Assembly (NCBI GenBank): GCA_902779845.1
Contig: CACZCZ010000020.1
Span: 1 to 64,000, forward strand
Reading direction: 5' to 3'
DNA length: 64,000 nt
From: an uncultured Bacteroidales bacterium
GTDB taxonomy: Bacteria > Bacteroidota > Bacteroidia > Bacteroidales > Bacteroidaceae
The translations under genes were made by a program, and so were the position numbers. Positions 1-64,000 of this stretch are shown piece after piece; position 1 is the first letter of the stretch, and each line of letters opens with the position of its first letter. Below the pieces are notes generated by a model. It was not told the origin of the DNA. It saw only the letters and a list, made by a program, of their open reading frames with translations, and did not search any database.

Positions 1-2
1 AA

Positions 3-179
3 CTCACCAAAACCGAGTGCCTGTACATCGCCACGAAGTTCAACGACGAGGCACGTGCGAAGCTGGTGCTGCGCTGGCAACAGTTGGAACTTGCCGAGCG
101 CAACGCCCACGGCGCCATCTGGCTCCACTTCGCCGTCCGCGCAAGCGGCAATCGCAGGAAGCTACGCTTCATCAGCTAA
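3..179 (+). CDS. Rha-family phage regulatory protein, C-terminal fragment
   Basis: The third forward frame is open from the window edge to a TAA stop and gives 58 residues beginning LTKTECLYIATKFNDEARAK. This resembles the C-terminal part of Rha/phage-antirepressor-type proteins, which are common in Bacteroidales prophages and as single chromosomal genes. The start lies outside the window, so it cannot be said whether the gene is intact. It converges on the mannan locus (next gene minus strand, 16 bp away). No integrase or attachment site is visible here, so prophage membership is inference. Recognition rests on one short motif. Confidence 0.6.
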   Translation, partial: LTKTECLYIATKFNDEARAKLVLRWQQLELAERNAHGAIWLHFAVRASGNRRKLRFIS

Positions 180-195
180 ACAGCGACGTCACCTG

Positions 196-1173
196 CTATG
201 GGAGGGTGGCGGTGAGGAAGGTGGCGTTGCCGAAGATGTAGAGAATGTTCTCTGAGGCTGGGACGAGGATGGTCTCGCCTTGGTGGATGTCAATGCCGTT
301 GATATTGGCTTTTCCCCACAGACAGACGACGATGACGAACGAATCGCAATGGAAGTCTATCTGCTGTGCGACCTGCACGACGACACGGTGTACGACGAAG
401 TAGGGGCAATGGATGAGTTGCGACGTGGGCTTGGTGCTGTCGTAGGAGGTTCGGTAGGCAGGCCATACCTGATAGTCGATGGCGTCCTTGGCCTGTGCGA
501 TATGCAGCTCACGCGGATTACCGTGCTCATCCTTGCGTCCGAAGTCATAGACGCGGTAGGTGATGTCGCTGGTTTGTTGGATCTCAGCCAGGAAGTTGCC
601 CGCTCCGATGGCGTGCAGACGCCCTGCGGGCAGGAAGTAGAGGTCGCCCTCGTGAGCTTCATGTGTGGCGATGACATCCTGCATGGGTGATCGTCCGTTC
701 ACGGGTTCGGCCGTGGCCAGTTGCTCATAGTCCTCGGGGGTGATGCTTTTAGCGAGACCCGCATAGATTTTCGAGCCTACATCGCTTTTGATGATATACC
801 ACATCTCTGTCTTGCCAGCGCAGCCGTGGCGCTCCATCGCTAACTTATCGTCGGGGTGTACCTGTACGCTGAGGTCCTGGCGCGAGTCGATGAACTTGAC
901 AAGCAGGGGGAATTTGTTGCCGAAGCGTTTGTAGTTTTTCTGTCCGACAAGCAGGCCTTTGTACTTATCTATCAGCTCCACGAGCGTCAAGCCCTCGTCC
1001 ACGTCGTCGATGAGTCCGCGATCTGCGACTACGCTCTCATGGCCTGGCACGCCGCTGATTTCCCAGCTCTCGCCTACATTTGGTTGCGCATTGAAGATGC
1101 CCTTGAAGGGCGCAATCTGATAGCCTCCCCAGATGGTGGTCTTCAGATAGGGTTGAAATTTATAGGGTTTCAT
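196..1173 (-). CDS. manA: Mannose-6-phosphate isomerase, type I
   Basis: Cytoplasmic zinc enzyme that interconverts mannose-6-phosphate and fructose-6-phosphate, the last step of the mannan pathway in this locus. The 325-residue protein has the short type I form. Visible marks are the N-terminal TIWGGYQIA motif, the metal-binding VQVHPDD segment and PAGRLHAIGAG near the second half, followed by a small C-terminal cupin-like part. The ATG at 1173 overlaps the stop of the upstream epimerase gene in an ATGA arrangement, which supports this start over a longer reading and suggests translational coupling. It is the last gene of the leftward run; no clear terminator was found after it. Confidence 0.93.
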   Translation of the reverse strand: MKPYKFQPYLKTTIWGGYQIAPFKGIFNAQPNVGESWEISGVPGHESVVADRGLIDDVDEGLTLVELIDKYKGLLVGQKNYKRFGNKFPLLVKFIDSRQDLSVQVHPDDKLAMERHGCAGKTEMWYIIKSDVGSKIYAGLAKSITPEDYEQLATAEPVNGRSPMQDVIATHEAHEGDLYFLPAGRLHAIGAGNFLAEIQQTSDITYRVYDFGRKDEHGNPRELHIAQAKDAIDYQVWPAYRTSYDSTKPTSQLIHCPYFVVHRVVVQVAQQIDFHCDSFVIVVCLWGKANINGIDIHQGETILVPASENILYIFGNATFLTATLP

Positions 1174-2363
1174 ATTCTTTCCAGTATTTCCATGCACATA
1201 CGGCCGTTGTGGTAGGGGCATTTCCAGAAGCCAGCCTTGTCATCGACGTTGTTCAGTGTGCCGTCGGCGTAGCGGCTCCAGTACCACTCGCCGTGTTCCG
1301 TGTCTATCAGTTTTTCTTTGATATACTGCCAACAGCGGAGGGCTTTGCCAAGGGCTTCCTTATCGCCGAAATGTTGGTAGAGGTTGACGAAGCCCACGAC
1401 GGCCTCGGCCTGCACCCACCAGTGGCGGTCGTCATCCACGGTGCCAGCGGTGAGGTTGGCTTCATGAATCATGGCACCGTCACTGCGAAGTCCTTTCTCC
1501 GAAGCCGCTGCCACGCTCCTGACGATAGGTTCTACCCTGGCCAGGATCTCCTTGTCGCCCAGCACCAGTGCAGCCTCGTGCATGAGCCACGAGCATTCGA
1601 TGTCGTGGCCATAGCTCTCCAACAGCTCCGGGCTCCGTGTCCAGTCCATATTGAAGAAGAGGTCCAGATGGAGGGTCGCGGGGTTGAGAATTTTATCCGT
1701 GAAGAGGGTGATGAGTTCTCGCAGCGACTGCGCGAGCTCTGCCGAGGGCCATACGCGATATAGATTGGCATAGGGCTCTATGATATGTAGGTGTGTGTTT
1801 TGTGACTTGGGGTAGTTGGCATCGTAGGCCGACAGGCGCATATCGCTGATGGGCTGCCAGTCGCGCGTCAGTGCTTCGATGTACCCTCCGTGGTCGTGAT
1901 CCAACGCGTGCTCCTCCAGACAATGGTAGAGGCGGATGGCATGTTCCAAGGCTTCCTGATCCCCCGTGGCACGCGCATATTCCGAAAGCCCGTAGATGGC
2001 GAAACCGATGGCATAGGATTGCTTCTTCGTATCCTTAGGCTGTCCAGTATAGTCCACGCTCCAATAGACGCCGCCATACGCTGGGTCGATGAAATGGTCT
2101 ATGAAATAACGCTTGGCGCGTGTGGCCATTTCAAGGTAAGTTGATAGTTGTGACAGCACCCGATAGGCTGCCGAGAATGTCCACAGAATACGCGCATTCA
2201 GGATGGCACCTTTGTCAGCCTCGGGGTGTAACATGTTTTGGCTGTCCATACGTCCGTAGAAGCCGTCGTGCTCGTGATCCTGCATGTGTTCCATCCAGAA
2301 GCGCAGGATGTTGTCCTCCAGCACTGCGCGCATCTCCTGTTTCATCGTTTCTGTCGTCGTCAT
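1170..2363 (-). CDS. Cellobiose/mannobiose 2-epimerase (AGE family)
   Basis: A 397-residue member of the N-acylglucosamine 2-epimerase superfamily. It is expected to epimerise the reducing sugar of beta-1,4-mannobiose, giving mannosyl-glucose for the phosphorylase encoded at 3784-5010. The (alpha/alpha)6 barrel signature is visible: YGHDIECSWLMHEAAL in the middle, DRHWWVQAEAVVG, then GEWYWSRYADG and GFWKCPYHNGRMCME at the end, which carry the family's active-site His and Trp residues. No signal peptide, so cytoplasmic. Neighbours overlap by 4 bp on both sides (symporter upstream, manA downstream). The mannan context favours cellobiose 2-epimerase over sialic-acid epimerase. Confidence 0.9.
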   Translation of the reverse strand: MTTTETMKQEMRAVLEDNILRFWMEHMQDHEHDGFYGRMDSQNMLHPEADKGAILNARILWTFSAAYRVLSQLSTYLEMATRAKRYFIDHFIDPAYGGVYWSVDYTGQPKDTKKQSYAIGFAIYGLSEYARATGDQEALEHAIRLYHCLEEHALDHDHGGYIEALTRDWQPISDMRLSAYDANYPKSQNTHLHIIEPYANLYRVWPSAELAQSLRELITLFTDKILNPATLHLDLFFNMDWTRSPELLESYGHDIECSWLMHEAALVLGDKEILARVEPIVRSVAAASEKGLRSDGAMIHEANLTAGTVDDDRHWWVQAEAVVGFVNLYQHFGDKEALGKALRCWQYIKEKLIDTEHGEWYWSRYADGTLNNVDDKAGFWKCPYHNGRMCMEILERI

Positions 2364-3769
2364 TGGGCTCGCTGTATTTGTAATTGGGAATCTATCTCAC
2401 GCATCCGGGCTGTGGTCAGGGGATAGCGGGCCACGACCAATGCGGCAAGGATGCTGACGGCAGCCGGGATAAAGGACATGAGACAACGCAGACAAAGGAG
2501 CGCATCGGCAGGCTGTCCTGCAAAATCGGAGGCTGCGAGGGTGCCCGGGTCAGTGATATATCCATAGGCCGCGAGGAGCCACAGGGCCGCAGAGCCGCCG
2601 ATGGCACCACCGAACTTCTGAGCCATGGAAGAGGATGAGAAAATCAGTCCTGTGGAAGCCGTCTTGAAACGTTGTTCGGCATAATCGCTCACATCGGCAT
2701 ACATCGACCATACGAGCGGCGACATCACACCGGTGAGTATTGAAATCAGGATCTGTGCTGCCAACATCAGCCAGAAGCCTGTTGGGGAGACAGGGATAAA
2801 AAAGAACAGCACGGAGAGGATGCAGAGTCCGAGGTTCACGCCTATGAACGTGGTTTTCTTGCCGAATCGGGCTGCTAAGGGCACACAGGCCGCCACGCCA
2901 ATCATATTGCTCACCTCGCCCACAGCCAAGAAAAGACCCGCGTAGAATAGGAGTTGAAAGTTGAGAGTTGAGAATTGAAAGTTGAGGGTGGCCCCAGCAG
3001 GGATGATGTCGGCGAAGTAGTAGGCTACGGTAGCGCCGCGCACGGTGCAGAAGAGGTTGAAGCACAGCGCAGCCCCAATCAGCAGCCACCAAGGCTTGTT
3101 GCTCAACAGCGACTTGAAATCGGAGCCGATGCTGACGGTGCTGACGGTCTTGAGTTCTTCCCGCGTGAGCAGGAAACAGCATATAAACAGCACGAAGCAT
3201 GTCGCCGCAATGACCACCATGGCCCAGAACCATCCTTGCGCACTGGCATAGCCGCCCAGCGCGTTCGTAAGCGGTTCCCACAGGAAGAGTGCCAGGAACG
3301 AACCGCCGTAGGCAAAGAACATGCGGAAGGAGGAATAGACGGTCTTCTCGTTGGAATCGTCGGTCATCACACCCAGCATGGCACCGTACGGCACATTGAT
3401 ACCCGTATAGACCGTCATCATCAGGATGTAGGTGGCGTATGCCCAGATAAGTTTCGCGCCGTAGCTCCAGTCCGGGGTGGTGAAGAGCAGGATGCCGGCG
3501 ATGCTGAACAGCGGTGCCACGAAGAGCAGATATGGTCTGTACTTGCCCCATCGCGTCTGTGTGCGGTCAGCCAGGATGCCCATCATCGGGTCGCTGACAG
3601 CATCCCAGACGCGTGTGACGAGCAGAATGATACCCGCATCTTTCAGGCTGAGTCCGAAGATGTTACTATAGAAAAACGGCAGATAGTAGGAAAACACCTT
3701 CCAGAACATCGACGATGCCATATCGCCGAAGCCGTAGCCGATGAATTTGACAATTTTACGATTTACCAT
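2360..3769 (-). CDS. Sugar:cation symporter (GPH/MelB-like), mannobiose uptake
   Basis: A 469-residue inner-membrane protein with about twelve hydrophobic segments and the GPH-family pattern DAVSDPMMGILADRTQTRWG after the second helix. It probably imports manno-oligosaccharides released in the periplasm; this gene order (symporter next to epimerase and GH130) is the known Bacteroides mannan operon. Two oddities are seen. The N-terminus MVNRKIVKF and the start codon itself come from an AT-rich dispersed repeat (3746-3769). A second AT-rich repeat at 2949-2987 adds about a dozen residues (FQFSTLNFQL) to a loop near residue 265. Both insertions keep the frame. Confidence 0.88.
   Translation of the reverse strand: MVNRKIVKFIGYGFGDMASSMFWKVFSYYLPFFYSNIFGLSLKDAGIILLVTRVWDAVSDPMMGILADRTQTRWGKYRPYLLFVAPLFSIAGILLFTTPDWSYGAKLIWAYATYILMMTVYTGINVPYGAMLGVMTDDSNEKTVYSSFRMFFAYGGSFLALFLWEPLTNALGGYASAQGWFWAMVVIAATCFVLFICCFLLTREELKTVSTVSIGSDFKSLLSNKPWWLLIGAALCFNLFCTVRGATVAYYFADIIPAGATLNFQFSTLNFQLLFYAGLFLAVGEVSNMIGVAACVPLAARFGKKTTFIGVNLGLCILSVLFFFIPVSPTGFWLMLAAQILISILTGVMSPLVWSMYADVSDYAEQRFKTASTGLIFSSSSMAQKFGGAIGGSAALWLLAAYGYITDPGTLAASDFAGQPADALLCLRCLMSFIPAAVSILAALVVARYPLTTARMREIDSQLQIQRAQ
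2949..2987. repeat. AT-rich short-unit repeat inside symporter gene
   Basis: Imperfect tandem of a 7-8 bp unit resembling AGTTGAA/AGTTGAG. It is read in frame as FQFSTLNFQL within a loop of the transporter and looks inserted relative to the family. Confidence 0.6.
3746..3769 (-). repeat. AT-rich repeat providing the symporter start codon
   Basis: On the minus strand this reads ATGGTAAATCGTAAAATTG and continues with TCAAA. Nearly the same string occurs at 36063-36100, after pyrG. Here it supplies the ATG and the first eight codons of the symporter. Confidence 0.7.
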
Positions 3770-3783
3770 TTACGATTTATTGG

Positions 3784-5010
3784 TCATTGTCCTTGGGTCT
3801 TCCTATTCTTTGCTATCAGCTGCTTGATTGTTTCCACGCTGGCAGAGGTGGTGAGACCGTCCTCCGGCGTATGCAGACAGTAGTCGATGAGGCGGTCGAG
3901 GGAGCTGACGGCGACGTGCATACGCGTGTCGGCTGTGGCGTAGTAGATGAGCACGCGGCCGTCGTCATCCAAGATCCAGCCGTTGGAGAAGGCTACGTTC
4001 ATCACGTCGCCCAAGTATTCCTGTCCCTCGGGCACCAGGAACCAACCGCCTGGCTGAGCGATGACGCGCGTGGGGTCGTCCAAGGCAGTCATATACAGAT
4101 AGAGGACATAACGCAGACCGTCGGCCGTGCCACGCACCCCGTGAGCCAGATGCAGCCAGCCTTTCTGTGTCTTCAGCGGCGCTGGTCCCTCGCCATTCTT
4201 TACCTCTTGAATCGTGTGGTAATGGCGCGCGTTGATGATGATTTCCTCCTTCACCTCAGCGTGCGTGATGTCATTCACCAGCGCCCATCCGATGCCCCCA
4301 CCTGAGCCTGTGTCTATGAATCCGTCCTGCGGGCGGGTGTAGAGGGCATACCATTTACCATTTACACATTTACCATTTACTATTTGTGTATGAATGTATT
4401 CAGGGTGCAACACTACATTGCGTTGCTGGCTACGGCTTTTAAGGTCAGGCAGGCGTTCCCATGTGATGAGGTCTCGCGTGCGGGCAATGGCGGCGGTGGC
4501 GGTAGCTGCACTGAGGTTTCCGGGCTGTGCATCGTCGTGGCGCTCGGCACAGAACACGCCATAGATCCAACCGTCCTCGTGCTGTGTCAGGCGCATGTCA
4601 TAAACATTCGTGGCAGGGATGACATCTTCAGGCATCGTGACGGGTTCGTCCCAGAAACGCCATTGGTCGATGCCGTTGGGCGACTCCGCCACGGCAAAGA
4701 AGCTCTTGCGGTCGGCACCCTCCACGCGGCAGACGAGCAGGTAGCGCCCGTTCAGTTTGATGGCGCCAGAGTTCATCACGGCGTTCATCATGATGCGCTG
4801 CATCAGGTAGGGGTTGTCCTGCTCCGAGAAATCATAGCGCCACTCCAGCGGCGTGTGTTCGGCAGTCAGAATCGGGTAACGGTACTTCTCGTAGATACCA
4901 TTCCCCCACTCTATCGGTTCATTACGTCGTGCCAGCAACGCTTCGTGGTGCTCGCGTAAAGCCTTCACCTTTTCATTATATCGCTCGCTATTCATCGTTT
5001 GATTATGCAT
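3784..5010 (-). CDS. 4-O-beta-D-mannosyl-D-glucose phosphorylase, GH130
   Basis: Cytoplasmic inverting phosphorylase that splits Man-beta-1,4-Glc with phosphate into mannose-1-phosphate and glucose. The 408-residue protein matches GH130 subfamily 1: CRVEGADRKSFFAVAESPNG, the ATNVYDMRLTQHEDG segment with the proposed catalytic Asp, and GSGGGIGWALVNDI. It lies between the symporter and the GH27-GH26 gene, as expected for the epimerase-phosphorylase mannan pathway. An AT-rich repeat at 4350-4386 is read through as VNGKCVNGK in a loop before GKWYALYTRP. The ATG at 5010 was chosen; a second ATG five codons later is also possible. Confidence 0.93.
   Translation of the reverse strand: MHNQTMNSERYNEKVKALREHHEALLARRNEPIEWGNGIYEKYRYPILTAEHTPLEWRYDFSEQDNPYLMQRIMMNAVMNSGAIKLNGRYLLVCRVEGADRKSFFAVAESPNGIDQWRFWDEPVTMPEDVIPATNVYDMRLTQHEDGWIYGVFCAERHDDAQPGNLSAATATAAIARTRDLITWERLPDLKSRSQQRNVVLHPEYIHTQIVNGKCVNGKWYALYTRPQDGFIDTGSGGGIGWALVNDITHAEVKEEIIINARHYHTIQEVKNGEGPAPLKTQKGWLHLAHGVRGTADGLRYVLYLYMTALDDPTRVIAQPGGWFLVPEGQEYLGDVMNVAFSNGWILDDDGRVLIYYATADTRMHVAVSSLDRLIDYCLHTPEDGLTTSASVETIKQLIAKNRKTQGQ
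4350..4386. repeat. AT-rich repeat inside GH130 gene
   Basis: Four runs of CCATTTAC or close variants. Read in frame on the minus strand as NGKCVNGK, a likely loop extension. Confidence 0.6.
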
Positions 5011-5044
5011 TGAATTTGTATATTGTAAATGCTTAAATTGTATG

Positions 5045-7189
5045 TCACTTGATGTCTTTCAGCAGCATCACCCTTTTGTCCTTGACCATATTGCGAAAAT
5101 CAAGAGCGTCCTTGGTCGATGGTGCAGGTGCAAAGTACTGATGGTGGTCGGCATTGCGCCAGACAAGGAAGTAACAAAGGGGATACTTCTCGATTTGCGG
5201 TTTCAGCACGCGCGTCCACCACGTGGGGTCTGGGATGTTCTGATAGCCGCACTCGGTGAGGGCGAGGAGTTTGCCTTTCTCGGCTGCGAGGGCGCTGAGG
5301 GTGGTGAGGTCCTTGTTTAGGGTGGCTATGAAAGCCTGTTCGCCACCCCGCTGCTGGTAGGCATCGAGGCCAATGACATCCACGCGGTCGTGACCAGGAT
5401 AGGTTTTGAGTACGTCGGGCTCGAAGCCATAGTTGGGGCTCCAGCTCCACAGGATGTTGTAAGGCAGCGTCCGCATGACGAAGTCCTGCGTCATGTTCCA
5501 CAGCGCCTTATACTCCTCGGCAGAGCACAGACCGCGTCCCCACCAGAACCAGCCGCCGCTATTCTCGTGCCAGGGTCGGAAGATGAAGGGAATGGGCTGT
5601 CCCTGCTCATCGCAGAGCGAGGCGAGGAAGGCGGTGAGACGACCCAACCAAATCTGAAACACCTCGTGGTCCTTGCCTCCAGGCAACACAGCAGCCACGG
5701 TGTTCTTGCTGCGTTCCTGAGCGTTGACCCATGCCGTGCCGCCCGTGTGCGGGTTGCGGGGGTGCCATGAGATGGTGACGATGCCGCCACGGCGGTGCTG
5801 GGCGATAATCTCGCGACGCATCACCTGGAAGGGCACGCTGTCGAGGTTCTTGTCATCGCCCACTTCTATACCACCCAACTCGAAGCCCATGACGGCGGGA
5901 TAGTCGCCCACAAGGTCACGCACATCGCTGCGACCTCCCTCATAGCTCCAGCCAAGTCCATAGAAGGGGTCGTCCTGATGGCCGAACATGATGCCTTTTT
6001 TCTGCAGTTTCCCGAGCCTGGCGGTGAGCTGTTGCGCCGTAGTGGTCCGTTTGGTGGTAACGGGTGTGAGGCGATATGAGACTACGTCGCGTGCAGGCAC
6101 CGTTAGTTTGCGCCAGACCTTGTTTGCGAGCGAGGTGAGACCTTCGTCCTTGTGCGTCCATAGGTTGCGGATTTTATAAGCCTGCATGTAGAAATGAGTT
6201 CCCAGGCGGCTCACCTCAGTGTCGATGAAGTTGAAATGTTGCCAGTTGAGGTCGTAGTTGACGGCCTCCTTGGTGGGGTTCAGGATGGTCATGGCCCAGT
6301 CGCCTCCTGTCAGCGGTTTGAACCAGAATTCCAATCCCTGCTCGGTAGCAACGCGGAGTCCCTGTACGCCCAATTCGTCCTGATCCACGGCTATCATCTC
6401 GCGATTCATGAGGATAGCCTTTGTCTCCTGACTCATGGCGCGGAGGTCGTTGCCAAGGATGAGTGGCGAAGCCATCATGCACCACATGGTGAAATGCGCG
6501 CAATCCTCGTTGACGGTCATGCCATTGCCCACTTCAAGCATATCGGGGTCGTTCCAATGTCCTGGCCCTGCGTATTTGCGCAGGGGTTCGCAGAGTCGTA
6601 TGCATTGCATGACGCCAATGTCGGTGAAGCCCTGAGGATGCACGCGTGTGGAATCGAAGTTGCACCAGATATCAGGTCCTATACGCCAACTATGGCCGAT
6701 GTCGCGAGCCCATAGCCACGGTTTGTTACTGCCCCACTCGCACATGCTCAGGAAAATGGGGCGACCTGAAGCCCGCAGGGCATCGCTCATCAGCCTGTAG
6801 GCTCCACGGGCGTTGACATCTGCGGTGTTGCACCAGTCTTCCTTGAGATAGTCAACCTCCCAGCGGGCATACTGAAGTGCGTCCTGGTATTCGTGGCCGA
6901 GACTGCCTGGACGTCCGGCACAGGTGGCTGTTCCGCAGTCGCTGTAGATGCCCAGTTTCAAGCCCTTTGCATGGACATAGTCAGCCAGCGCCTTTATGCC
7001 ACTGGGAAAACGTTTCGGATCAGCCTGTATGAAGCCGTCGGCATCGCGCTGTCCGTGCCAGCAGTCGTCGAGGTTTATATAAGTGTATCCTGCATCGCGC
7101 ATTCCCGTTTCCACAAGGGCGTCGGCGATGCCTCGGACGAGTTCTTCATTGATATTGCCGGCAAATTTATTCCAGGTATTCCATCCCAT
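5045..7189 (-). CDS. GH27 alpha-galactosidase fused to GH26 beta-mannanase
   Basis: A 714-residue two-domain enzyme that could remove alpha-1,6-galactose from mannan and cut the mannan chain. Residues 1-370 are GH27: MGWNTWNKF start, LDDCWHGQRD, nucleophile Asp118 in YLKEDWC and acid/base Asp173 in SWRIGPDIW. Residues 380-714 are GH26: GIMFGHQDDP, acid/base Glu542 in RPWHENSGGWFWWG and nucleophile Glu646 in LALTECG. No signal peptide follows from this start. The same frame is open 36 bp further upstream and encodes WEKIGDRPQ, which looks like true GH27 sequence, so the real N-terminus may be longer (see finding on the A-run). Location is therefore uncertain, cytoplasmic or secreted by an unseen route. 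Confidence 0.9.
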   Translation of the reverse strand: MGWNTWNKFAGNINEELVRGIADALVETGMRDAGYTYINLDDCWHGQRDADGFIQADPKRFPSGIKALADYVHAKGLKLGIYSDCGTATCAGRPGSLGHEYQDALQYARWEVDYLKEDWCNTADVNARGAYRLMSDALRASGRPIFLSMCEWGSNKPWLWARDIGHSWRIGPDIWCNFDSTRVHPQGFTDIGVMQCIRLCEPLRKYAGPGHWNDPDMLEVGNGMTVNEDCAHFTMWCMMASPLILGNDLRAMSQETKAILMNREMIAVDQDELGVQGLRVATEQGLEFWFKPLTGGDWAMTILNPTKEAVNYDLNWQHFNFIDTEVSRLGTHFYMQAYKIRNLWTHKDEGLTSLANKVWRKLTVPARDVVSYRLTPVTTKRTTTAQQLTARLGKLQKKGIMFGHQDDPFYGLGWSYEGGRSDVRDLVGDYPAVMGFELGGIEVGDDKNLDSVPFQVMRREIIAQHRRGGIVTISWHPRNPHTGGTAWVNAQERSKNTVAAVLPGGKDHEVFQIWLGRLTAFLASLCDEQGQPIPFIFRPWHENSGGWFWWGRGLCSAEEYKALWNMTQDFVMRTLPYNILWSWSPNYGFEPDVLKTYPGHDRVDVIGLDAYQQRGGEQAFIATLNKDLTTLSALAAEKGKLLALTECGYQNIPDPTWWTRVLKPQIEKYPLCYFLVWRNADHHQYFAPAPSTKDALDFRNMVKDKRVMLLKDIK

Positions 7190-7265
7190 CTGAGGACGGT
7201 CGCCTATCTTCTCCCATTTTTGTGCCTATGGTTATTTTGTCTCTTCATAATCTATACTTACATCC

Positions 7266-9347
7266 TTAATACAGGGGTCGGATGGCAGGAATTTGTGTCG
7301 CGTTGGCTTGGGTGCGGCCGAGCGGGGTGATACGAAGGTTGTCGAAGTAGGGGGTTGAAATGAAACGCTCGTGCAGGGGGGCAATGAGGCCGGCCATGCC
7401 TCGGCGGTAGTGGTCAGAGGTGGCCTGCACCACTTCTGCGCCATCAACGTAGCCCGTGATGTGGTCGCCATCGAAGCGCAGCTTGAGGTTGTGCCACTGG
7501 CAGGGTGCGATGCCAGGCGCCAAGGCCTCAGCCAACGTGTATTCGCCGCCTATCTCCACGTCCTTGCGGGCGAGGATGATGGCCTGCTGTTCCTTGTCGC
7601 CGATGAGCTCCTTCTGGTCGCGCTTGCCGCGAGTAAGAATCAATTCGACGCGCCCCTGCTCGTCCATCTTCAGGTAGTAGCCCTTGGCCCAGACGCCATA
7701 GCCGCTGCCTACATCACAGAGTCGTCCCATAACCCCAGCCTCATCGCCAGGATTCAGATAGACATCGGCGCTGATCTCATAGTCGGTCCAGTCGCGGTCG
7801 CCAATGATGGTGTAGTGATGCCATTCGGGCGCCCAGCTGAGGGTGTGGGAGCCGACGGTTTGACGAAGGGAAAGACCGGGCTTTCTCTGGGGAGAGTCTA
7901 CTAACTCAAAGCACCCTATCAAGTCTGCCAGATAGTGAGGCAGATAGCCCCATTCGGAAGGATTCTTGTACTGCTCAAAGTCATCCTCGTAGGGGATGGG
8001 GAAAGGCTTTGAGGCCGGTATGTCGGCGAAGGTTCCTTTCTGCTGCCCTGTGGTGGTGGAGAAGGAATAGACGGCATCAGGTTTGAGGGTGATGGAGAAA
8101 GTGCCGCGCTTGGGAGTGATGTCGTTGAGACGTACAAACTGCTGCTGGGCGTCGCTGTACCATTGGCAGAGTTTGCCTTTCGCGAGGCTCTTATCCACTT
8201 TTACAGTTATGGTCTGCACCTGCTTGGCCCCTTTCGTCTCGGCGATGATGCTGTAGTCACCCGTTTGCGGGTCACGCATGGTCACCATAGAACCACCTTT
8301 AGGCAAATTCAGACAACCATCGTCGATGTAGCGCCATCCCACTTTTGTGAACTGGCCGTAGTGAGCATAACCCCAAAGCGCTTCGCGTACAAGGTAGTGG
8401 CCGCTCCACGGTTCCTGAGCAAGGAGCATCGGCGGTTCCTTGCTATAAGGCTCCAACGGATATGTAGCGCCGATGTCGTACCAGTTGATGACGCGAGTGG
8501 CACCGCTGACGATATAGTTCTGGTTGAAGCACTTGACGATGGTGATGAGGCAGTCGAAACCAGGCAGATAGACGTGGTCTTCGCTGTTCCAGATGGGTTT
8601 GCCCATGTCCTCGGCCATCTTGCGTTGCTCGGGTGTCAGCTGTATCTCGCTGTAGGTGTGGGCACAAACGGCGTCGAGGGCATCGCGCAGCTCTTCATCC
8701 TCCTGCATGCGCTTGAGGAAATCCATCTTCTGACGGCCCCAGTTGCCGAAGCCGTGGAGCTTGACATCGCGGAAGCCGCGTTCGTTCATGGCCTTGCGCA
8801 AGTGCTTGGCGAAGTTGGCGTCCCAGCCTTTCTCATTGTGACAACCCAGGGCATCAAGCTCGAGGCCGTGCACATGGCGCAGTCCCTGGAGCCAGGAGAT
8901 GTAGTAGTCCACCATGTCGTCGCTCCAGAAGTTGCCCACCCAGGCGGGGGCGCTCCACGCTGTAGCATCAAGAGCCAATCCGGGGTTGCGCCGCTTGGTC
9001 TCCTGCATCACCCACCACATGTAGCCGCGAAGGAAATTGGCATCGCCAGGTTCATGGGCGTGAGAGGGCATGGAGCCCTGCGTGCTGTTGCCGTCGCCCG
9101 GCACCTCAATGAGGATAGCACTCACGGAAGCTCCGAACATGGGTTTATAGACCATGTCGATGATCTGCGATCGCTGTGGTTCGGGGTAGTCCTTGAGGAG
9201 CACGGAAGTAGCTCCACCGCCATTGACGGCTCCGATGCCGTCGAAGCGCTTGCCGGTGGCCTTTGCGTTCAGACGAATGGTTTGTGCGGCCACACTGTTC
9301 CAACTGATGAACAGCAGGATTAGATAGGAAAGGTGTCTGATGGTCAT
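7266..9347 (-). CDS. GH59 beta-galactosidase (galactocerebrosidase-like)
   Basis: A 693-residue secreted enzyme. Signal peptide MTIRHLSYLILLFISWNSVAA is followed by the GH59 barrel (FDGIGAVNGGGATSVLL, YPEPQRSQIIDM), with acid/base Glu172 in GCHNEKGW and nucleophile Glu256 in IWNSEDHVY. A beta-sandwich and a lectin-like C-terminal domain (about 470-690, PYEDDFEQYK to YFDNLRITPLG) follow, the same order as the animal galactocerebrosidase. In a mannan locus it most likely removes beta-linked galactose from side chains, which is inference. ATG 9347 was chosen because it begins the signal peptide; an upstream TTG would add ten residues and overlap the GH3 gene. Confidence 0.88.
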   Translation of the reverse strand: MTIRHLSYLILLFISWNSVAAQTIRLNAKATGKRFDGIGAVNGGGATSVLLKDYPEPQRSQIIDMVYKPMFGASVSAILIEVPGDGNSTQGSMPSHAHEPGDANFLRGYMWWVMQETKRRNPGLALDATAWSAPAWVGNFWSDDMVDYYISWLQGLRHVHGLELDALGCHNEKGWDANFAKHLRKAMNERGFRDVKLHGFGNWGRQKMDFLKRMQEDEELRDALDAVCAHTYSEIQLTPEQRKMAEDMGKPIWNSEDHVYLPGFDCLITIVKCFNQNYIVSGATRVINWYDIGATYPLEPYSKEPPMLLAQEPWSGHYLVREALWGYAHYGQFTKVGWRYIDDGCLNLPKGGSMVTMRDPQTGDYSIIAETKGAKQVQTITVKVDKSLAKGKLCQWYSDAQQQFVRLNDITPKRGTFSITLKPDAVYSFSTTTGQQKGTFADIPASKPFPIPYEDDFEQYKNPSEWGYLPHYLADLIGCFELVDSPQRKPGLSLRQTVGSHTLSWAPEWHHYTIIGDRDWTDYEISADVYLNPGDEAGVMGRLCDVGSGYGVWAKGYYLKMDEQGRVELILTRGKRDQKELIGDKEQQAIILARKDVEIGGEYTLAEALAPGIAPCQWHNLKLRFDGDHITGYVDGAEVVQATSDHYRRGMAGLIAPLHERFISTPYFDNLRITPLGRTQANATQIPAIRPLY

Positions 9348-9369
9348 ATTCCAGATGTATGAGGGATTA

Positions 9370-11706
9370 TTATTCAATGGCTGTCACAATCACATGCTGG
9401 TCGGCGATGGATAGGCAGAAGTCGCCTGGTTCCAGCACCCAGTTGTCATGCATATCAACGAAGGAGAGGTCATCGGCTCGCAGTTGCAGACTGACGGTAC
9501 GCGTCTCGCCCGGTTGCAACGTCACCTTCTCGAAAGCTCGCAAGCGACGAATGTCGGGGGTGAGAGAGGCCACAAGGTCACTGCTAAAGAGCAGGACACT
9601 CTCCTGTGTCTGGCGCGGACCGATGTTGGTCACGTCCACGCTGACGGTGAGCACGTCGCCCCTGCGGAAGGTGGCTTTGTCCACATGCAAATGGTGGTAC
9701 TTCACCGTGGTGTAGTGCAGCCCATGGCCAAACGGCCACTGCACGTCCATGACGGCGTCGTAATTGTAGTTTCCGTCCATTTGTCCCATGTTCTCACAGG
9801 GCTTGTAGTCGTAGGTGACAAGGGCTCCCGTGTACTTGGGGTAGGTGTAGGGCATGCGTGCGGTGAAATCGACGTCTCCGGCGAGGAGTCGTGCGAGTGC
9901 CGTGCCGCCATAGTTGCTGGGGAGGAAGGTGTGTACGACAGCCTGGCAGAGGGGTTCTATGTCTCGGATAATGCGCGGACGTCCTTCGGTCAGGACGAGC
10001 ACGATGGGTTTACCTGTCTGTGCCAGCCTACGCACCATGGCCTTCTGATGATCACTGAGGTTCAGGTCGTTGATGTTGCCCGGTGTCTCACAATACGAGT
10101 TTTCACCCACACAGGCTATGACGACGTCGGCCTGTTGTGCGGCCTCGGTCAGTTGATCCCAGTCTGAGGCTTGATGGTCTTGGTTGAAGTCTCTTCTATC
10201 CCAGTGCACTCCTTGCAAGTGCTGTACGTTCTCTGTGCCGAATCTTTCTTTCAGTGCCTGTTGGAAGGTGGGATAGTTTCCCATCTGTGGCGCCAGTTCA
10301 TTCGTGCGGTCTCCCTGCCACGTATAGGTCCATCCTCCATTCATTCCCCGCAGATGATCGGCATTAGGGCCACAAACGAGCAGTTTAGTGCCTTCCTTCA
10401 ACGGTAACAACGCTTCCTGTTTCACTCCCGATGCTTCGTTCTTGAGCAGGACAATGCACTCCTCCGTCATCTGCTCAGCTTCACGGGCAAAGCGTCCGCT
10501 GGCAAAGTCTGGAAATTCCTTCGCCAATTTCCAGGCATCCTTGTCCCATGTATTCTTGTCCATGAGCCCGAGGCGAATCTTCAGCCGGAGTATGCGACGC
10601 ACAGCATCGTCAATGCGCGTCATAGGCACTCGGCCTTCTTGGACAAGCTCCTTCAACAGGTCGCAAAACTCCACTTCATAAGGTACCATGGACATATCGA
10701 TACCCGCATTGATGGCCAAGGCGATGGCCTCTTTTTTCGTGGCTGCCACGTGGTCACGCGTGCAGATGTTGTTGATGTCTGCCCAGTCGGTAACAACCAT
10801 TCCGTCCCACTGTAGTTCTTTCTTCAACCATTCGGTCAGATACTTGGAATTGGCGTGGAAGGGCACACCGTTGTTCACACTGGAGTTGACCATCAGTGAG
10901 AGGGCACCTGCTTGAATGGCACTGCGGAAAGGCTGAAAAAATTTCTCGCGCATCTCACGCTCTGTGACGCTGCTGGGCGTACGATCCTTTCCACTGACAG
11001 GTACACCATACGCCATATAATGCTTCAGACAAGCGGCTACGTGCTGGCTGCCGATGTGGTTCGGGTCGTTCCCTTGATAACCTAGCACGGCCTGTCGAGC
11101 CATTTCACAATTGAGATAGACATCTTCGCCGTAGCTCTCCCACATACGGCTCCACAAGGGTTGACGGCCTAAATCCATCACGGGCGAATAGACCCAGGGG
11201 ATAAGACACGCGCGGCTCTCGTAGGCCGCAATCTCACTTACGCGATAGGGTATGTTTCGGTTGAAGGAAGCCGCCTGGCCAATCTCTTGCGGAAAGAGCG
11301 TTGCGCCCCAGGTGTATGAGGCGCCATGAATCTGGTCAACACCATAGATCTGTGGCACCCCGGAACAGGTCTCTGCAGCGTGTTGGTTCAGCCTACGGAT
11401 GAGAGCACCCCACACCTCTGGTTTTTGTGCTACGCCCTTGGGTACATTCAGTATGCTACCCACGTGATATTGGTTGAACACTTTTTGTAGGGCGTCCTCA
11501 TTAAGGCGGAATACCTGACTTCGACCGTCTGTGATGACGTCGATAGTGAGTTCGCACATTTGCCCTATCTTCTCGTCGAGCGAGAGGCGGGATAGCGTGT
11601 GTTCCACCTGCTGTTCTACGTTCTCATCACGGGGGATGACAGGTTGCTGGGCGTGGACGGCAAGCAGATTGGTCGCTAAAAGACTGGTCATAAGTGCCTT
11701 CTTCAT
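9370..11706 (-). CDS. GH3 beta-glucosidase/beta-mannosidase, secreted
   Basis: A 778-residue glycoside hydrolase family 3 protein that removes single sugars from non-reducing ends. Signal peptide MKKALMTSLLATNLLAVHA, N-terminal barrel with IYGVDQIHGASY and KHYMAYGVPVSGKDR, nucleophile Asp near residue 307 in GMVVTDWADINNI, then the alpha/beta sandwich (LLPLKEGTKLLVCGPNADH, VIACVGENSYCETPGN) and a fibronectin-III-like end. In glucomannan breakdown it would trim glucose (or mannose) from oligosaccharides in the periplasm. The ATG at 11706 begins the signal peptide and lies 1 bp after the GH26 stop, so the two genes are co-transcribed. Confidence 0.92.
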   Translation of the reverse strand: MKKALMTSLLATNLLAVHAQQPVIPRDENVEQQVEHTLSRLSLDEKIGQMCELTIDVITDGRSQVFRLNEDALQKVFNQYHVGSILNVPKGVAQKPEVWGALIRRLNQHAAETCSGVPQIYGVDQIHGASYTWGATLFPQEIGQAASFNRNIPYRVSEIAAYESRACLIPWVYSPVMDLGRQPLWSRMWESYGEDVYLNCEMARQAVLGYQGNDPNHIGSQHVAACLKHYMAYGVPVSGKDRTPSSVTEREMREKFFQPFRSAIQAGALSLMVNSSVNNGVPFHANSKYLTEWLKKELQWDGMVVTDWADINNICTRDHVAATKKEAIALAINAGIDMSMVPYEVEFCDLLKELVQEGRVPMTRIDDAVRRILRLKIRLGLMDKNTWDKDAWKLAKEFPDFASGRFAREAEQMTEECIVLLKNEASGVKQEALLPLKEGTKLLVCGPNADHLRGMNGGWTYTWQGDRTNELAPQMGNYPTFQQALKERFGTENVQHLQGVHWDRRDFNQDHQASDWDQLTEAAQQADVVIACVGENSYCETPGNINDLNLSDHQKAMVRRLAQTGKPIVLVLTEGRPRIIRDIEPLCQAVVHTFLPSNYGGTALARLLAGDVDFTARMPYTYPKYTGALVTYDYKPCENMGQMDGNYNYDAVMDVQWPFGHGLHYTTVKYHHLHVDKATFRRGDVLTVSVDVTNIGPRQTQESVLLFSSDLVASLTPDIRRLRAFEKVTLQPGETRTVSLQLRADDLSFVDMHDNWVLEPGDFCLSIADQHVIVTAIE

Positions 11707-11707
11707 A

Positions 11708-12919
11708 TTACTTAATGTATTTCTTACCATTCTTGATATATAGGCCATGTCGGCCTTCAACCCACGGGCGTCCCATGAGGTCATAGCAGTTCCCCTCGCC
11801 CTTAAAACTCCCCTCGCCCTTTGGAGAGGGGCTGGGGGTGAGGTCGGGGGCAGGGGTGAGGCTCTTAATGCCAGTCAGGATTTCCTTGAAGTCCTCGCGT
11901 GTGAGAACATAGTCCTGAGCGAAGGCATCTTGCCACCAGGCAGCGTTGCAACTGGTGTGGTCCGTGCTTTTGAACGCCTCGCTGCCAGGCTTGTTGGTGC
12001 GTTCGTAGTCGTACCACGGCGCGAAATACAACCACTTGCAGCCGCCACGCCATTGAGCGCTGATCTTTGCCAGGCTTCCGCACTCGGTGAGGGCCACCAG
12101 TTTGTCGGGCGAGTTCTTTTTCAGCATGTTGAAGCATTTTGAGCGGATGTTGCTGGCACTACTTTCGTTATAAACATCGATACCGACGATATCGACATAT
12201 TCGTCGCCTGGATACCATTTGTAACCGTCGCTATAGGGCTTGTTCCACTCAGCCGCTGATGTCCACACCCAGATGAGGTTGTTGAGACCATGGTGATTGG
12301 TGAACCGGTCGTACATCACGCGCCACAACTCGTTGCAGGCATCGGCGTCGAGTCCCCACCAGAACCAGCGGCCACCCGCCTCGTGCAACGGGCGCCACAA
12401 CACGGGTATCTTGCGTTGTTTGAGTTTCTTGAGGGTAGAGGCCACTTTGTCGATGTCCTTCATCATCTGCTTGTATTCATCGGACTCCGGCTCGAAGATT
12501 TTCTTGACATCGAAGCTCGTCTGATTGTCACCTGTACCTGGGGTGCAGGTCCAGTCTGAGCCGTTGTTCGCAGGCATGTTCCAGTGCCACATACAACCTA
12601 CGATACCCCCCGCCTTGTGCCAGTTAACAACCTCTGTGACATTAGTGTAGTCAATCCAGTTGGCTGGCGAGAAGGGCAGGTGTATGAAATCAAAGAAGTT
12701 GATGGCAGGCCATTTGCCCGTGTGCTGATACACCCATTTGGCTTCGTTGATGTTCCAGTTGACATTGGCGGTGCAACCTGAGATGATCTTCTCGCCGTAG
12801 ATCTCGTGGAAGGTTTCCAACAGAGCCTCGGCCTCGGCCGACAATTGGCGCGTTTCCTGTGCCTGAGTGAATCCGACAGGCAGCATCAACAGCAGAATGA
12901 ACAGACTTCGTAATCTCAT
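11708..12919 (-). CDS. GH26 beta-mannanase with secretion tail
   Basis: A 403-residue secreted endo-mannanase or mannobiohydrolase. Signal peptide MRLRSLFILLLMLPVGFTQA; GH26 barrel with MWHWNMPANNG, acid/base Glu180 in RPLHEAGGRWFWWG and nucleophile Glu279 in LVALTECG. After the domain (about residue 355) the chain runs through a Pro/Gly-rich linker that is entirely the translation of palindromic element DNA ([12 protein letters not shown] at 11807-11842 plus a partial copy) and ends in a short tail, YDLMGRPWVEGRHGLYIKNG followed by KKYIK. Such tails are typical of Prevotella secreted proteins and resemble type IX sorting signals, which is inference. Confidence 0.92.
   Translation of the reverse strand: MRLRSLFILLLMLPVGFTQAQETRQLSAEAEALLETFHEIYGEKIISGCTANVNWNINEAKWVYQHTGKWPAINFFDFIHLPFSPANWIDYTNVTEVVNWHKAGGIVGCMWHWNMPANNGSDWTCTPGTGDNQTSFDVKKIFEPESDEYKQMMKDIDKVASTLKKLKQRKIPVLWRPLHEAGGRWFWWGLDADACNELWRVMYDRFTNHHGLNNLIWVWTSAAEWNKPYSDGYKWYPGDEYVDIVGIDVYNESSASNIRSKCFNMLKKNSPDKLVALTECGSLAKISAQWRGGCKWLYFAPWYDYERTNKPGSEAFKSTDHTSCNAAWWQDAFAQDYVLTREDFKEILTGIKSLTPAPDLTPSPSPKGEGSFKGEGNCYDLMGRPWVEGRHGLYIKNGKKYIK
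11807..11842 (-). repeat. 36-bp palindromic element, copy in GH26 linker
   Basis: Core beginning CTCACCCCCAGCCCCTCTCC and ending GCGAGGGGAGT on the minus strand, read as [13 protein letters not shown] shortened second copy adjoins at 11791-11806 (FKGEG). It joins the catalytic domain to the secretion tail. Confidence 0.85.
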
Positions 12920-12940
12920 TTTCCTATAATGTTTAGTTCT

Positions 12941-15217
12941 TTATTTCAGATAGTCGTTGATAAACGCCTCGCGCGGGCGTAGGTATTTCTGTTCCCAAGG
13001 CTGACGCCGTTCGCCCGAAGGCCAGGCATGAGTGCGATAAGGGACGCAGTTGACGGTCTTCTTGCCCTTAGCATTGTTGAGCAAAGCCCATACGGCGGAA
13101 GGCGGACAGGTGGTGTCGATGAGGCCTATCTCGCAATAGATTTCAGCGCGAGAGTGACGAATGAGCTGGGCACCGTCGAAATAAGGCAGCGTAGCATCGA
13201 GCTGTGCCATGGTGAGGTTAGGGTGGTTCTCGATGGGCTGTGGCCACCCGCTGCGGCGTCCCTTGCGCGCACCGCCCAGATCCTGCATTGCAGGCACGTT
13301 GAGCACCACACAGCTAACGCGCGAGTCGAGTCCAGCCGCCGCCACAGCCTGTCCGCCACCCTGGCTTTCACCAATAACCAGAATGCGGCGGCCGTCCCAT
13401 TCGGGCTGATGTGTCATATATTCTATGGCACGCAACAGACGCAGATACATACCACGGAAATAGTAGGTTTCTCGGTCGGCAGCATTGTGTTCATAGTAAT
13501 TGTGTAAGAGCCCATCTTCGAGCATTTTATAATAATCGTCTGACTGGCCGTTCATCATCCCATGTGCGTTGATGTCAAGGCTGAGAGCGCCATTGCCCAA
13601 AGCGGCATTGTGTACACACTCCCATTCCGAACAGCGACACCAATTGCCGCTGACGCCTGCAGCACGACAAAGAATGATGATAGGCAGGGATTTCTTTTTT
13701 GCGTTGACTGGTTTAGCCAAATATGCTCGTACGGGTGCAGGACCAAGGCAGTTGATTTCCAAATCCTGACAGGTGTATTTGCCCTTATACTGCTCCGGTA
13801 CGTCCAATGGCGTCGTCTTCACCTGCATGGGCAATGCCTTGAGCTGTTTCTTTAAGTTGTTCCAATAAGACATCAAATCTGCGGGTTCTTCGTAGCCGGA
13901 ACGGAAACCCTCGGGATTCACTACATAGCCGATGGCTTCGGGCTTGCCCGTGCGTTCTTGCACCTGCACGCTGACGGCGCACGTGCTGTCCAGTGCCTGC
14001 TCCAGAATAGTGAAGTCTGTTGTAGCGGGCAGCATGCGGAACTCGCGGCACACCTTATTATTATATGACACACGCACGAGGAGGGAGTCCATCGGCACGG
14101 GGTCTGCGTGACAGGTAACTACAGCCAGCTCACCTTTCTTATAGATTCCGCTTTCCTTGTTGATGCCGAGGCGGTAGGTTCCTGCGCAATTGACCTCATC
14201 TCGGGTCAGTATTAGCTTCTCGTTGAGGAGTTGTCGCCAAAAGACATCATCATTTTGCTGGCTGAAGACGAAGGGTGTAGTCCACGGTGCCACAAAGAGC
14301 CAACGGGCATCGTCCTTTTCCATCGCCTCGACACTTGGCACACAATCGCATTCCGCCAAAGCGAGCATCTTTGAGGGATATTTGTTGCGCAAGAGATCGA
14401 ACTGCTGCTTGAACGAACCATGTTGCGAGGGTGCATGGTACTGGTCTCGTGCCACGATATCAACATATTCGTCACCAGGATACCAGTCGTCATCATCCAG
14501 TTCCGATGTCCAGATATAGATAAGGTTATGTACACCATGTTCCATCAGATAATGTTGGGTGTAAAGGTAAAGCTGTTTGAAGGCCTCAGCCCCATCGCTA
14601 CCCCACCAGAACCAGGCCTTGCCGCCTCGGTTGGTATTGCCTGCTGCTTCATGGAAGGGTCGCCAAAGGATGGGAATGCCTTGCTGTTGATAGTGCAAAA
14701 GGTAGCAGGCTATGGTGTCGAGGTTCTCGTTGATGATGCGATGCTCGGGGGTGCCGGGTTGCAAGGCTCGGCGAGGCGAGAAGAGGGTGCTCGGACGGCG
14801 ACCTTCAGCTCCAGTAGGCGTGTAAAAAGCAAAACCCTCCTTCGCCGACAGGTCGGCAGCAACGGGCACGCTCCAGTGCCAGATAAATCCCACGATACCA
14901 CCAGCATCGTGCCAAGCCTTGGCCGTAGGACCCATATAATTGAGGTTACGCTGGCGAAAGTGTTGGAAGTCGAAGATGTTGATGGCGGGGTACTTGCCTG
15001 TACGCTCATAGAGGCCATCAGCATCCATTGTGTTATAGTCCCATCGTGCCTGACAGCCCGAGACTACCTGTTTGCCCCACACTTTATCACGCAGGTAGCG
15101 ATAAAGTTGCTGCGTAGGCCCTGTAGCCTCGCTGTCAACGGGTAACTTGGGGATCTGGTCTTGTGCGATACAGGAGAACGCAACAAAAAGAAAGAGAGGA
15201 AGAATGAAGTGTCTCAT
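12941..15217 (-). CDS. GH26 beta-mannanase fused to CE7 acetyl esterase
   Basis: A 758-residue secreted protein with two catalytic parts. Signal peptide MRHFILPLFLFVAFSCIA. Residues 30-345 are GH26, with acid/base Glu190 in RPFHEAAGNTNRGGKAWFWW and nucleophile Glu289 in MLALAECDC (most relatives have TEC here). A small beta domain leads to residues 445-758, an alpha/beta hydrolase of the CE7/acetyl-xylan-esterase type with Ser618 in GESQGGGQA, Asp701 in GLIDTTCPPSAVW and His730 in YRTHAWPSG. The pair would deacetylate and cut acetylated mannan together. ATG 15217 begins the signal peptide; the upstream part of the open frame is an esterase remnant in another frame. Confidence 0.9.
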   Translation of the reverse strand: MRHFILPLFLFVAFSCIAQDQIPKLPVDSEATGPTQQLYRYLRDKVWGKQVVSGCQARWDYNTMDADGLYERTGKYPAINIFDFQHFRQRNLNYMGPTAKAWHDAGGIVGFIWHWSVPVAADLSAKEGFAFYTPTGAEGRRPSTLFSPRRALQPGTPEHRIINENLDTIACYLLHYQQQGIPILWRPFHEAAGNTNRGGKAWFWWGSDGAEAFKQLYLYTQHYLMEHGVHNLIYIWTSELDDDDWYPGDEYVDIVARDQYHAPSQHGSFKQQFDLLRNKYPSKMLALAECDCVPSVEAMEKDDARWLFVAPWTTPFVFSQQNDDVFWRQLLNEKLILTRDEVNCAGTYRLGINKESGIYKKGELAVVTCHADPVPMDSLLVRVSYNNKVCREFRMLPATTDFTILEQALDSTCAVSVQVQERTGKPEAIGYVVNPEGFRSGYEEPADLMSYWNNLKKQLKALPMQVKTTPLDVPEQYKGKYTCQDLEINCLGPAPVRAYLAKPVNAKKKSLPIIILCRAAGVSGNWCRCSEWECVHNAALGNGALSLDINAHGMMNGQSDDYYKMLEDGLLHNYYEHNAADRETYYFRGMYLRLLRAIEYMTHQPEWDGRRILVIGESQGGGQAVAAAGLDSRVSCVVLNVPAMQDLGGARKGRRSGWPQPIENHPNLTMAQLDATLPYFDGAQLIRHSRAEIYCEIGLIDTTCPPSAVWALLNNAKGKKTVNCVPYRTHAWPSGERRQPWEQKYLRPREAFINDYLK

Positions 15218-15218
15218 G

Positions 15219-15335
15219 TTATTTAAACAGTCTTGGCGCAAAATCATGCAGGTCGTAGTGCCATACGTGCCAGCTGTGACCACCAGGTGTGTCGCTGTAT
15301 TCGTTACACAGTATGGAAGAGGCTATTCGTTTCAT
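15219..15335 (-). pseudogene. Esterase (CE1/esterase-D-like) C-terminal remnant
   Basis: A 38-codon frame, ATG to TAA, reading MKRIASSILCNEYSDTPGGH and then SWHVWHYDLHDFAPRLFK. The second part is typical of the C-terminus of CE1/esterase-D type alpha/beta hydrolases, in which the His after GG is the catalytic one. Only this tail is left, joined to a few unrelated N-terminal residues, so a full esterase gene was probably deleted here. It sits 1 bp upstream of the GH26-CE7 start, where another deacetylating enzyme would fit. It might still be translated as a short peptide. Confidence 0.6.
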
Positions 15336-15370
15336 GCTGTTTTAAGAGTGGGGTTAAATAAGTGAGTTGG

Positions 15371-16192
15371 TTAGAAATAGTTGTTTCTGATTTCCTTGGC
15401 TATGTAGCGGCCCATGAGTTGCTGGCCCTTCTCCGCGGGGTGCAGGCCATCGCGCAGGTAGCGCTGTCCGTGCCCGTTCTCCAACTTTTCGGTGATGCCG
15501 CACTCTGAGTAGCAGTCAATGAGTTGGACGGAGAGCGAGCGACATATCTCTTTCAGGATTTCTATCTTCTTTAGATTGGCCTCGTTATGGCCAGTATCGG
15601 CCGTCTGGATGGGAGTGCAGACGAAGACGCGGCAGTAGGGGAAGCGCTCAATGATAGTTTGTATGGCCCAGCGTGCGCCTCCAGCCATAGTGGTTACATC
15701 CACATGTTCCAGACTTTTCTCTTTCAATGCCTCCTCTGCCGTTCCCAGGTTACCATCGTTGGTTCCCATGGCGAATACAAACACGTCGGGCTCGGGGTAG
15801 AGTCCTCGGTCCACTTCGGCAATAAACTTTTGAATGTGCACTTTTGCGTTGTTATTGTGGCGTTTACGAAGTTCGAGCGAATCTTTTGTGAGCATCCAGC
15901 CACCAGATATTCCAAGGAAGTCAGGTGCAGAATAATCCTGCGTGTCGTGGTGTGCAGCCCATGTGGCCGAGCCCACAGCCACATTATGATGAGTGGCAAA
16001 TCCCAACGTCTCCACAACGGTCTTGGACCATTGGTTACCAGCCGTGATGCTGTTGCCGTCACACCCGAAATTCATTTTCGTGAAGTCGGGAAAGACTTGG
16101 GCTTGGGCCATCTGACAGAAAAGCAGCATTACAAGCCCTCCGAAGAAGGCTTGTAACGCGGAACGGAAACTACCAGAGTTTTTTGTCCTCAT
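15371..16192 (-). CDS. SGNH/GDSL-family esterase, secreted
   Basis: A 273-residue SGNH hydrolase with a signal peptide (hydrophobic LQAFFGGLVMLLFCQMAQA). Blocks: FGCDGNSITAG (in place of the usual GDSxT, with the Ser nucleophile in NSIT), FVFAMGTNDGN with the oxyanion Asn, and the C-terminal DGLHPAEKG with the catalytic Asp and His. In this operon it is probably a carbohydrate acetyl esterase acting on O-acetylated mannan; the substrate is inferred from context only. Its ATG overlaps the stop of the surface protein gene by 4 bp. Confidence 0.85.
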   Translation of the reverse strand: MRTKNSGSFRSALQAFFGGLVMLLFCQMAQAQVFPDFTKMNFGCDGNSITAGNQWSKTVVETLGFATHHNVAVGSATWAAHHDTQDYSAPDFLGISGGWMLTKDSLELRKRHNNNAKVHIQKFIAEVDRGLYPEPDVFVFAMGTNDGNLGTAEEALKEKSLEHVDVTTMAGGARWAIQTIIERFPYCRVFVCTPIQTADTGHNEANLKKIEILKEICRSLSVQLIDCYSECGITEKLENGHGQRYLRDGLHPAEKGQQLMGRYIAKEIRNNYF

Positions 16193-19100
16193 TTTACCAA
16201 TATCTTTATTCCATTTAGGATGTAAATCCCATGTGGAAGTGAATGAACATCGTTGAGCGTAGCGTTGCGGCGCAGGAGCTTTCCTGCGGTGTCATAGATA
16301 TCACCGAGCTCAGATAAGCGGTTGAGTACGCTTCGTACTGCGGTCAGATCGCCACCCACTTCCAGCACTAAGTCGTAGGAGCCTGTCGCCTCGGCCTGCG
16401 CAGCATCCTTAGGCAAGTAGGCATGGTTGTTGCTGACGTGCGACGTCTCATCGGTGCTCAGTTCGCATTTGCCCGCGGCGAAGATGATGGCCTCGTCGCT
16501 GAGATCCAGGCTTTCATAGGTGCCTTGCAGTGCGCCGGTGTTCAGGGGTTCGGTGCAGAGTCCTGTTCCAACCGTGAGCGTAACGACCTTGGCATCATCC
16601 TCATTCTCTTGATCATAGGTGCCGTCGAGCGTATAGACTACGGGCTGTCCGGCCTCAGCCTTGCTGACTTTGTTCATGGCAACATATACCTTGTCGTTCT
16701 GTGAGTAGGTGCCCACAACGCTGTAGAGCTGGCCTTCGCTGACTGCCACGCTGACGGGGTAGCACATCGTTGTCACCTCACCGGGCTTGTAGTCGGCAAG
16801 CGGTGAACCGGGTTCACCCTCATCAGGAAGTTCCTCCAGCAGCAGTCCTGAGTTGCAACCCACATAGTCATCATGCCAGGTCACGAGGCGGTGGTTGTTG
16901 AGCTGGGCGTGCAGACAGGCCATATCATTCGCCGCATAATCCTTGCCACGCAAGATGTTCTCGCCATGACCTACGGCCTTCACAGTGAACAGCGTGGGTG
17001 TCAGCGTCAGGCCTGTCCAGCTGTCATAGCCGTAGCATTGGATATAGAGTCCGCTGGCTTTGTGCTGGATGATATAGGTGTCCTCGTCCACAGGGATGAA
17101 GCGGAAGGCGACGTCAGCCTTGTCGTCGTAGGTGAAGAACATGGAGCTACCCTGACGGACGTCCTTGGCATCCATGCTGGCCAGTGTCTCGGCCTCGGCG
17201 GGGCAAACATAGGTGTCTAACAGATCACCGCCTTCCTCGCTAATGACATTGCTGGTGCTCCAGCCCTGCTCCTCGTACAACTCCTGACTGGCGAAGCGAA
17301 TGGCATAGTACTTGTCAGGCGACACACGGTTGGCGGCAGCCAGGAATTTCGTGTCGGCATCGGCCAACAGCGCTACATAGGCATCGGTCTGTGCCTGTGT
17401 GTAGCGTCCGCTGCGGTCATAGGCCTTGGCATCTTCGATATTCCCCGCCAGAGCTTCATAGGTTGCCTCGCTCCACTGACCGGGGTTCGTTCCAATCTGG
17501 CATAGTTCCAGGGCGGATTCGGCAGCCTCGATGGCATCGCGCAACGGCGTGGGATCCACGAAGACGGCAATGAAAGGATCGTAGGCAGCCTTCAAGGCTT
17601 CATAGTCTTCCTTGCTTACAGCATTCTGGTCAACGGTCTCAGCCTTTTCAATAGCAGTAACCAGATTGGTGTAAACCTCACCCATGTTGCGTGCTTGATT
17701 GTTCGGATTATCTGATAAACTATAGAGTTGGAATTCACTTACGTGCCAATAGCCACGATTCGAACTCGTTTGGTCGGCATAGAAGCGCAAATACTGATAT
17801 TGTTTACCATTTTCTATAGTAAAACGAGTGGTTATACTCTCTTCGCTGGAACCATAGGGAGTCTCGAGGTCGGCAATCCACTCATAATCATCCTTCTCAC
17901 CATCGTAGTCATTGCTGCCATAGACACCCCATACAGTTACATGGTCGTCACCAGCCCACTTGCGTCGTGAGAAAGTGAATTCTATATCACCACCTATCTC
18001 TTCCACCATTTCTATCTGCAGATAATGTATGCCAGCCTCAACATTTCCCCCTCCCCAATAAGTATGCCAGAAGGTTGTGTTATCATTATCCAGAAGTACT
18101 CCCTCACTCAAACTACCACCATCGCGGTCACCCAGATCATTCTGACTATACGGGCTGCTGAACTGATTTGCCTCGGTAATGAGTTTCTCCTTAGTCATAT
18201 CGTTGGCAATGCTTACCTTTTCCTTAGCCTCAGCCAGCATTTGGCTGAACTTGTAATTGTAATCCGTATTCAGGAGTTCCTGAGCCACTGATTCGTCCAC
18301 GGGTTCCAGATACCACTCGCTGGCACCGCTGTCGTTAGTGGTGTTGCTCCATACGGTCATGGGGCCTCCCCAACCCGTTCCATCATTGTGCCAGTTCATG
18401 TGGATGTACTTATAGTCGTTGGCTGGGTCGTTCTTGAATCGAAAGTTGAACATAACAACGTCCTCCTCTGTGCTCAAGGGCCAACTGGTGTTGTAGTCAC
18501 CGTCCACTTTCGAGATGGCATCGAAAGTGATATAGTTCTCCTTGTCGCCGCACTTCTCTGCTGTGTTGAAGATGAGTTTGTTCGATGCGTTGCGCAGCAG
18601 GTAGGATTTGTCGTCCTGGAGTTCGAGTGTCCACAGGAAGGTGGCATCCTCGCGGTCCACCGTCTTCCAATTGTTAGCACCCGAGTTGTCGCTGTACATA
18701 GCCTTTGTGACATCTATCCAACCCGTTTCGTCGTCGCCTTCACTAAACTGTCGGGCACAGATAAAACGATAGTAACCATTGCCAGGCAAATACATCTTCT
18801 TAGCAGCTAACAATGACTTGTAAGCATCGACAATGGCCTGTGACATAGCATTCAATTGTTCTGTGGTCAACTCCTGCCCTTCGTCGGTGTCCAGAATCTG
18901 GGCTGCGTTCATGGCATTGACAAAGGCATCGTACAGGTCAGCCGGATATTCTCCGTAATCATCGCCAAGGGGGAACGTGTCGAACAACGGCAGGTAGCGC
19001 ATGTATATATCTATAAGATTCTGTCGCGCCTCCTCGACATTGTCTGGAGCAGGATTATAGAATTCCTCCTCCGAACAGAAATATAATTTATTGATAGTGA

Positions 19101-19455
19101 TTTCGCCTTCGGAATGATTCTGGATGACCATACAACTGAATCCGGAATATGCCCCAGGAGTTAGTTTGATGTAGCCCTCCCTGGCATCGGCGCTGCACGT
19201 TACGGAGTAGGCATTTTGCCAGTTGGAATCTTGCAGAATGAGGTTGAAATTGCACGAGGCCTCATAACTGATATACAGGTATTCAGCCTCCTCCACTTGG
19301 TATTCGCCAAGCATGACACTGTACCAGCCCCAGCTACTGAGGCACTGAATAGTGTTCGTCCCCTCTTCGAAGCGTGAGGAGAAATCTACGTTAACGACTG
19401 CCTTTGCCGTCAACATGGCGGTCAAGGCGAAGAGTGTTAAAAGAAACTTTTTCAT
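16189..19455 (-). CDS. Large secreted surface protein with discoidin-like domain
   Basis: First gene of the mannan operon, 1088 residues. Signal peptide MKKFLLTLFALTAMLTAKA. A beta-rich N-terminal region (20-130) precedes alternating helical linkers (around 135-220, 395-435 and 610-720, FIVAR-like) and beta domains; residues about 440-590 resemble an F5/8 type C (discoidin) sugar-binding fold (LLDNDNTTFWHTYWGGGN, LQIEMVEEIGGDIEFTFSRR). The end IYDTAGKLLRRNATL...LPHGIYILNGIKILVK is a short sorting-type tail. No catalytic motif was recognised. A role in binding mannan at the cell surface, in place of a SusD-like protein, is inference. Confidence 0.75.
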   Translation of the reverse strand: MKKFLLTLFALTAMLTAKAVVNVDFSSRFEEGTNTIQCLSSWGWYSVMLGEYQVEEAEYLYISYEASCNFNLILQDSNWQNAYSVTCSADAREGYIKLTPGAYSGFSCMVIQNHSEGEITINKLYFCSEEEFYNPAPDNVEEARQNLIDIYMRYLPLFDTFPLGDDYGEYPADLYDAFVNAMNAAQILDTDEGQELTTEQLNAMSQAIVDAYKSLLAAKKMYLPGNGYYRFICARQFSEGDDETGWIDVTKAMYSDNSGANNWKTVDREDATFLWTLELQDDKSYLLRNASNKLIFNTAEKCGDKENYITFDAISKVDGDYNTSWPLSTEEDVVMFNFRFKNDPANDYKYIHMNWHNDGTGWGGPMTVWSNTTNDSGASEWYLEPVDESVAQELLNTDYNYKFSQMLAEAKEKVSIANDMTKEKLITEANQFSSPYSQNDLGDRDGGSLSEGVLLDNDNTTFWHTYWGGGNVEAGIHYLQIEMVEEIGGDIEFTFSRRKWAGDDHVTVWGVYGSNDYDGEKDDYEWIADLETPYGSSEESITTRFTIENGKQYQYLRFYADQTSSNRGYWHVSEFQLYSLSDNPNNQARNMGEVYTNLVTAIEKAETVDQNAVSKEDYEALKAAYDPFIAVFVDPTPLRDAIEAAESALELCQIGTNPGQWSEATYEALAGNIEDAKAYDRSGRYTQAQTDAYVALLADADTKFLAAANRVSPDKYYAIRFASQELYEEQGWSTSNVISEEGGDLLDTYVCPAEAETLASMDAKDVRQGSSMFFTYDDKADVAFRFIPVDEDTYIIQHKASGLYIQCYGYDSWTGLTLTPTLFTVKAVGHGENILRGKDYAANDMACLHAQLNNHRLVTWHDDYVGCNSGLLLEELPDEGEPGSPLADYKPGEVTTMCYPVSVAVSEGQLYSVVGTYSQNDKVYVAMNKVSKAEAGQPVVYTLDGTYDQENEDDAKVVTLTVGTGLCTEPLNTGALQGTYESLDLSDEAIIFAAGKCELSTDETSHVSNNHAYLPKDAAQAEATGSYDLVLEVGGDLTAVRSVLNRLSELGDIYDTAGKLLRRNATLNDVHSLPHGIYILNGIKILVK

Positions 19456-19487
19456 TGCTTACACGGTTTTGTGATACTTTTGCGCTG

Positions 19488-19495
19488 CAAAGGTA
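19488..19495 (-). promoter_or_regulatory. -7 box of the mannan operon promoter
   Basis: TACCTTTG on the minus strand, 32 bp before the ATG at 19455, matches the Bacteroidetes TAnnTTTG element. A TTG occurs 26 bp further upstream, a little far for a standard -33 box, so help from the neighbouring AraC protein would make sense (inference). Confidence 0.65.
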
Positions 19496-19551
19496 GCGAC
19501 TATTCTTTCCGTGTACTGACACAATATTAACCATTGATGGCACACGCAGAT

Positions 19552-20445
19552 TCAGACTATCAATTTTTTCTTGCGGAAGTTCTCGCGGAACTCCGTCGGA
19601 GAGCAGCCACGCTGCTTGCGGAACAGGCGATTGAAGTTCGACAGCGTATTGAAGCCGCAATCGTAGCAGATCTCTGCCACCGTCTTCGTTGAATCAATGA
19701 GCATTCGAGCAGCCGAACCGATACGCATCTCTATGATATATTCCGACAGCGTGCGCCCTGTGCGTTGGTGGAAGAAGCGCGAGAAAGCCACAGGCGTCAT
19801 ACCGACCAGCTCTGCCAGCGTCTCTAACCGTATGTCTTCATGAAAGTGATGGGCGATGTACTGCTGCACCTTATCCACACGGCGACTTTCGCTGTGGGCT
19901 TCAATGCGAGCGAAAGCGGAACTCGATAGCGGGCGGGCATCGTCGCATAGCGACAGCTCATACAGGATTTCCAGAAAGTCCAACACGGCGTGGAAGCCCG
20001 TCTTGTGATTCGCCAGCGCGTTCAACTTGGCATAGACTTTCAGGATGGCCGCCAGCGGGAAGGCAAGCCCACAGCGAGCCCGCTCCAGCATACGGCGGAT
20101 GCTCTCGAACTGATTCTTGCGCAACAGGCTTTCGGGCAGAATGTCCGAGGTAAACTGAATCGTTATCTCGCGGATATCCTTCCGCGTACAACTGCCTTGT
20201 TCCCAGACATGCTCCAGCTCGGGGCCTGTAATCAGTACCAAATCGTAATCGCCAATGGTCTCCGAGGAGTCTCCCACCGTGCGAATGACGCCCTCTGCAT
20301 GTTCAATGAAATTCAGTTCAAACTCGCGGTGAGTGTGAATGGGATAGTCAAAAACCGACTTGCAACGATCAGCAATGTAGAAACAATCGCCATCGCTGAG
20401 CGGCGTGATCTCGCGCATCACATGTGATTCCATTTCGTTTTTCAT
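19552..20445 (-). CDS. AraC-family transcriptional regulator, cupin type
   Basis: A 297-residue activator with an N-terminal sensing cupin (FDYPIHTHREFELNFIEHAEG) and a C-terminal double helix-turn-helix (residues about 200-295: YIAHHFHEDIRLETLAELVG, SEYIIEMRIGSAARMLIDS, AEICYDCGFNTLSNFNRLFR). It is encoded directly upstream of and in line with the mannan operon, so it very likely controls it in response to a mannan-derived sugar, which is inference. The ATG at 20445 was preferred because the promoter found at 20469-20501 would start transcription near 20462, after any earlier in-frame start; an ATG four codons later is an alternative. Confidence 0.88.
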   Translation of the reverse strand: MKNEMESHVMREITPLSDGDCFYIADRCKSVFDYPIHTHREFELNFIEHAEGVIRTVGDSSETIGDYDLVLITGPELEHVWEQGSCTRKDIREITIQFTSDILPESLLRKNQFESIRRMLERARCGLAFPLAAILKVYAKLNALANHKTGFHAVLDFLEILYELSLCDDARPLSSSAFARIEAHSESRRVDKVQQYIAHHFHEDIRLETLAELVGMTPVAFSRFFHQRTGRTLSEYIIEMRIGSAARMLIDSTKTVAEICYDCGFNTLSNFNRLFRKQRGCSPTEFRENFRKKKLIV

Positions 20446-20468
20446 CTTCCAATGTAAGTTTTCGCGTT

Positions 20469-20501
20469 CAAAGGTAAAGTCTTTTGATAAAGCAGCCAAA
20501 A
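20469..20501 (-). promoter_or_regulatory. Bacteroidetes-type promoter of the AraC regulator
   Basis: On the minus strand TTTTGG (20496-20501) and TACCTTTG (20469-20476) are 19 bp apart, the expected spacing of -33 and -7 boxes. Transcription would start just before the ATG at 20445. Confidence 0.8.
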
Positions 20502-20621
20502 GGGTGGTTAAAAAAGTGTCGTCGTCGAAGTCGTTTTAACCTTAGTTAACCTGTATGGCAAGTGTTAAAGCATGGAAGTACCGAGCCTCACAGCCCGGTA
20601 CTCCCACTCTCATACAACTAA

Positions 20622-20840
20622 CTAAATCATCGATAACAAACTAACTACTAACCTACTTTTCCTATTATGCTTAATCGTCCCAGGAGAAGTCAAAACTTCC
20701 ACTGCTACTAATGATGTTTTAGAGATGAATATATCACTGCCATCATCAGTACCTTCCCACAGCGTAGTGGACGTGGTCTTTGCATTCACACCCCCGACAC
20801 CCATGATAAGCATCAGGAAGAATAGTGTAATTTTTCTCAT
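20622..20840 (-). pseudogene. Small secreted protein, probably a truncated remnant
   Basis: A 72-residue frame with a clear signal peptide (MRKITLFFLMLIMGVGGVNA) and then KTTSTTLWEGTDDGSDIFIS. The TTLWEG stretch resembles the beginning of larger Prevotella secreted proteins, so this is probably only the first domain edge of a gene that lost the rest. It may also be a true short secreted protein. A weak -7 box (GACCTTTG) precedes it. Function not recognised. Confidence 0.45.
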
Positions 20841-21015
20841 AATTGTTATTGTTTAGTTAGCGATTTCGCGATTTCCGACCGCAAAGGTCTGCATACCACC
20901 ACATAATCACTAACACTTTTTTAACCACACCCAACACAAAAGCAAGAAAGTGGCAGCGTATGTTAAAATAATACCAGTTTCTTCGCCTCCAGCCTCCTCG
21001 CCTGACACAAACACA

Positions 21016-21057
21016 ATCCGCCGAGCCCATCCTTTTCTTTCGGATGCCTCGGCGGAT
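21016..21057. terminator. Strong hairpin, possible bidirectional terminator
   Basis: Left arm ATCCGCCGAGCCCATCC and right arm GGATGCCTCGGCGGAT pair with one bulge around a T-rich loop. No long T-run follows on either side, so terminator activity is uncertain. Confidence 0.45.
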
Positions 21058-21126
21058 ATTCTTTGAGAGAGAATGTAAGGTGAAGCTATTCGCTCAAACA
21101 CGAGAGATTGTGGGCGTTTATACCCT

Positions 21127-21192
21127 ATGGACGAAACGGCGATAAGGTATGGAGAAAACGGCTACACCCCATGGAGAAAACGGCTACACCCT
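21127..21192. repeat. 22-bp tandem repeat array downstream of glmS
   Basis: Three successive 22-bp units (21127, 21149, 21171), each starting ATGGA; the last two differ at one base (ATGGAGAAAACGGCTACACC core). The rest of 20841-21263 holds the hairpins listed beside it and no gene. Confidence 0.8.
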
Positions 21193-21225
21193 ATGGAGTG
21201 TTTGCGTTTGCTCCATAGGGTGTAG
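21184..21225. terminator. Perfect 15-bp hairpin downstream of glmS
   Basis: CTACACCCTATGGAG (21184-21198) and its exact complement (21211-21225) around a 12-nt loop, 38 bp after the glmS stop. The left arm is part of the 22-bp array. Only a short T-run (CCGTTTT) follows in the glmS direction. Confidence 0.5.
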
Positions 21226-21263
21226 AAAAGTGCTATAAGGCGCGTGTCTGGGAATCTGTGTGC

Positions 21264-23111
21264 TTACTCCACGGTGACGCTCTTGGCGAGGTTGCGGGGA
21301 CGATCGACATCCTTGCCCTTGCAGACGGCGATGTGGTAGGCCAGCAGCTGGAGGGGTATGCTGGCGATGAGGGGTTGGAAGCACTCCAGCGTGTCGGGCA
21401 GCTCGATGACGTGGTCGGCGAGACGGCGTATCTGCTCGTCGCCGGCGGTGACAAGGGCTGTGACACGTCCGCCACGGGCACGCACCTCCTGAATGTTGCT
21501 GATGACTTTCTCGTAGAGTTTGTCGCGCGTGGCGATGACGAAGACGGGCATCTCGCTGTCGATGAGGGCGATGGGGCCATGTTTCATCTCGGCTGCAGGG
21601 TAGCCCTCGGCATGGATGTAGGAGATTTCCTTGAGCTTGAGAGCGCCTTCGAGGGCCACGGGGTAGTTGTAGCCGCGGCCCAGGTAGAGGCAGTTCTTGG
21701 CGTAGGTGAAAATGGGTGCCAGGCGCTCGATCTGCTCGTTGGTCTTCAGCGCCTCCTCCATCTTCTCGGGGATGCGGGTGAGCTCTGCGACCATCGCCTT
21801 GTACTGCTCGCCAGGGATGGTGCGACGCTCGTTGGCCAGGCACAGGGCCAGCATGGAGAGGACGGTGACCTGTCCCGTGAAGGCCTTGGTGGAGGCCACG
21901 CCAATCTCAGGGCCTACGTGGATATAGACACCCGTCTGTGTCTGACGGGGTATGCTGGCGCCGATGGCGTTGCAGACGCCGAAGACGAAGGCGCCGGCCT
22001 TGCGGGCAAGCTCGATGGCGGCCAGCGTGTCGGCGGTCTCGCCGCTCTGCGAGATGGCGATGACGACGTCATCGGGGAAGATGACGGGTTCGCGGTAGCG
22101 GAACTCCGAGGCGTACTCCACCTCGACGGGGATGCGGCAGAGGCTCTCGAAGAGCTGCTTGCCGATGAGGCCGGCGTGCCAGCTGGTGCCACAGGCTACG
22201 ATGATGATGCGGCGGGCACCTGCCAATTTCTCGCGGAAGTCGATGACGGCACTGAGGGTGACACGGTCGCCCTCGACATTGATGCGTCCGCGCATGCAGT
22301 CGCGAAGGCAGTTGGGTTGCTCGAAGATTTCCTTGAGCATGAAGAAGGGATAGCCGCCTTTCTCCAGCTGACCGATGGTGACGTCGATCTGCTTCACCTT
22401 GGGGTGCTGCGCCTCGCCGGCGATGTTCACCACCTGCAGGTCATGTCCCAGCTGCAGCACGGCAATCTCACCGTCGTTGAGATAGACGACTTTGTCGGTG
22501 TATTCGGCAATGGGGCTGGCATCGGAGGCCAGATAGAAGTCGCCGTCGGCACCGAGGCCCACGACGAGGGGTGAGCTCTGGCGTGCACAGACGATGGTGT
22601 CGGGGTGCTCGCGGTCGAGGATGGCAATGGCGTAGGCTCCGATGACCTGGCGCAGAGCCACCTGCACGGCGCTCAGCAGGTCGAGGTCGTTGCTGAGCAT
22701 GATGTGCTCGATGAGCTGCACGAGCACCTCGGTGTCGGTGACGCTCTTGAAGGCAATGCCGCGTGCGATGAGGTTCTCCTTGATGGTGGCGTAGTTCTCA
22801 ATGATTCCGTTGTGGATGAGAGCCAGACGCCCGGAGGCCGAGTAATGGGGGTGTGCGTTGGTGCTGTTGGGCTCGCCGTGCGTGGCCCAGCGGGTGTGGG
22901 CGATGCCGGCACAGCCGCTGATGTCCTTGTCCTCGCAGAAGGTCTCGAGGTCGGCGACCTTGCCCTTGGCTTTATATACGTTAAGGCTGCCGTTGGCAGC
23001 GATCATGGCCACGCCGGCGCTGTCGTAGCCACGGTATTCTAATCTCTTGAGTCCCTTGATCAGGATGGGATATGCTTTCTTCGTTCCGATGTATCCTACA
23101 ATTCCACACAT
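21264..23111 (-). CDS. glmS: Glutamine--fructose-6-phosphate aminotransferase
   Basis: Cytoplasmic enzyme making glucosamine-6-phosphate from fructose-6-phosphate and glutamine, the entry to peptidoglycan and LPS amino sugars. The 615-residue length is normal. The N-terminal glutaminase begins MCGIVGYIGTKKAYPIL with the catalytic Cys2; two SIS sugar-isomerase domains follow (CGTSWHAGLIGKQLFE, SQSGETADTLAAIELARKAG), ending in the typical DVDRPRNLAKSVTVE. It is the last of a leftward group with gltD and gltB. A repeat of TTTAAAG units lies in its upstream gap; no glmS ribozyme is expected or seen. Confidence 0.97.
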   Translation of the reverse strand: MCGIVGYIGTKKAYPILIKGLKRLEYRGYDSAGVAMIAANGSLNVYKAKGKVADLETFCEDKDISGCAGIAHTRWATHGEPNSTNAHPHYSASGRLALIHNGIIENYATIKENLIARGIAFKSVTDTEVLVQLIEHIMLSNDLDLLSAVQVALRQVIGAYAIAILDREHPDTIVCARQSSPLVVGLGADGDFYLASDASPIAEYTDKVVYLNDGEIAVLQLGHDLQVVNIAGEAQHPKVKQIDVTIGQLEKGGYPFFMLKEIFEQPNCLRDCMRGRINVEGDRVTLSAVIDFREKLAGARRIIIVACGTSWHAGLIGKQLFESLCRIPVEVEYASEFRYREPVIFPDDVVIAISQSGETADTLAAIELARKAGAFVFGVCNAIGASIPRQTQTGVYIHVGPEIGVASTKAFTGQVTVLSMLALCLANERRTIPGEQYKAMVAELTRIPEKMEEALKTNEQIERLAPIFTYAKNCLYLGRGYNYPVALEGALKLKEISYIHAEGYPAAEMKHGPIALIDSEMPVFVIATRDKLYEKVISNIQEVRARGGRVTALVTAGDEQIRRLADHVIELPDTLECFQPLIASIPLQLLAYHIAVCKGKDVDRPRNLAKSVTVE

Positions 23112-23112
23112 T

Positions 23113-23163
23113 TTTAGTTTAAAGTTTAAAGTGTAAGGTTTAAGGTTTAAAGTTTAAAGATTA
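23113..23163. repeat. AT-rich heptad repeat between gltD and glmS
   Basis: About seven units of GTTTAAA with small changes, directly before the glmS start. Confidence 0.65.
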
Positions 23164-23206
23164 ACGATGAATGACAGGGTTTTATTGCCTGATGGGTTGA
23201 ATTGTT

Positions 23207-24616
23207 TTAGGACTGGGTTGCAAGGAAGGCGTGGACACGCTTAGCGGTGTCCAGACCAGAGGCGATGGCACGGACAACGAGGCTGGCCCCGCTGGCGGCA
23301 TCGCCGCAGACGAAGACGTTCTCGGGGTACTCGGGATGCTGGGGCTTGAGGAAACCCATGGCGAGGAGGACAAGGTCGGCCTTGATGACTTCGGGCTCGC
23401 CGGCTTCGACCATGATGGGTCTTCCGCCTGCTGGATTGGGCTTCCAGTCAATGGGTTGCACGCGGACGCCGGCGACGTGGTCAGGAGCCGCATCTTTCCC
23501 GACGGGGAAACCGTCGGGCACAGTAGCGGCGGAGAGGAATTCGAGGGTGTTGATGTTCCAGCGACGTGTGCAGCCTTCCTCATGGCTGCTGGTCGTCTTG
23601 AGGATGACGGGCCAGTTGGGCCAAGGGGTGGCGGGGTTGTGCCCCACGGGCGGCTTGGGCATAATCTCAATCTGCGTCACGCTCTTCGCTCCCTGACGAT
23701 GGGCTGTGCCGATGCAGTCGCTGCCTGTGTCGCCGCCGCCGATGACGAGGACATCCTTGCCTTTGGCCGTGATGCGCTCTTCTTTCGAAAATTCCATGCC
23801 GGCGAGGACACGGTTCTGCTGCGAGAGGAGTTCGAGGGCCAGGTGAACGCCCTTCAGCTCGCGGCCGGGGATGTCGAGGTCGCGGGCGGTGGGGGTGCCA
23901 GTTGCAATTATGTAGGCATCATAATCGCAAAGATCATTTTCAATTTTCAATTTTCCATTCTCAATTTTTACGGCAGCGCCGTAAACGAACTTCACCCCCT
24001 CCTGCTCCATCACGCTGATGCGGCGGTCGATGATCTTCTTGTTGAGCTTGAAGTTGGGGATACCGTAGCGGAGGAGGCCTCCGGCGGCTTCGTTCTTCTC
24101 GAAGACGGTGACTTCGTAGCCCATGTAGTTGAGGGCTTGTGCGGCGGCAAGACCGGCAGGGCCGCTGCCGATGACGGCGACGCGCTTGCCGTTGCGCTCG
24201 GGGTGCTCGATGGTGACATAGCCTTCGAGATAGGCGCGCTCCACGATGGCACATTCGTTCTCGCGGTTGGTGACCGCCTCGCCCGTGGTGAGGTAGAGCA
24301 CGCACGCCTTCTCGCAGAGTGCCGGGCAGATGCGCCCTGTGAACTCGGGGAAGGGGTTGGTCTTCTTCAGGAGCTTGTAGGCCTTCTCCCATTCGCCACG
24401 ATAGAGTGCGTCGTTCCATTCAGGGTCTTTGTTGCCCAGCGGACACGCCCAGTGGCAGAAGGGCACGCCGCAGTCCATGCAGCGGGAGGCCTGCTCCTGG
24501 CGGTCGCGCGTGTTGAGGGTCTGTTCCACCTCGCCGAAATCATGTATGCGGTCATGAATAGGTCTGTATCCAGCCTCCTTGCGAGGCACTGTCAGAAATG
24601 CTTTCGGATTTCCCAT
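23207..24616 (-). CDS. gltD: Glutamate synthase, small subunit
   Basis: FAD-containing subunit that carries electrons from NADPH to the large subunit during synthesis of glutamate from glutamine and 2-oxoglutarate. The 469-residue protein has the N-terminal double [4Fe-4S] Cys set (CMDCGVPFCHWACPLGNKD, GRICPALCEKAC), the FAD dinucleotide motif VAVIGSGPAGLAAAQALN and the NADPH motif VLVIGGGDTGSDCIG. An AT-rich repeat at 23935-23969 is translated as VKIENGKLKIEN in the linker before YDAYIIATGT, and the protein appears otherwise normal. It follows gltB after a 121-bp gap that is itself built of repeats. Confidence 0.96.
   Translation of the reverse strand: MGNPKAFLTVPRKEAGYRPIHDRIHDFGEVEQTLNTRDRQEQASRCMDCGVPFCHWACPLGNKDPEWNDALYRGEWEKAYKLLKKTNPFPEFTGRICPALCEKACVLYLTTGEAVTNRENECAIVERAYLEGYVTIEHPERNGKRVAVIGSGPAGLAAAQALNYMGYEVTVFEKNEAAGGLLRYGIPNFKLNKKIIDRRISVMEQEGVKFVYGAAVKIENGKLKIENDLCDYDAYIIATGTPTARDLDIPGRELKGVHLALELLSQQNRVLAGMEFSKEERITAKGKDVLVIGGGDTGSDCIGTAHRQGAKSVTQIEIMPKPPVGHNPATPWPNWPVILKTTSSHEEGCTRRWNINTLEFLSAATVPDGFPVGKDAAPDHVAGVRVQPIDWKPNPAGGRPIMVEAGEPEVIKADLVLLAMGFLKPQHPEYPENVFVCGDAASGASLVVRAIASGLDTAKRVHAFLATQS
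23935..23969. repeat. AT-rich repeat inside gltD
   Basis: Units of TTTTCAAT/TTTCCATT; on the coding strand gives the residues IENGKLKIEN. Confidence 0.6.
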
Positions 24617-24683
24617 CTTGATATTTTACAATTATACGATTTCACAATTTTACAATTTCTTCTTGCCAATTGTCCATTTGTAA

Positions 24684-24722
24684 ATTCTTCAAGCGTGAAG
24701 CGTCGCTTTGCGCCGAGCGGTC
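24684..24722. repeat. Dispersed 38-39 bp element, copy 1
   Basis: Begins ATTCTTCAAGCGTGAAGCGT, with an inner CTTCA/TGAAG hairpin, and ends GCGCCGAGCGGTC. A second copy lies at 59795-59832. It is between gltB and gltD, flanked by AT-rich repeats (24625-24683). Confidence 0.7.
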
Positions 24723-24737
24723 CAATTGTCAAATGAA

Positions 24738-27700
24738 TCAGTAATCACGTTGTACGTTCTCTATTTTTTCCTTTAGCTTCGCCATCTTCTCCTCTTCGAG
24801 CACGCGCTTGTACTCGATAGGTGTCACCTGGATGAAGTCCTCTATGTAGCGGTGCCAGTCGTCGAGCATGCGTCCGGCAAGGGCTGAACCCGTGTGGAGG
24901 TAATGCTGACGGATGAGTTCCAGCAGTTCCTTGCGCGAAATGCCGTCCTCGACCAGCGAGAGTTCCACCATATCCATGTTGCAGAAGTAGTCGAAGGTGT
25001 GGTCGGGGTCATAGACATACGCCAAGCCACCGCTCATGCCGGCGGCGAAGTTGCGACCCGTCTTACCGAGCACGACGACACGGCCGCCCGTCATATACTC
25101 GCAGCAGTGGTCGCCAGCGCCCTCGATGACAGCGATGGCGCCGCTGTTGCGCACGCCGAAGCGTTCGCCAACACGACCGTTGACATAAAGTTCACCGCTG
25201 GTGGCTCCGTAGAGACCTGTGTTGCCCGCGATGATGTTGTCCTCAGCACGGAAATCGGCACTGATGCGAGCTGGTGGCAGGATGCTGATGCGCCCGCCGG
25301 AGAGCCCCTTGCCGAAGTAGTCGTTGCACTCGCCCTCGAGCTTCAAGTTGAGGCCGCGCACGGCGAAGGCGCCGAACGACTGACCGGCCGAACCCTTGAA
25401 CTTGATGTTGATGGTGCCGTCGGGCAGACCGGCCTCGCCGTATTTCTTGGCGATGACACCTGAAAGCATCGTGCCCACAGCGCGGTCGGTGTTCTTAATA
25501 GCATAGTCGAGGTTCACTTCCTCCTGGGCGTCGATGGCCACTTGAGCCGCCTTGATGATTTCCTCGTCCTTCACGCCGCTGACCTTCGTGAACTCGCTGC
25601 GATCCCAGTAGAGGGGAACATCGGTGGCAGGCTGATGGAGAAGGCGGGAGAAATCGATGGCGTTCCATTTGGCGCAGCTATCGAACGAAGTGAGGCTCTC
25701 GCCCTTACGGGAGAGCGGGGAGAGGGTCTTCACTTCGATGAGGTCTGTGCGGCCGATGATATCCTTCAGCCTGCGCACGCCGATTTCTGCGAGGTACTCG
25801 CGAACCTGCTGGGCAAGGAAGGTGAAGTAGTTGACCACATACTCGGCACGCCCCATGAAACGGGCACGGAGACGCTCGTCCTGCGTGGCCACACCCACGG
25901 GGCAGGTGTTGGTGTTGCACTTTCGCATCATCACACAGCCGAGAACGATGAGCGGCAGCGTGCCGAACGAGAACTCGTCAGCACCGAGCATCGCCATGAT
26001 GATGACATCCTTGGAAGTTTTCAATTGGCCGTCGGTCTGCAGACGCACTTGAGCCCGAAGGCCGTTCTTGACCAGCGTCTGCTGCGTCTCGGCAAGGCCA
26101 ATCTCCGGCGAGATGCCGGCAAAGCGCATACTGCTTGCAGGCGAAGCCCCAGTACCGCCCTCTGCGCCGCTGATGACGATGAGGTCGGCTTTGGCTTTGG
26201 CGACACCTGCGGCGATGGTCCCTACCCCACTCTCGGCCACGAGCTTCACGCTGACGGCAGCCGTGGGATTGATGTTCTTCAAGTCGAAGATGAGCTGTGC
26301 CAGGTCTTCGATGCTGTAGATGTCGTGATGGGGCGGCGGAGAGATCAGGCTGATGCCCGGGATGGCATTACGTGTCTTAGCGATGATGTCGTTGACCTTG
26401 AAGCCAGGCAACTGTCCGCCCTCACCGGGCTTCGCGCCCTGTGCCACCTTGATCTGAATCTCCTCGGCATTCACAAGGTATTCGGCCGTCACGCCGAAGC
26501 GGCCCGATGCAATCTGCTTGGTCTTGCTGGAGAGCGATACCCCGTCCACCTCGGTGTGATAGCGGGCGTTGTCCTCGCCGCCCTCACCCGTGTTGCTTCG
26601 CGTGCCGAGTTTGTTCATCGCCAGGGCAAGGGCCTCATGGGCCTCGATGCTCAGAGCTCCGAAGGACATGGCACCTGTCACGAAGTGGCGGACGATGCTC
26701 TCCACCGGCTCCACCTCGTCGATGGCGAGAGGAGCAGATACCTTCTTAAAGGTGAGGAAATCGCGCAAGAAGACAGGCTTTTCTTTCTCATCGACAGCTA
26801 TGGCCCATTCCTTGAACTTCTCGTATGATCCTGTTCGCGTAGCTATCTGTAGTTTGGCAATCGTCTCAGGATTCCACGCGTGCAGGATGCCATCCTTGCG
26901 CCAGGAGAACTGACCGTTGTTCTTGAGGTAACCACTCCCCTCGCCCGTTGGAGAGGGGCTGGGGGTGAGGCTCTCCTCATGAAGCCTTATTGCATCCCGT
27001 GCAATCTCCTTCAGGCCGATGCCGCCGATGGTGCTTACCTCTGTGCCGAAGTACCGCCTCAGCAAATCCTCGCCAAGTCCGATGCTCTCGAAGATCTTGG
27101 CGCCGCGATACGAGCGGATGGTGGAGATGCCCATCTTGGACATAATCTTCTTCAGACCCTTATCAACGGCCTTGATGTAGTTGGCCTCAGCGGTGGCGTA
27201 CTCCTCCTGAATCTTGTGTTTCTTCACCAGATCATCCAACACAGCAAAAGTCATATAGGGGCAGATGGCACTGGCGCCATAGCCCAACAACAGGGCTGCG
27301 TGCATCACCTCGCGAATCTCGCCGCTCTCCACGATGAGCGCCGTCTGCACACGCTTGCCGACGCTGATGAGATAGTGGTGAACGGCTGAGACGGCAAGCA
27401 AACTTGGGATGTAGAAAGCCTCACCCCCGACCCCTCTCCCAGAGGCGAGGGGAGTAGATACCTCTGCATTGTCGATTTTATCTGTTAAGATAATATAGTT
27501 GTAGCCATCGTCCACAGCTTTCTCGGCATCCTTGCAGAGTTTGTCTAAAGCCATGCCCAACGCTTCGCCGGCCTGGGAGTAATCACTCCCCTCGCCCTTT
27601 GGAGAGGGGCTGGGGGTGAGGCTGGGGCTGGACTTGAGGCTAAATGTCATAGGCAACTTGATTGTCCTGAAGCCCTTATACCTGATATTACATAGTATAT

Positions 27701-29498
27701 CCAGTTGCGTGTTCGTCAGCACAGGCTGTGGCAGACGAACCATCTTACAGTTCGACGCATCGGGGGTGAGGATGTTTGTGCCCACGGCTCCGATGTATTC
27801 GGTCAGCGACATCACCAGCTCTTCGCGAATCGGGTCGATGGCGGGATTCGTCACCTGGGCGAACTGCTGACGGAAGTAGTTGAAGAGAATCTGCGGACGG
27901 TCGCTGATGACGGCCAGCGGCGTGTCGTTGCCCATGGCTGCCACGGGCTCCTGTCCTGCCGTGGCCATCGGAATGATGGTCTTGTCGATGTCCTCCTGAC
28001 CGAAGCCGAAAGCGATGAGCTTGCGTTCAAGGTCGCTGACACCATTCTCCACGTGGCGTCCGCTCTTGAGCTTCTCCAGCTGAATGCGGTTCGTCTGAAG
28101 CCACTCGCGATAGGGGTGTGCCTTGGCCAGCTGTTCCTTGATTTCGCCGTCGTAGTAGATTTTGCCCTCCTGCGTGTCAATGAGCAATATCTTGCCGGGC
28201 TGCAGACGTCCCTTGCTCACCACATCGCTGGGGTCGAAGTCCATCACGCCGACCTCCGAGGCCACGACAATCATTCCATTCTTGGTGATTGTGTAGCGGC
28301 TGGGACGCAAGCCGTTGCGGTCGAGCATCCCGCCTGCATAGCGACCATCTGAGAACAGCAAGGCTGCGGGGCCGTCCCACGGCTCCATCAGGATGGAATG
28401 GTACTCGTAGAACGCCTTCAAGTCCTCGCTGATGGGGTTCTTGTCGTTGAAGCTCTCGGGCACCAGAATGGCCATCGCCTGCGGCAACGAGAGTCCGCTC
28501 ATCATCAGGAACTCAAAGACATTGTCGAGCGAAGCAGAGTCGCTCATGCCCTCCTGCACAATCGGGCGCAGGTCCTTGATGTCACCCAAAGCCTCGCTGT
28601 TGAGCACGCTTTCCCTCGCTTTCATCCAACCGCGGTTTCCACGAATCGTGTTGATCTCGCCGTTATGCGCCAGCAAACGGAACGGCTGTGCCAGCGACCA
28701 CGTGGGGAATGTGTTGGTGGAGAAACGCGAGTGCACCAGCGCCAGTCCGCTCGTGAAATAGGGACTGGACAAGTCTGGGAAGTATCTTCGCAGCTGACCT
28801 GAAGTCAACATACCCTTATAGATGATGTTCTTCGAGGAAAGGGAACAGATGTAAGCCTCACCCCCGACCCCTCTCCCAGAGGCGAGGGGAGTAGATACCT
28901 TTGCCATTTCGGCTATACGGTTCTCAATCCTTTTCCTAACTTTATATAATGTACGGTCAAGCTCCGACACATCCCCCTGAATGATACCACTCCCCTCGCC
29001 CTTTGGAGAGGGGTCGGGGGTGAGGCTGGTTGTTATGAAGATTTGCTTAATCTCCGGCTCCACTTCCCTTGCCGCAGCACCCAGCACCTCCGGGCATGTC
29101 GGCACCGTGCGCACGTGCATCAGCTGCAAGCCTTCGCGCTCAATCTCCTCGATCATCACGCTCAGGATCTGCTCCTGTGCCTTTTCATCCTTCGGCAGGA
29201 ACACCAAGCCTGTTCCGTAGGTGCCCTTCTCCGGCACAGGAATACCCTGCAACAGAATAAACTCATGCGGAATCTGTACCATAATACCTGCACCGTCGCC
29301 CGTCTTGTCGCGCGTCTCGGCTCCGCGGTGCTCCATGTTCTCCAGCACCTTCAGCGCGTTATCCACCAACTCGTGGCTTTTGCCACCGTGGATGTTCACC
29401 ACCATCCCCACGCCACAGGCATCGTGCTCATAGGCTTCTTGATAAAGGGACTTTGGGGAGGTTGTTGAATGATTTTGACTAATTGCGCTCTTTTCCAT
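24738..29498 (-). CDS. gltB: Glutamate synthase, large subunit, with element insertions
   Basis: Makes two glutamates from glutamine and 2-oxoglutarate. Short propeptide, then the catalytic Cys28 in EHDACGVGMVVN (Ntn amidotransferase), the central and FMN barrel domains (GGTGASPASSMRFAG), the [3Fe-4S] motif CVMMRKCNTNTCPVGVAT and the C-terminal beta-helix (GGRVVVLGKTGRNFAAGMSG). At 1586 residues it is longer than usual because five 36-bp elements are read in frame ([28 protein letters not shown] and variants) plus one decayed copy at 25690-25727. All lie in likely loops between conserved blocks. ATG 29498 was chosen because it gives a short propeptide and avoids dapL. Probably active despite the insertions (inference). 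Confidence 0.95.
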   Translation of the reverse strand: MEKSAISQNHSTTSPKSLYQEAYEHDACGVGMVVNIHGGKSHELVDNALKVLENMEHRGAETRDKTGDGAGIMVQIPHEFILLQGIPVPEKGTYGTGLVFLPKDEKAQEQILSVMIEEIEREGLQLMHVRTVPTCPEVLGAAAREVEPEIKQIFITTSLTPDPSPKGEGSGIIQGDVSELDRTLYKVRKRIENRIAEMAKVSTPLASGRGVGGEAYICSLSSKNIIYKGMLTSGQLRRYFPDLSSPYFTSGLALVHSRFSTNTFPTWSLAQPFRLLAHNGEINTIRGNRGWMKARESVLNSEALGDIKDLRPIVQEGMSDSASLDNVFEFLMMSGLSLPQAMAILVPESFNDKNPISEDLKAFYEYHSILMEPWDGPAALLFSDGRYAGGMLDRNGLRPSRYTITKNGMIVVASEVGVMDFDPSDVVSKGRLQPGKILLIDTQEGKIYYDGEIKEQLAKAHPYREWLQTNRIQLEKLKSGRHVENGVSDLERKLIAFGFGQEDIDKTIIPMATAGQEPVAAMGNDTPLAVISDRPQILFNYFRQQFAQVTNPAIDPIREELVMSLTEYIGAVGTNILTPDASNCKMVRLPQPVLTNTQLDILCNIRYKGFRTIKLPMTFSLKSSPSLTPSPSPKGEGSDYSQAGEALGMALDKLCKDAEKAVDDGYNYIILTDKIDNAEVSTPLASGRGVGGEAFYIPSLLAVSAVHHYLISVGKRVQTALIVESGEIREVMHAALLLGYGASAICPYMTFAVLDDLVKKHKIQEEYATAEANYIKAVDKGLKKIMSKMGISTIRSYRGAKIFESIGLGEDLLRRYFGTEVSTIGGIGLKEIARDAIRLHEESLTPSPSPTGEGSGYLKNNGQFSWRKDGILHAWNPETIAKLQIATRTGSYEKFKEWAIAVDEKEKPVFLRDFLTFKKVSAPLAIDEVEPVESIVRHFVTGAMSFGALSIEAHEALALAMNKLGTRSNTGEGGEDNARYHTEVDGVSLSSKTKQIASGRFGVTAEYLVNAEEIQIKVAQGAKPGEGGQLPGFKVNDIIAKTRNAIPGISLISPPPHHDIYSIEDLAQLIFDLKNINPTAAVSVKLVAESGVGTIAAGVAKAKADLIVISGAEGGTGASPASSMRFAGISPEIGLAETQQTLVKNGLRAQVRLQTDGQLKTSKDVIIMAMLGADEFSFGTLPLIVLGCVMMRKCNTNTCPVGVATQDERLRARFMGRAEYVVNYFTFLAQQVREYLAEIGVRRLKDIIGRTDLIEVKTLSPLSRKGESLTSFDSCAKWNAIDFSRLLHQPATDVPLYWDRSEFTKVSGVKDEEIIKAAQVAIDAQEEVNLDYAIKNTDRAVGTMLSGVIAKKYGEAGLPDGTINIKFKGSAGQSFGAFAVRGLNLKLEGECNDYFGKGLSGGRISILPPARISADFRAEDNIIAGNTGLYGATSGELYVNGRVGERFGVRNSGAIAVIEGAGDHCCEYMTGGRVVVLGKTGRNFAAGMSGGLAYVYDPDHTFDYFCNMDMVELSLVEDGISRKELLELIRQHYLHTGSALAGRMLDDWHRYIEDFIQVTPIEYKRVLEEEKMAKLKEKIENVQRDY
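25690..25727 (-). repeat. Decayed palindromic element in gltB
   Basis: Read as TLSPLSRKGESLT on the coding strand; similar order of Pro, Lys-Gly-Glu-Ser to the intact copies but many changes. Confidence 0.5.
26934..26969 (-). repeat. 36-bp palindromic element, single copy in gltB
   Basis: Forward orientation relative to the gene, read as LTPSPSPTGEGS. Followed by GGTTACC, the flank of the first-half subtype. No inverted partner was found nearby. Confidence 0.85.
27420..27455 (+). repeat. 36-bp palindromic element, second half of pair B in gltB
   Basis: Reverse orientation relative to the gene, read as STPLASGRGVGGEA and preceded by the flank GGTATCTACT. Partner at 27585-27620. Confidence 0.88.
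27585..27620 (-). repeat. 36-bp palindromic element, first half of pair B in gltB
   Basis: Read as [12 protein letters not shown] in gltB, flank GGGGAGTGATTAC. Separated from its inverted partner by 129 bp of ordinary gltB sequence. Confidence 0.88.
28857..28892 (+). repeat. 36-bp palindromic element, second half of pair A in gltB
   Basis: Read as STPLASGRGVGGEA on the coding strand, preceded by AAGGTATCTACT. Identical in core to the copy at 27420. Confidence 0.88.
28989..29024 (-). repeat. 36-bp palindromic element, first half of pair A in gltB
   Basis: Read as [12 protein letters not shown], flank GGGGAGTGGTATC. The pair encloses 96 bp that encode normal GltB residues (SELDRTLYKVRKRIENRI). 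Confidence 0.88.
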
Positions 29499-29544
29499 TG
29501 TATATAATGTTTTATGATTTCTTGAAAGGTAATCACTCAATTCC

Positions 29545-30720
29545 TCAAAGGGAGAGTGAGGGAAGGGTCTTCCTGATTCTTTCCAGCGCTTCTGCTGTGT
29601 TCTCATGTGTGCCAAAAGCCGTCAAACGCACATAGCCTTCGCCGCTGGGACCGAAACCAGCACCGGGCGTGCACACCACATGGGCGGAATGCAGCATCCA
29701 TTCGAAGAACTCCCAAGAACTCCCCTCAACTCCTACCCAAATATACGGTGCATCTACGCCACCATAAACCGTGAAGCCCATGGCAGTGAGTGACTCGCGC
29801 ATCAGGCGTGCATTCTCCATGTAGTAGGCGATGGTAGCCTTAACCTGTTCCTTACCCGCGGGCGTGTAGATGGCCTCGGCAGCACGCTGACTGAGGTAGC
29901 TTGTGCCGTTGAACTTCGTGCACTGGCGTCGGTTCCAAAGGGCGTTCAAAAGCCCAAGGGCCTTCGGCACCACGGTATAGCCGCAGCGTATGCCCGTGAA
30001 ACCGGCCGTCTTGGAATAGCTGTGAAACTCCACCGCACACTGCTTGGCGCCTGGTATCTCATAGATGCTGTGGGGCACATCCTCACTCTGGATGTAGGCC
30101 TCGTAGGCAGCATCGTAGAAAATAAGGACATTCTCGCGAATGGCATAATCTACCCACACCTTCAGCTGTTCTCTGTTGAGCGTCGTGCCCGTCGGATTGT
30201 TGGGATAGCAGAGATAGATGACGTCAACGTGCTCGCTTGGCAGCTCCGGCACAAAGCCGTTCTCTGCCGTGCAGGGCAGCTTTACGATACGGCGACCTGC
30301 CATCACATTAGAATCCACATACACGGGATAGACGGGATCGGTGACCGCTACCACGCAGTCCTCTGCCAGCAGCTCTTGAAAATTACCTGTGTCACTCTTG
30401 GCTCCGTCGCTGACGAACACCTCGTCTGCTTCTATGTTGATGCCACGGGCGCGGAAATCGTGGGTCACAATGGCTTCACGCAAGAAGTCGTAGCCGCGTT
30501 CAGGACCATAACCACGGAACGTCGTTGACGTAGCCATCTCGTCGGCCGCCTTGTGCAAAGCCTCGATAACAGCGGGAGCCAGCGGCTGCGTCACATCGCC
30601 TATGCCAAGTGAGATGACATCTGCATCGGGTGACTGCATCTTGAACGCCTTCACCTTCTTGGCAATGTCTGCAAACAGATAATTGCTCGCCAGATTCAAA
30701 TAATTCTCGTTTATTTTCAT
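29545..30720 (-). CDS. dapL: LL-diaminopimelate aminotransferase
   Basis: PLP enzyme converting tetrahydrodipicolinate and glutamate directly to LL-diaminopimelate, for lysine and peptidoglycan. The 391-residue protein matches class I aminotransferases of the DapL group: [38 protein letters not shown], and the PLP lysine in [22 protein letters not shown] 30720 gives [11 protein letters not shown], the expected start; the upstream reading adds five residues. It follows dapF by 46 bp and uses glutamate as amino donor, which links it to the gltBD genes next door. Confidence 0.95.
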
Positions 30721-30766
30721 TGTCTTTATGATCACTTTTCTCTTTTCTCTTTTCTCTTTTCACTTT

Positions 30767-31690
30767 TCATTTCCCACGCTCCCCTAGGGGGAGCGGGGCC
30801 ATCACCTCCCCTTCATACACGAACTCCGCAGGTCCTGTCATGTACACGTGCCCGTCGGCTTCACGCCATTCAATCTCCAGCTCGCCGCCATCCATAATGA
30901 TGCGGCTCGCACGTCCGGCACGTCCCGTCTTGCAGGCCGCCACCGCCGTGGCACAAGCACCTGTTCCGCAAGCCTGGGTGATACCACTGCCGCGTTCCCA
31001 AACGCGCACTCGAATGCCGTCAGGACGCATTTCGGCAAATTCGATGTTGCAGCGTTCAGGAAACGCGGGATGGTACTCAAGAATTGCTCCTTCGCGGGCA
31101 ACGTCAATCGCGTCCACATCGTCCACGAAGATGACATAGTGTGGGTTGCCCATGGAAACAAATGTTCCAGCCTCACCCCCAACCCCTCTCCGAATGGCGA
31201 GGGGAGTAGATAGCTTAGCCCCAATGGAGGGGTTGTATTGTTTGGGATTCTCGAAAATGGGCTCACCCATATCTACCGTCACGCTTTCCACGATGCCATC
31301 AGTAATATGCAAGTAGAGAGTCTTAATGCCGGAGAGCGTCAGCAACCTAATCTGTTTTTCATGGTGACCACTCCCCTCGCCCTTTGGAGAGGGGTCGGGG
31401 GTGAGTCCCTTCTCATAGACATATTTCCCGATGCAGCGGCTGGCATTGCCGCACATCATGGCCTCCGAGCCATCGGCATTGAAGATTCGCATTGAGAAAT
31501 CAGCCTCAGAAATTGGACTTCTTCCGATGAGCACGAGGCCGTCAGACCCTATCCCCTTGTGGCGATCGCTCCACACACGGGCTGCCGCAACCGGATCCCC
31601 TATATTATATAATAAGGTGTCAACGTAGATGTAATCGTTGCCAGCTCCATGCATTTTAGTGAAGTGGATAAGACCTGTCGTTTTGCTCAT
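30767..31690 (-). CDS. dapF: Diaminopimelate epimerase with element insertions
   Basis: Converts LL- to meso-diaminopimelate using two cysteines. Both are visible: [18 protein letters not shown] in the first half and [13 protein letters not shown] in the second. The 307-residue length is larger than the family's usual 260-280 because two 36-bp elements are translated in frame: [12 protein letters not shown] after EKG and [14 protein letters not shown] before [12 protein letters not shown]. The C-terminal residues PLPLGERGK also come from a palindrome (30778-30796). The insertions avoid the active site, so activity is probably kept. A near-consensus -7 box (TACTTTG, 31730-31736) lies upstream, divergent from glnK. 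Confidence 0.95.
30778..30796. repeat. Perfect palindrome at the 3' end of dapF
   Basis: CGCTCCCC-TAG-GGGGAGCG. It rewrites the last codons of dapF (PLPLGERGK). Polypyrimidine TTTTCTC units follow at 30735-30770. Confidence 0.75.
31172..31207 (+). repeat. 36-bp palindromic element, second half of dapF pair
   Basis: Read as [14 protein letters not shown] in dapF, preceded on the coding strand by AAGCTATCTACT. Confidence 0.88.
31370..31405 (-). repeat. 36-bp palindromic element, first half of dapF pair
   Basis: Read as [12 protein letters not shown] in dapF, flank GGGGAGTGGTCACC. It is 162 bp away from its inverted partner at 31172-31207. Confidence 0.88.
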
Positions 31691-31875
31691 ATAGCAATCA
31701 AATAATTACCATTTTGTTTTATTTTGATGCAAAGTAAGAGCATTTTGCTCACACAACAACCAATTTCTATACAAAATCACCGCAAATAATGTATTTTAAT
31801 TGACAAATATCAATAAACTGCCATTCGAATTGTCGAAAGTTGCAAATTATTAGCTGCTTTGATTTCAAAATGTCA

Positions 31876-31883
31876 TACCTTTG
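31876..31883 (+). promoter_or_regulatory. -7 box upstream of glnK-amtB
   Basis: TACCTTTG 60 bp before the glnK ATG. No good -33 box was seen at the usual distance. The 253-bp gap to dapF is AT-rich and holds no gene. Confidence 0.65.
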
Positions 31884-31943
31884 CAGCGAAAACATTGCAA
31901 TGTGTAAGCAAATCAGGACGCTCAGTAATTAAATGTTTAAGGT

Positions 31944-32291
31944 ATGAAAAAGATTGAAGCGATTATTCGGAAAACGAAATTCGAAGATGTCAAGGAAGCA
32001 TTGCTCTCATCGGACATCGACTGGTTCGAGTATCACGACGTGCACGGCATCGGACAGAGCCGACAGGAACGTATTTACCGTGGCGTCCAGTATTCAACAG
32101 ATGTCATCGAGCGCGTAGCAGTGACCATCGTGTGTCGCGAGCAGTTTGTTGATCCTACCGTGAAGGTAATCATCGACACAGCTCACACGGGTGAGGTCGG
32201 CGACGGCCGCATCTTCGTAAGTGAGATGATAGACACCTGGAGCATCAGAACAGGCGAGCACGGCGACACGGTTTTGAGAGATAAGAAATAA
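31944..32291 (+). CDS. glnK: Nitrogen regulatory protein P-II (GlnK/GlnB type)
   Basis: A 115-residue P-II trimer subunit that senses 2-oxoglutarate and energy state and blocks the ammonium channel when nitrogen is ample. Seen: MKKIEAIIRKTKFEDVKEAL at the start, the T-loop with ERIYRGVQYSTD (Tyr at the family's modification position), VKVIIDTAHTGEVGDGRIFV (B-loop) and SIRTGEHGDTV at the C-terminus. It is followed after 35 bp by amtB, the classical glnK-amtB pair, which favours GlnK over GlnB. A -7 box precedes it. Confidence 0.95.
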   Translation: MKKIEAIIRKTKFEDVKEALLSSDIDWFEYHDVHGIGQSRQERIYRGVQYSTDVIERVAVTIVCREQFVDPTVKVIIDTAHTGEVGDGRIFVSEMIDTWSIRTGEHGDTVLRDKK

Positions 32292-32326
32292 AAGGATAAC
32301 AACGCAACACATTATTATATATAATT

Positions 32327-33580
32327 ATGAACGACATTGCACTTTCTTTAGATACTGTATGGATGCTATTGGCAGCTATGTTGGTGTTTTTCATGCAGCC
32401 CGGCTTTGCGCTGTGCGAGGCAGGCTTCACACGCGGAAAGAACACCGTCAACATACTCTTTAAGAACTTCGTTGATTTCATGTTCGGTTCGCTGCTGTTC
32501 TGGTTTGTGGGCTTCGGCTTCATGTTCGGATCAGACGGTGCCGGCTTCATCGGCGCACCCAACTGGGGCGACCTGAGCTTCTACAAAGGCGAGCTGCCCG
32601 TAGAGGGTTTCCTCATTTTCGAGACGGTCTTCTGCGCCACCTCAGCCACCATCGTCAGCGGCGCCATGGCAGAGCGCACAAAGTTCTCGATGTACGTGAT
32701 CTACAGCGCGATGATCTCGCTGATCATCTACCCCATCGAGGGACACTGGACATGGGGCGGCGGTTGGCTCTGCAACGATGCTGCCGACAGCTTTATGATG
32801 ACGACTTTCGGGGACGTATTTCACGACTTCGCCGGCTCTGCCATCGTGCATAGCGTGGGCGGCGTGCTGGCTCTCATCGGTGCCATCGCCCTCGGTGCCC
32901 GTCGTGGCAAGTACGGCAAGGACGGCAAGAGCCGCGCTATCCCAGGTCACTCGCTGACGCTGGCAGCCCTCGGCGTCTTCATCCTGTGGATGGGCTGGTT
33001 CGGCTTCAACCCCGGCTCACAGCTTGCCGCCTCCGGTGAGGTCAACCGCACCGCCATCAGCCACGTATTCCTGACCACGAACCTCGCCGCAGCAGCAGGT
33101 GGTGTTGCAACGATGTTCCTCACATGGCTGAAGTACAAGAAACCATCGTTCTCCTTGACGCTCAACGGCGTACTCGCAGGCCTCGTGGGTATCACAGCGG
33201 GGTGCGACCTTGTGTCACCCGTGGGCGCAGTCATCATCGGTCTTGTCTGCGGCACTGTGTTGGTCTTCAGCATTGAGTTCATCGATCACAAACTTCACAT
33301 CGATGATCCTGTCGGCGCCTCCAGCGTTCATGGTGTCTGCGGTATTCTCGGAACACTGCTGACTGGCTTGCTCTCTACGAGCAACGGAGCCTTTTACGGT
33401 CATGGTTGGGGCTTCTTCGGAGCTGAAGCTTTCGGTATCCTCGTCATTGACCTCTGGGCTGCTGCCTGTGGCCTCATCCTCTTCTACGGTATCAAGAAGC
33501 TGCACGGTCTTCGCGTTCCCGCCCGCATCGAGGACGAAGGACTTGACGTGTACGAACACGGAGAGCTGTGCTATAACTAA
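32327..33580 (+). CDS. amtB: Ammonium transporter
   Basis: Inner-membrane trimeric ammonium channel, 417 residues with eleven predicted helices. The pore histidine pair is visible in FAGSAIVHSVGGVLAL and DPVGASSVHGVCGILGT, and the Amt signature HDFAGS precedes the first. The N-terminal segment LSLDTVWMLLAAMLVFFMQP fits the first helix. It is paired with glnK upstream. The gap to the next gene carries a GC-rich palindromic element right after the stop (33584-33619), which may form an attenuating hairpin. Confidence 0.96.
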   Translation: MNDIALSLDTVWMLLAAMLVFFMQPGFALCEAGFTRGKNTVNILFKNFVDFMFGSLLFWFVGFGFMFGSDGAGFIGAPNWGDLSFYKGELPVEGFLIFETVFCATSATIVSGAMAERTKFSMYVIYSAMISLIIYPIEGHWTWGGGWLCNDAADSFMMTTFGDVFHDFAGSAIVHSVGGVLALIGAIALGARRGKYGKDGKSRAIPGHSLTLAALGVFILWMGWFGFNPGSQLAASGEVNRTAISHVFLTTNLAAAAGGVATMFLTWLKYKKPSFSLTLNGVLAGLVGITAGCDLVSPVGAVIIGLVCGTVLVFSIEFIDHKLHIDDPVGASSVHGVCGILGTLLTGLLSTSNGAFYGHGWGFFGAEAFGILVIDLWAAACGLILFYGIKKLHGLRVPARIEDEGLDVYEHGELCYN

Positions 33581-33583
33581 AGA

Positions 33584-33619
33584 CTCACCCCCTACCCTCC
33601 TTGTGAGGGAGGGGGTGGT
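33584..33619. repeat. Palindromic element between amtB and the barrel gene
   Basis: CTCACCCCCTACCCTCC, a short loop, then GGGAGGGGGTGG: an imperfect hairpin of the same general make-up as the in-gene elements, three bases after the amtB stop. No T-run, so a role as attenuator or RNA stabiliser is only possible. Confidence 0.6.
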
Positions 33620-33660
33620 TACCTAACAAAACTTTAAACCATAAATAAAACATTATCAAT

Positions 33661-34398
33661 ATGAACACAAAACACTTTATATATATTTTCTCCTTGTTGT
33701 CGATTCTGTCTATGCCGCTATCGGCACAGGATATCACTCCCCTCCCTGAAAAGGAGGTGTCAAAGAAGAGTCCGGTCTCTGCCATCCTCGCTATAGACCT
33801 CGTCAACCAATATATCTGGCGTGGTCAGGATCTTGGCAACGTCAGTGTGCAACCCACTCTCGGCTTGGAATGGAAGGGCCTGAGCCTCAGCGCATGGGGC
33901 AACGTTGGCATCAGCAACTGGGCGGACACGAAAGAGCTTGACCTCACGCTCAGCTACACCTACAAGGGTTTCACGGTGGGCATCACAGACTACTGGACAG
34001 ACGGCAGCGACTACTTCCTGTACAAAAACGGTGAGACCAACCATATCTGGGAGGCTGGCATCGGCTACGACTTCGGTTTCCTCGCAATCTCGTGGTACAC
34101 GAATTTCGCCGGCGCCGACGGTGTGAATGGCGACGGGAATCGCGCCTATAGCAGCTACTTCGAGATCTCTGCCCCGTTCCGTCTGGGCGGCCTCGAATGG
34201 GAAGCCGCCGTGGGGATGGTTCCATGGAAGACAACCACCTATGACACCAACGGCTTTGCTGTCACCAACGTCAGCCTGAAAGCCACCAAGGACTTCGTCA
34301 TCAAGGAGAAATATCATCTTCCAGTCTTTGCAGGACTGACGGCAAACCCGAATTCCAAGAAATTCTATTTCCTCTGCGGCATATCATTCTCATTATAA
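33661..34398 (+). CDS. Outer-membrane beta-barrel protein linked to ammonium genes
   Basis: A 245-residue protein with signal peptide MNTKHFIYIFSLLSILSMPLSA and about eight to ten amphipathic strands of alternating pattern (DLVNQYIWRGQDLGNVSVQP, LSLSAWGNVGISNW, LDLTLSYTYKGFTVGITDYW), ending in FYFLCGISFSL with a terminal aromatic/hydrophobic residue as in barrels. Such proteins are often encoded next to glnK-amtB in Bacteroidales, so a pore for nitrogen compounds is plausible but unproven. It precedes pyrG by 5 bp. Confidence 0.75.
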   Translation: MNTKHFIYIFSLLSILSMPLSAQDITPLPEKEVSKKSPVSAILAIDLVNQYIWRGQDLGNVSVQPTLGLEWKGLSLSAWGNVGISNWADTKELDLTLSYTYKGFTVGITDYWTDGSDYFLYKNGETNHIWEAGIGYDFGFLAISWYTNFAGADGVNGDGNRAYSSYFEISAPFRLGGLEWEAAVGMVPWKTTTYDTNGFAVTNVSLKATKDFVIKEKYHLPVFAGLTANPNSKKFYFLCGISFSL

Positions 34399-34403
34399 CT
34401 CAT

Positions 34404-36074
34404 ATGAATACCAAGTACATCTTCGTCACGGGCGGCGTCGTTTCCTCGTTGGGAAAAGGCATCATCTCGGCCAGCATCGGAAAGCTGCTGCTGGCACGCG
34501 GCTACAAAGTCACGATCCAGAAGTTTGATCCTTACATCAACATAGATCCGGGGACGCTGAATCCCTACGAGCACGGCGAATGCTACGTGACTGAAGATGG
34601 CATGGAGACCGACTTGGACCTCGGTCACTATGAGCGCTTCACGGGAATCCGAACCACACGTGACAACAGCATCACCACGGGCCGGATCTACAAGACAGTC
34701 ATCGACCGCGAGCGGCATGGCGACTACCTGGGCAAGACGATTCAGGTGGTGCCGCATATCACGGACGAGATCAAGAGGAGAATGCTGAGAGAGGAGGCCA
34801 CTTTTGATTTTGTCATCACCGAGGTCGGCGGCACGATCGGCGACATAGAGAGTGCACCATTCATGGAAGCTATACGTCAGCTAAGATGGGAACTGGGCAG
34901 AAATGCCGTGTGTGTGCACCTAACCTACGTGCCTTATCTGAAGGCTGCTGACGAGCTGAAGACAAAACCCACCCAGCACTCGGTGAAGGAGCTGCAGAGC
35001 ATGGGTATCCAACCCGACATTCTTGTTCTCCGTACAGAACGCCACCTCGACGACACGATGCGCTTGAAGGTGGCATCGTTCTGCAATGTTGATTTGGAGT
35101 GCGTGGTGCAGAGCGAAGATATGCCCAGCATCTATGAGGTGCCGGTGAACATGCAACGACAGGGCCTCGACGCCGCCATCCTGCGCAAAATAGGCATCCC
35201 CGTGGGCGAAACGCCGGCCATGAAACCTTGGCACGATTTTCTCGAGAAGCAGCGCAATGCCTCCAGAGAAGTGCACATCGGTCTCGTTGGCAAGTACGAC
35301 CTGCAAGATGCCTACAAAAGTATTCGCGAGAGCTTGAATCTGGCTGGAATCTACAACGATGTCAAAACAAAAATCCATTTTGTCAACAGTCAGGATTTGA
35401 CGACTGATAACGTCGCCGCACAGCTGAACGGCATGGCCGGCATTATCATCTGTCCGGGCTTCGGCCAGCGCGGCATCGAGGGAAAGATTATCGCCGCCGA
35501 ATACACACGCAGCCACGATATCCCCACCTTCGGCATCTGTCTGGGGATGCAGATGATGGTGATTGAGTTCGCACGAAATGTGCTGGGATATAAGGATGCA
35601 ACGAGTAGAGAAAGCCTCACCCCCGACCCCTCTCCAAAGGGCGAGGGGAGTGATTACCATTGCGTGATAGACCTAATGGAGGAGCAGAAGAATATCACGC
35701 AGATGGGTGGAACCATGCGATTGGGCGCATACGATTGTGAGCTGAAAGAAGGCAGCAAGACTTTTGAAGCATATTCGCAGGCAAAACTATCTACTCCCCT
35801 CGCCCTTCGGAGAGGGGTCGGGGGTGAGGCTGTCATTAGTGAGCGCCACCGCCATCGCTATGAGTTCAACAATCAATACCGCGACGAGTACGAAGCGGCA
35901 GGTATGAAATGCGTGGGTATCAACCCTGACGCGGATCTCGTGGAGATTGTGGAGATACCCGAGAAGCGCTGGTATATCGGCACACAGTTCCATCCCGAAT
36001 ACTCCTCTACGGTGCTGCATCCGCATCCCCTGTTCATGTCATTCATAAAAGCCTGCATCGATGGTAAATCGTAA
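34404..36074 (+). CDS. pyrG: CTP synthase with element insertions
   Basis: Aminates UTP to CTP with glutamine and ATP. N-terminal synthetase domain (YIFVTGGVVSSLGKGIISAS, FDPYINIDPGTLNPYEHGE) to about residue 270, then the glutaminase domain with Cys in FGICLGMQMMVIEFARN and the His/Glu region FHPEYSS. At 556 residues it exceeds the usual 535-545 because two 36-bp elements are read in frame, [12 protein letters not shown] before VIDLMEEQKNITQMGGTMRL and [14 protein letters not shown] before ISERHRHRYEFNN. Both sit at loop positions of the glutaminase domain. The stop codon is formed within an AT-rich repeat (GGTAAATCGTAA). It starts 5 bp after the barrel gene. Confidence 0.96.
   Translation: MNTKYIFVTGGVVSSLGKGIISASIGKLLLARGYKVTIQKFDPYINIDPGTLNPYEHGECYVTEDGMETDLDLGHYERFTGIRTTRDNSITTGRIYKTVIDRERHGDYLGKTIQVVPHITDEIKRRMLREEATFDFVITEVGGTIGDIESAPFMEAIRQLRWELGRNAVCVHLTYVPYLKAADELKTKPTQHSVKELQSMGIQPDILVLRTERHLDDTMRLKVASFCNVDLECVVQSEDMPSIYEVPVNMQRQGLDAAILRKIGIPVGETPAMKPWHDFLEKQRNASREVHIGLVGKYDLQDAYKSIRESLNLAGIYNDVKTKIHFVNSQDLTTDNVAAQLNGMAGIIICPGFGQRGIEGKIIAAEYTRSHDIPTFGICLGMQMMVIEFARNVLGYKDATSRESLTPDPSPKGEGSDYHCVIDLMEEQKNITQMGGTMRLGAYDCELKEGSKTFEAYSQAKLSTPLALRRGVGGEAVISERHRHRYEFNNQYRDEYEAAGMKCVGINPDADLVEIVEIPEKRWYIGTQFHPEYSSTVLHPHPLFMSFIKACIDGKS
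35616..35651 (+). repeat. 36-bp palindromic element, first half of pyrG pair
   Basis: Read as [12 protein letters not shown], followed by GATTACC. Same order as in gltB and dapF although pyrG lies on the other strand. Confidence 0.88.
35793..35828 (-). repeat. 36-bp palindromic element, second half of pyrG pair
   Basis: Read as [14 protein letters not shown], preceded by AAACTATCTACT. 141 bp of normal pyrG sequence lie between the halves. Confidence 0.88.
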
Positions 36075-36117
36075 AATCGTCAAATCGTCAAATTGTCAAA
36101 TTAAAAGGATTGTCAAA
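36061..36117. repeat. AT-rich repeat spanning the pyrG stop and purF leader
   Basis: Several units related to AAATCGTAAAATCGTCAAAT. It provides the TAA of pyrG and an AAAAGGAT that could act as ribosome site for purF. The same string begins the symporter gene at 3769. Confidence 0.7.
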
Positions 36118-36121
36118 TGAG

Positions 36122-38146
36122 ATGGTGGAACAGTTGAAGCATGAATGTGGTGTGGCGCTGGTGCGTCTGCTGAAGCCGCAGAGCTACTACGAACAGAAGT
36201 ACGGCACGCAGTCGTACGGCCTGAACAAGCTCTATCTGATGATGGAGAAGCAGCACAACCGCGGTCAGGAGGGTGCGGGCATTGCTTGTGTGAACATGCA
36301 TGCGCCTGTCGGCACGGAGTATATGTTCCGTGAGAGGGCGCAGGGGAAAGATGCTATCACGGAGATCTTCGAAAGGTTAAGACCCACCCCCGACCTGACC
36401 CGTCCTCAGCAGAGGAGTTCTGCTTCGGTCGCTCAGGGCGGCTTGACATTCAGTCAACCCGTTGATTCCTTCGCTACCCGTGAGGGAGGGGAGAGCTGGC
36501 GCGCAGCAAGCGAACGTAGTGAGGTCCCCTCCATTACGGGAGGGGTGCCCGAAGGGCGAGGTGGGTCTGGTTGGGAGGGGGCCTCTCTTTTCATGGGTCA
36601 TCTCCGCTATTCCACAACGGGCAAGAACGGCCTACAGTATGTTCACCCCTTCCTGCGCCGCAACAACTGGCGTGCGAAGAACCTCTGTCTGTGCGGCAAC
36701 TTCAACATGACGAACATCGAAGAAATCTTCGAGAAGATTGTGCAGCAGGGCCAGTCGCCGCGCGTTTACAGCGACTCGTACATCACGTTGGAGTGGATGG
36801 GTCACCGTCTGGACCGCGAGGTGGAACGCTGCTTCGTGGAAGCGAAGGAGCTGGGGTTGGAAGGAACGGATATCACACGCTACATTGAGGATCACGTGCA
36901 GATGGCGAATGTGCTGCGAACGACGATGGCCGACTACGACGGCGGCTACGTGATGTGCGGCATGACGGGCAGCGGCGAGATGTTTGCCATGCGAGATCCC
37001 TGGGGAATACGTCCCGCATTCTGGTACAGGGACGACGAGGTGGTGGCCGTGGCCAGCGAACGCGCTGTGCTGCAGACGACCTTCGATCTTCAAGTAGATG
37101 ACGTGCAGGAGCTCTTCGCCGGTCAGGCGCTGATTGTCCACAAGGACGGCACGAGCCGTCTGGAGCAGATTATCGGGAAGAAGGCTAACAGCGCTTGTAG
37201 CTTTGAACGAATCTATTTCAGTCGTGGCAACGATTACGACATCTATCACGAACGCAAACAACTGGGCCAGCAACTTACGGAACCCATTCTGAAAGCCATC
37301 GACGGCGACACCGAACACACCGTATTCTCCTTCATCCCCAACACCGCCGAGGTAGCCTTCTACGGCATGATGGAAGGTCTGCGCAGCAAAGGCCTCAGCG
37401 TTCGCAGCGAGAAGGTAGCATGGAAGGACATCAAGCTGCGCACCTTCATCACCGAGGCCGGTTCGCGCAACGACCTCGCCTCGCACGTCTATGACATCAC
37501 ATACGGTTCCCTGCGACCTTACGTGGACAACCTCGTCATCATCGACGACAGCATTGTCCGCGGCACGACCCTGAAGGAGAGCATCTTCAAGATCCTCGAC
37601 CGCCTGCATCCCAAGAAGATCGTCATGGTCAGCAGCTCGCCGCAGGTGCGTTATCCTGATTTCTACGGCATTGACATGGCTTGCATTGAAGAGCTCTGCG
37701 CCTTTCGTGCGGCCATGGCGTTGATTAAGGAGCGAGGAATGGAGGAACTGATTGAGGAGGTGTATAGGTTGTGCAAAAACACAGTGGCCCTCCATTCGGC
37801 CCCCGAGGGGGCTACTAATGTTATGCCCACTGTTAACAAAGGTATAGAAGTCCCCTCGGGGACAGTAGAGGGGGCCTCTACCCCTGTTCGTTTATTATAC
37901 AAGCCTTTCACCATAGAAGACATCAACCGCAAGATGGCGGAGATGTTACGTCCGCAAGGCATGAAGGCACCGGTTGAGCTGGTATTCCAGAGCATCGAAG
38001 GACTCCACACAGCTATTCCACATCACAGCGGCGATTGGTATTTCACCGGCCACTACCCGACTTTAGGTGGCATTCGATGCGTTAACAATGCATTTGTCAA
38101 CTATTATGAGCGAATTTATTGCTTTTTATCAAGAAAAAGCGATTAG
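36122..38146 (+). CDS. purF: Amidophosphoribosyltransferase with insertions
   Basis: First enzyme of purine synthesis, making phosphoribosylamine from PRPP and glutamine. The Bacteroidales-type protein starts MVEQLKHECGVALVRLLKP; the Cys after a short propeptide is the glutaminase nucleophile. The PRPP motif is VIIDDSIVRGTTLK, and CSFERIYFSRG is also seen. At 674 residues it carries two foreign-looking stretches: residues about 87-150, coded by a composite palindromic insertion (36381-36567), and about 557-592, coded by elements at 37785-37895. Conserved blocks on both sides (EKQHNRGQEGAG, MGHLRYSTTGKNGLQYVHPF) are intact. ATG 36122 was preferred to a TTG four codons upstream. Confidence 0.93.
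   Translation: MVEQLKHECGVALVRLLKPQSYYEQKYGTQSYGLNKLYLMMEKQHNRGQEGAGIACVNMHAPVGTEYMFRERAQGKDAITEIFERLRPTPDLTRPQQRSSASVAQGGLTFSQPVDSFATREGGESWRAASERSEVPSITGGVPEGRGGSGWEGASLFMGHLRYSTTGKNGLQYVHPFLRRNNWRAKNLCLCGNFNMTNIEEIFEKIVQQGQSPRVYSDSYITLEWMGHRLDREVERCFVEAKELGLEGTDITRYIEDHVQMANVLRTTMADYDGGYVMCGMTGSGEMFAMRDPWGIRPAFWYRDDEVVAVASERAVLQTTFDLQVDDVQELFAGQALIVHKDGTSRLEQIIGKKANSACSFERIYFSRGNDYDIYHERKQLGQQLTEPILKAIDGDTEHTVFSFIPNTAEVAFYGMMEGLRSKGLSVRSEKVAWKDIKLRTFITEAGSRNDLASHVYDITYGSLRPYVDNLVIIDDSIVRGTTLKESIFKILDRLHPKKIVMVSSSPQVRYPDFYGIDMACIEELCAFRAAMALIKERGMEELIEEVYRLCKNTVALHSAPEGATNVMPTVNKGIEVPSGTVEGASTPVRLLYKPFTIEDINRKMAEMLRPQGMKAPVELVFQSIEGLHTAIPHHSGDWYFTGHYPTLGGIRCVNNAFVNYYERIYCFLSRKSD
36381..36567. 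repeat. Composite palindromic insertion inside purF
   Basis: About 187 bp bounded by GACCCACC and its complement GGTGGGTC. Inside, CCCGTGAGGGAGGGGA (around 36476) faces TCCCCTCCATTACGGG (around 36524), 14 of 16 pairing. It is read in frame through its whole length. Confidence 0.75.
37785..37895. repeat. Second GC-rich element pair inside purF
   Basis: GGCCCTCCATTCGGCCCCCG near the left end and GTAGAGGGGGCCTC near the right end, with inner CCCCGAGGGG and CCCCTCGGGG hairpins. Translated as a Pro/Gly-rich linker (HSAPEGATN, EVPSGTVEGAST). Confidence 0.65.
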
Positions 38147-38170
38147 ATATAACAATTTGCACGCAAAATA

Positions 38171-38202
38171 TTTGTATATAATTACATTTTGCATTACCTT
38201 TG
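38171..38202 (+). promoter_or_regulatory. Bacteroidetes-type promoter of glnN
   Basis: TTTG (38171-38174) and TACCTTTG (38195-38202) with 20 bp between them, 43 bp before the glnN ATG. A good match to the -33/-7 consensus. Confidence 0.8.
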
Positions 38203-38244
38203 CATCAGATTTCTTACTAACAACACAACTCAAACAACGCAATT

Positions 38245-40464
38245 ATGGCAAACGAATTGAGATTTCAGGTTGTCGGCGAGGCTTTCAAGAAAAAGCCACT
38301 CGACTTAGAAGCACCCAGTGAGAGACCTTGCGAGTATTTCGGCAAGAAGGTCTTCAACCGCGAGAAGATGTACAAGTATCTGCCCAAGGAGATTTATCAG
38401 CAGATGATTAACGTCATCGACAACGGCGCTCATCTCGACCGCGCAGTGGCCGATGCGGTAGCTGCTGGGATGATGCAGTGGGCCAAGGAGAACGGTGTCA
38501 CACACTACACACACTGGTTCCAGCCGCTGACCGAAGGTACAGCCGAAAAACACGACAGTTTTATTGAACACGACGGCAAGGGCGGAATGATCGAGGAGTT
38601 CTCTGGCAAGCTGCTGGTGCAGCAGGAACCGGATGCCAGTTCCTTCCCCAGCGGTGGTATTCGTTCCACCTTTGAGGCCCGCGGCTACTCGGCATGGGAC
38701 CCCACAAGCCCCGTCTTCATCATTGATGATACGCTCATTATCCCCACCGTATTTATATCTTATAGCGGCGAATCGCTTGACTACAAGGCTCCCCTACTCC
38801 GTGCCTTGAAAGCGGTGAACGTAGCAGCCACAGAGGTGTGTCACTACTTTGACCCCAGCGTGAAGAAAGTCACCAGCAATCTTGGCTGGGAGCAGGAGTA
38901 TTTCCTTGTGGACGAAGGATTGTATGCCGCCCGTCCTGACCTGTTGCTGACAGGTCGCACACTGATGGGTCACGACTCAGCGAAGAACCAGCAGATGGAC
39001 GACCACTACTTCGGTTCCATTCCTGAGCGCGTAGCTGCTTTTATGCGCGACTTGGAGATTCAGGCTTTGGAACTGGGCATCCCCTGCAAGACTCGCCACA
39101 ACGAGGTGGCGCCGAACCAGTTCGAGGTAGCTCCTATCTTTGAGGACACCAACCTCGCCGTGGATCACAATATGTTGCTGATGTCGCTGATGAAGCGCGT
39201 AGCCCGCAAGCATGGTTTCCGCGCCCTGCTGCACGAGAAGCCCTTTGCAGGGATCAACGGTTCGGGTAAGCACAACAACTGGTCACTGAGCACCGACACG
39301 GGCGTGCTGCTCCACGCTCCCGGCAAGACACCCGAAGCCAACCTGCGCTTCGCCGTGTTCATCGTGGAGACGCTGATGGGCGTGTATAAGCACAACGGGC
39401 TGCTGAAGGCCAGCATCATGTCGGCCACCAATGCTCACCGTCTGGGCGCCAACGAGGCTCCTCCTGCCATCATCTCCAGCTTCCTCGGCAAACAGCTCAG
39501 CGAACTCCTCGACCACATCGAGAAAGCCGACAAGGACGACCTGTTCCACATGGACGGCAAGCAGGGCATGAAGATGGATATCCCTGAGATTCCGGAACTG
39601 CTCATCGACAACACCGACCGCAACCGCACCAGCCCCTTCGCCTTCACCGGCAACCGATTCGAGTTCCGTGCCGTGGGTTCCGAGGCCAACTGCGCCAGCG
39701 CGATGCTTACGCTGAACGCTGCCGTGGCTGAGGCACTGACAAGCTTCAAGAAGCGTGTGGATGCCCGCATCGCCGCCATCGCCAAGGACTACGAAGGCTC
39801 AGAGCACAACGCCACCTTCCACGCCATCATCGACATCCTGCGTGAAGACATCAAGACCTGCAAGCCGATCCGCTTCGACGGCAACGGCTACAGCGATGAA
39901 TGGAAGGCGGAAGCTGCCAAGCGCGGCCTCGATGTGGAAACATCCTGCCCGGTCATCTTCGAGCGCTATCTGGACAAGGAGAGCATTGCCATGTTCGAAA
40001 GTATGGGCGTAATGACAAAAAAGGAGCTGGAAGCCCGCAACGAGGTGAAGTGGGAGACCTACACCAAGAAGATTCAGATTGAAGCCCGTGTCCTCGGCGA
40101 CCTCTCCATGAACCACATCATCCCCGTGGCTACACGCTACCAGAGCCAGTTGCTGAGCAACGTCGAAGATATGCGTGCAGTCTTCTCCGCCGACAAGGCC
40201 GACAGCCTCAGCGCCCGCAACCTGAAGCTCATCGAAGAGATTGCCACGCGCACTGCAGCCATCGAGACTAAAGTCGAAGAACTCGTAGCTGCCCGCAAGG
40301 TTGCCAACAAGATTGAGGACGAGCACGAGAAGGCCATTGCCTACCACGACACCATAGCGCCTATGTTTGACATCATCCGCTATCAGATTGACAAACTCGA
40401 ACTCATCGTGGATGATGCCCTTTGGCCTCTGCCCAAGTACCGCGAACTTCTCTTCATCCGATAA
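38245..40464 (+). CDS. glnN: Glutamine synthetase type III
   Basis: ATP-dependent ligation of ammonia to glutamate. The 739-residue length and sequence are those of the GSIII family found in Bacteroides and Prevotella: THYTHWFQPLTEGTAEKHDS, GGIRSTFEARGYSAWDP, GWEQEYFLVD, AVDHNMLLMSLMKRVA, FAGINGSGKHNNWS and NRTSPFAFTGNRFEFRAVGS contain the metal- and nucleotide-binding residues. It has its own promoter and a strong terminator, so it can be controlled apart from pyrG-purF. With glnK-amtB and gltBD it completes ammonia assimilation in this stretch. Confidence 0.97.
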   Translation: MANELRFQVVGEAFKKKPLDLEAPSERPCEYFGKKVFNREKMYKYLPKEIYQQMINVIDNGAHLDRAVADAVAAGMMQWAKENGVTHYTHWFQPLTEGTAEKHDSFIEHDGKGGMIEEFSGKLLVQQEPDASSFPSGGIRSTFEARGYSAWDPTSPVFIIDDTLIIPTVFISYSGESLDYKAPLLRALKAVNVAATEVCHYFDPSVKKVTSNLGWEQEYFLVDEGLYAARPDLLLTGRTLMGHDSAKNQQMDDHYFGSIPERVAAFMRDLEIQALELGIPCKTRHNEVAPNQFEVAPIFEDTNLAVDHNMLLMSLMKRVARKHGFRALLHEKPFAGINGSGKHNNWSLSTDTGVLLHAPGKTPEANLRFAVFIVETLMGVYKHNGLLKASIMSATNAHRLGANEAPPAIISSFLGKQLSELLDHIEKADKDDLFHMDGKQGMKMDIPEIPELLIDNTDRNRTSPFAFTGNRFEFRAVGSEANCASAMLTLNAAVAEALTSFKKRVDARIAAIAKDYEGSEHNATFHAIIDILREDIKTCKPIRFDGNGYSDEWKAEAAKRGLDVETSCPVIFERYLDKESIAMFESMGVMTKKELEARNEVKWETYTKKIQIEARVLGDLSMNHIIPVATRYQSQLLSNVEDMRAVFSADKADSLSARNLKLIEEIATRTAAIETKVEELVAARKVANKIEDEHEKAIAYHDTIAPMFDIIRYQIDKLELIVDDALWPLPKYRELLFIR

Positions 40465-40487
40465 AAATCCTTTATCCACCCTTCCCA

Positions 40488-40523
40488 CAGGCCGTCAAGA
40501 TTCCCCTTGACGGCCTGCTTTTT
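40488..40523 (+). terminator. Rho-independent terminator of glnN
   Basis: Perfect 12-bp stem CAGGCCGTCAAG / CTTGACGGCCTG with a 6-nt loop, followed by CTTTTT and soon a longer T-run. It lies 23 bp after the glnN stop. Confidence 0.93.
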
Positions 40524-40567
40524 GTAATTTTTTTCGAAAAAACCGTGGCTGAATCAAAAAGATATCG

Positions 40568-40575
40568 TACTTTTG
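40568..40575 (+). promoter_or_regulatory. -7 box before the ComEA-like gene
   Basis: TACTTTTG matches TAnnTTTG and lies 33 bp before the ATG at 40609. No clear -33 box. Confidence 0.6.
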
Positions 40576-40608
40576 CCGAGACTAACCATCAAACAAAAGA
40601 AAAAGGAT

Positions 40609-41550
40609 ATGGGTCTGAGACGTTCCGATCGCAGGATTCTGTTGCTGCTTTTCGCCGTCCTCCTGGCGGTGTGGAGCGGCGTTCTGCTTGACCGCTGGCT
40701 GCTGCGCCCAAGCGCTGTTCCCATACAGACGCTGAACGAGGTGGCAATGGAAACGCTTGCGGAACAACGGATGGGCGACAGCAGGATATCGACAGAGAAC
40801 GCGCGCGCTTCTTCCGATGACGACGAAGAGATGCCACCTCAAACCGAGACCTTTGCCTTCGACCCCAACACCGCAGACTCTTGCGCCTTGATTCGTTTAG
40901 GGCTGCCCAGCTGGCAGGTGAAGGGAATCTTAAAGTATCGTGCTATGGGCGGACGCTACCACCGCGCCGAGGATTTCAAGCGGGTGCCGGGTATGACGCC
41001 AGAAGTTTACGAGCGTCTGGCACCGTTCATCACCATCGGACGAGCCTTCCGCTACTATGACAAAAGCGAGCTCGACGCTGACAACGCGCTGCGTAAGGAA
41101 GACAACCAGCAGCTACGTGACTCGCTGGCCTCCCCACCCCGCCCAGAGAAATTCAAGGAGCTGACTGCCGTAGATCTCAATGCTGCCGACACCACACTGC
41201 TGAAACGCATCCCAGGCATTGCTTCCTACCGTGCTCGTCAGATTGTCCGCTACCGCGAGAAGTTGGGAGGATATGTGAACACAGAACAGCTGTCTGAAAT
41301 TGAACGTCTGCCCGCAGCAGAACTCTCACAGTGGTTCTTTGTGACTCCCAACAGCCATCGCCGCATCAACGTGAACACAGCTACCTTAGCCGAGATGGGC
41401 CGCCACCCCTATATGGGTTTTGCCAGGGCGCACGCCATTGAGTCCTACCGCAAAGCCCATGGCAGCATCAAGAGCATCAATGAGCTACGCCTGCTCCCCG
41501 ATTTCACCGATAGAGCCATCGCTCGACTTCAACCTTATCTCACTTATTGA
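40609..41550 (+). CDS. ComEA-like helix-hairpin-helix protein
   Basis: A 313-residue protein with one N-terminal membrane segment (ILLLLFAVLLAVWSGVLL, residues about 10-28) and at least three helix-hairpin-helix repeats in the periplasmic part: FDPNTADSCALIRLGLPSW, VDLNAADTTLLKRIPGIASY and INVNTATLAEMGRHPYMGF. Such proteins bind DNA; a role in DNA uptake is inferred from ComEA. ATG 40609 follows AAAAAGGAT at proper spacing and was preferred to an upstream TTG. It stands alone between glnN and the convergent cobalamin genes. Confidence 0.85.
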   Translation: MGLRRSDRRILLLLFAVLLAVWSGVLLDRWLLRPSAVPIQTLNEVAMETLAEQRMGDSRISTENARASSDDDEEMPPQTETFAFDPNTADSCALIRLGLPSWQVKGILKYRAMGGRYHRAEDFKRVPGMTPEVYERLAPFITIGRAFRYYDKSELDADNALRKEDNQQLRDSLASPPRPEKFKELTAVDLNAADTTLLKRIPGIASYRARQIVRYREKLGGYVNTEQLSEIERLPAAELSQWFFVTPNSHRRINVNTATLAEMGRHPYMGFARAHAIESYRKAHGSIKSINELRLLPDFTDRAIARLQPYLTY

Positions 41551-41568
41551 GAAGGCTGCATTTCAGAA

Positions 41569-41603
41569 GAGCAAGGTCTTCGGGCGACAAGAGCAAGGTC
41601 TTC
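41569..41603. repeat. Direct repeat with 22-bp spacing
   Basis: GAGCAAGGTCTTC occurs at 41569 and again at 41591, exactly 22 bp apart, in the gap between the ComEA-like gene and cbiB. Confidence 0.6.
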
Positions 41604-41627
41604 AGAATGGAGCCAGGAAGAGTTGAT

Positions 41628-42578
41628 TCAGATAGCGACGGCGAAAGCGGTGAGGACGACGGCCAGAACCTCAACGAGGAAACAGACACGGAGGCTGGTG
41701 TGGAGGTCGGCTGTGGTCAGGGGGCGGGGATTGTCGCCAATATAGGGTTTCACAACTGCCTCCCCAAAATAGTCATGAGTGCCGCCAAACCTGCAGTCGA
41801 GGATTCCTGCCAACGCTGCCTCTGGAAAGCCGCTGTTAGGGGAAGCATGGTGACGTCCGTATTTCTTCACAAAGGTCAGATTGGACATTCGTAAAGAACT
41901 AGAAACAATTAAGAAAGCTGTAAGACGGGCTGGGATGAAGTTGGCAACATCATCGATGCGGGCCGCCCAGCAGCCAAAGTCACGATAGCGTTCGGTGCGA
42001 TAACCAATCATAGAGTCGAGGGTGTTAATCATCTTGTAGGTGAGCATCCCCGGTACGCCGAGGAGGGCGTACCAGAAGAGGGGCGCCACAACACCGTCGC
42101 TGAGGTTCTCGGCCAATGTCTCAAGGGCTGCAGTACGCACTTCTTGTGCAGTGAGGTGAGCAGTGTCGCGACCCACGATACGGGCCACCTGACGACGGCC
42201 TTCATCCAGCGAACGGTCAAGGGCGAGGAATACATCGCGAACCTCGCGACGGAGGGTGTGGCCGGCGAGACAGAAAAAGACCAAGAGGATGGAAAGGCCC
42301 CCTTCCACTACCCCTCCTCCTTCAGGGAGAAGGGCAATGTCTATCAGCGGTATCAGTTTGTTAAGGAGGAGCCACGTGAGCGCAAAGACAAGGATGATGG
42401 TGATGAGGGCAAAAAGAGCGCCCTTCAGCTTACGACGAGAACCGTGATTCAAGCGATGCTCCCAAAAACCAATCCACTTACCGAACGCCACTATGGGGTG
42501 CGGCAGCCAGGCGGGGTCACCGAAGAGGAGGTCAAGGAACCAGCCACAGAGAAGGGCGATGATGGAAACACTGAACAT
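41628..42578 (-). CDS. cbiB: Adenosylcobinamide-phosphate synthase
   Basis: Membrane enzyme that joins adenosylcobyric acid to aminopropanol phosphate. The 316-residue protein has several hydrophobic helices and the family motifs FLDLLFGDPAWLPHPIVAFG at the start, AENLSDGVVAPLFWYALLG and MINTLDSMIGYRTERYRDFG in the middle, and PYIGDNPRPLTTADL near the end. It is the last gene of the leftward cobalamin cluster and follows the cobD aminotransferase-like gene by 21 bp. The homolog is called cobD in aerobic-pathway naming. Confidence 0.95.
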   Translation of the reverse strand: MFSVSIIALLCGWFLDLLFGDPAWLPHPIVAFGKWIGFWEHRLNHGSRRKLKGALFALITIILVFALTWLLLNKLIPLIDIALLPEGGGVVEGGLSILLVFFCLAGHTLRREVRDVFLALDRSLDEGRRQVARIVGRDTAHLTAQEVRTAALETLAENLSDGVVAPLFWYALLGVPGMLTYKMINTLDSMIGYRTERYRDFGCWAARIDDVANFIPARLTAFLIVSSSLRMSNLTFVKKYGRHHASPNSGFPEAALAGILDCRFGGTHDYFGEAVVKPYIGDNPRPLTTADLHTSLRVCFLVEVLAVVLTAFAVAI

Positions 42579-42599
42579 TGAACTTTGAATAATTGAGAC

Positions 42600-43565
42600 C
42601 TATGAGACAAGAAGGAAGTGGGAAATGGCGCTGATGAGGGCTTCGTTCTCGACAGGAGACTGAGCTGCGATGCGGAAGTGCTGCGGGGTGAGGCCACGGA
42701 AGTTGGAGGCGTCGCGGATGAGGATACCATGCTGGGTGGCAAGGTATTCCTTGAGCAATGCAGCGGTGCCATGGGCGAGATTGCAAAGCATGAAGTTGGT
42801 CTGTGTGGGTGCCACGCTGATACCCGGAAGCTGTAGCAGCGCATCGCGCAGTCGCCGAGCCTCGGCGAGGTCTGGCTGGCATAGCAACTCCTCGTGCAGC
42901 AAGAGATATTTGCCAGCCTCCACGGCCAACGCCGACACACTCCAGGGACGCAGATAGCGACGCAGCTGTTCTGTCAGCTGCTCATGGGCTGTGATATATC
43001 CCAGTCGTAAGCCCGGCACACCATACATCTTGGTCATGGAATGAATCTGAATAGAAGAGGCCGTGCGGCAACCCCAACGTGGCGTCATCACAGGGGCATC
43101 AGTGTAACCCTCGTAGCTCTGATCGAGCACCAGCAGGTCATGTTCTGCCATCATACGATCGATGTAAAGCTGGTCATAGACTTCGCCCGTTGGGTTGTTG
43201 GGGTTACACAACCACATCACCTCTCTCCCACCCTCTTCTACGCCCGCCATCTCGCAGGCATCGGCATACTCGCTGAACGTGGGTTGCGGGATGACAGGCC
43301 GATAGCGAAAGGCATGAGCTATGAGATAGATAGCCTCGGTGGCACCACTGGTGACAATGACACAGGCGGGGTCTATGTCATGACGCTCGGCAATCATCCG
43401 CTCCAGTGACCACGCCTCGGGTTCGGGGTAGTGGTCAAGCAGGTCGGGCCGCGCTGCCAGATGTGCCATCAAGGCCTCGTGGCTGCCATGGGCGCAGATA
43501 TTGGATGAGAAATCAATCCGAATATCTTTATATTTGTAGGCGTCGTCGCCGTGTCCGTTTATCAT
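42600..43565 (-). CDS. cobD: Threonine-phosphate decarboxylase (PLP)
   Basis: A 321-residue aminotransferase-fold protein expected to make (R)-1-aminopropan-2-ol phosphate, the linker of the cobalamin nucleotide loop. Motifs: DFSSNICAHG, VTSGATEAIYLIAHAFRY, WLCNPNNPTGEVYD and the PLP lysine in HSMTKMYGVPGLRLGYI. Between cobQ and cbiB, which fixes its role over histidinol-phosphate aminotransferase. The 122-bp leader upstream is made wholly of AT-rich repeat units. Salmonella naming is used. Confidence 0.9.
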   Translation of the reverse strand: MINGHGDDAYKYKDIRIDFSSNICAHGSHEALMAHLAARPDLLDHYPEPEAWSLERMIAERHDIDPACVIVTSGATEAIYLIAHAFRYRPVIPQPTFSEYADACEMAGVEEGGREVMWLCNPNNPTGEVYDQLYIDRMMAEHDLLVLDQSYEGYTDAPVMTPRWGCRTASSIQIHSMTKMYGVPGLRLGYITAHEQLTEQLRRYLRPWSVSALAVEAGKYLLLHEELLCQPDLAEARRLRDALLQLPGISVAPTQTNFMLCNLAHGTAALLKEYLATQHGILIRDASNFRGLTPQHFRIAAQSPVENEALISAISHFLLVS

Positions 43566-43690
43566 AATGTGATTTTACGATTTGACAAACCTTTTAATTT
43601 GACAATCCTTTTAATTTGACGATTTTACGATTTTACGATTTTACAATCCTTTTAATTTGACGATTTTACGATTTACGATTTGACAATTTA
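43566..43690. repeat. AT-rich repeat block between cobQ and cobD
   Basis: About ten units of CGATTTTA and TTTTAATTTGACAAT type. The cobQ stop codon (43688-43690) lies inside it. Confidence 0.75.
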
Positions 43691-45142
43691 CGATTCGAGA
43701 AGCTCATAGAGTCGAGGAATATCCACGTAGCGGCGGACATGGTCAGCCAGCTTGTTGTACTGCACCTCCTTGAACTCTGCAGGACTCAGTTCCTTGCCTT
43801 TTTCACTTTTTACTTTCTCGTTTTTAACTTCCTCACCTTTCATCGCCCCCTTTAAAATGTGCTCTATGACGGGGGCGTTGTCGAGGAAGCCGTGAATGTA
43901 GGTGCCGATGCAGTGATCGGTCTGCAGGATGGCCTCGCTGGTGTCGCTGATGCCCTGATGTATCTCATAGCCCTGACATTCATGACCGTTGAACTTAAAG
44001 GTCACCTGACGCGTTGTCTTCTCTGGCGTCATCGTGGTGTGGATGGGCAAAAGACCGAGACCGGGAAGGCTGGGGATAGCGCCCTCGATACCGTAGGGGT
44101 CGCTGACTGTCTGCCCCAACATCTGGTAGCCGCCACAGATGCCTATGACCATCTTGCCGTCGCGATGGGCTCGTTGGATGGTCTGGGCACAGCCATTGCG
44201 GCGCAGCTCCATGAGATCGTCCAACGTGGCTTTCGTGCCAGGCAGGATGATGATGTCGGCACGACTGAGGTCGCTGACATTGTTGGTATAGAAAAGGTTG
44301 ACGCGCGGGTCGCGCTCTAAGGTGTTGAAGTCGGTGAAGTTACTGATATGGCGCAGGAGCACGACGGCAATAGAAATAGACCCTGCCGCTCCATTGGAGG
44401 GGAGAGGCTTCTTCTCCAATGCGACACTATCTTCCTCATCGATATAGATATCTTTGAAGTAGGGAACGACACCGAGTACGGGCACACCGCAGATTTCCTC
44501 CAGCATCTTGCGCCCTTCGTCGAAGAGACGCAAGTCACCGCGGAACTTGTTAATGATAATGCCCTTGATGCGCTGCTGGTCCTCGGGCGTCTGCAACTTG
44601 ATACTGCCGTAGCAGGAGGCAAAGACCCCACCTCGGTCTATGTCAGCCACGAGAATCACAGCGGCATCAGCATAGCGTGCCATCGGCAGGTTGACGAGAT
44701 CATGGTCGCGCAAGTTCAGCTCACTGACACTGCCCGCCCCCTCCATGACAATAGGGTTGTACTTGGCTGCCAGACGGTCATAGGCTGCATGAACTTCCTC
44801 ACGCAGGGAGGGATCGTTGCGCCAATACTCATACGCGCTTTTATTCCCTATAGGCTTGCCGTTGAGCACCACCTGACTGGTGTGGTCGGAGTTGGGCTTC
44901 AGCAGCAGGGGGTTCATATCCGTGTGACAGGGGATGCCGGCAGCCTCAGCCTGTACAGCCTGAGCACGGCCAATCTCCAAGCCATCGGGCGTAGCATAGG
45001 AGTTCAATGCCATATTCTGCGCCTTGAAGGGAGCGGGGTGATAGCCATCCTGAAGGAAGATACGACAGAGGCCTGTGGCAAGGATGCTCTTGCCTACGTC
45101 GCTGCCTGTGCCAGCAAGCATTACGGAACGCATATTCTTCAT
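43688..45142 (-). CDS. cobQ: Cobyric acid synthase
   Basis: Glutamine-dependent amidation of adenosylcobyrinic a,c-diamide at four side chains. The 484-residue protein has the N-terminal nucleotide-binding part (MLAGTGSDVGKSILATGLCR, FKAQNMALNSYATPDG), the central VMEGAGSVSELN and DRGGVFASCYG, and the C-terminal triad-type glutaminase (ICGGYQMLGQ, IHGFLDN). An AT-rich repeat at 43797-43843 is read as EVKNEKVKSEKGKE near the C-terminus, and the stop codon is set by another repeat. It lies 11 bp after cbiA. Confidence 0.95.
   Translation of the reverse strand: MKNMRSVMLAGTGSDVGKSILATGLCRIFLQDGYHPAPFKAQNMALNSYATPDGLEIGRAQAVQAEAAGIPCHTDMNPLLLKPNSDHTSQVVLNGKPIGNKSAYEYWRNDPSLREEVHAAYDRLAAKYNPIVMEGAGSVSELNLRDHDLVNLPMARYADAAVILVADIDRGGVFASCYGSIKLQTPEDQQRIKGIIINKFRGDLRLFDEGRKMLEEICGVPVLGVVPYFKDIYIDEEDSVALEKKPLPSNGAAGSISIAVVLLRHISNFTDFNTLERDPRVNLFYTNNVSDLSRADIIILPGTKATLDDLMELRRNGCAQTIQRAHRDGKMVIGICGGYQMLGQTVSDPYGIEGAIPSLPGLGLLPIHTTMTPEKTTRQVTFKFNGHECQGYEIHQGISDTSEAILQTDHCIGTYIHGFLDNAPVIEHILKGAMKGEEVKNEKVKSEKGKELSPAEFKEVQYNKLADHVRRYVDIPRLYELLES
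43797..43843. repeat. AT-rich repeat inside cobQ
   Basis: TTTTTCACTTTTTACTTTC-like units; on the coding strand gives a Lys/Glu-rich stretch (KNEKVKSEKGK). Confidence 0.6.
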
Positions 45143-45153
45143 TCGTTTATCGT

Positions 45154-46410
45154 TTAGGAAACAAGGAGTGACAATAGTTTCTGTGGGTCATCAGCCCAGT
45201 ACCAATGAGGATAGCCTGCCCGAATGTTTTTGTAGTGGACAAAAGGTGTGGGAGCCTCGGGAATAGTGGTAGAATAGTGGAACTCATGACCGCGTAGCGT
45301 GGTGCCGTTGAGGACGGTCTCGCGGTAGCCCAGATGGAGACGTGCGCCCTGCATCGTGGCACTATAGGGAAGGAGGCCGCACATGGGCTGACCGTCGATA
45401 TCGCGACAGAGGTACATGAAGCCACCACACTCCGCCAACATACGTCCTCCCGCTTCGGCATAAGCACGAATCTGCTCGCGCATCGCCCTGTTACCGGCCA
45501 GCTGCTCTGCAAACAGTTCTGGATAGCCGCCTGGCAGGTAAAGAAGGTCGCATTGCGGCAGGTCTGCATCCTGCAAGGGGGAGAAAAAGAAGACCTCGCC
45601 AAGCCTGCGCAGCGCATCGATATTGGCGCGATAGGTGAAGTTGAAAGCTGCATCGCGGGCGACAGCAATGCGGGAAAAACGAGGCTCATTATCCCTATTA
45701 ACCCCATTATTCCCATTATTCCCATTATCCCCATTATTCCCTTTGGCTCCCTCCAGCAGCCTGTCGAGGTCGATGTGCTTTGTCACCTCCTGTGCGGCAA
45801 GATCTATCAGTTGTTCCGTCTTCTCACATTCTTGGAGTGTGAGGCCCAGATGGCGGCTTGGAATAGCGAGCTCCGGGTTGCGCGACAGATAACCGAGGCA
45901 GGGAACTCCGGCATCCTCGCAAGCACGACGCAAGGTTGCCAGCTGGCGCTCGGAAGCAACGAAGTTGAAGACGACGCCTGCAAGACGAAGCCGGGGATTG
46001 AAATGGCGGAAGCCATAGATGAGGGGTGCCACGCTATAAGCCACCGCCTTGGCACTGACCAGCAGCACCACAGGAACGTCAAGTATTTGGGCGACCTCTG
46101 CAGCACTGCCACGCGGACCATCGGCACCGTCGAAGAGCCCCATGGCAGCCTCGATGACACAAGCATCGGCATCGCCGCCATAATGTCCGAACAGGGCCTG
46201 CACATGAGCAGGGGAAGACATATAGGTGTCGAGGTTCACGGATTCCACGCCCGCAGCCATCTGGTGGAAAAGCGGGTCGATGTAGTCGGGACCGCTCTTG
46301 AAGGGCTGCACAGAGAGTCCCCTGTTACGCAAAGCGCGCAGGAGTCCAAGCGTGAAAGTGGTCTTGCCACAGCCCGAAGAGGGCGCAGCTATCATCAGAC
46401 TATGAGGCAT
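45154..46410 (-). CDS. cbiA: Cobyrinic acid a,c-diamide synthase
   Basis: Amidates cobyrinic acid at positions a and c with glutamine and ATP. The 418-residue protein begins [20 protein letters not shown] with the P-loop; FKSGPDYIDPLFH and VIEAAMGLFDGADGPRGSAA follow, and the glutaminase end has PGGYPELFAEQL and AECGGFMYLC. A microsatellite (45689-45742) is read as NGDNGNNGNNGVNRDN in the linker between domains. The ATG at 46410 overlaps cobS by 16 bp; it was chosen because the P-loop protein begins there. Confidence 0.94.
   Translation of the reverse strand: MPHSLMIAAPSSGCGKTTFTLGLLRALRNRGLSVQPFKSGPDYIDPLFHQMAAGVESVNLDTYMSSPAHVQALFGHYGGDADACVIEAAMGLFDGADGPRGSAAEVAQILDVPVVLLVSAKAVAYSVAPLIYGFRHFNPRLRLAGVVFNFVASERQLATLRRACEDAGVPCLGYLSRNPELAIPSRHLGLTLQECEKTEQLIDLAAQEVTKHIDLDRLLEGAKGNNGDNGNNGNNGVNRDNEPRFSRIAVARDAAFNFTYRANIDALRRLGEVFFFSPLQDADLPQCDLLYLPGGYPELFAEQLAGNRAMREQIRAYAEAGGRMLAECGGFMYLCRDIDGQPMCGLLPYSATMQGARLHLGYRETVLNGTTLRGHEFHYSTTIPEAPTPFVHYKNIRAGYPHWYWADDPQKLLSLLVS
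45689..45742. repeat. 9-bp microsatellite inside cbiA
   Basis: Units close to CCCATTATT repeated about five times. Whole-unit changes keep the frame; the repeat encodes Asn/Gly in the inter-domain linker. Confidence 0.75.
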
Positions 46411-47189
46411 AACGAGAGATAGATGAGGGTTTCGGTGATGAGGAAGGTGGCACCGCAGCAGTCGCCGGTGTAACCCTGCAAGCGACGGCGCATCCACATA
46501 AACAGCATGATACAGCCGCCAACAGGCAGCAACAGAGCAAGCAACCACTGCTCAGGCTTAGGCATCGCATCTGGAGCAACAAGAAGGCAGACGGCCAGCG
46601 GCACCAGGGCGAGGACGAGGCTCAGGAGGCGTTCCATCCAGGGTGTGCGGACATAGACGAGGCGGTTCTTAGCATCAGCCTCCGTGCGGGCATAGGGCAG
46701 GAAGTAGATGATGGTGGCACTGAGCCCCTTGGCCAAGGCATCGGCAACGACAAGGATGAGCGGCGAGAGTCCGGCAGCGAAGAGGGCTGTCAGCACATTC
46801 CACACAACGAGGACATACAGTATCAGCCCCAACACGCCGTATGTGCCGATATGGGAGTCCTTCATAATAGATAAGGTTCGCTCGCGCGTGGTGCCACCAC
46901 CGAAGCCGTCGCAGAAGTCGGCAAAGCCGTCCTCGTGCAAGGCCCCCGTGAGCAGACAGCGCGACAGCAAAGCCAGGGCCACGCCGACACCTGTAGGTAG
47001 CGAGGCCTGTTGGGAGAGCCACAACACGAGCGCCATCACACCACCCGTGAGCCAACCCGCCAACGGCCACAGCGGTACGACACGCTCAAAAAAGGAGCGC
47101 TCCACCGTTGCCAGCCGCCACAGCGGCAGCCGCGTGAAGAACATCAGCGCCGCCAGCGTGCGTTTAAAAATATTTCGTAATCTCTGCAT
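46395..47189 (-). CDS. cobS: Adenosylcobinamide-GDP ribazoletransferase
   Basis: Membrane enzyme that adds alpha-ribazole to adenosylcobinamide-GDP, the last assembly step. The 264-residue protein has [19 protein letters not shown] at the N-terminus, the typical [18 protein letters not shown] with acidic residues, and [20 protein letters not shown], with several hydrophobic helices. Its ATG (47189) lies inside the 3' end of the original cobT frame, 26 bp before that frame's stop, an arrangement that suggests translational coupling before cobT was damaged. Confidence 0.94.
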
Positions 47190-48130
47190 GAGCGAAGTTG
47201 TCCATTTCGTTTAACAGATGTACCGCCGACGCCACGATGGGATAGGCACAGAGGGCGCCGGTGCCCTCCCCTAACCTCATATTCAGGCGGAGGAGCGGCT
47301 GGGCGTTCGCGGACTGCGGGGTTGAGCTGCTGCGCCGCCAGCATACAAGCTGTCATGATGAAGCCATCGACGAGGATCACCATCCGCAGTTCAGCAGCCC
47401 TCAACATAGCACCGATGGCCGCAGCCATCTCATAACCCACGAAGTAACGGATGGTGTCGGCTGCAGTAAAGCCCTCGCAGCAAGCATGGTATTGCTCCAC
47501 AGCCCGTGTGAGCACATCAAGTTTATGGCTGATGCCGACAGCATCAAGACCGCTGCCCGCCCCCACACACTGCGGCAGGGGAATATCCAGGAACAGGTGC
47601 ATCAGCACGCTCGACGGCGAGGTGTTGCCAATACCCATCTCACCCAGACACAGGACATTGCTGCCCTCATCATGGCAAGCATCTGCCTGTTCACGTCCCA
47701 CGGCCAATGCCCTCTCCCACTCTGCTGCCGTCATGGCTGCCTCATGGAGAAAGTTGCGTGTGCCGTAGCCTATTTTACGAGGGATAATATGAGCGTGGCG
47801 CACGGGGTCGAAGTCATAATCCACGCCCACATCCACGATGCGGAGCGAGAAGCCATGCTGATGGCAGAGGACATTTACACCGCCGCCCCCACGACCGTAG
47901 TTGATCATCTGCTGCCACGTGACCTCGCGTGGCGACAGTGAAACGCCCTCGCGCTCGATGCCGTGGTCACCACCAAAGAGGATATGGGCAGGATGACGCA
48001 GCTCGGGCGTCAGCGTCTGTTGGATAAGTGCCACCTGCATAGCAACCTCCTCCAGCACACCCAACGAGCCCTTGGGTTTGTTCAGATTGTCTATCTTCTC
48101 CTGTATCTTATTACGCAAATCAGCAATCAT
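47164..48130 (-). pseudogene. cobT: cobT, deleted and frameshifted near the 3' end
   Basis: Nicotinate-nucleotide:dimethylbenzimidazole phosphoribosyltransferase, which makes the lower-ligand nucleotide. The frame from ATG 48130 is normal (NKPKGSLGVLEEVAMQVALI, FGGDHGIEREGVS, LGEMGIGNTSPSSVLMHLF) up to QLNPAVRE near 47313. There about 21 codons are missing and the frame shifts. The proper C-terminus continues in another frame as [20 protein letters not shown] to AEITKYF, stop at 47164. The frame as it stands instead runs into unrelated residues ([14 protein letters not shown]) and stops at 47144. The lost frame holds the LGEGTGA glutamate that acts as catalytic base. Assembly error cannot be excluded. 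Confidence 0.85.
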
Positions 48131-48198
48131 TACTATTTGATTATTAAACAATAAACATCAATTATTAAATGAAACCTTAAACCCTTTAATCCGTAATT

Positions 48199-48251
48199 CC
48201 TTATTTCCATAGATCCTTATTTCCATAGATCCTTATTTCCATATATCCTTA
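48199..48251. repeat. 16-bp tandem repeat between cobU and cobT
   Basis: Three units of CCTTATTTCCATAGAT (third with one change) plus five bases of a fourth. Confidence 0.8.
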
Positions 48252-48258
48252 GCTCGCG

Positions 48259-48819
48259 TCATCCTTTCAATTTCCATTCCAGCCCGCTCACCATCATCAC
48301 AACCTCGTCAGCCTTGGAAGCAATGTATTGGTTCATCCATCCTTGCAGGTCCGCAAAGCGACGCTGCAGGGCATTCTCCGAGACGCCACCCAATCCTATT
48401 TCGTTGGTCACGAAGATGAAGGTAGCCTCATACTGTGTGAAAGCATCAAACTCACGCTTGGCCTCGCTGAGAATCCTGTCAACATTTATGGGCACTTCAC
48501 TCCCCTCGCCCTTTGGAGAGGGGTCGGGGGTGAGGTTTAAGAAGTTGGTAAGCCACAGCGTCACACAATCCACAAGCACGACACGCCCGCTGACATCGTG
48601 ACGACTCAGCTGGCGCTCTTCTTCGATGTTGGTCCACTCGGGGCCACGGCGTTCCTGATGACGCTTCACACGGAGGGCGAAGTCATCGTCCCAGATGTGA
48701 GCGGTGGCCATATAGACGGGGTTCGGCGACAGCGCCAGGGCGCGTCGTTCGGCGTAAGCACTCTTTCCGGAGCGCTGGCCGCCTGTGATAAGGATAATAC
48801 GCTTCATAGGTTGTTTCAT
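48259..48819 (-). CDS. cobU: Adenosylcobinamide kinase/guanylyltransferase
   Basis: Phosphorylates adenosylcobinamide and transfers GMP to it. The 186-residue protein has the P-loop ITGGQRSGKSAYAE, YMATAHIWDDDFALRVKRHQ with the guanylylated His, and FVTNEIGLGGVSENALQRRF. A 36-bp element is read as [12 protein letters not shown] after LTNFLN, lengthening the usual 170-175 residues. Start at 48819 overlaps the permease stop in an ATGA; a second ATG four codons later is possible. Confidence 0.94.
   Translation of the reverse strand: MKQPMKRIILITGGQRSGKSAYAERRALALSPNPVYMATAHIWDDDFALRVKRHQERRGPEWTNIEEERQLSRHDVSGRVVLVDCVTLWLTNFLNLTPDPSPKGEGSEVPINVDRILSEAKREFDAFTQYEATFIFVTNEIGLGGVSENALQRRFADLQGWMNQYIASKADEVVMMVSGLEWKLKG
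48499..48534 (-). repeat. 36-bp palindromic element in cobU
   Basis: Read as [12 protein letters not shown]. Single copy, forward orientation; no inverted partner in the gene. Confidence 0.87.
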
Positions 48820-49820
48820 GAGCGGCGCAGGAGAATGGCGATGGCCACGGGTGCACCGATGAGCGCCGTGACAGAGTTAATGGGTAAGGCTCCTTCCATA
48901 CCCGGCAAACGGGCAATGAGGTTGCAGATGAGCGCCAGCGATGCGCCGCAGAGAAGCGTAGCTGGCATCAGCGTGCGGTGGTCTGCCGTGGAGAACAGAC
49001 CGCGAGCAATGTGTGGCACAGCCAAACCAAGGAACATGATAGGCCCGCAGTAGGCGGTGCAGATGGCGGTGAGGACGCCTGCCGAGCAGATAATCAGGCT
49101 GCGCGAACGACGGACATTCAACCCGAGGTTGGCAGCATAGCGTTCGCCCAGCAACAGGGTATTCAGGGACTTGGACAGCAACAGCGACAGCGGACACAGC
49201 ACGGCCATCAGACCCACGAAGACATAGATCTGACCGCCTGTGACACGCGCGAAGGAGCCAAGACCCCAGATGACATAAGCACGGATGTCTTCCTCGCTGG
49301 AGAAGTACTTCAGCACACCGATGATGGCGGTGGCGATGTAACCAATGAGGACACCCACGATGAGCAAAGTGGCACGCCCTTCTACCCTACGCGACAGCCA
49401 CACAATCAGCGCCATCGCACACAGGGCACCGATGATGGCCGCCACCGTAAGGGCCGTATTCCCGACAAGTCCGAAATGCGTCAGGGCACGTCCTCCGAAA
49501 GCACCACCCAGCAACACCATGAAGGCCACGCCGAGGCTGGCAGCACTGCTAATGCCCAACACCGACGGACCTGCCAGCGGGTTGTGGAAGACGGTCTGCA
49601 TTTCCAAGCCCGCCATCGCCAAACCGGCACCGCAGGCAATGGCCGTAAGCGTCTGCGGCAGACGTGTGTGCAGGATGATGTTCGTGAACACCTCGCTGTC
49701 ACAGCCACGCCCCAGCAGGATATTGATGACATCGGGCAGCGGGATGGCCACTGAACCGATGACCAGATTCAGCAAGGCGAAGACCGGGATGAGCAGGAAA
49801 AGGAGGATGAGTTTATTCAT
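48816..49820 (-). CDS. BtuC/FecCD-type ABC transporter permease
   Basis: A 334-residue permease with about nine to ten helices, and the family motifs RLPQTLTAIACGAGLAMAGL, NPLAGPSVLGISSAASLGVA and FLGLAVPHIARGLF. In this cluster it probably takes part in vitamin B12 or corrinoid import as a BtuC protein; iron-siderophore transport is the main alternative. No ATPase (BtuD) or binding protein (BtuF) gene is near, so partners must lie elsewhere. It overlaps cbiJD by 8 bp and cobU by 4 bp. Confidence 0.88.
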   Translation of the reverse strand: MNKLILLFLLIPVFALLNLVIGSVAIPLPDVINILLGRGCDSEVFTNIILHTRLPQTLTAIACGAGLAMAGLEMQTVFHNPLAGPSVLGISSAASLGVAFMVLLGGAFGGRALTHFGLVGNTALTVAAIIGALCAMALIVWLSRRVEGRATLLIVGVLIGYIATAIIGVLKYFSSEEDIRAYVIWGLGSFARVTGGQIYVFVGLMAVLCPLSLLLSKSLNTLLLGERYAANLGLNVRRSRSLIICSAGVLTAICTAYCGPIMFLGLAVPHIARGLFSTADHRTLMPATLLCGASLALICNLIARLPGMEGALPINSVTALIGAPVAIAILLRRS

Positions 49821-51540
49821 TGCGGATAATATGAATGACTAAGTCGCCGTCGGGAAAGACAGTACGGCAGGTTTCGTAGCAATGTTGGCGTAACAGATTG
49901 AAGAAAGCGGGGGGCATCAGCGCCCACAGCTCACGCGCCAAGGTGATATCCTTGAGAATCGCGGCGCCATCTTTCACACCAGCCTCTGCGGCGACGGCTG
50001 CAAGGAACGCCTTGTTCATCAGCACCTTGTGGGAGTGGGTGTCGAGATGTCCTTCGGCCAGTTTCACCGCCTTTCCCAACATGATGCCGAGGACAACGCG
50101 GCGGAAACCGAGGGCTCTGGCTTTCTCCAAGGCGGCGCCGATGAAGTTACCATAATGGATGACGCGCAGGGCGGGTTCCATGGCCAGCAGTGCCTCCTCG
50201 CCGCGCTTGCCCGAGGCCAGGCCCACCGCCTCGCAGCCCATGGCGCGCGCCACTTGCAGCTCGCGTCCGATGCTCTCGATGAAAGCGTCGTTGCTGAGGG
50301 GCTTCACGATGCCTGAAGTGCCGATGATACTGATACCATCAACGACCCCCACGCGCGGATTGAAAGTGCGTTCTGCAAGCTCGCGGCCATGTTCCACGGA
50401 GATGGTGATGTCGAGCGACTGATCTGTCAACGCCCGCACCGCCTCCGTCATCATCTGACGCGGCACGGGATTGATGGCCGGCTCGCCCACGGGGATGTCC
50501 AATCCGGGCAAGGTGACGCGCCCCACCCCCTCGCCTTGGAGGAAGCGGATTTCTCCCGGCCCTGATGGGAGGGTTTGGGGAGGACTCTTCACCTTAGCAA
50601 AAATTCTACACCCTCGTGTCACATCGGGATCATCGCTGAAATCCTTGATGCAGTAGGCACAGCCGTCGGCATAACCGACAGCCACATCTATCGTCTCGCC
50701 ATCCGCAAGACGAATGGGAACGGTGGCAGGCTGTTCGCCCGTGAGGAGCTGGCACGTAGCAGCCACGACAGCCGCCGTAGCACACGTCCCCGTAGTAAGC
50801 CCGCTATGCAGCGGGAAGAACTCCGGCAACAGCTGCTCCACCGCCCGCCGCAAGCCATAAGGGCCGTTGACAATGGACAATCGATTGTCCATTGTCAACG
50901 GCCTCTTGATCGCTATCACCCTCATGCCTTTGGCGCGTGCCGCCTTCACCTTCTCCGTGAAGCCGCCGCTCTCGCCACTTTCTTTCAGCAGGATGGCATC
51001 AGCCTCAACGGGTATATCGTTAGCATCTTCGTAGAAACAAAGCTGGTCGTCTTCAGCGCCCTGAGCTTTTGCCAGCGCGATGGAACTCTCGCGGTTGAGG
51101 ATGCGGTAGAACACCTTGATGCCTTTGCCCTCCAACCACTTCAGCTTGCTGATGCTCTGCACGCCCGTGGTGGCCAGCAGGGAGTGGAGGTCTCTGGGAA
51201 CTCGTGTGTAGTCGTCAATCCATGTGATGTCGGGGTCGCGGGGAGGATAAATCCGTTCGTAGCGGACAACGGGGATATCCTGTGCTGCCGCCACCTCTTG
51301 GATGGTCGCATGCAACGTAGCGGCAAAGGGATGGGCAGCGTCGATGATGAGCCGGATATCATGGTCACGGCAGAAGGCACACATCGCCTCAGCATCCATG
51401 GCTCCGTCAATGCGCAGCCCATGGTGCAGCGTGAGCTCCTGCTCACCTGTCTTCGTGCTGTAGAAGTAGGCTTTCCACGCCTCCTCCAGCACCTCCACGG
51501 CCTTACGCCCTTCCGTCGTTCCTCCGAAAACCAATATCAT
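49813..51540 (-). CDS. cbiJD: CbiJ-CbiD fusion: precorrin-6A reductase and C1-methyltransferase
   Basis: A 575-residue bifunctional enzyme of the cobalt-early route. Residues 1-225 are CbiJ/CobK (MILVFGGTTEGRKAVEVLEE, RLIIDAAHPFAATLHATIQE), a reductase. Residues 235-575 are CbiD (LHSGLTTGTCATAAVVAAT, VGEPAINPVPRQM, GSG-type region SGIVKPLSNDAF, HGNF-like VIHYGNFIGAALEKA), a methyltransferase. The residues joining both parts, PLTMDNRLSIVNGPYGL, are coded by a perfect 42-bp palindrome (50862-50903). ATG 51540 lies one base from the scpB stop. Confidence 0.93.
   Translation of the reverse strand: MILVFGGTTEGRKAVEVLEEAWKAYFYSTKTGEQELTLHHGLRIDGAMDAEAMCAFCRDHDIRLIIDAAHPFAATLHATIQEVAAAQDIPVVRYERIYPPRDPDITWIDDYTRVPRDLHSLLATTGVQSISKLKWLEGKGIKVFYRILNRESSIALAKAQGAEDDQLCFYEDANDIPVEADAILLKESGESGGFTEKVKAARAKGMRVIAIKRPLTMDNRLSIVNGPYGLRRAVEQLLPEFFPLHSGLTTGTCATAAVVAATCQLLTGEQPATVPIRLADGETIDVAVGYADGCAYCIKDFSDDPDVTRGCRIFAKVKSPPQTLPSGPGEIRFLQGEGVGRVTLPGLDIPVGEPAINPVPRQMMTEAVRALTDQSLDITISVEHGRELAERTFNPRVGVVDGISIIGTSGIVKPLSNDAFIESIGRELQVARAMGCEAVGLASGKRGEEALLAMEPALRVIHYGNFIGAALEKARALGFRRVVLGIMLGKAVKLAEGHLDTHSHKVLMNKAFLAAVAAEAGVKDGAAILKDITLARELWALMPPAFFNLLRQHCYETCRTVFPDGDLVIHIIRNE
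50862..50903. repeat. Perfect 42-bp palindrome at the CbiJ/CbiD junction
   Basis: Each 20-bp arm begins GGCCGTTGACAATGGACAAT; the centre is CG and the other arm is its exact complement. It lies in frame between the two fused domains. Confidence 0.92.
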
Positions 51541-51541
51541 A

Positions 51542-52348
51542 TTACTTGCTGGTGTCGAGGTCCGAGGCTTTGCCTTTGTACGCTGGAGCGCGCTTCTCCA
51601 GGAACGAGCGGATGCCCTCCAGATAGTCTGCACCTTGATAGACCTTAGTGCGGTAGGCGTTGATGCGCTCGAAACTCTCCGACGACAGCGTGGTAGCCGC
51701 CTTGCTGAGGATGCGGAACTGACGTTTGATGGCGCTGATGGACATCACGCTGTTACGGCGCAGGGGATTCAGAAACTGCTCCTCCAGAACGTTTTCCAGT
51801 TCATCGGCAGGCACTACACGATTGATAAGTCCTACGTTCATGGCATCCTGAGCCGTGATGGGCTGTGCCAGGAAGAACATCTCGCGGGCTTTGTTCATGC
51901 CCAGCTGATTGATGAAATGCATAATACCCGAGGCGTTATAAGGGATGCCTATCTTCGCCGGCGTGATGGCGAAGGTCGCCGTATCGGTGCTGACTATCAT
52001 GTCGCATGACAGACACAAGTCGCAGGCGCCGCCCCACACCGTGCCATCCACACAGGCGATGACGGGAATGGCCGTTTCCTGCACACAGCGCAGCAGGCGC
52101 TCCATCGGCACATCGTAAGCCAAGGGATCCACACCGTTCTGCGGCAATTCACGAATGTCGTGACCGGCGCTCCACACGCCCTTCTTGCATTGAGCCTTGA
52201 TGACGACGCCCACACATTCCTGCTCATAGCCCGAACGGATGGCGTCACACAATTCCTGACACATCACTTCGCTGAGACAGTTGAAGTGATCAGCGTTCTG
52301 CATCTCCACATAGCAGATGCGGTTGTTGATAACGGTATTGACTAACAT
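51542..52348 (-). CDS. scpB: Methylmalonyl-CoA decarboxylase
   Basis: A 268-residue crotonase-fold enzyme expected to turn methylmalonyl-CoA into propionyl-CoA. It follows the ScpB/YgfG pattern closely: VWSAGHDIRELPQNGVDPLA, DGTVWGGACDLCLSCDM, ITPAKIGIPYNASGI, QPITAQDAMNVGLINRVV and YLEGIRSFLEKRAPAYKGKA. The reaction follows the B12-dependent methylmalonyl-CoA mutase in succinate-to-propionate metabolism, which explains its place in a cobalamin cluster. It is one base upstream of cbiJD, so co-transcribed. Other crotonases such as MenB fit less well. Confidence 0.85.
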   Translation of the reverse strand: MLVNTVINNRICYVEMQNADHFNCLSEVMCQELCDAIRSGYEQECVGVVIKAQCKKGVWSAGHDIRELPQNGVDPLAYDVPMERLLRCVQETAIPVIACVDGTVWGGACDLCLSCDMIVSTDTATFAITPAKIGIPYNASGIMHFINQLGMNKAREMFFLAQPITAQDAMNVGLINRVVPADELENVLEEQFLNPLRRNSVMSISAIKRQFRILSKAATTLSSESFERINAYRTKVYQGADYLEGIRSFLEKRAPAYKGKASDLDTSK

Positions 52349-52395
52349 TTATGCTTCAATTTTTGTTTGTTATTTTTGTTTTAATTTTGAGCGCA

Positions 52396-52455
52396 GCGAC
52401 CAACTGAAACTTGAAACCTGAAACTTGAACCTTTGAACTCTTAAACCCTTAAACC
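52396..52455. repeat. AT-rich heptad repeat upstream of scpB
   Basis: Units like GAAACTT and CTTAAAC, ending at the cbiGF stop. It fills the gap between cbiGF and scpB. Confidence 0.6.
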
Positions 52456-54257
52456 ATAGCATTACGGTACAAGTGTGTGAAGTGCTTATTGTAGAGCTCC
52501 GAGAGTCCCTTGCGGTTGTCGATGGCCTCGCCCACGACGAGCATGGTGGTGAGCGTGAGGTGGTTGTCGTGCACCATCTTCGCCAGGTCCTTCAGCACGC
52601 CGCGATAGATCTTCTGGTCGGGCCACGTCAGATGGTAGCAAGCTGCCACGGGCGTGTCCTCGGGGTATTCCCGGAGGAGCTCGCGCTGCACGTCGTCCAC
52701 GATGGCTGCCGAGAGGAAGATGCACATCGTGGATTGGCTCCTTGCCAACAGATGCAGCTGCTCCTTCTCGGGCATCGGCGTGCGGCCCTCGCCGCGTGTC
52801 AGGATGATGGTCTGCGTACGTTCGGGGATGGTGAACTGACTTCGCAACTCAGCCGCCGCAGCCAGGAAACTGCTGATGCCGGGCGTGATATGGTAGCGCA
52901 TCCCCTCCTTGTCGAAGAAAGCCATCTGCTCCTGGATGGCGCCGAAGATGCAGGGGTCACCGGTGTGCAACCGCACAATGAAATGTCCTTTGTCGTAGTG
53001 CTCCTTCATCAGTGCGCACTGCTCTTCGAGATTCATGTCCGCCGAGCTGCGCACCACAGCGCCCGCCTTGTGACATTCCGTGAGTGCCTTGGGCACCAGC
53101 GAACCCGCATATAGAATCAGGTCTGCCTGCTCCAGCATCTTCCGTCCCCTGACACTCACCAAGTCCGGATCCCCTGGCCCAGCCCCCACAATCTCAACAA
53201 ACCCATCCTGAAGGTAATTACTCCCCTCCCTACAAGGGAGGGGCTGGGGGGTGGGTCTTTTCCTTATCGCCAGCGCCGCCGTCCAGTTCTTGCCCTTCAT
53301 CTTAGGCACAATCAGCTCACCGCCGCCGGAACCCAAGATGGCCGCAGCCTCGCAGACACTGGGCGTGCCTACGTGCTTCGCCACCGTGTCGCTGGGATTC
53401 GGCACCTCCACAGAAGCCAGCTGTTCTGCCGTGAAGAACTCCACGGTGATGTCTTTCTCCTCTTCCAGCACCCGGATGAAAGGCTCGTCGCGCTTCACAT
53501 CGATGGTGCAGTAGCGCAGCGCACAGGGCAGCACGCCGCGCTCCGTGAGAGCGCGGTTCATCTGGTCGTAGATATCCTCGTAGTCCTCAGGATGATGTGC
53601 CAGGCCGAAGCCCATCACACCCACGAAAGGAATATAGTGGACGCACAACACGCCCTCGGGCGCCGTGCGCTCATAGGGCGACACGATGATCAACAACTTG
53701 TAGCTTCCAGAGGCAGCCTCGCGGATATCGTTGATGACGGTCACATGCTCTGGCAATGTGGCCTCCATGTAGTCTGTACCTTCATCGCGGGCTTCGATGA
53801 GCAGCGCCGTAGGTTCGCGGTTCACGAAAGCGATAACGCTTTCATTCATGTCATTGGGGTTGCCCACGAGGCCCCATCCGTAGCGTTCGGCCAGCGTGTC
53901 CAGCGCCCACAGACCTGCGTTGTCGCTCTGCGTGGTGATGACCTCATGAGCGTCAAGCAAGTCGGCAATCTCGTGCGTCAAGGCGTTGGCGCCGCCCACA
54001 TGACCGCTCAGCACTGCCACCACATTGTGGCCCATGCTGTCGATGCACACCACCGCCGGGTCGGTGTGCTTGTCCTCGATATAAGGTGCTATCGTGCGGA
54101 CACAAATGCCCATCGCGCTGATGAACACGAAGGCATCATAGTCCTTCCAACGTTCGCCCACGTTGCAGCGCTCAAGGATTGTTGCATCGTATTCGCGATG
54201 GAGCTTTTGCGCGATGAGACTTCCCGCCTCGCTCACTTGTACAACTGCTATCTTCAT
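52449..54257 (-). CDS. cbiGF: CbiG-CbiF fusion: precorrin hydrolase and C11-methyltransferase
   Basis: A 602-residue bifunctional enzyme. Residues 1-335 are CbiG (FVFISAMGICVRTIAPYIED, VVAVLSGHVGGANALTHEIA, VGFG-type core VMGFGLAHHP, CEAAAILGSGGGELIVPKMK), which opens the delta-lactone of cobalt-precorrin-5A. Residues 355-602 are CbiF/CobM (FVEIVGAGPGDPDLVSVRGR, LHTGDPCIFGAIQEQMAFFD, HITPGISSFLAAAAEL), an AdoMet methyltransferase. The linker KRPTPQPLPCREGSNY is the translation of a palindromic element (53220-53256). ATG 54257 begins MKIAVVQVSEAG. Confidence 0.94.
   Translation of the reverse strand: MKIAVVQVSEAGSLIAQKLHREYDATILERCNVGERWKDYDAFVFISAMGICVRTIAPYIEDKHTDPAVVCIDSMGHNVVAVLSGHVGGANALTHEIADLLDAHEVITTQSDNAGLWALDTLAERYGWGLVGNPNDMNESVIAFVNREPTALLIEARDEGTDYMEATLPEHVTVINDIREAASGSYKLLIIVSPYERTAPEGVLCVHYIPFVGVMGFGLAHHPEDYEDIYDQMNRALTERGVLPCALRYCTIDVKRDEPFIRVLEEEKDITVEFFTAEQLASVEVPNPSDTVAKHVGTPSVCEAAAILGSGGGELIVPKMKGKNWTAALAIRKRPTPQPLPCREGSNYLQDGFVEIVGAGPGDPDLVSVRGRKMLEQADLILYAGSLVPKALTECHKAGAVVRSSADMNLEEQCALMKEHYDKGHFIVRLHTGDPCIFGAIQEQMAFFDKEGMRYHITPGISSFLAAAAELRSQFTIPERTQTIILTRGEGRTPMPEKEQLHLLARSQSTMCIFLSAAIVDDVQRELLREYPEDTPVAACYHLTWPDQKIYRGVLKDLAKMVHDNHLTLTTMLVVGEAIDNRKGLSELYNKHFTHLYRNAMV
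53220..53256 (-). repeat. Palindromic element in the CbiG/CbiF linker
   Basis: On the plus strand ACTCCCCTCCCTACAAGGGA and then GGGGCTGGGGGGTGGGT; related in make-up to the 36-bp family. Read as TPQPLPCREGS exactly between the two domains. Confidence 0.75.
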
Positions 54258-54309
54258 CTGTTTACTCAAATCATAAAACATTTAAAACCAGTATTTAGAC
54301 ACTTTAGTA

Positions 54310-55641
54310 CTAAAGAATTGGTTTATACGCCTTCAATATCTCGATGGGATGATATTCATCGATGGCAACATGCACAGGCGGTACTTGTCTGAGGCCCAAT
54401 TCGCGGCACGCCTCATCCCACAATTGATGACTGCCGGGACGATGATTCGTCATCTGTTCCACGACGGGTGTGGTGACGCTGTTCATCACAATCACCCCGC
54501 CGGGCGCCATCACCTCCACCGCCTTCGCCATGATTTCCTTCAGCTTCCCCCCATGGCCCCCGATAAACACCGCATCGGGAGCCTCTCCCCCCGCCCTCCC
54601 TATGAGGGAGGGAGTGATTTGTTCTGAGCAGGCGTCCGCTTTGTCATTGTCAAAGGTGACCACTCCCTCCCTCATAGGGAGGGCGGGGAGAGAGTCTTCG
54701 AAATCTCCTATATGCACATTGATTCCCATCGCGCCGTGCCGGCGGCAGTTCTCCTGAATGATCGCCTCGCACTCCGGACGGATCTCGAAAGCCTCGATAT
54801 GCAGATGCGGAAACAGCAGGCGAGCCTCAATGCTCACGCTGCCCGTGCACGCTCCGATGTCCCACAGCACATGCCGTTTCGGCAGTTCCAACGCCTGCAG
54901 CGTCAACAGCCGTATCGGCATCTTCGTAATCATCTTCTCGCGCCCGTTCAACAATGCGAAGGAGGAATCGGGAATGCCGAATATCCCAGTGCGCTCGACG
55001 GTTTGCCCGTCGAGAATCACGCAATTCGGCATCGCGAACTCCTTCCCTGCCGCCTCGTCCAGCGTCAAGGTCGTCACGCGCTCCCTTTCAGGATTGCCGA
55101 GATGTTCGCCCACGCACATATTATAACCGGTGTAGCCATACTCCAGCATCCGCTGGGCTATGGCAGCCGGTGTGTGTGCCTTATCGGTGAGCACACCAAT
55201 CTTCGGTGCCCGCTCTATCAACGCACGGTCGAACTCCTGCCACGGGCGTCCCGTCAACGAGACGATGCGCATATCGTGGTACGGCATCACCAGCTTGTGC
55301 GCCAGCATTTGCAGGGAGTTGAACGTAGGGAACACCTGCATCTCTGCCTCCGGGAACTCACGCTTCAGGGTGTTCGCGAAGCCGAAGAACAACGGGTCGC
55401 CGGAAGCAAATACAACTATCGTCTTCGCAGCATCGCTGCGAATACGATAGTCATTGAACACTTTTTCTAGCGGCACCGTGATATCTATCCACTCAGCGCC
55501 CTCGGGCAGCAACGGCGCCACGATTTCGTGGTGGCGTTTGCCACCCGAAAACACCTTCACCTGCCGGATTACCTCCTGCACTTCAGGAGGAAACCAGGGG
55601 TGCGGGTTGTCTGTGATACCTATGACGATGAACCGTGGCAT
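54310..55641 (-). CDS. cobL: CobL (CbiE-CbiT): precorrin-6B methyltransferase/decarboxylase
   Basis: A 443-residue enzyme adding methyls at C5 and C15 and decarboxylating. Residues 1-200 are CbiE (FSGGKRHHEIVAPLLPEGAE, VVFASGDPLFFGFANTLKR); residues 235-443 are CbiT (HVLWDIGACTGSVSIEARLL, VFIGGHGGKLKEIMAKAVEV). Within the CbiT AdoMet fold two palindromic elements in inverted order are read as SLPALPMREGV and TPSLIGRAGGEAPD, adding about 35 residues just before DAVFIGGHGG. Activity with this insertion is not certain but both motifs are whole. Follows the DUF2147 gene by 12 bp. Confidence 0.93.
   Translation of the reverse strand: MPRFIVIGITDNPHPWFPPEVQEVIRQVKVFSGGKRHHEIVAPLLPEGAEWIDITVPLEKVFNDYRIRSDAAKTIVVFASGDPLFFGFANTLKREFPEAEMQVFPTFNSLQMLAHKLVMPYHDMRIVSLTGRPWQEFDRALIERAPKIGVLTDKAHTPAAIAQRMLEYGYTGYNMCVGEHLGNPERERVTTLTLDEAAGKEFAMPNCVILDGQTVERTGIFGIPDSSFALLNGREKMITKMPIRLLTLQALELPKRHVLWDIGACTGSVSIEARLLFPHLHIEAFEIRPECEAIIQENCRRHGAMGINVHIGDFEDSLPALPMREGVVTFDNDKADACSEQITPSLIGRAGGEAPDAVFIGGHGGKLKEIMAKAVEVMAPGGVIVMNSVTTPVVEQMTNHRPGSHQLWDEACRELGLRQVPPVHVAIDEYHPIEILKAYKPIL
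54583..54616 (+). repeat. GC-rich palindromic element, second half of cobL pair
   Basis: CTCTCCCCCCGCCCTCCCTA with loop ATGA and GGGAGGGAGTG. Inverted relative to 54661-54692, 44 bp away. Confidence 0.8.
54661..54692 (-). repeat. GC-rich palindromic element, first half of cobL pair
   Basis: CACTCCCTCCCTCATAGGGA then GGGCGGGGAGAG. Read in frame as SLPALPMREG. Confidence 0.8.
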
Positions 55642-55653
55642 GGCCTGTGCTTC

Positions 55654-56049
55654 CTATTTCCGCTTCCAGGTCTGCGTGGCGTGGAAGACGCCCAGATAGC
55701 CGCGCACCTTCAAGTCCTTGCCGTCGAGCCAGATGGAGCACTTGTAGGTCTTGCCGCTCTTGGGGTCATACACCTTGCCACCTTCCCATTTCTTATCCTT
55801 CTTCGTGAGGCCGCTGAGGAGGTTCACGCCCACCAGCTTACGGTTCTTGAGCGCAGCGTCAGGGTTGTGCGTGTCGCGCGTGTCCGGACCTTTGGCCAGC
55901 CACACGACCTTACCATAGACCTTACCGTTGGACTCATAGATTTCCACATTGCCATCACCGTCGCCAGTGACCCATGTTCCGAAAATGTCCTGCGCATTGG
56001 CAGTGAGAGAAAGCATCGCAACAGCGAATGCCATAAATAACTTTTTCAT
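55654..56049 (-). CDS. DUF2147 secreted protein
   Basis: A 131-residue protein with signal peptide MKKLFMAFAVAMLSLTANA and one small beta-barrel domain (DIFGTWVTGDGDGNVEIYES, KVYGKVVWLAKGPDTRD, LKVRGYLGVFHATQTWKRK), the DUF2147 pattern. Its function is unknown. It lies within the cobalamin cluster, 12 bp upstream of cobL and 54 bp downstream of cbiHC, in the same direction. A link to cobalamin or cobalt handling is only suggested by this position. Confidence 0.85.
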   Translation of the reverse strand: MKKLFMAFAVAMLSLTANAQDIFGTWVTGDGDGNVEIYESNGKVYGKVVWLAKGPDTRDTHNPDAALKNRKLVGVNLLSGLTKKDKKWEGGKVYDPKSGKTYKCSIWLDGKDLKVRGYLGVFHATQTWKRK

Positions 56050-56103
56050 CATCATATTATTTATAAATGATTAATACATTCTTCATTCTTCACTCTTAAC
56101 TCC

Positions 56104-57603
56104 TCACACATCCCTTCCCGCCTTCAACTGTTCTGCATCGTCGTAGGTGAGGATGCTGTTGACGAGCGTGGCGGCGAGGTTGCTGCCGCCCTTGCGCCCT
56201 TCAACGATGATCTTGGGGATATCGCGTAGGGTCTTCACGGCGTGCTTGCTCTCGCAGACATGGACGAAGCCGACGGGAGCAGCGATGATGCCTGCGGGAT
56301 GCAACTTGCCCTTGCGCACGAGGTCGCAGATCTCAAAGAGGGCTGTGGGCGCATTGCCTACGACATAGAGGGCATCGGGGTATTCCTCGGCAGCCAAGCG
56401 CATGCACGCCTGGCTGCGGGTTATCCCCGTCTCGTCCGCCAACTGTTTCGTGCGGGGGTCGTTGATGTAGCAGTGAACCTCGATGCCAAGGCGCTGCAAG
56501 GCACCCTTGCGGATGCCAGCAGCCGCCATCGTCACGTCGGTGACGATATGCTTGAGGCTGCCGTCAGCCACCTTGTTATATAAGAGCTCCGTGGCGCGGT
56601 CGTCCATCCACAGGCACTCCTCCATGCCGAAATCCACCGTCGTATGAATGGCGTGCAGCAGCGGCCACAGGTGCCACGTGGGCACATCGGGGTGCTTCAT
56701 CTCGGAGAGGATGGTGCGGAACGATTCATTCATGATCTGTTGACCTGGCCCTAATTTTTCATTTTTACCTTTTAACTTTTCATTGTTATAGTAGCCGCGC
56801 GGGGTGATGAAGACAGCCTGCTGCTCTTTGTCCTCCCCCCCACGGGGGGAGCTAGAGAGGGGCTCCCCTATATAGCTCTGACTATTGCCAATGATGACAA
56901 CCGTGAACATATCCACGTCCTCGGGGTCAAAGGCGCCCAGCGTCGTCACCTTCACCTCCTGCTCCGGACGTCCTGCTTGCCGCACATAACCCACGGGGGT
57001 CTCGGCGCTGCGCCCTTCCTGCAGGAAGAGTTCTATGAGACGGTAGAGCTGCCAGTAGCGGCCATGCGACTTGGGATTGTAGATGGCCGTGACGAAGTCG
57101 CCCACGGCAGCCGCCCTGATGCGCTTCTCAATGCGCGACCACGGCGTCATCAGGTCTGAGAGTGAGATGATACAGAGGTCATGCCCTATAGGCGCCCCCA
57201 GCAGCGATGCGGCCTTCTGGAAGGCAGAGATACCCGGCAGAACGGAAATCTCAACCGTTCTGCCATCATCGTTTGCGTGCGACGGTTTACCCGTCGCATT
57301 CAAACGTTCTTGCGCCATCTCATACAGCAGCGGAGCCATCCCATAGATGCCCGCATCGCCGCTGGAGATGACCACCACCGTCTTGCCTTGTTCGGCCAGT
57401 TGGAAGGCCATCTCTGCACGCTCGCGTTCACGTTTCATGCCCGTGTCGATACACTCGCAGTCCGCCTTCACGTAAGCCTCAACAAACTGAAAATAATATT
57501 TATAGCCCACCACGACATCTGCCTCCCGCACTGCTTCGAGCACTGCTGGGGTGATGTCCTCTGGACTACCAGGACCTATGCCTGCAACAATTATCTTTCC
57601 CAT
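56104..57603 (-). CDS. cbiHC: CbiH-CbiC fusion: C17-methyltransferase and methylmutase
   Basis: A 499-residue bifunctional enzyme. Residues 1-255 are CbiH/CobJ (MGKIIVAGIGPGSPEDITPA, VVVISSGDAGIYGMAPLLYE, VLPGISAFQKAASLLGAPIG, FVTAIYNPKSHGR), which methylates C17 with ring contraction. Residues 295-499 are CbiC (LLHAIHTTVDFGMEECLWMD with the catalytic His, TDVTMAAAGIRKG, VVGNAPTALFEI, GRKGGSNLAATLVNSILTYD). The linker holds two repeat-derived parts, EPLSSSPRGGEDKEQQ from a GC-rich palindrome and NNEKLKGKNEKL from an AT-rich repeat (56757-56789). First gene of the cobalamin cluster; a -7 box lies only 10 bp before its ATG. Confidence 0.93.
   Translation of the reverse strand: MGKIIVAGIGPGSPEDITPAVLEAVREADVVVGYKYYFQFVEAYVKADCECIDTGMKRERERAEMAFQLAEQGKTVVVISSGDAGIYGMAPLLYEMAQERLNATGKPSHANDDGRTVEISVLPGISAFQKAASLLGAPIGHDLCIISLSDLMTPWSRIEKRIRAAAVGDFVTAIYNPKSHGRYWQLYRLIELFLQEGRSAETPVGYVRQAGRPEQEVKVTTLGAFDPEDVDMFTVVIIGNSQSYIGEPLSSSPRGGEDKEQQAVFITPRGYYNNEKLKGKNEKLGPGQQIMNESFRTILSEMKHPDVPTWHLWPLLHAIHTTVDFGMEECLWMDDRATELLYNKVADGSLKHIVTDVTMAAAGIRKGALQRLGIEVHCYINDPRTKQLADETGITRSQACMRLAAEEYPDALYVVGNAPTALFEICDLVRKGKLHPAGIIAAPVGFVHVCESKHAVKTLRDIPKIIVEGRKGGSNLAATLVNSILTYDDAEQLKAGRDV
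56757..56789. repeat. AT-rich repeat in the CbiH/CbiC linker
   Basis: TTTTTCATTTTTACCTTTTA and a further unit; read as NEKLKGKNEKL. Confidence 0.6.
56835..56872. repeat. GC-rich palindromic element in the CbiH/CbiC linker
   Basis: CCCCCCCCACGGGGGGAGC followed by TAGAGAGGGGCTCCCC. Hairpin-forming, read in frame as GEPLSSSPRGGED. Confidence 0.65.
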
Positions 57604-57612
57604 ATCTGTGCG

Positions 57613-57620
57613 CAAAAGTA
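57613..57620 (-). promoter_or_regulatory. -7 box directly before cbiHC
   Basis: TACTTTTG on the minus strand, 9 bp before the ATG at 57603. If used, the transcript would have almost no leader. No cobalamin riboswitch sequence was recognised between here and 58254. Confidence 0.55.
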
Positions 57621-57677
57621 CGAAAAAAGCCTGACATAGCCACACGATTAACGAAATTTATATCTTCTAGCACACTC

Positions 57678-57721
57678 CCCCATATCCTTCAAGCGCAATC
57701 CCCATATCCTTCAAGCGCAAT
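57678..57721. repeat. Two 22-bp tandem units
   Basis: CCCCATATCCTTCAAGCGCA plus AT, repeated exactly at 57678 and 57700. First block of the 22-bp phased region. Confidence 0.85.
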
Positions 57722-57738
57722 CCATAAGGCTTGATGCT

Positions 57739-57823
57739 TTTTGCCACTGTGGCAAAACCTTTTGCCACCAGTGGCAAAAACGTTTCTCACCTATGAGAAA
57801 ATATTTTCTCACCAGTGAGAAAA
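57739..57823. repeat. Four phased palindromes (GCCAC and CTCAC types)
   Basis: Hairpins centred near 57748, 57769.5, 57791.5 and 57813.5. The first two pair TTTTGCCA(C) with (G)TGGCAAAA, the next two TTTCTCA(C) with (G)TGAGAAA. Different sequence, same 22-bp spacing. Confidence 0.85.
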
Positions 57824-57830
57824 ACAATAA

Positions 57831-57918
57831 GAGCTTGCTCTTATGGACAGAGGAGCTTACTCTTATGGACTGAGGAGCTTGCTCTTATGGACTGAGGAGC
57901 TTGCTCTTATGGACTGAG
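57831..57918. repeat. Four 22-bp tandem units with palindromic core
   Basis: Units start at 57831, 57853, 57875 and 57897 and begin GAGCTTGCTCTTATGGAC; the core AAGAGC-TT-GCTCTT in the first is a hairpin centred at 57835.5, in step with the preceding palindromes. Confidence 0.9.
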
Positions 57919-58103
57919 GAGCCAGCGCCTGCGTGTGCTGGTGATTAAGGTGGACTGCGAGCTGTGATTGGTTCATAGCGCAAGCGGAGGCTGGCGATGA
58001 AAGAGCCGCCTGCGGAGGGTTCGTATAGTTTTCCGCAAAAGTTTTTTCTAGCCCTAAACGAAAGACACTACTAGTCCCTCGCCTTACCCTCTATAGAGAC
58101 TAC

Positions 58104-58180
58104 GCGCAGACACTGTAGAGGGTAAGCGCAGACACTGTAGAGGGTAAACTCAGACACTGTAGAGGGTAAGCGCAGACACT
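58104..58180. repeat. 22-bp tandem repeat array
   Basis: Units at 58104, 58126 and 58148 plus half a unit at 58170, with the core CAGACACTGTAGAGGGTAA. Sequence unrelated to the 57678-57918 arrays but with the same period. The stretch 57919-58103 between them shows no gene. Confidence 0.9.
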
Positions 58181-58215
58181 AATAGAGAAAGCGAGCACGG
58201 ATGACTGAAGGGTAC

Positions 58216-58245
58216 AAAAAAAACCCTCCCGAGAGTGCGGGAGGG
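58216..58245 (-). terminator. Rho-independent terminator of the fimbrillin gene
   Basis: Stem CCCTCCCG / CGGGAGGG with a 6-nt loop and eight T residues on the minus strand, 9 bp after the stop of the 58255-59115 gene. It closes the leftward surface-protein group. Confidence 0.92.
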
Positions 58246-58254
58246 CGATGGAAT

Positions 58255-59115
58255 CTAGGCGGACGCTTTTGTCATTTTTACCGTAATGTCGTAATACTTT
58301 CCGTCATCGAACGTCACACCTGATTTGCTATATTTGTAGGTGTTGCCGGCGACGGTGGCTGTTAAGGTGATGTCCTTACTTTCAAAGCCAGGAATAGCCA
58401 CGAAGAGGACGCCAGGGCCATTGGTGGTGTAGGTGTCGGCAGGAATACTGGTCAACGAAACGCTTTCAACATATTTTTCCTCACCATATTCTATGGTGAG
58501 CGTCGTTGGACTCAGCAAGGTGGTGCCGTCGGCTTTGTCCTTAAGCGTAAACTTCACGATAGCCTGCTGATTTTCAAATGTGACATCGGTAGAACCTTCA
58601 ATATGATTGCCATTGACAGTAAACTCTACATTTGTAGCCATGGCGTAGTCGTACTTGGCAGCAATATCTGCCAGTGTTCCTACCTGACCGGAATAATCCA
58701 ATTCTTGGCGTGGGAATCGAAGATCCAGCTTTAAAGGATAGCCGATAACATGGTTATCAATGGCCTCTTGTATAGTTGTATATGTCCAGCCGTCAGGAAC
58801 GGTAATCTCACCATTCAAGCGCGTGCTTTTTCCTGCGGACTCAGGCTGAATAGAACCCTTGAACCAGAATTTTTCTGAACTTCCTTGCGTTCCTCGTACA
58901 TATACATGTTCTCCGACCGCCCACGTCGCATTCAGCCTTTGACCCTCTAACGTGAGGGCACGGGTGTTGGCAACATCGTCTCCCTTAGTGGCGTTGACAG
59001 ACAAGGTATAGGTTCTGATAGCCTTTGGGGTGTTTTCGGTGTTATCGTCGTTCGAACAGCCCGTTATGAATGCGCCAGTCAATAGTAGGACGCAGAGTGT
59101 TTTGATTGTTTTCAT
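58255..59115 (-). CDS. Fimbrillin-like lipoprotein
   Basis: A 286-residue predicted lipoprotein: MKTIKTLCVLLLTGAFITGC with the lipobox Cys at 20, a TRALTLEGQRLNATWAVGEH stretch and beta-rich repeats (AIVKFTLKDKADGTTLLSPT, KYYDITVKMTKASA) typical of the Bacteroidales fimbrillin/Mfa-type families. Probably exported to the cell surface as a pilus or surface subunit; precise family not certain. It is the last gene of the group beginning with the LamG protein and has a strong terminator. Confidence 0.75.
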   Translation of the reverse strand: MKTIKTLCVLLLTGAFITGCSNDDNTENTPKAIRTYTLSVNATKGDDVANTRALTLEGQRLNATWAVGEHVYVRGTQGSSEKFWFKGSIQPESAGKSTRLNGEITVPDGWTYTTIQEAIDNHVIGYPLKLDLRFPRQELDYSGQVGTLADIAAKYDYAMATNVEFTVNGNHIEGSTDVTFENQQAIVKFTLKDKADGTTLLSPTTLTIEYGEEKYVESVSLTSIPADTYTTNGPGVLFVAIPGFESKDITLTATVAGNTYKYSKSGVTFDDGKYYDITVKMTKASA

Positions 59116-59133
59116 TTTTCGTTCTTCCTGTTT

Positions 59134-59277
59134 TTAATCCCATGTTTGCACTTCTGCAGCACCATAGTCTTCGCGTTTATATTTGACATCTGAACTTTCC
59201 GTCAGCAGTGCCGAAGACTGTTGCAGGGCAATCACCGACATCGTTGGATGCTGATAGTGTTTTCTTTTCGTACACAT
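59134..59277 (-). CDS. Small 47-residue peptide gene
   Basis: Reads MCTKRKHYQHPTMSVIALQQ, then SSALLTESSDVKYKRED and YGAAEVQTWD. Short proteins of this plan (basic start, a YxxP motif, a hydrophobic LL stretch, acidic/aromatic end) are frequent beside surface-protein genes in Prevotella; their role is unknown. It lies 4 bp after the lipoprotein stop and 18 bp before the fimbrillin gene, so it is in the same transcript. It lacks a signal peptide. Confidence 0.65.
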   Translation of the reverse strand: MCTKRKHYQHPTMSVIALQQSSALLTESSDVKYKREDYGAAEVQTWD

Positions 59278-59281
59278 ATTT

Positions 59282-59752
59282 CTACTTGATGAATATAGGT
59301 TTATAAATCCCGTCCTCTCCCGTTGGAGGCACAGTGGCATCGAAACGGGTCCACTCGATGGTGAAGATGCGATGCAGCTTGTCGCAATAGTACGACAGCG
59401 ACAAGGGCTCTCCTCCATTGTTGGAAGCCACGATGAAGGGGAATATCCACTGCCCCTCGTAGGGCACGGGTGTCGATATGCCACGCACCTCGCTGTCTGC
59501 CATGACGGCCATCAGGTCGTTGGCCGTAGCATAAGGCAGCAGGGTGTCCTGCAGCAGTACCTCAACGGTCATGGTCTGATCGTAGAGGTCATAGTTAGGA
59601 GCCTGCCATGTCGGACGCACATCCGTGCCGGCAGGAATTTCCGTTGGTGTCGATGGTGTCGGCGGCTGTGGCGCGGGCGACGAATCGTTGTCCGAGGAGC
59701 AGCCCCACGCCATGATGGCGAGGGCTGCTAATGCAAATATTGTCTTTTTCAT
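59282..59752 (-). CDS. Lipoprotein of unknown function
   Basis: A 156-residue protein starting MKKTIFALAALAIMAWGCSS with a lipobox Cys at 18, then a Pro/Thr/Ser-rich spacer (APQPPTPSTPTEIPAGTD) and one beta-rich domain (VRPTWQAPNYDLYDQTMTVE, WIFPFIVASNNGGEPLSLSY). Likely anchored in a membrane facing outward. The function was not recognised. It follows the LamG-protein gene after a 132-bp gap that holds repeats, and may assist or cap that protein (inference). Confidence 0.75.
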   Translation of the reverse strand: MKKTIFALAALAIMAWGCSSDNDSSPAPQPPTPSTPTEIPAGTDVRPTWQAPNYDLYDQTMTVEVLLQDTLLPYATANDLMAVMADSEVRGISTPVPYEGQWIFPFIVASNNGGEPLSLSYYCDKLHRIFTIEWTRFDATVPPTGEDGIYKPIFIK

Positions 59753-59794
59753 CGTCATGATTTTTTCACATTTTCATTTTTAACTTCGTTGACC

Positions 59795-59832
59795 ATTCTT
59801 CAAGCGTGAAGCGTTGCAAGCGCCGAGCGGTC
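59795..59832. repeat. Dispersed 38-39 bp element, copy 2
   Basis: ATTCTTCAAGCGTGAAGCGT then GCGCCGAGCGGTC, as at 24684-24722. Followed at 59849-59860 by the palindrome AGAGCAAGCTCT, similar to the core of the 57831 array. Confidence 0.7.
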
Positions 59833-59884
59833 ACGACTCGGCCATTTAAGAGCAAGCTCTGATGGCTCTCACTGCTCCAAAAGT

Positions 59885-62800
59885 TCACTTAACAATGAAT
59901 GCCTTTCCATTGTAGATGTAGCATCCGGTGCGTGTGGGTTTCTTGTCGAGTTGGATACCGCCCAAGGTGTACCACTTGCCATCGATAGGCATCTGGTCGA
60001 GTGCTACAAAGCTAACCTCCGTCGGCAGGTCGGGCGTGCCAAGCACCTTGTTGGGCGCGTAGCTAATCGGACTGTCTGTCAGAGCCACAATCTCGCCGTC
60101 GCGCTCCAGGGCGAAGGTGAGTCGGGTGCCGGCCATGCTGTCGCTACCGATGTTCAGATAGTAGTTCTGCTCATCGTCGGCAACGGCATCGGCGACCTTG
60201 TCACCGCCAAGATAGACAACCAGGTGATCGCCCTCCTCAGGCTGCACGCCACCCACGCTGGCCACGATGTTCATGGTGTTCAGCGTTGTCACACAGCCAT
60301 GAGCCTTGACCATGGGGTCATTGTTGCCAGTGTAGCGGCTGTCCGACCAATAGACAGGATAGCTGAACTTGACATCGTCGCTGGCCTGGCGCTTCAGCAT
60401 GTAGCCCTTGCCGGCCTCCATGTACTGCAGCGTGCCCTTCCATACCAGTCCGGAACTGGTGCGTGTTGCTATGGCGAAGGCATCCTGCGACTTAATGATG
60501 TCGCCCTCAGAGGCTTTCTCTGTGTAGTCCGACAGTGCCTGAGCGAGAGGCAGGTTAATTGTCGTCGTATAGCCTATGCGGTTCCAGTCCTTGTGCACGA
60601 TGATTGAAGTGTTGCTTGGCAAGCCTTCAAAATAGACAACCTTGTCACTCTTCGAGTAGATGCTGTACATCTGCTTTGGGTTGAAGTTGATGGGCTGGTC
60701 TTCATCGTCCCACTTGTATCCACGAGCCGCATCTGAATTTTTACGGCAGGTCCACTCCTGTTTGGTGGTTCCGTTGACACTCGAGACGATGTCCTTGACT
60801 TCCCACACCGACAATCCGTCCAGGAACTGGCCTACTGTGGTCTGCTCATCAGGTATTACGGGTATGCTTACCCAGTTCCAACCCTTCTTCAGCGCAAGCC
60901 ACCAAACTTTCTTGTTCACGTTGTCTTCCAAGACGACAGGATTCTCTGAAGAACCAACGAGACCATCCGGCTGGAATGTGTAAACCCGACCGTCGGCAGG
61001 TGTCAGCGTATAGATAGCACCCGTGTTGGCTTTGAAGAAGCGGAAGTTCAGCTGCGGCGTCGAGCCGTTGGGGTTGCTGTAGCCGTAGATGGTCAGATAA
61101 GCCAGTGCCTCGTAGGCGTTAGCTTTGTTGTTGATCTCGACATGTGCCACACCAAGAACCTGTTGGTTGTCATCGAACACAGCCAGGATGTCCTCTTCCG
61201 AGGTGGATATGATGCCGTCGATCTTCACGCGAGCCACCATCATCATCGTCTCGTTCATCTTCTTCAACTCATCCCCGACAGCCCAGTCGGGTTCGAAGCC
61301 ACGAACACGCAGCGTGATGGGCAGTGGTTCCGACATCTTGTTGTCTCCAACCAATGAAACCTGCTCATTGTAAGTTCCTATATTTATATATTCGTTAACG
61401 GTGAACGTGATCTTCTGCTCGTCGAGGGCGCTGACGGTACCACGGGTTTGTGAAGCCGAGATCCAAATGGGCAGGTCTTCTATTGAGAAGTTCTGCGTCA
61501 CGCCGCTCAGGTTCTTCACCGTGGCCTCGAAGGTCATTCCCTCGCCATAGTTCACGACCTTATCTATGCGCTTCACATCCCAGCGCAGTGGGTTGCGGTT
61601 GACATAGAGGTTCAGGGTGATGGGCGATGCCATCGTATTGCCCTGCAGGTCGGTCACTTCCTTCACGGTGACGTAAATATTGGTCCTCTCCACCATGAAG
61701 TCCGGCTGCTTGATGTTCATGTACAGCTCGTTGCCGTTGGCCACATAACTGTACATCAGGTTGTTGAGCTGGGCGTTGCTGACCATCGGAGCGTAGGTGT
61801 CGCGTGCAGCCATGGCTTCGACCTCAGTCTGTGCCACCAGCGTATCGCGTCGGACTGTCAGCTCTCCTCGTTCGTTGACATGGCGCTTCAGGCTAATGCC
61901 TGTAGGCTCCAGATGCTGTTGGTTGTCATCCATCTTCTCGGAGCGTCCGAAGTCCAGATAAGCCAGCATGGCGCTCATGGTGCCGAGCGGCGTGTGGTTC
62001 GCATACTCCCTGATGAGGTTCAGCGGCAGCACGCTCTCGAACATTCCGACCTCGTCGATATGGCCGTTCATCACGTTCGTAGGCGTGTTCTTGTCCACAT
62101 AGGTGGCACCCAAGGCGATGTGGTCGCCAACGATACCAGCCAGGCTGTCTGCCGGGAAGGATTCAACCAGTGCCTTGTCCTTATAGACATTTGCCACATT
62201 CTGGGAACGGCTGACCGTCATGGCGAAGTGGTGCCAGCTGCCATCACCCACGAATGCTGAAGTCTCCTTTTCGAAGCCGGATGAGCGGACATAGAGCTTA
62301 CGATTCCTCACACCGATGTTGATTTGGTTCTCCTGATCGCGCTGGGCCTCACCGTTAGAGAACAGTGTGGCATTCTCGTCGTTCGTGCGGAACCAGAACG
62401 TCAGCGTGTAGTCGTGGTTCTTCGTGCGCATAAACTTGTCGGATTTCAGACGCAGACCCTTGTCGCCCTTGATGGCCATTGAGATACCATTAGGACGCTT
62501 CCAGCTGGTGCCTGCCAATACGAGGTCCATGCTGCCAGGTGCCTTATCGTAAGCCCATGTGCCCTCGCCCTCGTTCAGCGGGTAGTAGTCGAGCAGTCCA
62601 CTCTCGTAGCCCGTCAGTTTCTTCTTACTATAGCTGCCGAGTGAAGCGGCATCCATGGCGCGGTTCCAGAGGCGGAACTCCAACATCTCACCTTTATATG
62701 ATGTTGTGCGTGTGACATCGCTATTAGAACCTAATATCATGCCTGAATAAACACCTTCGTAGCGTTCCTGCAGTTGCTTGCTACCGATAGCCTTGTTGCC

Positions 62801-64000
62801 ATCGTAGAACTTCACGGTGGTCTTGTCGCCGCTTTGGTCGAGCACGTAGGCCACCTGGTGCAGCATATCGTTGAACTCCACGATGTCGTCGGATTCCAGC
62901 GTCTCGCCATTGATGGTTGCCGAGAGTTTCTTATCAGGAGTCAGTCCGAAGCGCAGTCCCTTCTCATCGCCGCCATGCGAGAACACCGTCATCTCGCGAT
63001 TCTCGGTGGCTGGATTCAACATGACATCCACGGTGAAGCTCTTACCCTGCAGGTTGCGTTCACCCAGAGTAACTGCCAAGGCATCACCGTCGAAGCTCAG
63101 CGACGTTGACGTTGAGATGTCGTTGCTCATCAGCGTTCCCAACACTTCGAAGTTGTTGATGTCGCGCAGGTAGTTACCAGCAATAGGCTCGGAGAACTTG
63201 ATGATGATATCGTCGCCAATGCCCAGAATGCCATTGGTAGGCTCTGGTGTGCCGAAGGCCACGGGCCGACGGGTGTCCTTGATGCCCTTCAGCACCTCCG
63301 ACGAACCTGTCAGGTAGCCGCCGGCATGGCGACAGTAGCTCACGGCGCGGATGTCGTAATACTGCTCTACAGGATCCATCTCGCCATAGAACGGAGCCAC
63401 GATGATGCCCGAACTTGGTATCGTGTCGGTGACACCGCTGGCTTTCTTCTGCAGCTCCTTGTCGGCATAGTATGAGCAGACGTTCACCCAATCCTTGTCA
63501 CCTTGGTTCGAGAGTTTGTATTGCAGTTCGATGTGGTCGAAACTGGGCCAGTTGGTGTCGAAGCCCTCTATGCGAACAGGCATATAGTAAGCCTGGCGAT
63601 CGCCATCCAAGGGGCTTTCTGTGTTCATCACCCAGTTGTTGCTGGGCACGCTCACCTTCACCTTGCCTGCCGATGGGATGAAGTGTGCCGAGATGGGACA
63701 TTCAAACACACGGGAATTGTCTTCAGGATCCATCAGGCAGAGGGTGATGTCCTCATAATCGAACTCCGTATCGGGATAAAGCTCTACCCTCTTGGTAAAG
63801 ATGGTGTGCTTTCCGTCGGCACCGATGACAGGGTACATCGTGATATTGGTACCCTGCGTGGAGGCAGGCACACCGTCCACATACACCTTGGCACCCTTGG
63901 GATTCGAGTTAGCCTTGATGAAATACTGGAAGATGGGCGATGCCTGTTCGGGGTAATCGGTCTCGTTGGCTATGTGCAGCGTGAATCGTGCAGGTTCGCC
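59885..64000 (-). CDS. Very large LamG-domain surface protein, 5' end missing
   Basis: At least 1371 residues; the frame is still open at the window edge. Two concanavalin/LamG-like domains are visible: one ending in MLEFRLWNRAMDAASLGSY, the other with YTLTFWFRTNDENATLFSNG, SWHHFAMTVSRSQNVANVY and GHIDEVGMFE. Later come Ig-like parts (SFAIDDLPIWISAS-like region ITLNLYVNRNPLRWDVKRID) and a beta domain with WNWVSIPVIPDEQTTVGQFL. The end, TLGGIQLDKKPTRTGCYIYN followed by GKAFIVK, is a short sorting-type tail. Probably a secreted adhesin or matrix protein; no enzyme motif seen. Confidence 0.8.
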   Translation of the reverse strand, partial: GEPARFTLHIANETDYPEQASPIFQYFIKANSNPKGAKVYVDGVPASTQGTNITMYPVIGADGKHTIFTKRVELYPDTEFDYEDITLCLMDPEDNSRVFECPISAHFIPSAGKVKVSVPSNNWVMNTESPLDGDRQAYYMPVRIEGFDTNWPSFDHIELQYKLSNQGDKDWVNVCSYYADKELQKKASGVTDTIPSSGIIVAPFYGEMDPVEQYYDIRAVSYCRHAGGYLTGSSEVLKGIKDTRRPVAFGTPEPTNGILGIGDDIIIKFSEPIAGNYLRDINNFEVLGTLMSNDISTSTSLSFDGDALAVTLGERNLQGKSFTVDVMLNPATENREMTVFSHGGDEKGLRFGLTPDKKLSATINGETLESDDIVEFNDMLHQVAYVLDQSGDKTTVKFYDGNKAIGSKQLQERYEGVYSGMILGSNSDVTRTTSYKGEMLEFRLWNRAMDAASLGSYSKKKLTGYESGLLDYYPLNEGEGTWAYDKAPGSMDLVLAGTSWKRPNGISMAIKGDKGLRLKSDKFMRTKNHDYTLTFWFRTNDENATLFSNGEAQRDQENQINIGVRNRKLYVRSSGFEKETSAFVGDGSWHHFAMTVSRSQNVANVYKDKALVESFPADSLAGIVGDHIALGATYVDKNTPTNVMNGHIDEVGMFESVLPLNLIREYANHTPLGTMSAMLAYLDFGRSEKMDDNQQHLEPTGISLKRHVNERGELTVRRDTLVAQTEVEAMAARDTYAPMVSNAQLNNLMYSYVANGNELYMNIKQPDFMVERTNIYVTVKEVTDLQGNTMASPITLNLYVNRNPLRWDVKRIDKVVNYGEGMTFEATVKNLSGVTQNFSIEDLPIWISASQTRGTVSALDEQKITFTVNEYINIGTYNEQVSLVGDNKMSEPLPITLRVRGFEPDWAVGDELKKMNETMMMVARVKIDGIISTSEEDILAVFDDNQQVLGVAHVEINNKANAYEALAYLTIYGYSNPNGSTPQLNFRFFKANTGAIYTLTPADGRVYTFQPDGLVGSSENPVVLEDNVNKKVWWLALKKGWNWVSIPVIPDEQTTVGQFLDGLSVWEVKDIVSSVNGTTKQEWTCRKNSDAARGYKWDDEDQPINFNPKQMYSIYSKSDKVVYFEGLPSNTSIIVHKDWNRIGYTTTINLPLAQALSDYTEKASEGDIIKSQDAFAIATRTSSGLVWKGTLQYMEAGKGYMLKRQASDDVKFSYPVYWSDSRYTGNNDPMVKAHGCVTTLNTMNIVASVGGVQPEEGDHLVVYLGGDKVADAVADDEQNYYLNIGSDSMAGTRLTFALERDGEIVALTDSPISYAPNKVLGTPDLPTEVSFVALDQMPIDGKWYTLGGIQLDKKPTRTGCYIYNGKAFIVK

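Follow-up and report, generated by a model that had tools for sequence, protein, structure and literature searches.

How does a short palindromic repeat come to lie in facing pairs on either side of conserved coding DNA in gltB, dapF and pyrG? When the window (the whole 64,000-nt stretch of DNA analysed here) was searched by a fuzzy scan allowing up to nine substitutions, 11 copies of ACTCCCCTCGCCNNNNGGAGAGGGGTCGGGGGTGAGGC were found. The element is a 38-bp imperfect palindrome, and eight of the 11 copies form four facing pairs, two in gltB (with 129 and 96 bp of host DNA between the copies), one in dapF (162 bp) and one in pyrG (141 bp), so the pairs and spacings given in the initial annotation were recovered. 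The remaining three copies lie at 11807 (nested inside a second copy), at 26934 (in gltB, lacking a full partner) and at 48499. Translation of the four window pairs gives the peptides claimed for the first and the second copy, in the order claimed, in four out of four cases (Table 1).

Table 1. Palindrome copies, enclosed segments and host reading frames in the window.
Feature	Position	Strand	Basis
gltB site A, copy first in coding direction	28989..29026	+	fuzzy scan and translation
gltB site A, copy second in coding direction, reads VSTPLASGRGVGGEA	28855..28892	-	fuzzy scan and translation
gltB site A, native segment inside the pair	28893..28988	-	alignments to homologues and relatives, local trees
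gltB site B, copy first in coding direction	27585..27622	+	fuzzy scan and translation
gltB site B, copy second in coding direction	27418..27455	-	fuzzy scan and translation
gltB site B, native segment inside the pair	27456..27584	-	alignments to homologues and relatives, local trees
dapF, copy first in coding direction	31370..31407	+	fuzzy scan and translation
dapF, copy second in coding direction	31170..31207	-	fuzzy scan and translation
dapF, native segment inside the pair	31208..31369	-	alignment to solved homologues and relatives
pyrG, copy first in coding direction	35614..35651	-	fuzzy scan and translation
pyrG, copy second in coding direction	35793..35830	+	fuzzy scan and translation
pyrG, native segment inside the pair	35652..35792	+	alignment to solved homologues and relatives
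gltB site C, first copy; where the second would be expected there is only a stub resembling the palindrome's inner end	26934..26971	+	
gltB ORF with a listed length of 1625 aa (start codon provisional), hosts sites A, B and C	24738..29615	-	
dapF ORF	30767..31690	-	
pyrG ORF	34404..36074	+	

The DNA enclosed by each window pair is host gene. The reading frames of gltB, dapF and pyrG stay open through both copies of each pair in the translations, and the three proteins align across the segments between the copies to solved homologues as well as to relatives without palindromes. The claim that the bracketed DNA encodes normal conserved protein sequence thus stands, the interiors being present in insertion-free relatives. 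A single mobile block with a conserved spacer is ruled out for the window pairs, since the interior is native gene. A native interior was also seen in an alcohol dehydrogenase-like protein; HemW was left out of these cases because its PDB alignment stopped short of the interior. The copies themselves occupy variable positions of the host proteins when aligned with relatives. A spacer that belongs to the mobile unit, as in REPINs, is absent from the four window pairs and partly present elsewhere: several F pair interiors and compact units have related spacers, and 3 of 21 comparisons among seven pairs from relatives exceed 0.55 (0.63-0.72, flanks included).

The palindrome is a dispersed high-copy repeat in its own genome. 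Pattern searches gave 46 forward and 49 reverse matches and none with the reversed-pattern control, so the pairing is more than chance. When weak copies (up to 4 substitutions) are counted as well, 146 of the E/F type are present in 326 kb of the 2.92-Mb genome, a biased sample made up of the window and the regions retrieved around pattern matches. Many of these copies fall within open frames of considerable length, conserved enzymes included. Among neighbours less than 250 bp apart, 33 are tail-outward, 5 same-strand and 0 tail-inward, which rules out chance neighbours and is expected of an insertion that brackets host DNA; after reassignment of two symmetric cores the counts are 35 tail-outward and 3 same-strand, the latter comprising two F steps in tandem on contig 26 and one case on contig 33. 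Close inverted pairs are therefore over-represented, as they are in REPINs. At 250-600 bp the facing rule is lost (1 tail-outward, 5 same-strand, 4 tail-inward). Relatives show at least 31 tail-outward and 0 tail-inward pairs among the matches listed (counted by eye). When independent loci were picked by one copy type, 23 of 47 had a partner whose side and orientation were as expected, compared with 1, 0 and 1 in three control placements at the same loci. The tail-outward rule is also valid for pairs that have no long open frame across them.

The two copies of a pair carry unlike inner flanks (1.50, compared with 2.40 after re-pairing inside family groups; 99.1% of 20,000 re-pairing permutations were at or above the observed value). 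Matching stems formed by the inner flanks are unsupported, since the flanks are less alike within a pair than after re-pairing. The flank type of the 23 partners in the independent sample was the search type in 1, the other type in 16 and neither in 6. Inverted pairs made of two flank subtypes, as first described for the window, are thus borne out by the facing counts and the flank comparison. Within a species the copies of a pair are mostly, not always, of the same family (5 of 34 pairs are mixed), and the similarity of the cores within a pair does not significantly exceed that of cores re-paired inside family groups (p 0.13).

Next, we examined the gltB loops in 46 orthologues, two of them without site A, with loop occupancy scored by length (12 and 9 extra bases). 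At site A both loops are filled in 17 sequences, only one in 2 and 1, and neither in 24 (n=44, Fisher 4e-9); at site B the counts are 19, 3 and 0, and 24 (n=46, 4e-10). The Fisher values ignore relatedness, and one "both" case per site is non-palindromic (G140 at A and G010 at B, with scores of 6.0, like empty loops). Nearest-tip contrasts show the two loops changing jointly in 14 cases, in opposite directions in 0 and singly in 4, where one of the 14 depends on G140 and three species pairs were used at both sites. In this group of Prevotella-like bacteria, related species tend to carry both copies or neither, and this suggests a mobile element with its ends at two spots. The same two loops are filled by several palindrome families in different species, and other unrelated repeats occupy these positions as well; the automatic family assignment used for the gltB tree is crude, gives some H-type copies wrongly as P and enters no count. 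Complementarity of the copies is higher within than between species (permutation p 8e-4 at A and 0 of 5000 at B, kinship being ignored). Site C has first-only and second-only species. Occupancy of site B changes 4 times on the local tree versus 12 times on the tree of a distant gltB part, and that of site A 9 versus 13 times. Since the filled alleles cluster on the local trees, much of the co-occurrence reflects shared ancestry or allele transfer and not repeated insertion.

It had been proposed that the order of the subtypes tracks the coding strand, which would indicate a constraint in the mRNA or a joint insertion process. The order is kept in all four window pairs. Of the 18 pairs elsewhere that an open frame of 200 codons or more runs across, 13 have the window's order (four of these are gltB pairs, and two come from copies of a single other gene) and 5 are reversed, these five with gaps of 23-74 bp, and the pyrG of one relative carries a reversed compact unit; a strict order is thereby ruled out as a law. 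A joint process or constraint is upheld by the fixed facing, the co-occupancy and the flank types. The part of the proposal that concerned mRNA does not follow: the mRNA with paired copies folds very strongly (z -10.8 and -12.7) because the two copies are complementary.

Our best guess is that two distinct ends insert jointly, each at its own site a short distance from the other. In the fuller reading, which we favour tentatively and at somewhat less than an even chance, the repeat is a REP-type two-ended element whose pairs arise by a one-event "bracketing insertion" and are later exchanged by allelic recombination. The mobile palindromes, about 45 bp with flank, would form an element with a distinct left and right end, and a single event would put both ends, facing outward, about 40-190 bp apart on one DNA molecule, with the host DNA between them staying in place. 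Inside genes, the survivors would be in-frame events at two tolerant, variable positions only, and the copies and the enclosed segment may afterwards often pass together between species by allelic recombination. The paired topology, the native interior in the window genes, the two flank types, the co-occupancy and the mostly matched families are observed; we infer the placement of both ends in one event. The specific version in which the two ends are set at separate target sites, with at most about 190 bp of host sequence left unmoved and the segment then becoming an exchangeable unit between species, is possible but rather doubtful. Besides the clustering of filled alleles on the local trees, the lack of significant core similarity within pairs and the lack of E, F or H cores at the HUH loci scanned (see below), further observations count against bracketing insertion: 72 of the 146 copies have no neighbour within 250 bp, some of them with diverged partners; in G148, G067 and G095 the two site B loops are filled by different families; and no target duplication, such as a MITE would leave, or clean junction is evident in comparisons of filled and empty alleles, which are diverged and come from different species.

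The unlike inner flanks would be left unexplained if the insertions were single and selection kept the pairs, a lone palindrome in a gene being harmful (as single-stranded DNA or in mRNA) and a complementary neighbour relieving the harm. This reading draws on the complementarity that is mostly kept though families differ between species at the same loops, on the very strong fold of the paired mRNA and on the rarity of half-filled alleles at gltB sites A and B; many lone copies in open frames, the first-only and second-only species at site C and the facing rule in pairs without a long open frame across them speak against it, and we consider it unlikely. Template switching, a quasipalindrome-type event in which one copy inserts and replication then copies an inverted version nearby, could produce the inverted orientation, the short distance, the native interior and the usual match of family. 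It predicts both facing directions, yet 33 to 0 were seen in the own genome and at least 31 to 0 among the matches listed in relatives; it also predicts identical flanks in a pair, which differ, and mixed-family pairs exist, so we think it quite improbable.

Independent insertions into a few tolerant loops, with pairing as coincidence plus linkage and allele transfer, agree with copies at variable protein positions, with the allele transfer visible in local trees and with unrelated repeats filling the same positions. Chance gives neither the fixed facing, the mostly matched families, the unlike flank types nor the pairs outside long frames, and there is very little likelihood that this is the explanation. 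A mobile cassette, i.e., palindrome-bounded variants of a gene segment that replace the homologous segment in other species, would fit the protein Fst between filled and empty alleles at site B, which is 0.433 between the loops, above all 91 background windows, and low just outside them (0.033 left, 0.007 right); the filled alleles also group on local trees. Between the site B loops, synonymous differentiation is small (0.075, reached by 3 of 91 background windows), so protein adaptation to the loops could explain the high protein Fst. At site A protein differentiation is raised just left as well (0.191 versus 0.146 inside), and synonymous differentiation is 0.197 just right versus 0.170 inside. 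The pyrG interior is 0.70-0.82 identical to nine relatives, compared with 0.76-0.86 on the left and 0.72-0.86 on the right, and one interior class is common to different palindrome families. A cassette thus appears an improbable source of the pairs, with only a small chance of being correct.

Bracketing insertion would call for an enzyme that binds hairpins as a two-fold symmetric dimer and works on single-stranded DNA, with an HUH/RAYT-like protein as one candidate. The own genome contains a 447-codon frame with MPDHVHLVIQ. Y1_Tnp matches were obtained in 23 of 61 genus genomes (18 above the cut-off; the genomes are incomplete), in 9 of 14 palindrome-rich and 14 of 47 other genomes (p 0.028), where palindrome-rich means at least six among the matches listed, a cut set after seeing the data. 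At the 29 HUH loci scanned, 11 of which gave no HUH ORF by the filter used, there was no E, F or H core within 2 substitutions and three showed a match resembling the tail; no RAYT gene with these palindromes was found among them. Rfam families gave 0 matches up to E 1 in positions 25000-37000 of the window.

REP doublets are common bacterial repeats. E. coli BIMEs combine Y and Z palindromic units, are extragenic and have spacers that are part of the mosaic element; the pairs described here resemble them, by description, in that two subtypes of the one palindrome alternate in inverted orientation, and differ in that the window pairs bracket a host gene. IS200/IS605-type ends are two unlike hairpins on one strand with non-symmetric guide sequences, whereas no such element with these palindromes was found here. 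Rickettsia palindromic elements (RPE) are palindromic repeats in frame within functional proteins, and the in-frame palindromes of GltB, DapF and PyrG, whose ORFs are predicted to be functional, can be likened to them by description. RPE are named in PMC3733652, and in the part of that paper available to us the paired rule with host DNA between the copies is not described for them.

REPINs, in the account available to us, are multi-copy inverted palindrome doublets able to form one hairpin, with left and right ends and with singlets as remnants; they are extragenic, their REPs are separated by a spacer, and REPs flank a RAYT gene (Bertels and Rainey, 2011; PMC3116915). The palindromes here are likewise short, many-copy and mostly in inverted doublets; unlike in REPINs, many of the pairs are found within open frames, the window pairs have host gene as their spacer, and no E, F or H core was seen at the 29 HUH loci scanned. 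For GTAG/CGTC-tagged REPs, the sections of PMC3733652 at hand describe inverted dimers, heterodimers, hybrid dimers and in-frame intragenic copies, with dimer spacers mostly of 20-100 bp and, as a rule of thumb, variable in tail-tail dimers. Inverted pairs, mixed families and in-frame intragenic copies are shared with these REPs. The initial annotation could match the paired rule to no described system; its parts are known in kind (REP doublets or REPINs, in-frame intragenic REPs and Rickettsia in-frame palindromes), but a doublet that brackets conserved coding DNA and whose halves are gained or lost as a unit is not described in the portions of PMC3116915 and PMC3733652 available to us.

Should the pairs arise by bracketing, there would be a route beyond the standard picture, in which one block is inserted together with its own spacer; conserved genes would gain two coordinated in-frame insertions at once, and essential enzymes would be expected to show coordinated insertions separated by a few dozen residues. 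The gltB loops are a natural experiment in this respect, with 46 aligned orthologues, several families and alleles that are empty, half-filled or filled. The tag appears to vary here, unlike in the GTAG/CGTC REPs: in many copies the hairpin is followed by GTAG on its inner side (GGGGAGTAG), and other copies read GGGGAGTG.

Palindrome E is a 38-bp imperfect palindrome with 11 copies in the window, each consisting of a hairpin core (CCCCTCGCC-N4-GGAGAGGGG) that lies between a G-rich tail and an inner flank. The four facing pairs described in the initial annotation were recovered: they comprise 8 of the 11 copies, all eight in frame, with gaps of 96, 129, 141, and 162 bp and with tails outward in each pair. 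The claim that the enclosed DNA encodes normal, conserved protein also held up, as alignments of GltB, DapF, and PyrG to PDB homologues run through the enclosed parts and the in-between segment is conserved in relatives without the palindromes. The pyrG interior is 0.70-0.82 identical to that of nine relatives (left flank 0.76-0.86, right flank 0.72-0.86) and thus shows no sign of a foreign segment. The DNA enclosed by the window pairs is host DNA. At a locus outside this genome (L251), the bracketed residues of an iron-type alcohol dehydrogenase-like protein align to native ones. For HemW, the alignment to the PDB homologue was interrupted at the palindromes; the 41-bp interior, outside the aligned part, is likely native by its sequence.

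The facing rule is general beyond the window pairs. The source genome is a draft of 2.92 Mb in 47 contigs (completeness 86%), and the stretches fetched around pattern matches hold 146 copies, including weak ones. Family F (CCCCTCC-N4-CGGGAGGGG, tail GGGGGTGGG) behaves as E does, and an H-type palindrome, about CCCTCCCTACAAGGGAGGG, is also present. Neighbors less than 250 bp apart are tail-outward in 33 cases, same-strand in five, and tail-inward in none; in two of the five same-strand cases the core is symmetric, and separate family scans place the pair as tail-outward. At 250-600 bp the numbers are 1, 5, and 4, respectively. In relatives (35 of 61 genus genomes matching, own genome left out, facing counted by eye), at least 31 neighbors within 250 bp are tail-outward, one is same-strand, and none is tail-inward among the matches listed. 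Records with the same half-element are mainly rumen or other gut assemblies labeled Prevotella, Prevotellaceae, Bacteroidaceae, or Bacteroidales, plus a few named Prevotella/Segatella species. In a separate sample of 47 loci, picked solely by the presence of a single copy of one flank type and interdependent (four are gltB, and several have an assembly in common), 23 have a downstream facing partner within 450 bp (≤2 mismatches), and the other orientation or other side gives a partner in 1, 0, and 1.

The pairs have two distinct ends, not one. Inner flanks are about GGTAAYYACT vs. TATNTACT in E pairs and GCGCCAGCC vs. CCGCAGG in F pairs. Among 34 pairs, flank similarity is 1.50 within pairs and 2.40 on re-pairing inside family groups, and 99.1% of 20,000 permutations equal or exceed the observed figure. 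Of the 23 partners in the 47-locus sample, one carries the searched flank type, 16 the other type, and six neither. Cores are more similar within pairs than when partners are drawn at random from all families (p = 5e-5), and not significantly more alike than those re-paired inside family groups (p = 0.13, 34 pairs); five of the 34 pairs mix families.

The pair behaves like a unit. We compared 46 gltB genes (40 fetched regions, five earlier stretches, and the window; gltB matched in 84 of 139 genomes) and scored loop occupancy by insert length. At site A, one of three loop-pair positions, both loops are filled in 17 genes, the first only in 2, the second only in 1, and neither in 24 (n = 44); at site B the numbers are 19, 3, 0, and 24 (n = 46), with one non-palindromic "both" case per site (G140 and G010). 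The fillers belong to several palindrome families, and at site B the two loops are filled by different families in three relatives (G148, G067, and G095). Complementarity of the first copy is on average higher with the second copy of its own gene than with second copies from other species (site A, mean 22.6 vs. 17.5, p = 8e-4; site B, 18.5 vs. 11.1, 0 of 5000 permutations; relatedness ignored). In nearest-tip contrasts on a gltB tree that excludes the loops, both loops change together in 14 cases, the changes are opposite in 0, and a single loop changes in 4. Against unit behavior, first-only and second-only species exist at site C, where the window's own genome has a stub at the second position. 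For dapF and pyrG the cases are fewer. Both dapF positions carry a different paired family in one relative, two relatives have a palindrome of this kind on a single side, and in one a compact unit occupies the first pyrG position. The unrelated repeats in gltB and pyrG of relative G016 (see table) indicate that repeats of several kinds accumulate at these positions.

The copy order had been proposed to follow the coding strand. This is true of all four window pairs and fails as a rule elsewhere: among 18 pairs lying within open frames of 200 codons or more, 13 show the window order (four of them in gltB, two in copies of one further gene) and five are reversed. Since the reversed pairs have short gaps (23-74 bp) and three compact units in relatives have part of the interior in common, we distinguish compact units, some with an interior of their own, from wide pairs that enclose native DNA. 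Folding the mRNA across the pairs, suggested as a check, gave one long hairpin because the copies are complementary, and no evidence of function.

Allele transfer plays a part in the gltB patterns. Filled alleles group better on local-segment trees (site B, 4 changes vs. 12 on a distant part of gltB; site A, 9 vs. 13). At site B, amino-acid differentiation of filled from empty alleles reaches 0.433 in the segment between the loops, higher than in any of the 91 background windows, and is 0.033 and 0.007 immediately outside; the synonymous value inside is only 0.075 (reached by 3 of 91). Inside site A, amino-acid differentiation is 0.146 (reached by 12 of 175), with 0.191 just left, and the synonymous value is 0.170 inside (0 of 175) and 0.197 just right. 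By these trees and values, segment and palindromes travel or persist together, and the palindromes may mark the physical limits of transfer. Transfer alone would make neither the facing rule nor two flank types. The frequency of single copies in open frames counts against joint insertion. The short-range, tail-outward topology with its unlike flanks fits joint insertion by a two-fold symmetric complex that would grip left-end and right-end hairpins and join each to a target within one looped stretch, the loop staying put; selection would next retain in-frame insertions at two tolerant positions. No target duplication was seen in filled/empty comparisons, which were made between species. As for a candidate enzyme, the genome has a 447-codon frame with an HUH motif, and long frames resembling it are present in several genomes of the genus. 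Of 61 genus genomes, 23 have Y1_Tnp matches, which are commoner in palindrome-rich ones (9/14 vs. 14/47, p = 0.028, with the cut chosen after the data); at up to 2 substitutions, no core of type E, F, or H is present in the 29 HUH loci scanned.

Inverted REP doublets are described as replicative units with singlets as remnants (PMC3116915), and inverted REP dimers with variable spacers, heterodimers, and in-frame intragenic copies are also described (PMC3733652). The window pairs are alike in topology, and with these forms already described we file the element as a REP-doublet variant. We do not call the window pairs REPINs, because the spacer is not part of the unit; the common interiors of the three compact units are as expected of REPINs. 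As far as the literature searched goes, the new part is that conserved coding DNA is bracketed and both copies are jointly present or absent.

Further features are tabulated. The common interiors of the four F-type or mixed pairs contain short ATTACG/CGAAATAA-type repeats and a stretch resembling ATGAATCTACGC or ATGCATCTACGC, possibly a start codon that leads into the palindrome. The start-straddling pairs have one copy upstream and the other in frame in the N-terminus, by eye from translations.

Coordinates of additional features in the window, its genome (contigs, C), and fetched loci (L)
Location	Feature	Observation
Window 11787-11865	E palindrome	Nested at centre of another E
C4:3409	E palindrome	Likewise nested
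C6:11829	E palindrome	Likewise nested
gltB site C of relatives G016, G145, G154		Similar nesting
Window 36110-38146	purF-like ORF	Around 36526, further multi-part in-frame insertion, F-like core; N-terminal part of amidophosphoribosyltransferase-like protein (named by eye)
C26:51299	F-type/mixed pair	Common interior
C26:50087	F-type/mixed pair	Common interior; appears to straddle gene start
C24:17618	F-type/mixed pair	Common interior
C11:14978	F-type/mixed pair	Common interior
C9:9025	Pair	Appears to straddle gene start
C2:136903	Pair	Appears to straddle gene start
C21:6099	Pair	Appears to straddle gene start
L031:1221-2562	447-codon HUH (Y1-type) frame	MPDHVHLVIQ; internal run of short tandem repeats
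L176, G016 gltB site C	Unrelated short repeat, GTTGACAAGTTGACAAG type	Insertion-tolerant position
L107, G016 pyrG, residue about 131	Unrelated LTSKQ...STKNSSTK peptide repeat	Insertion-tolerant position
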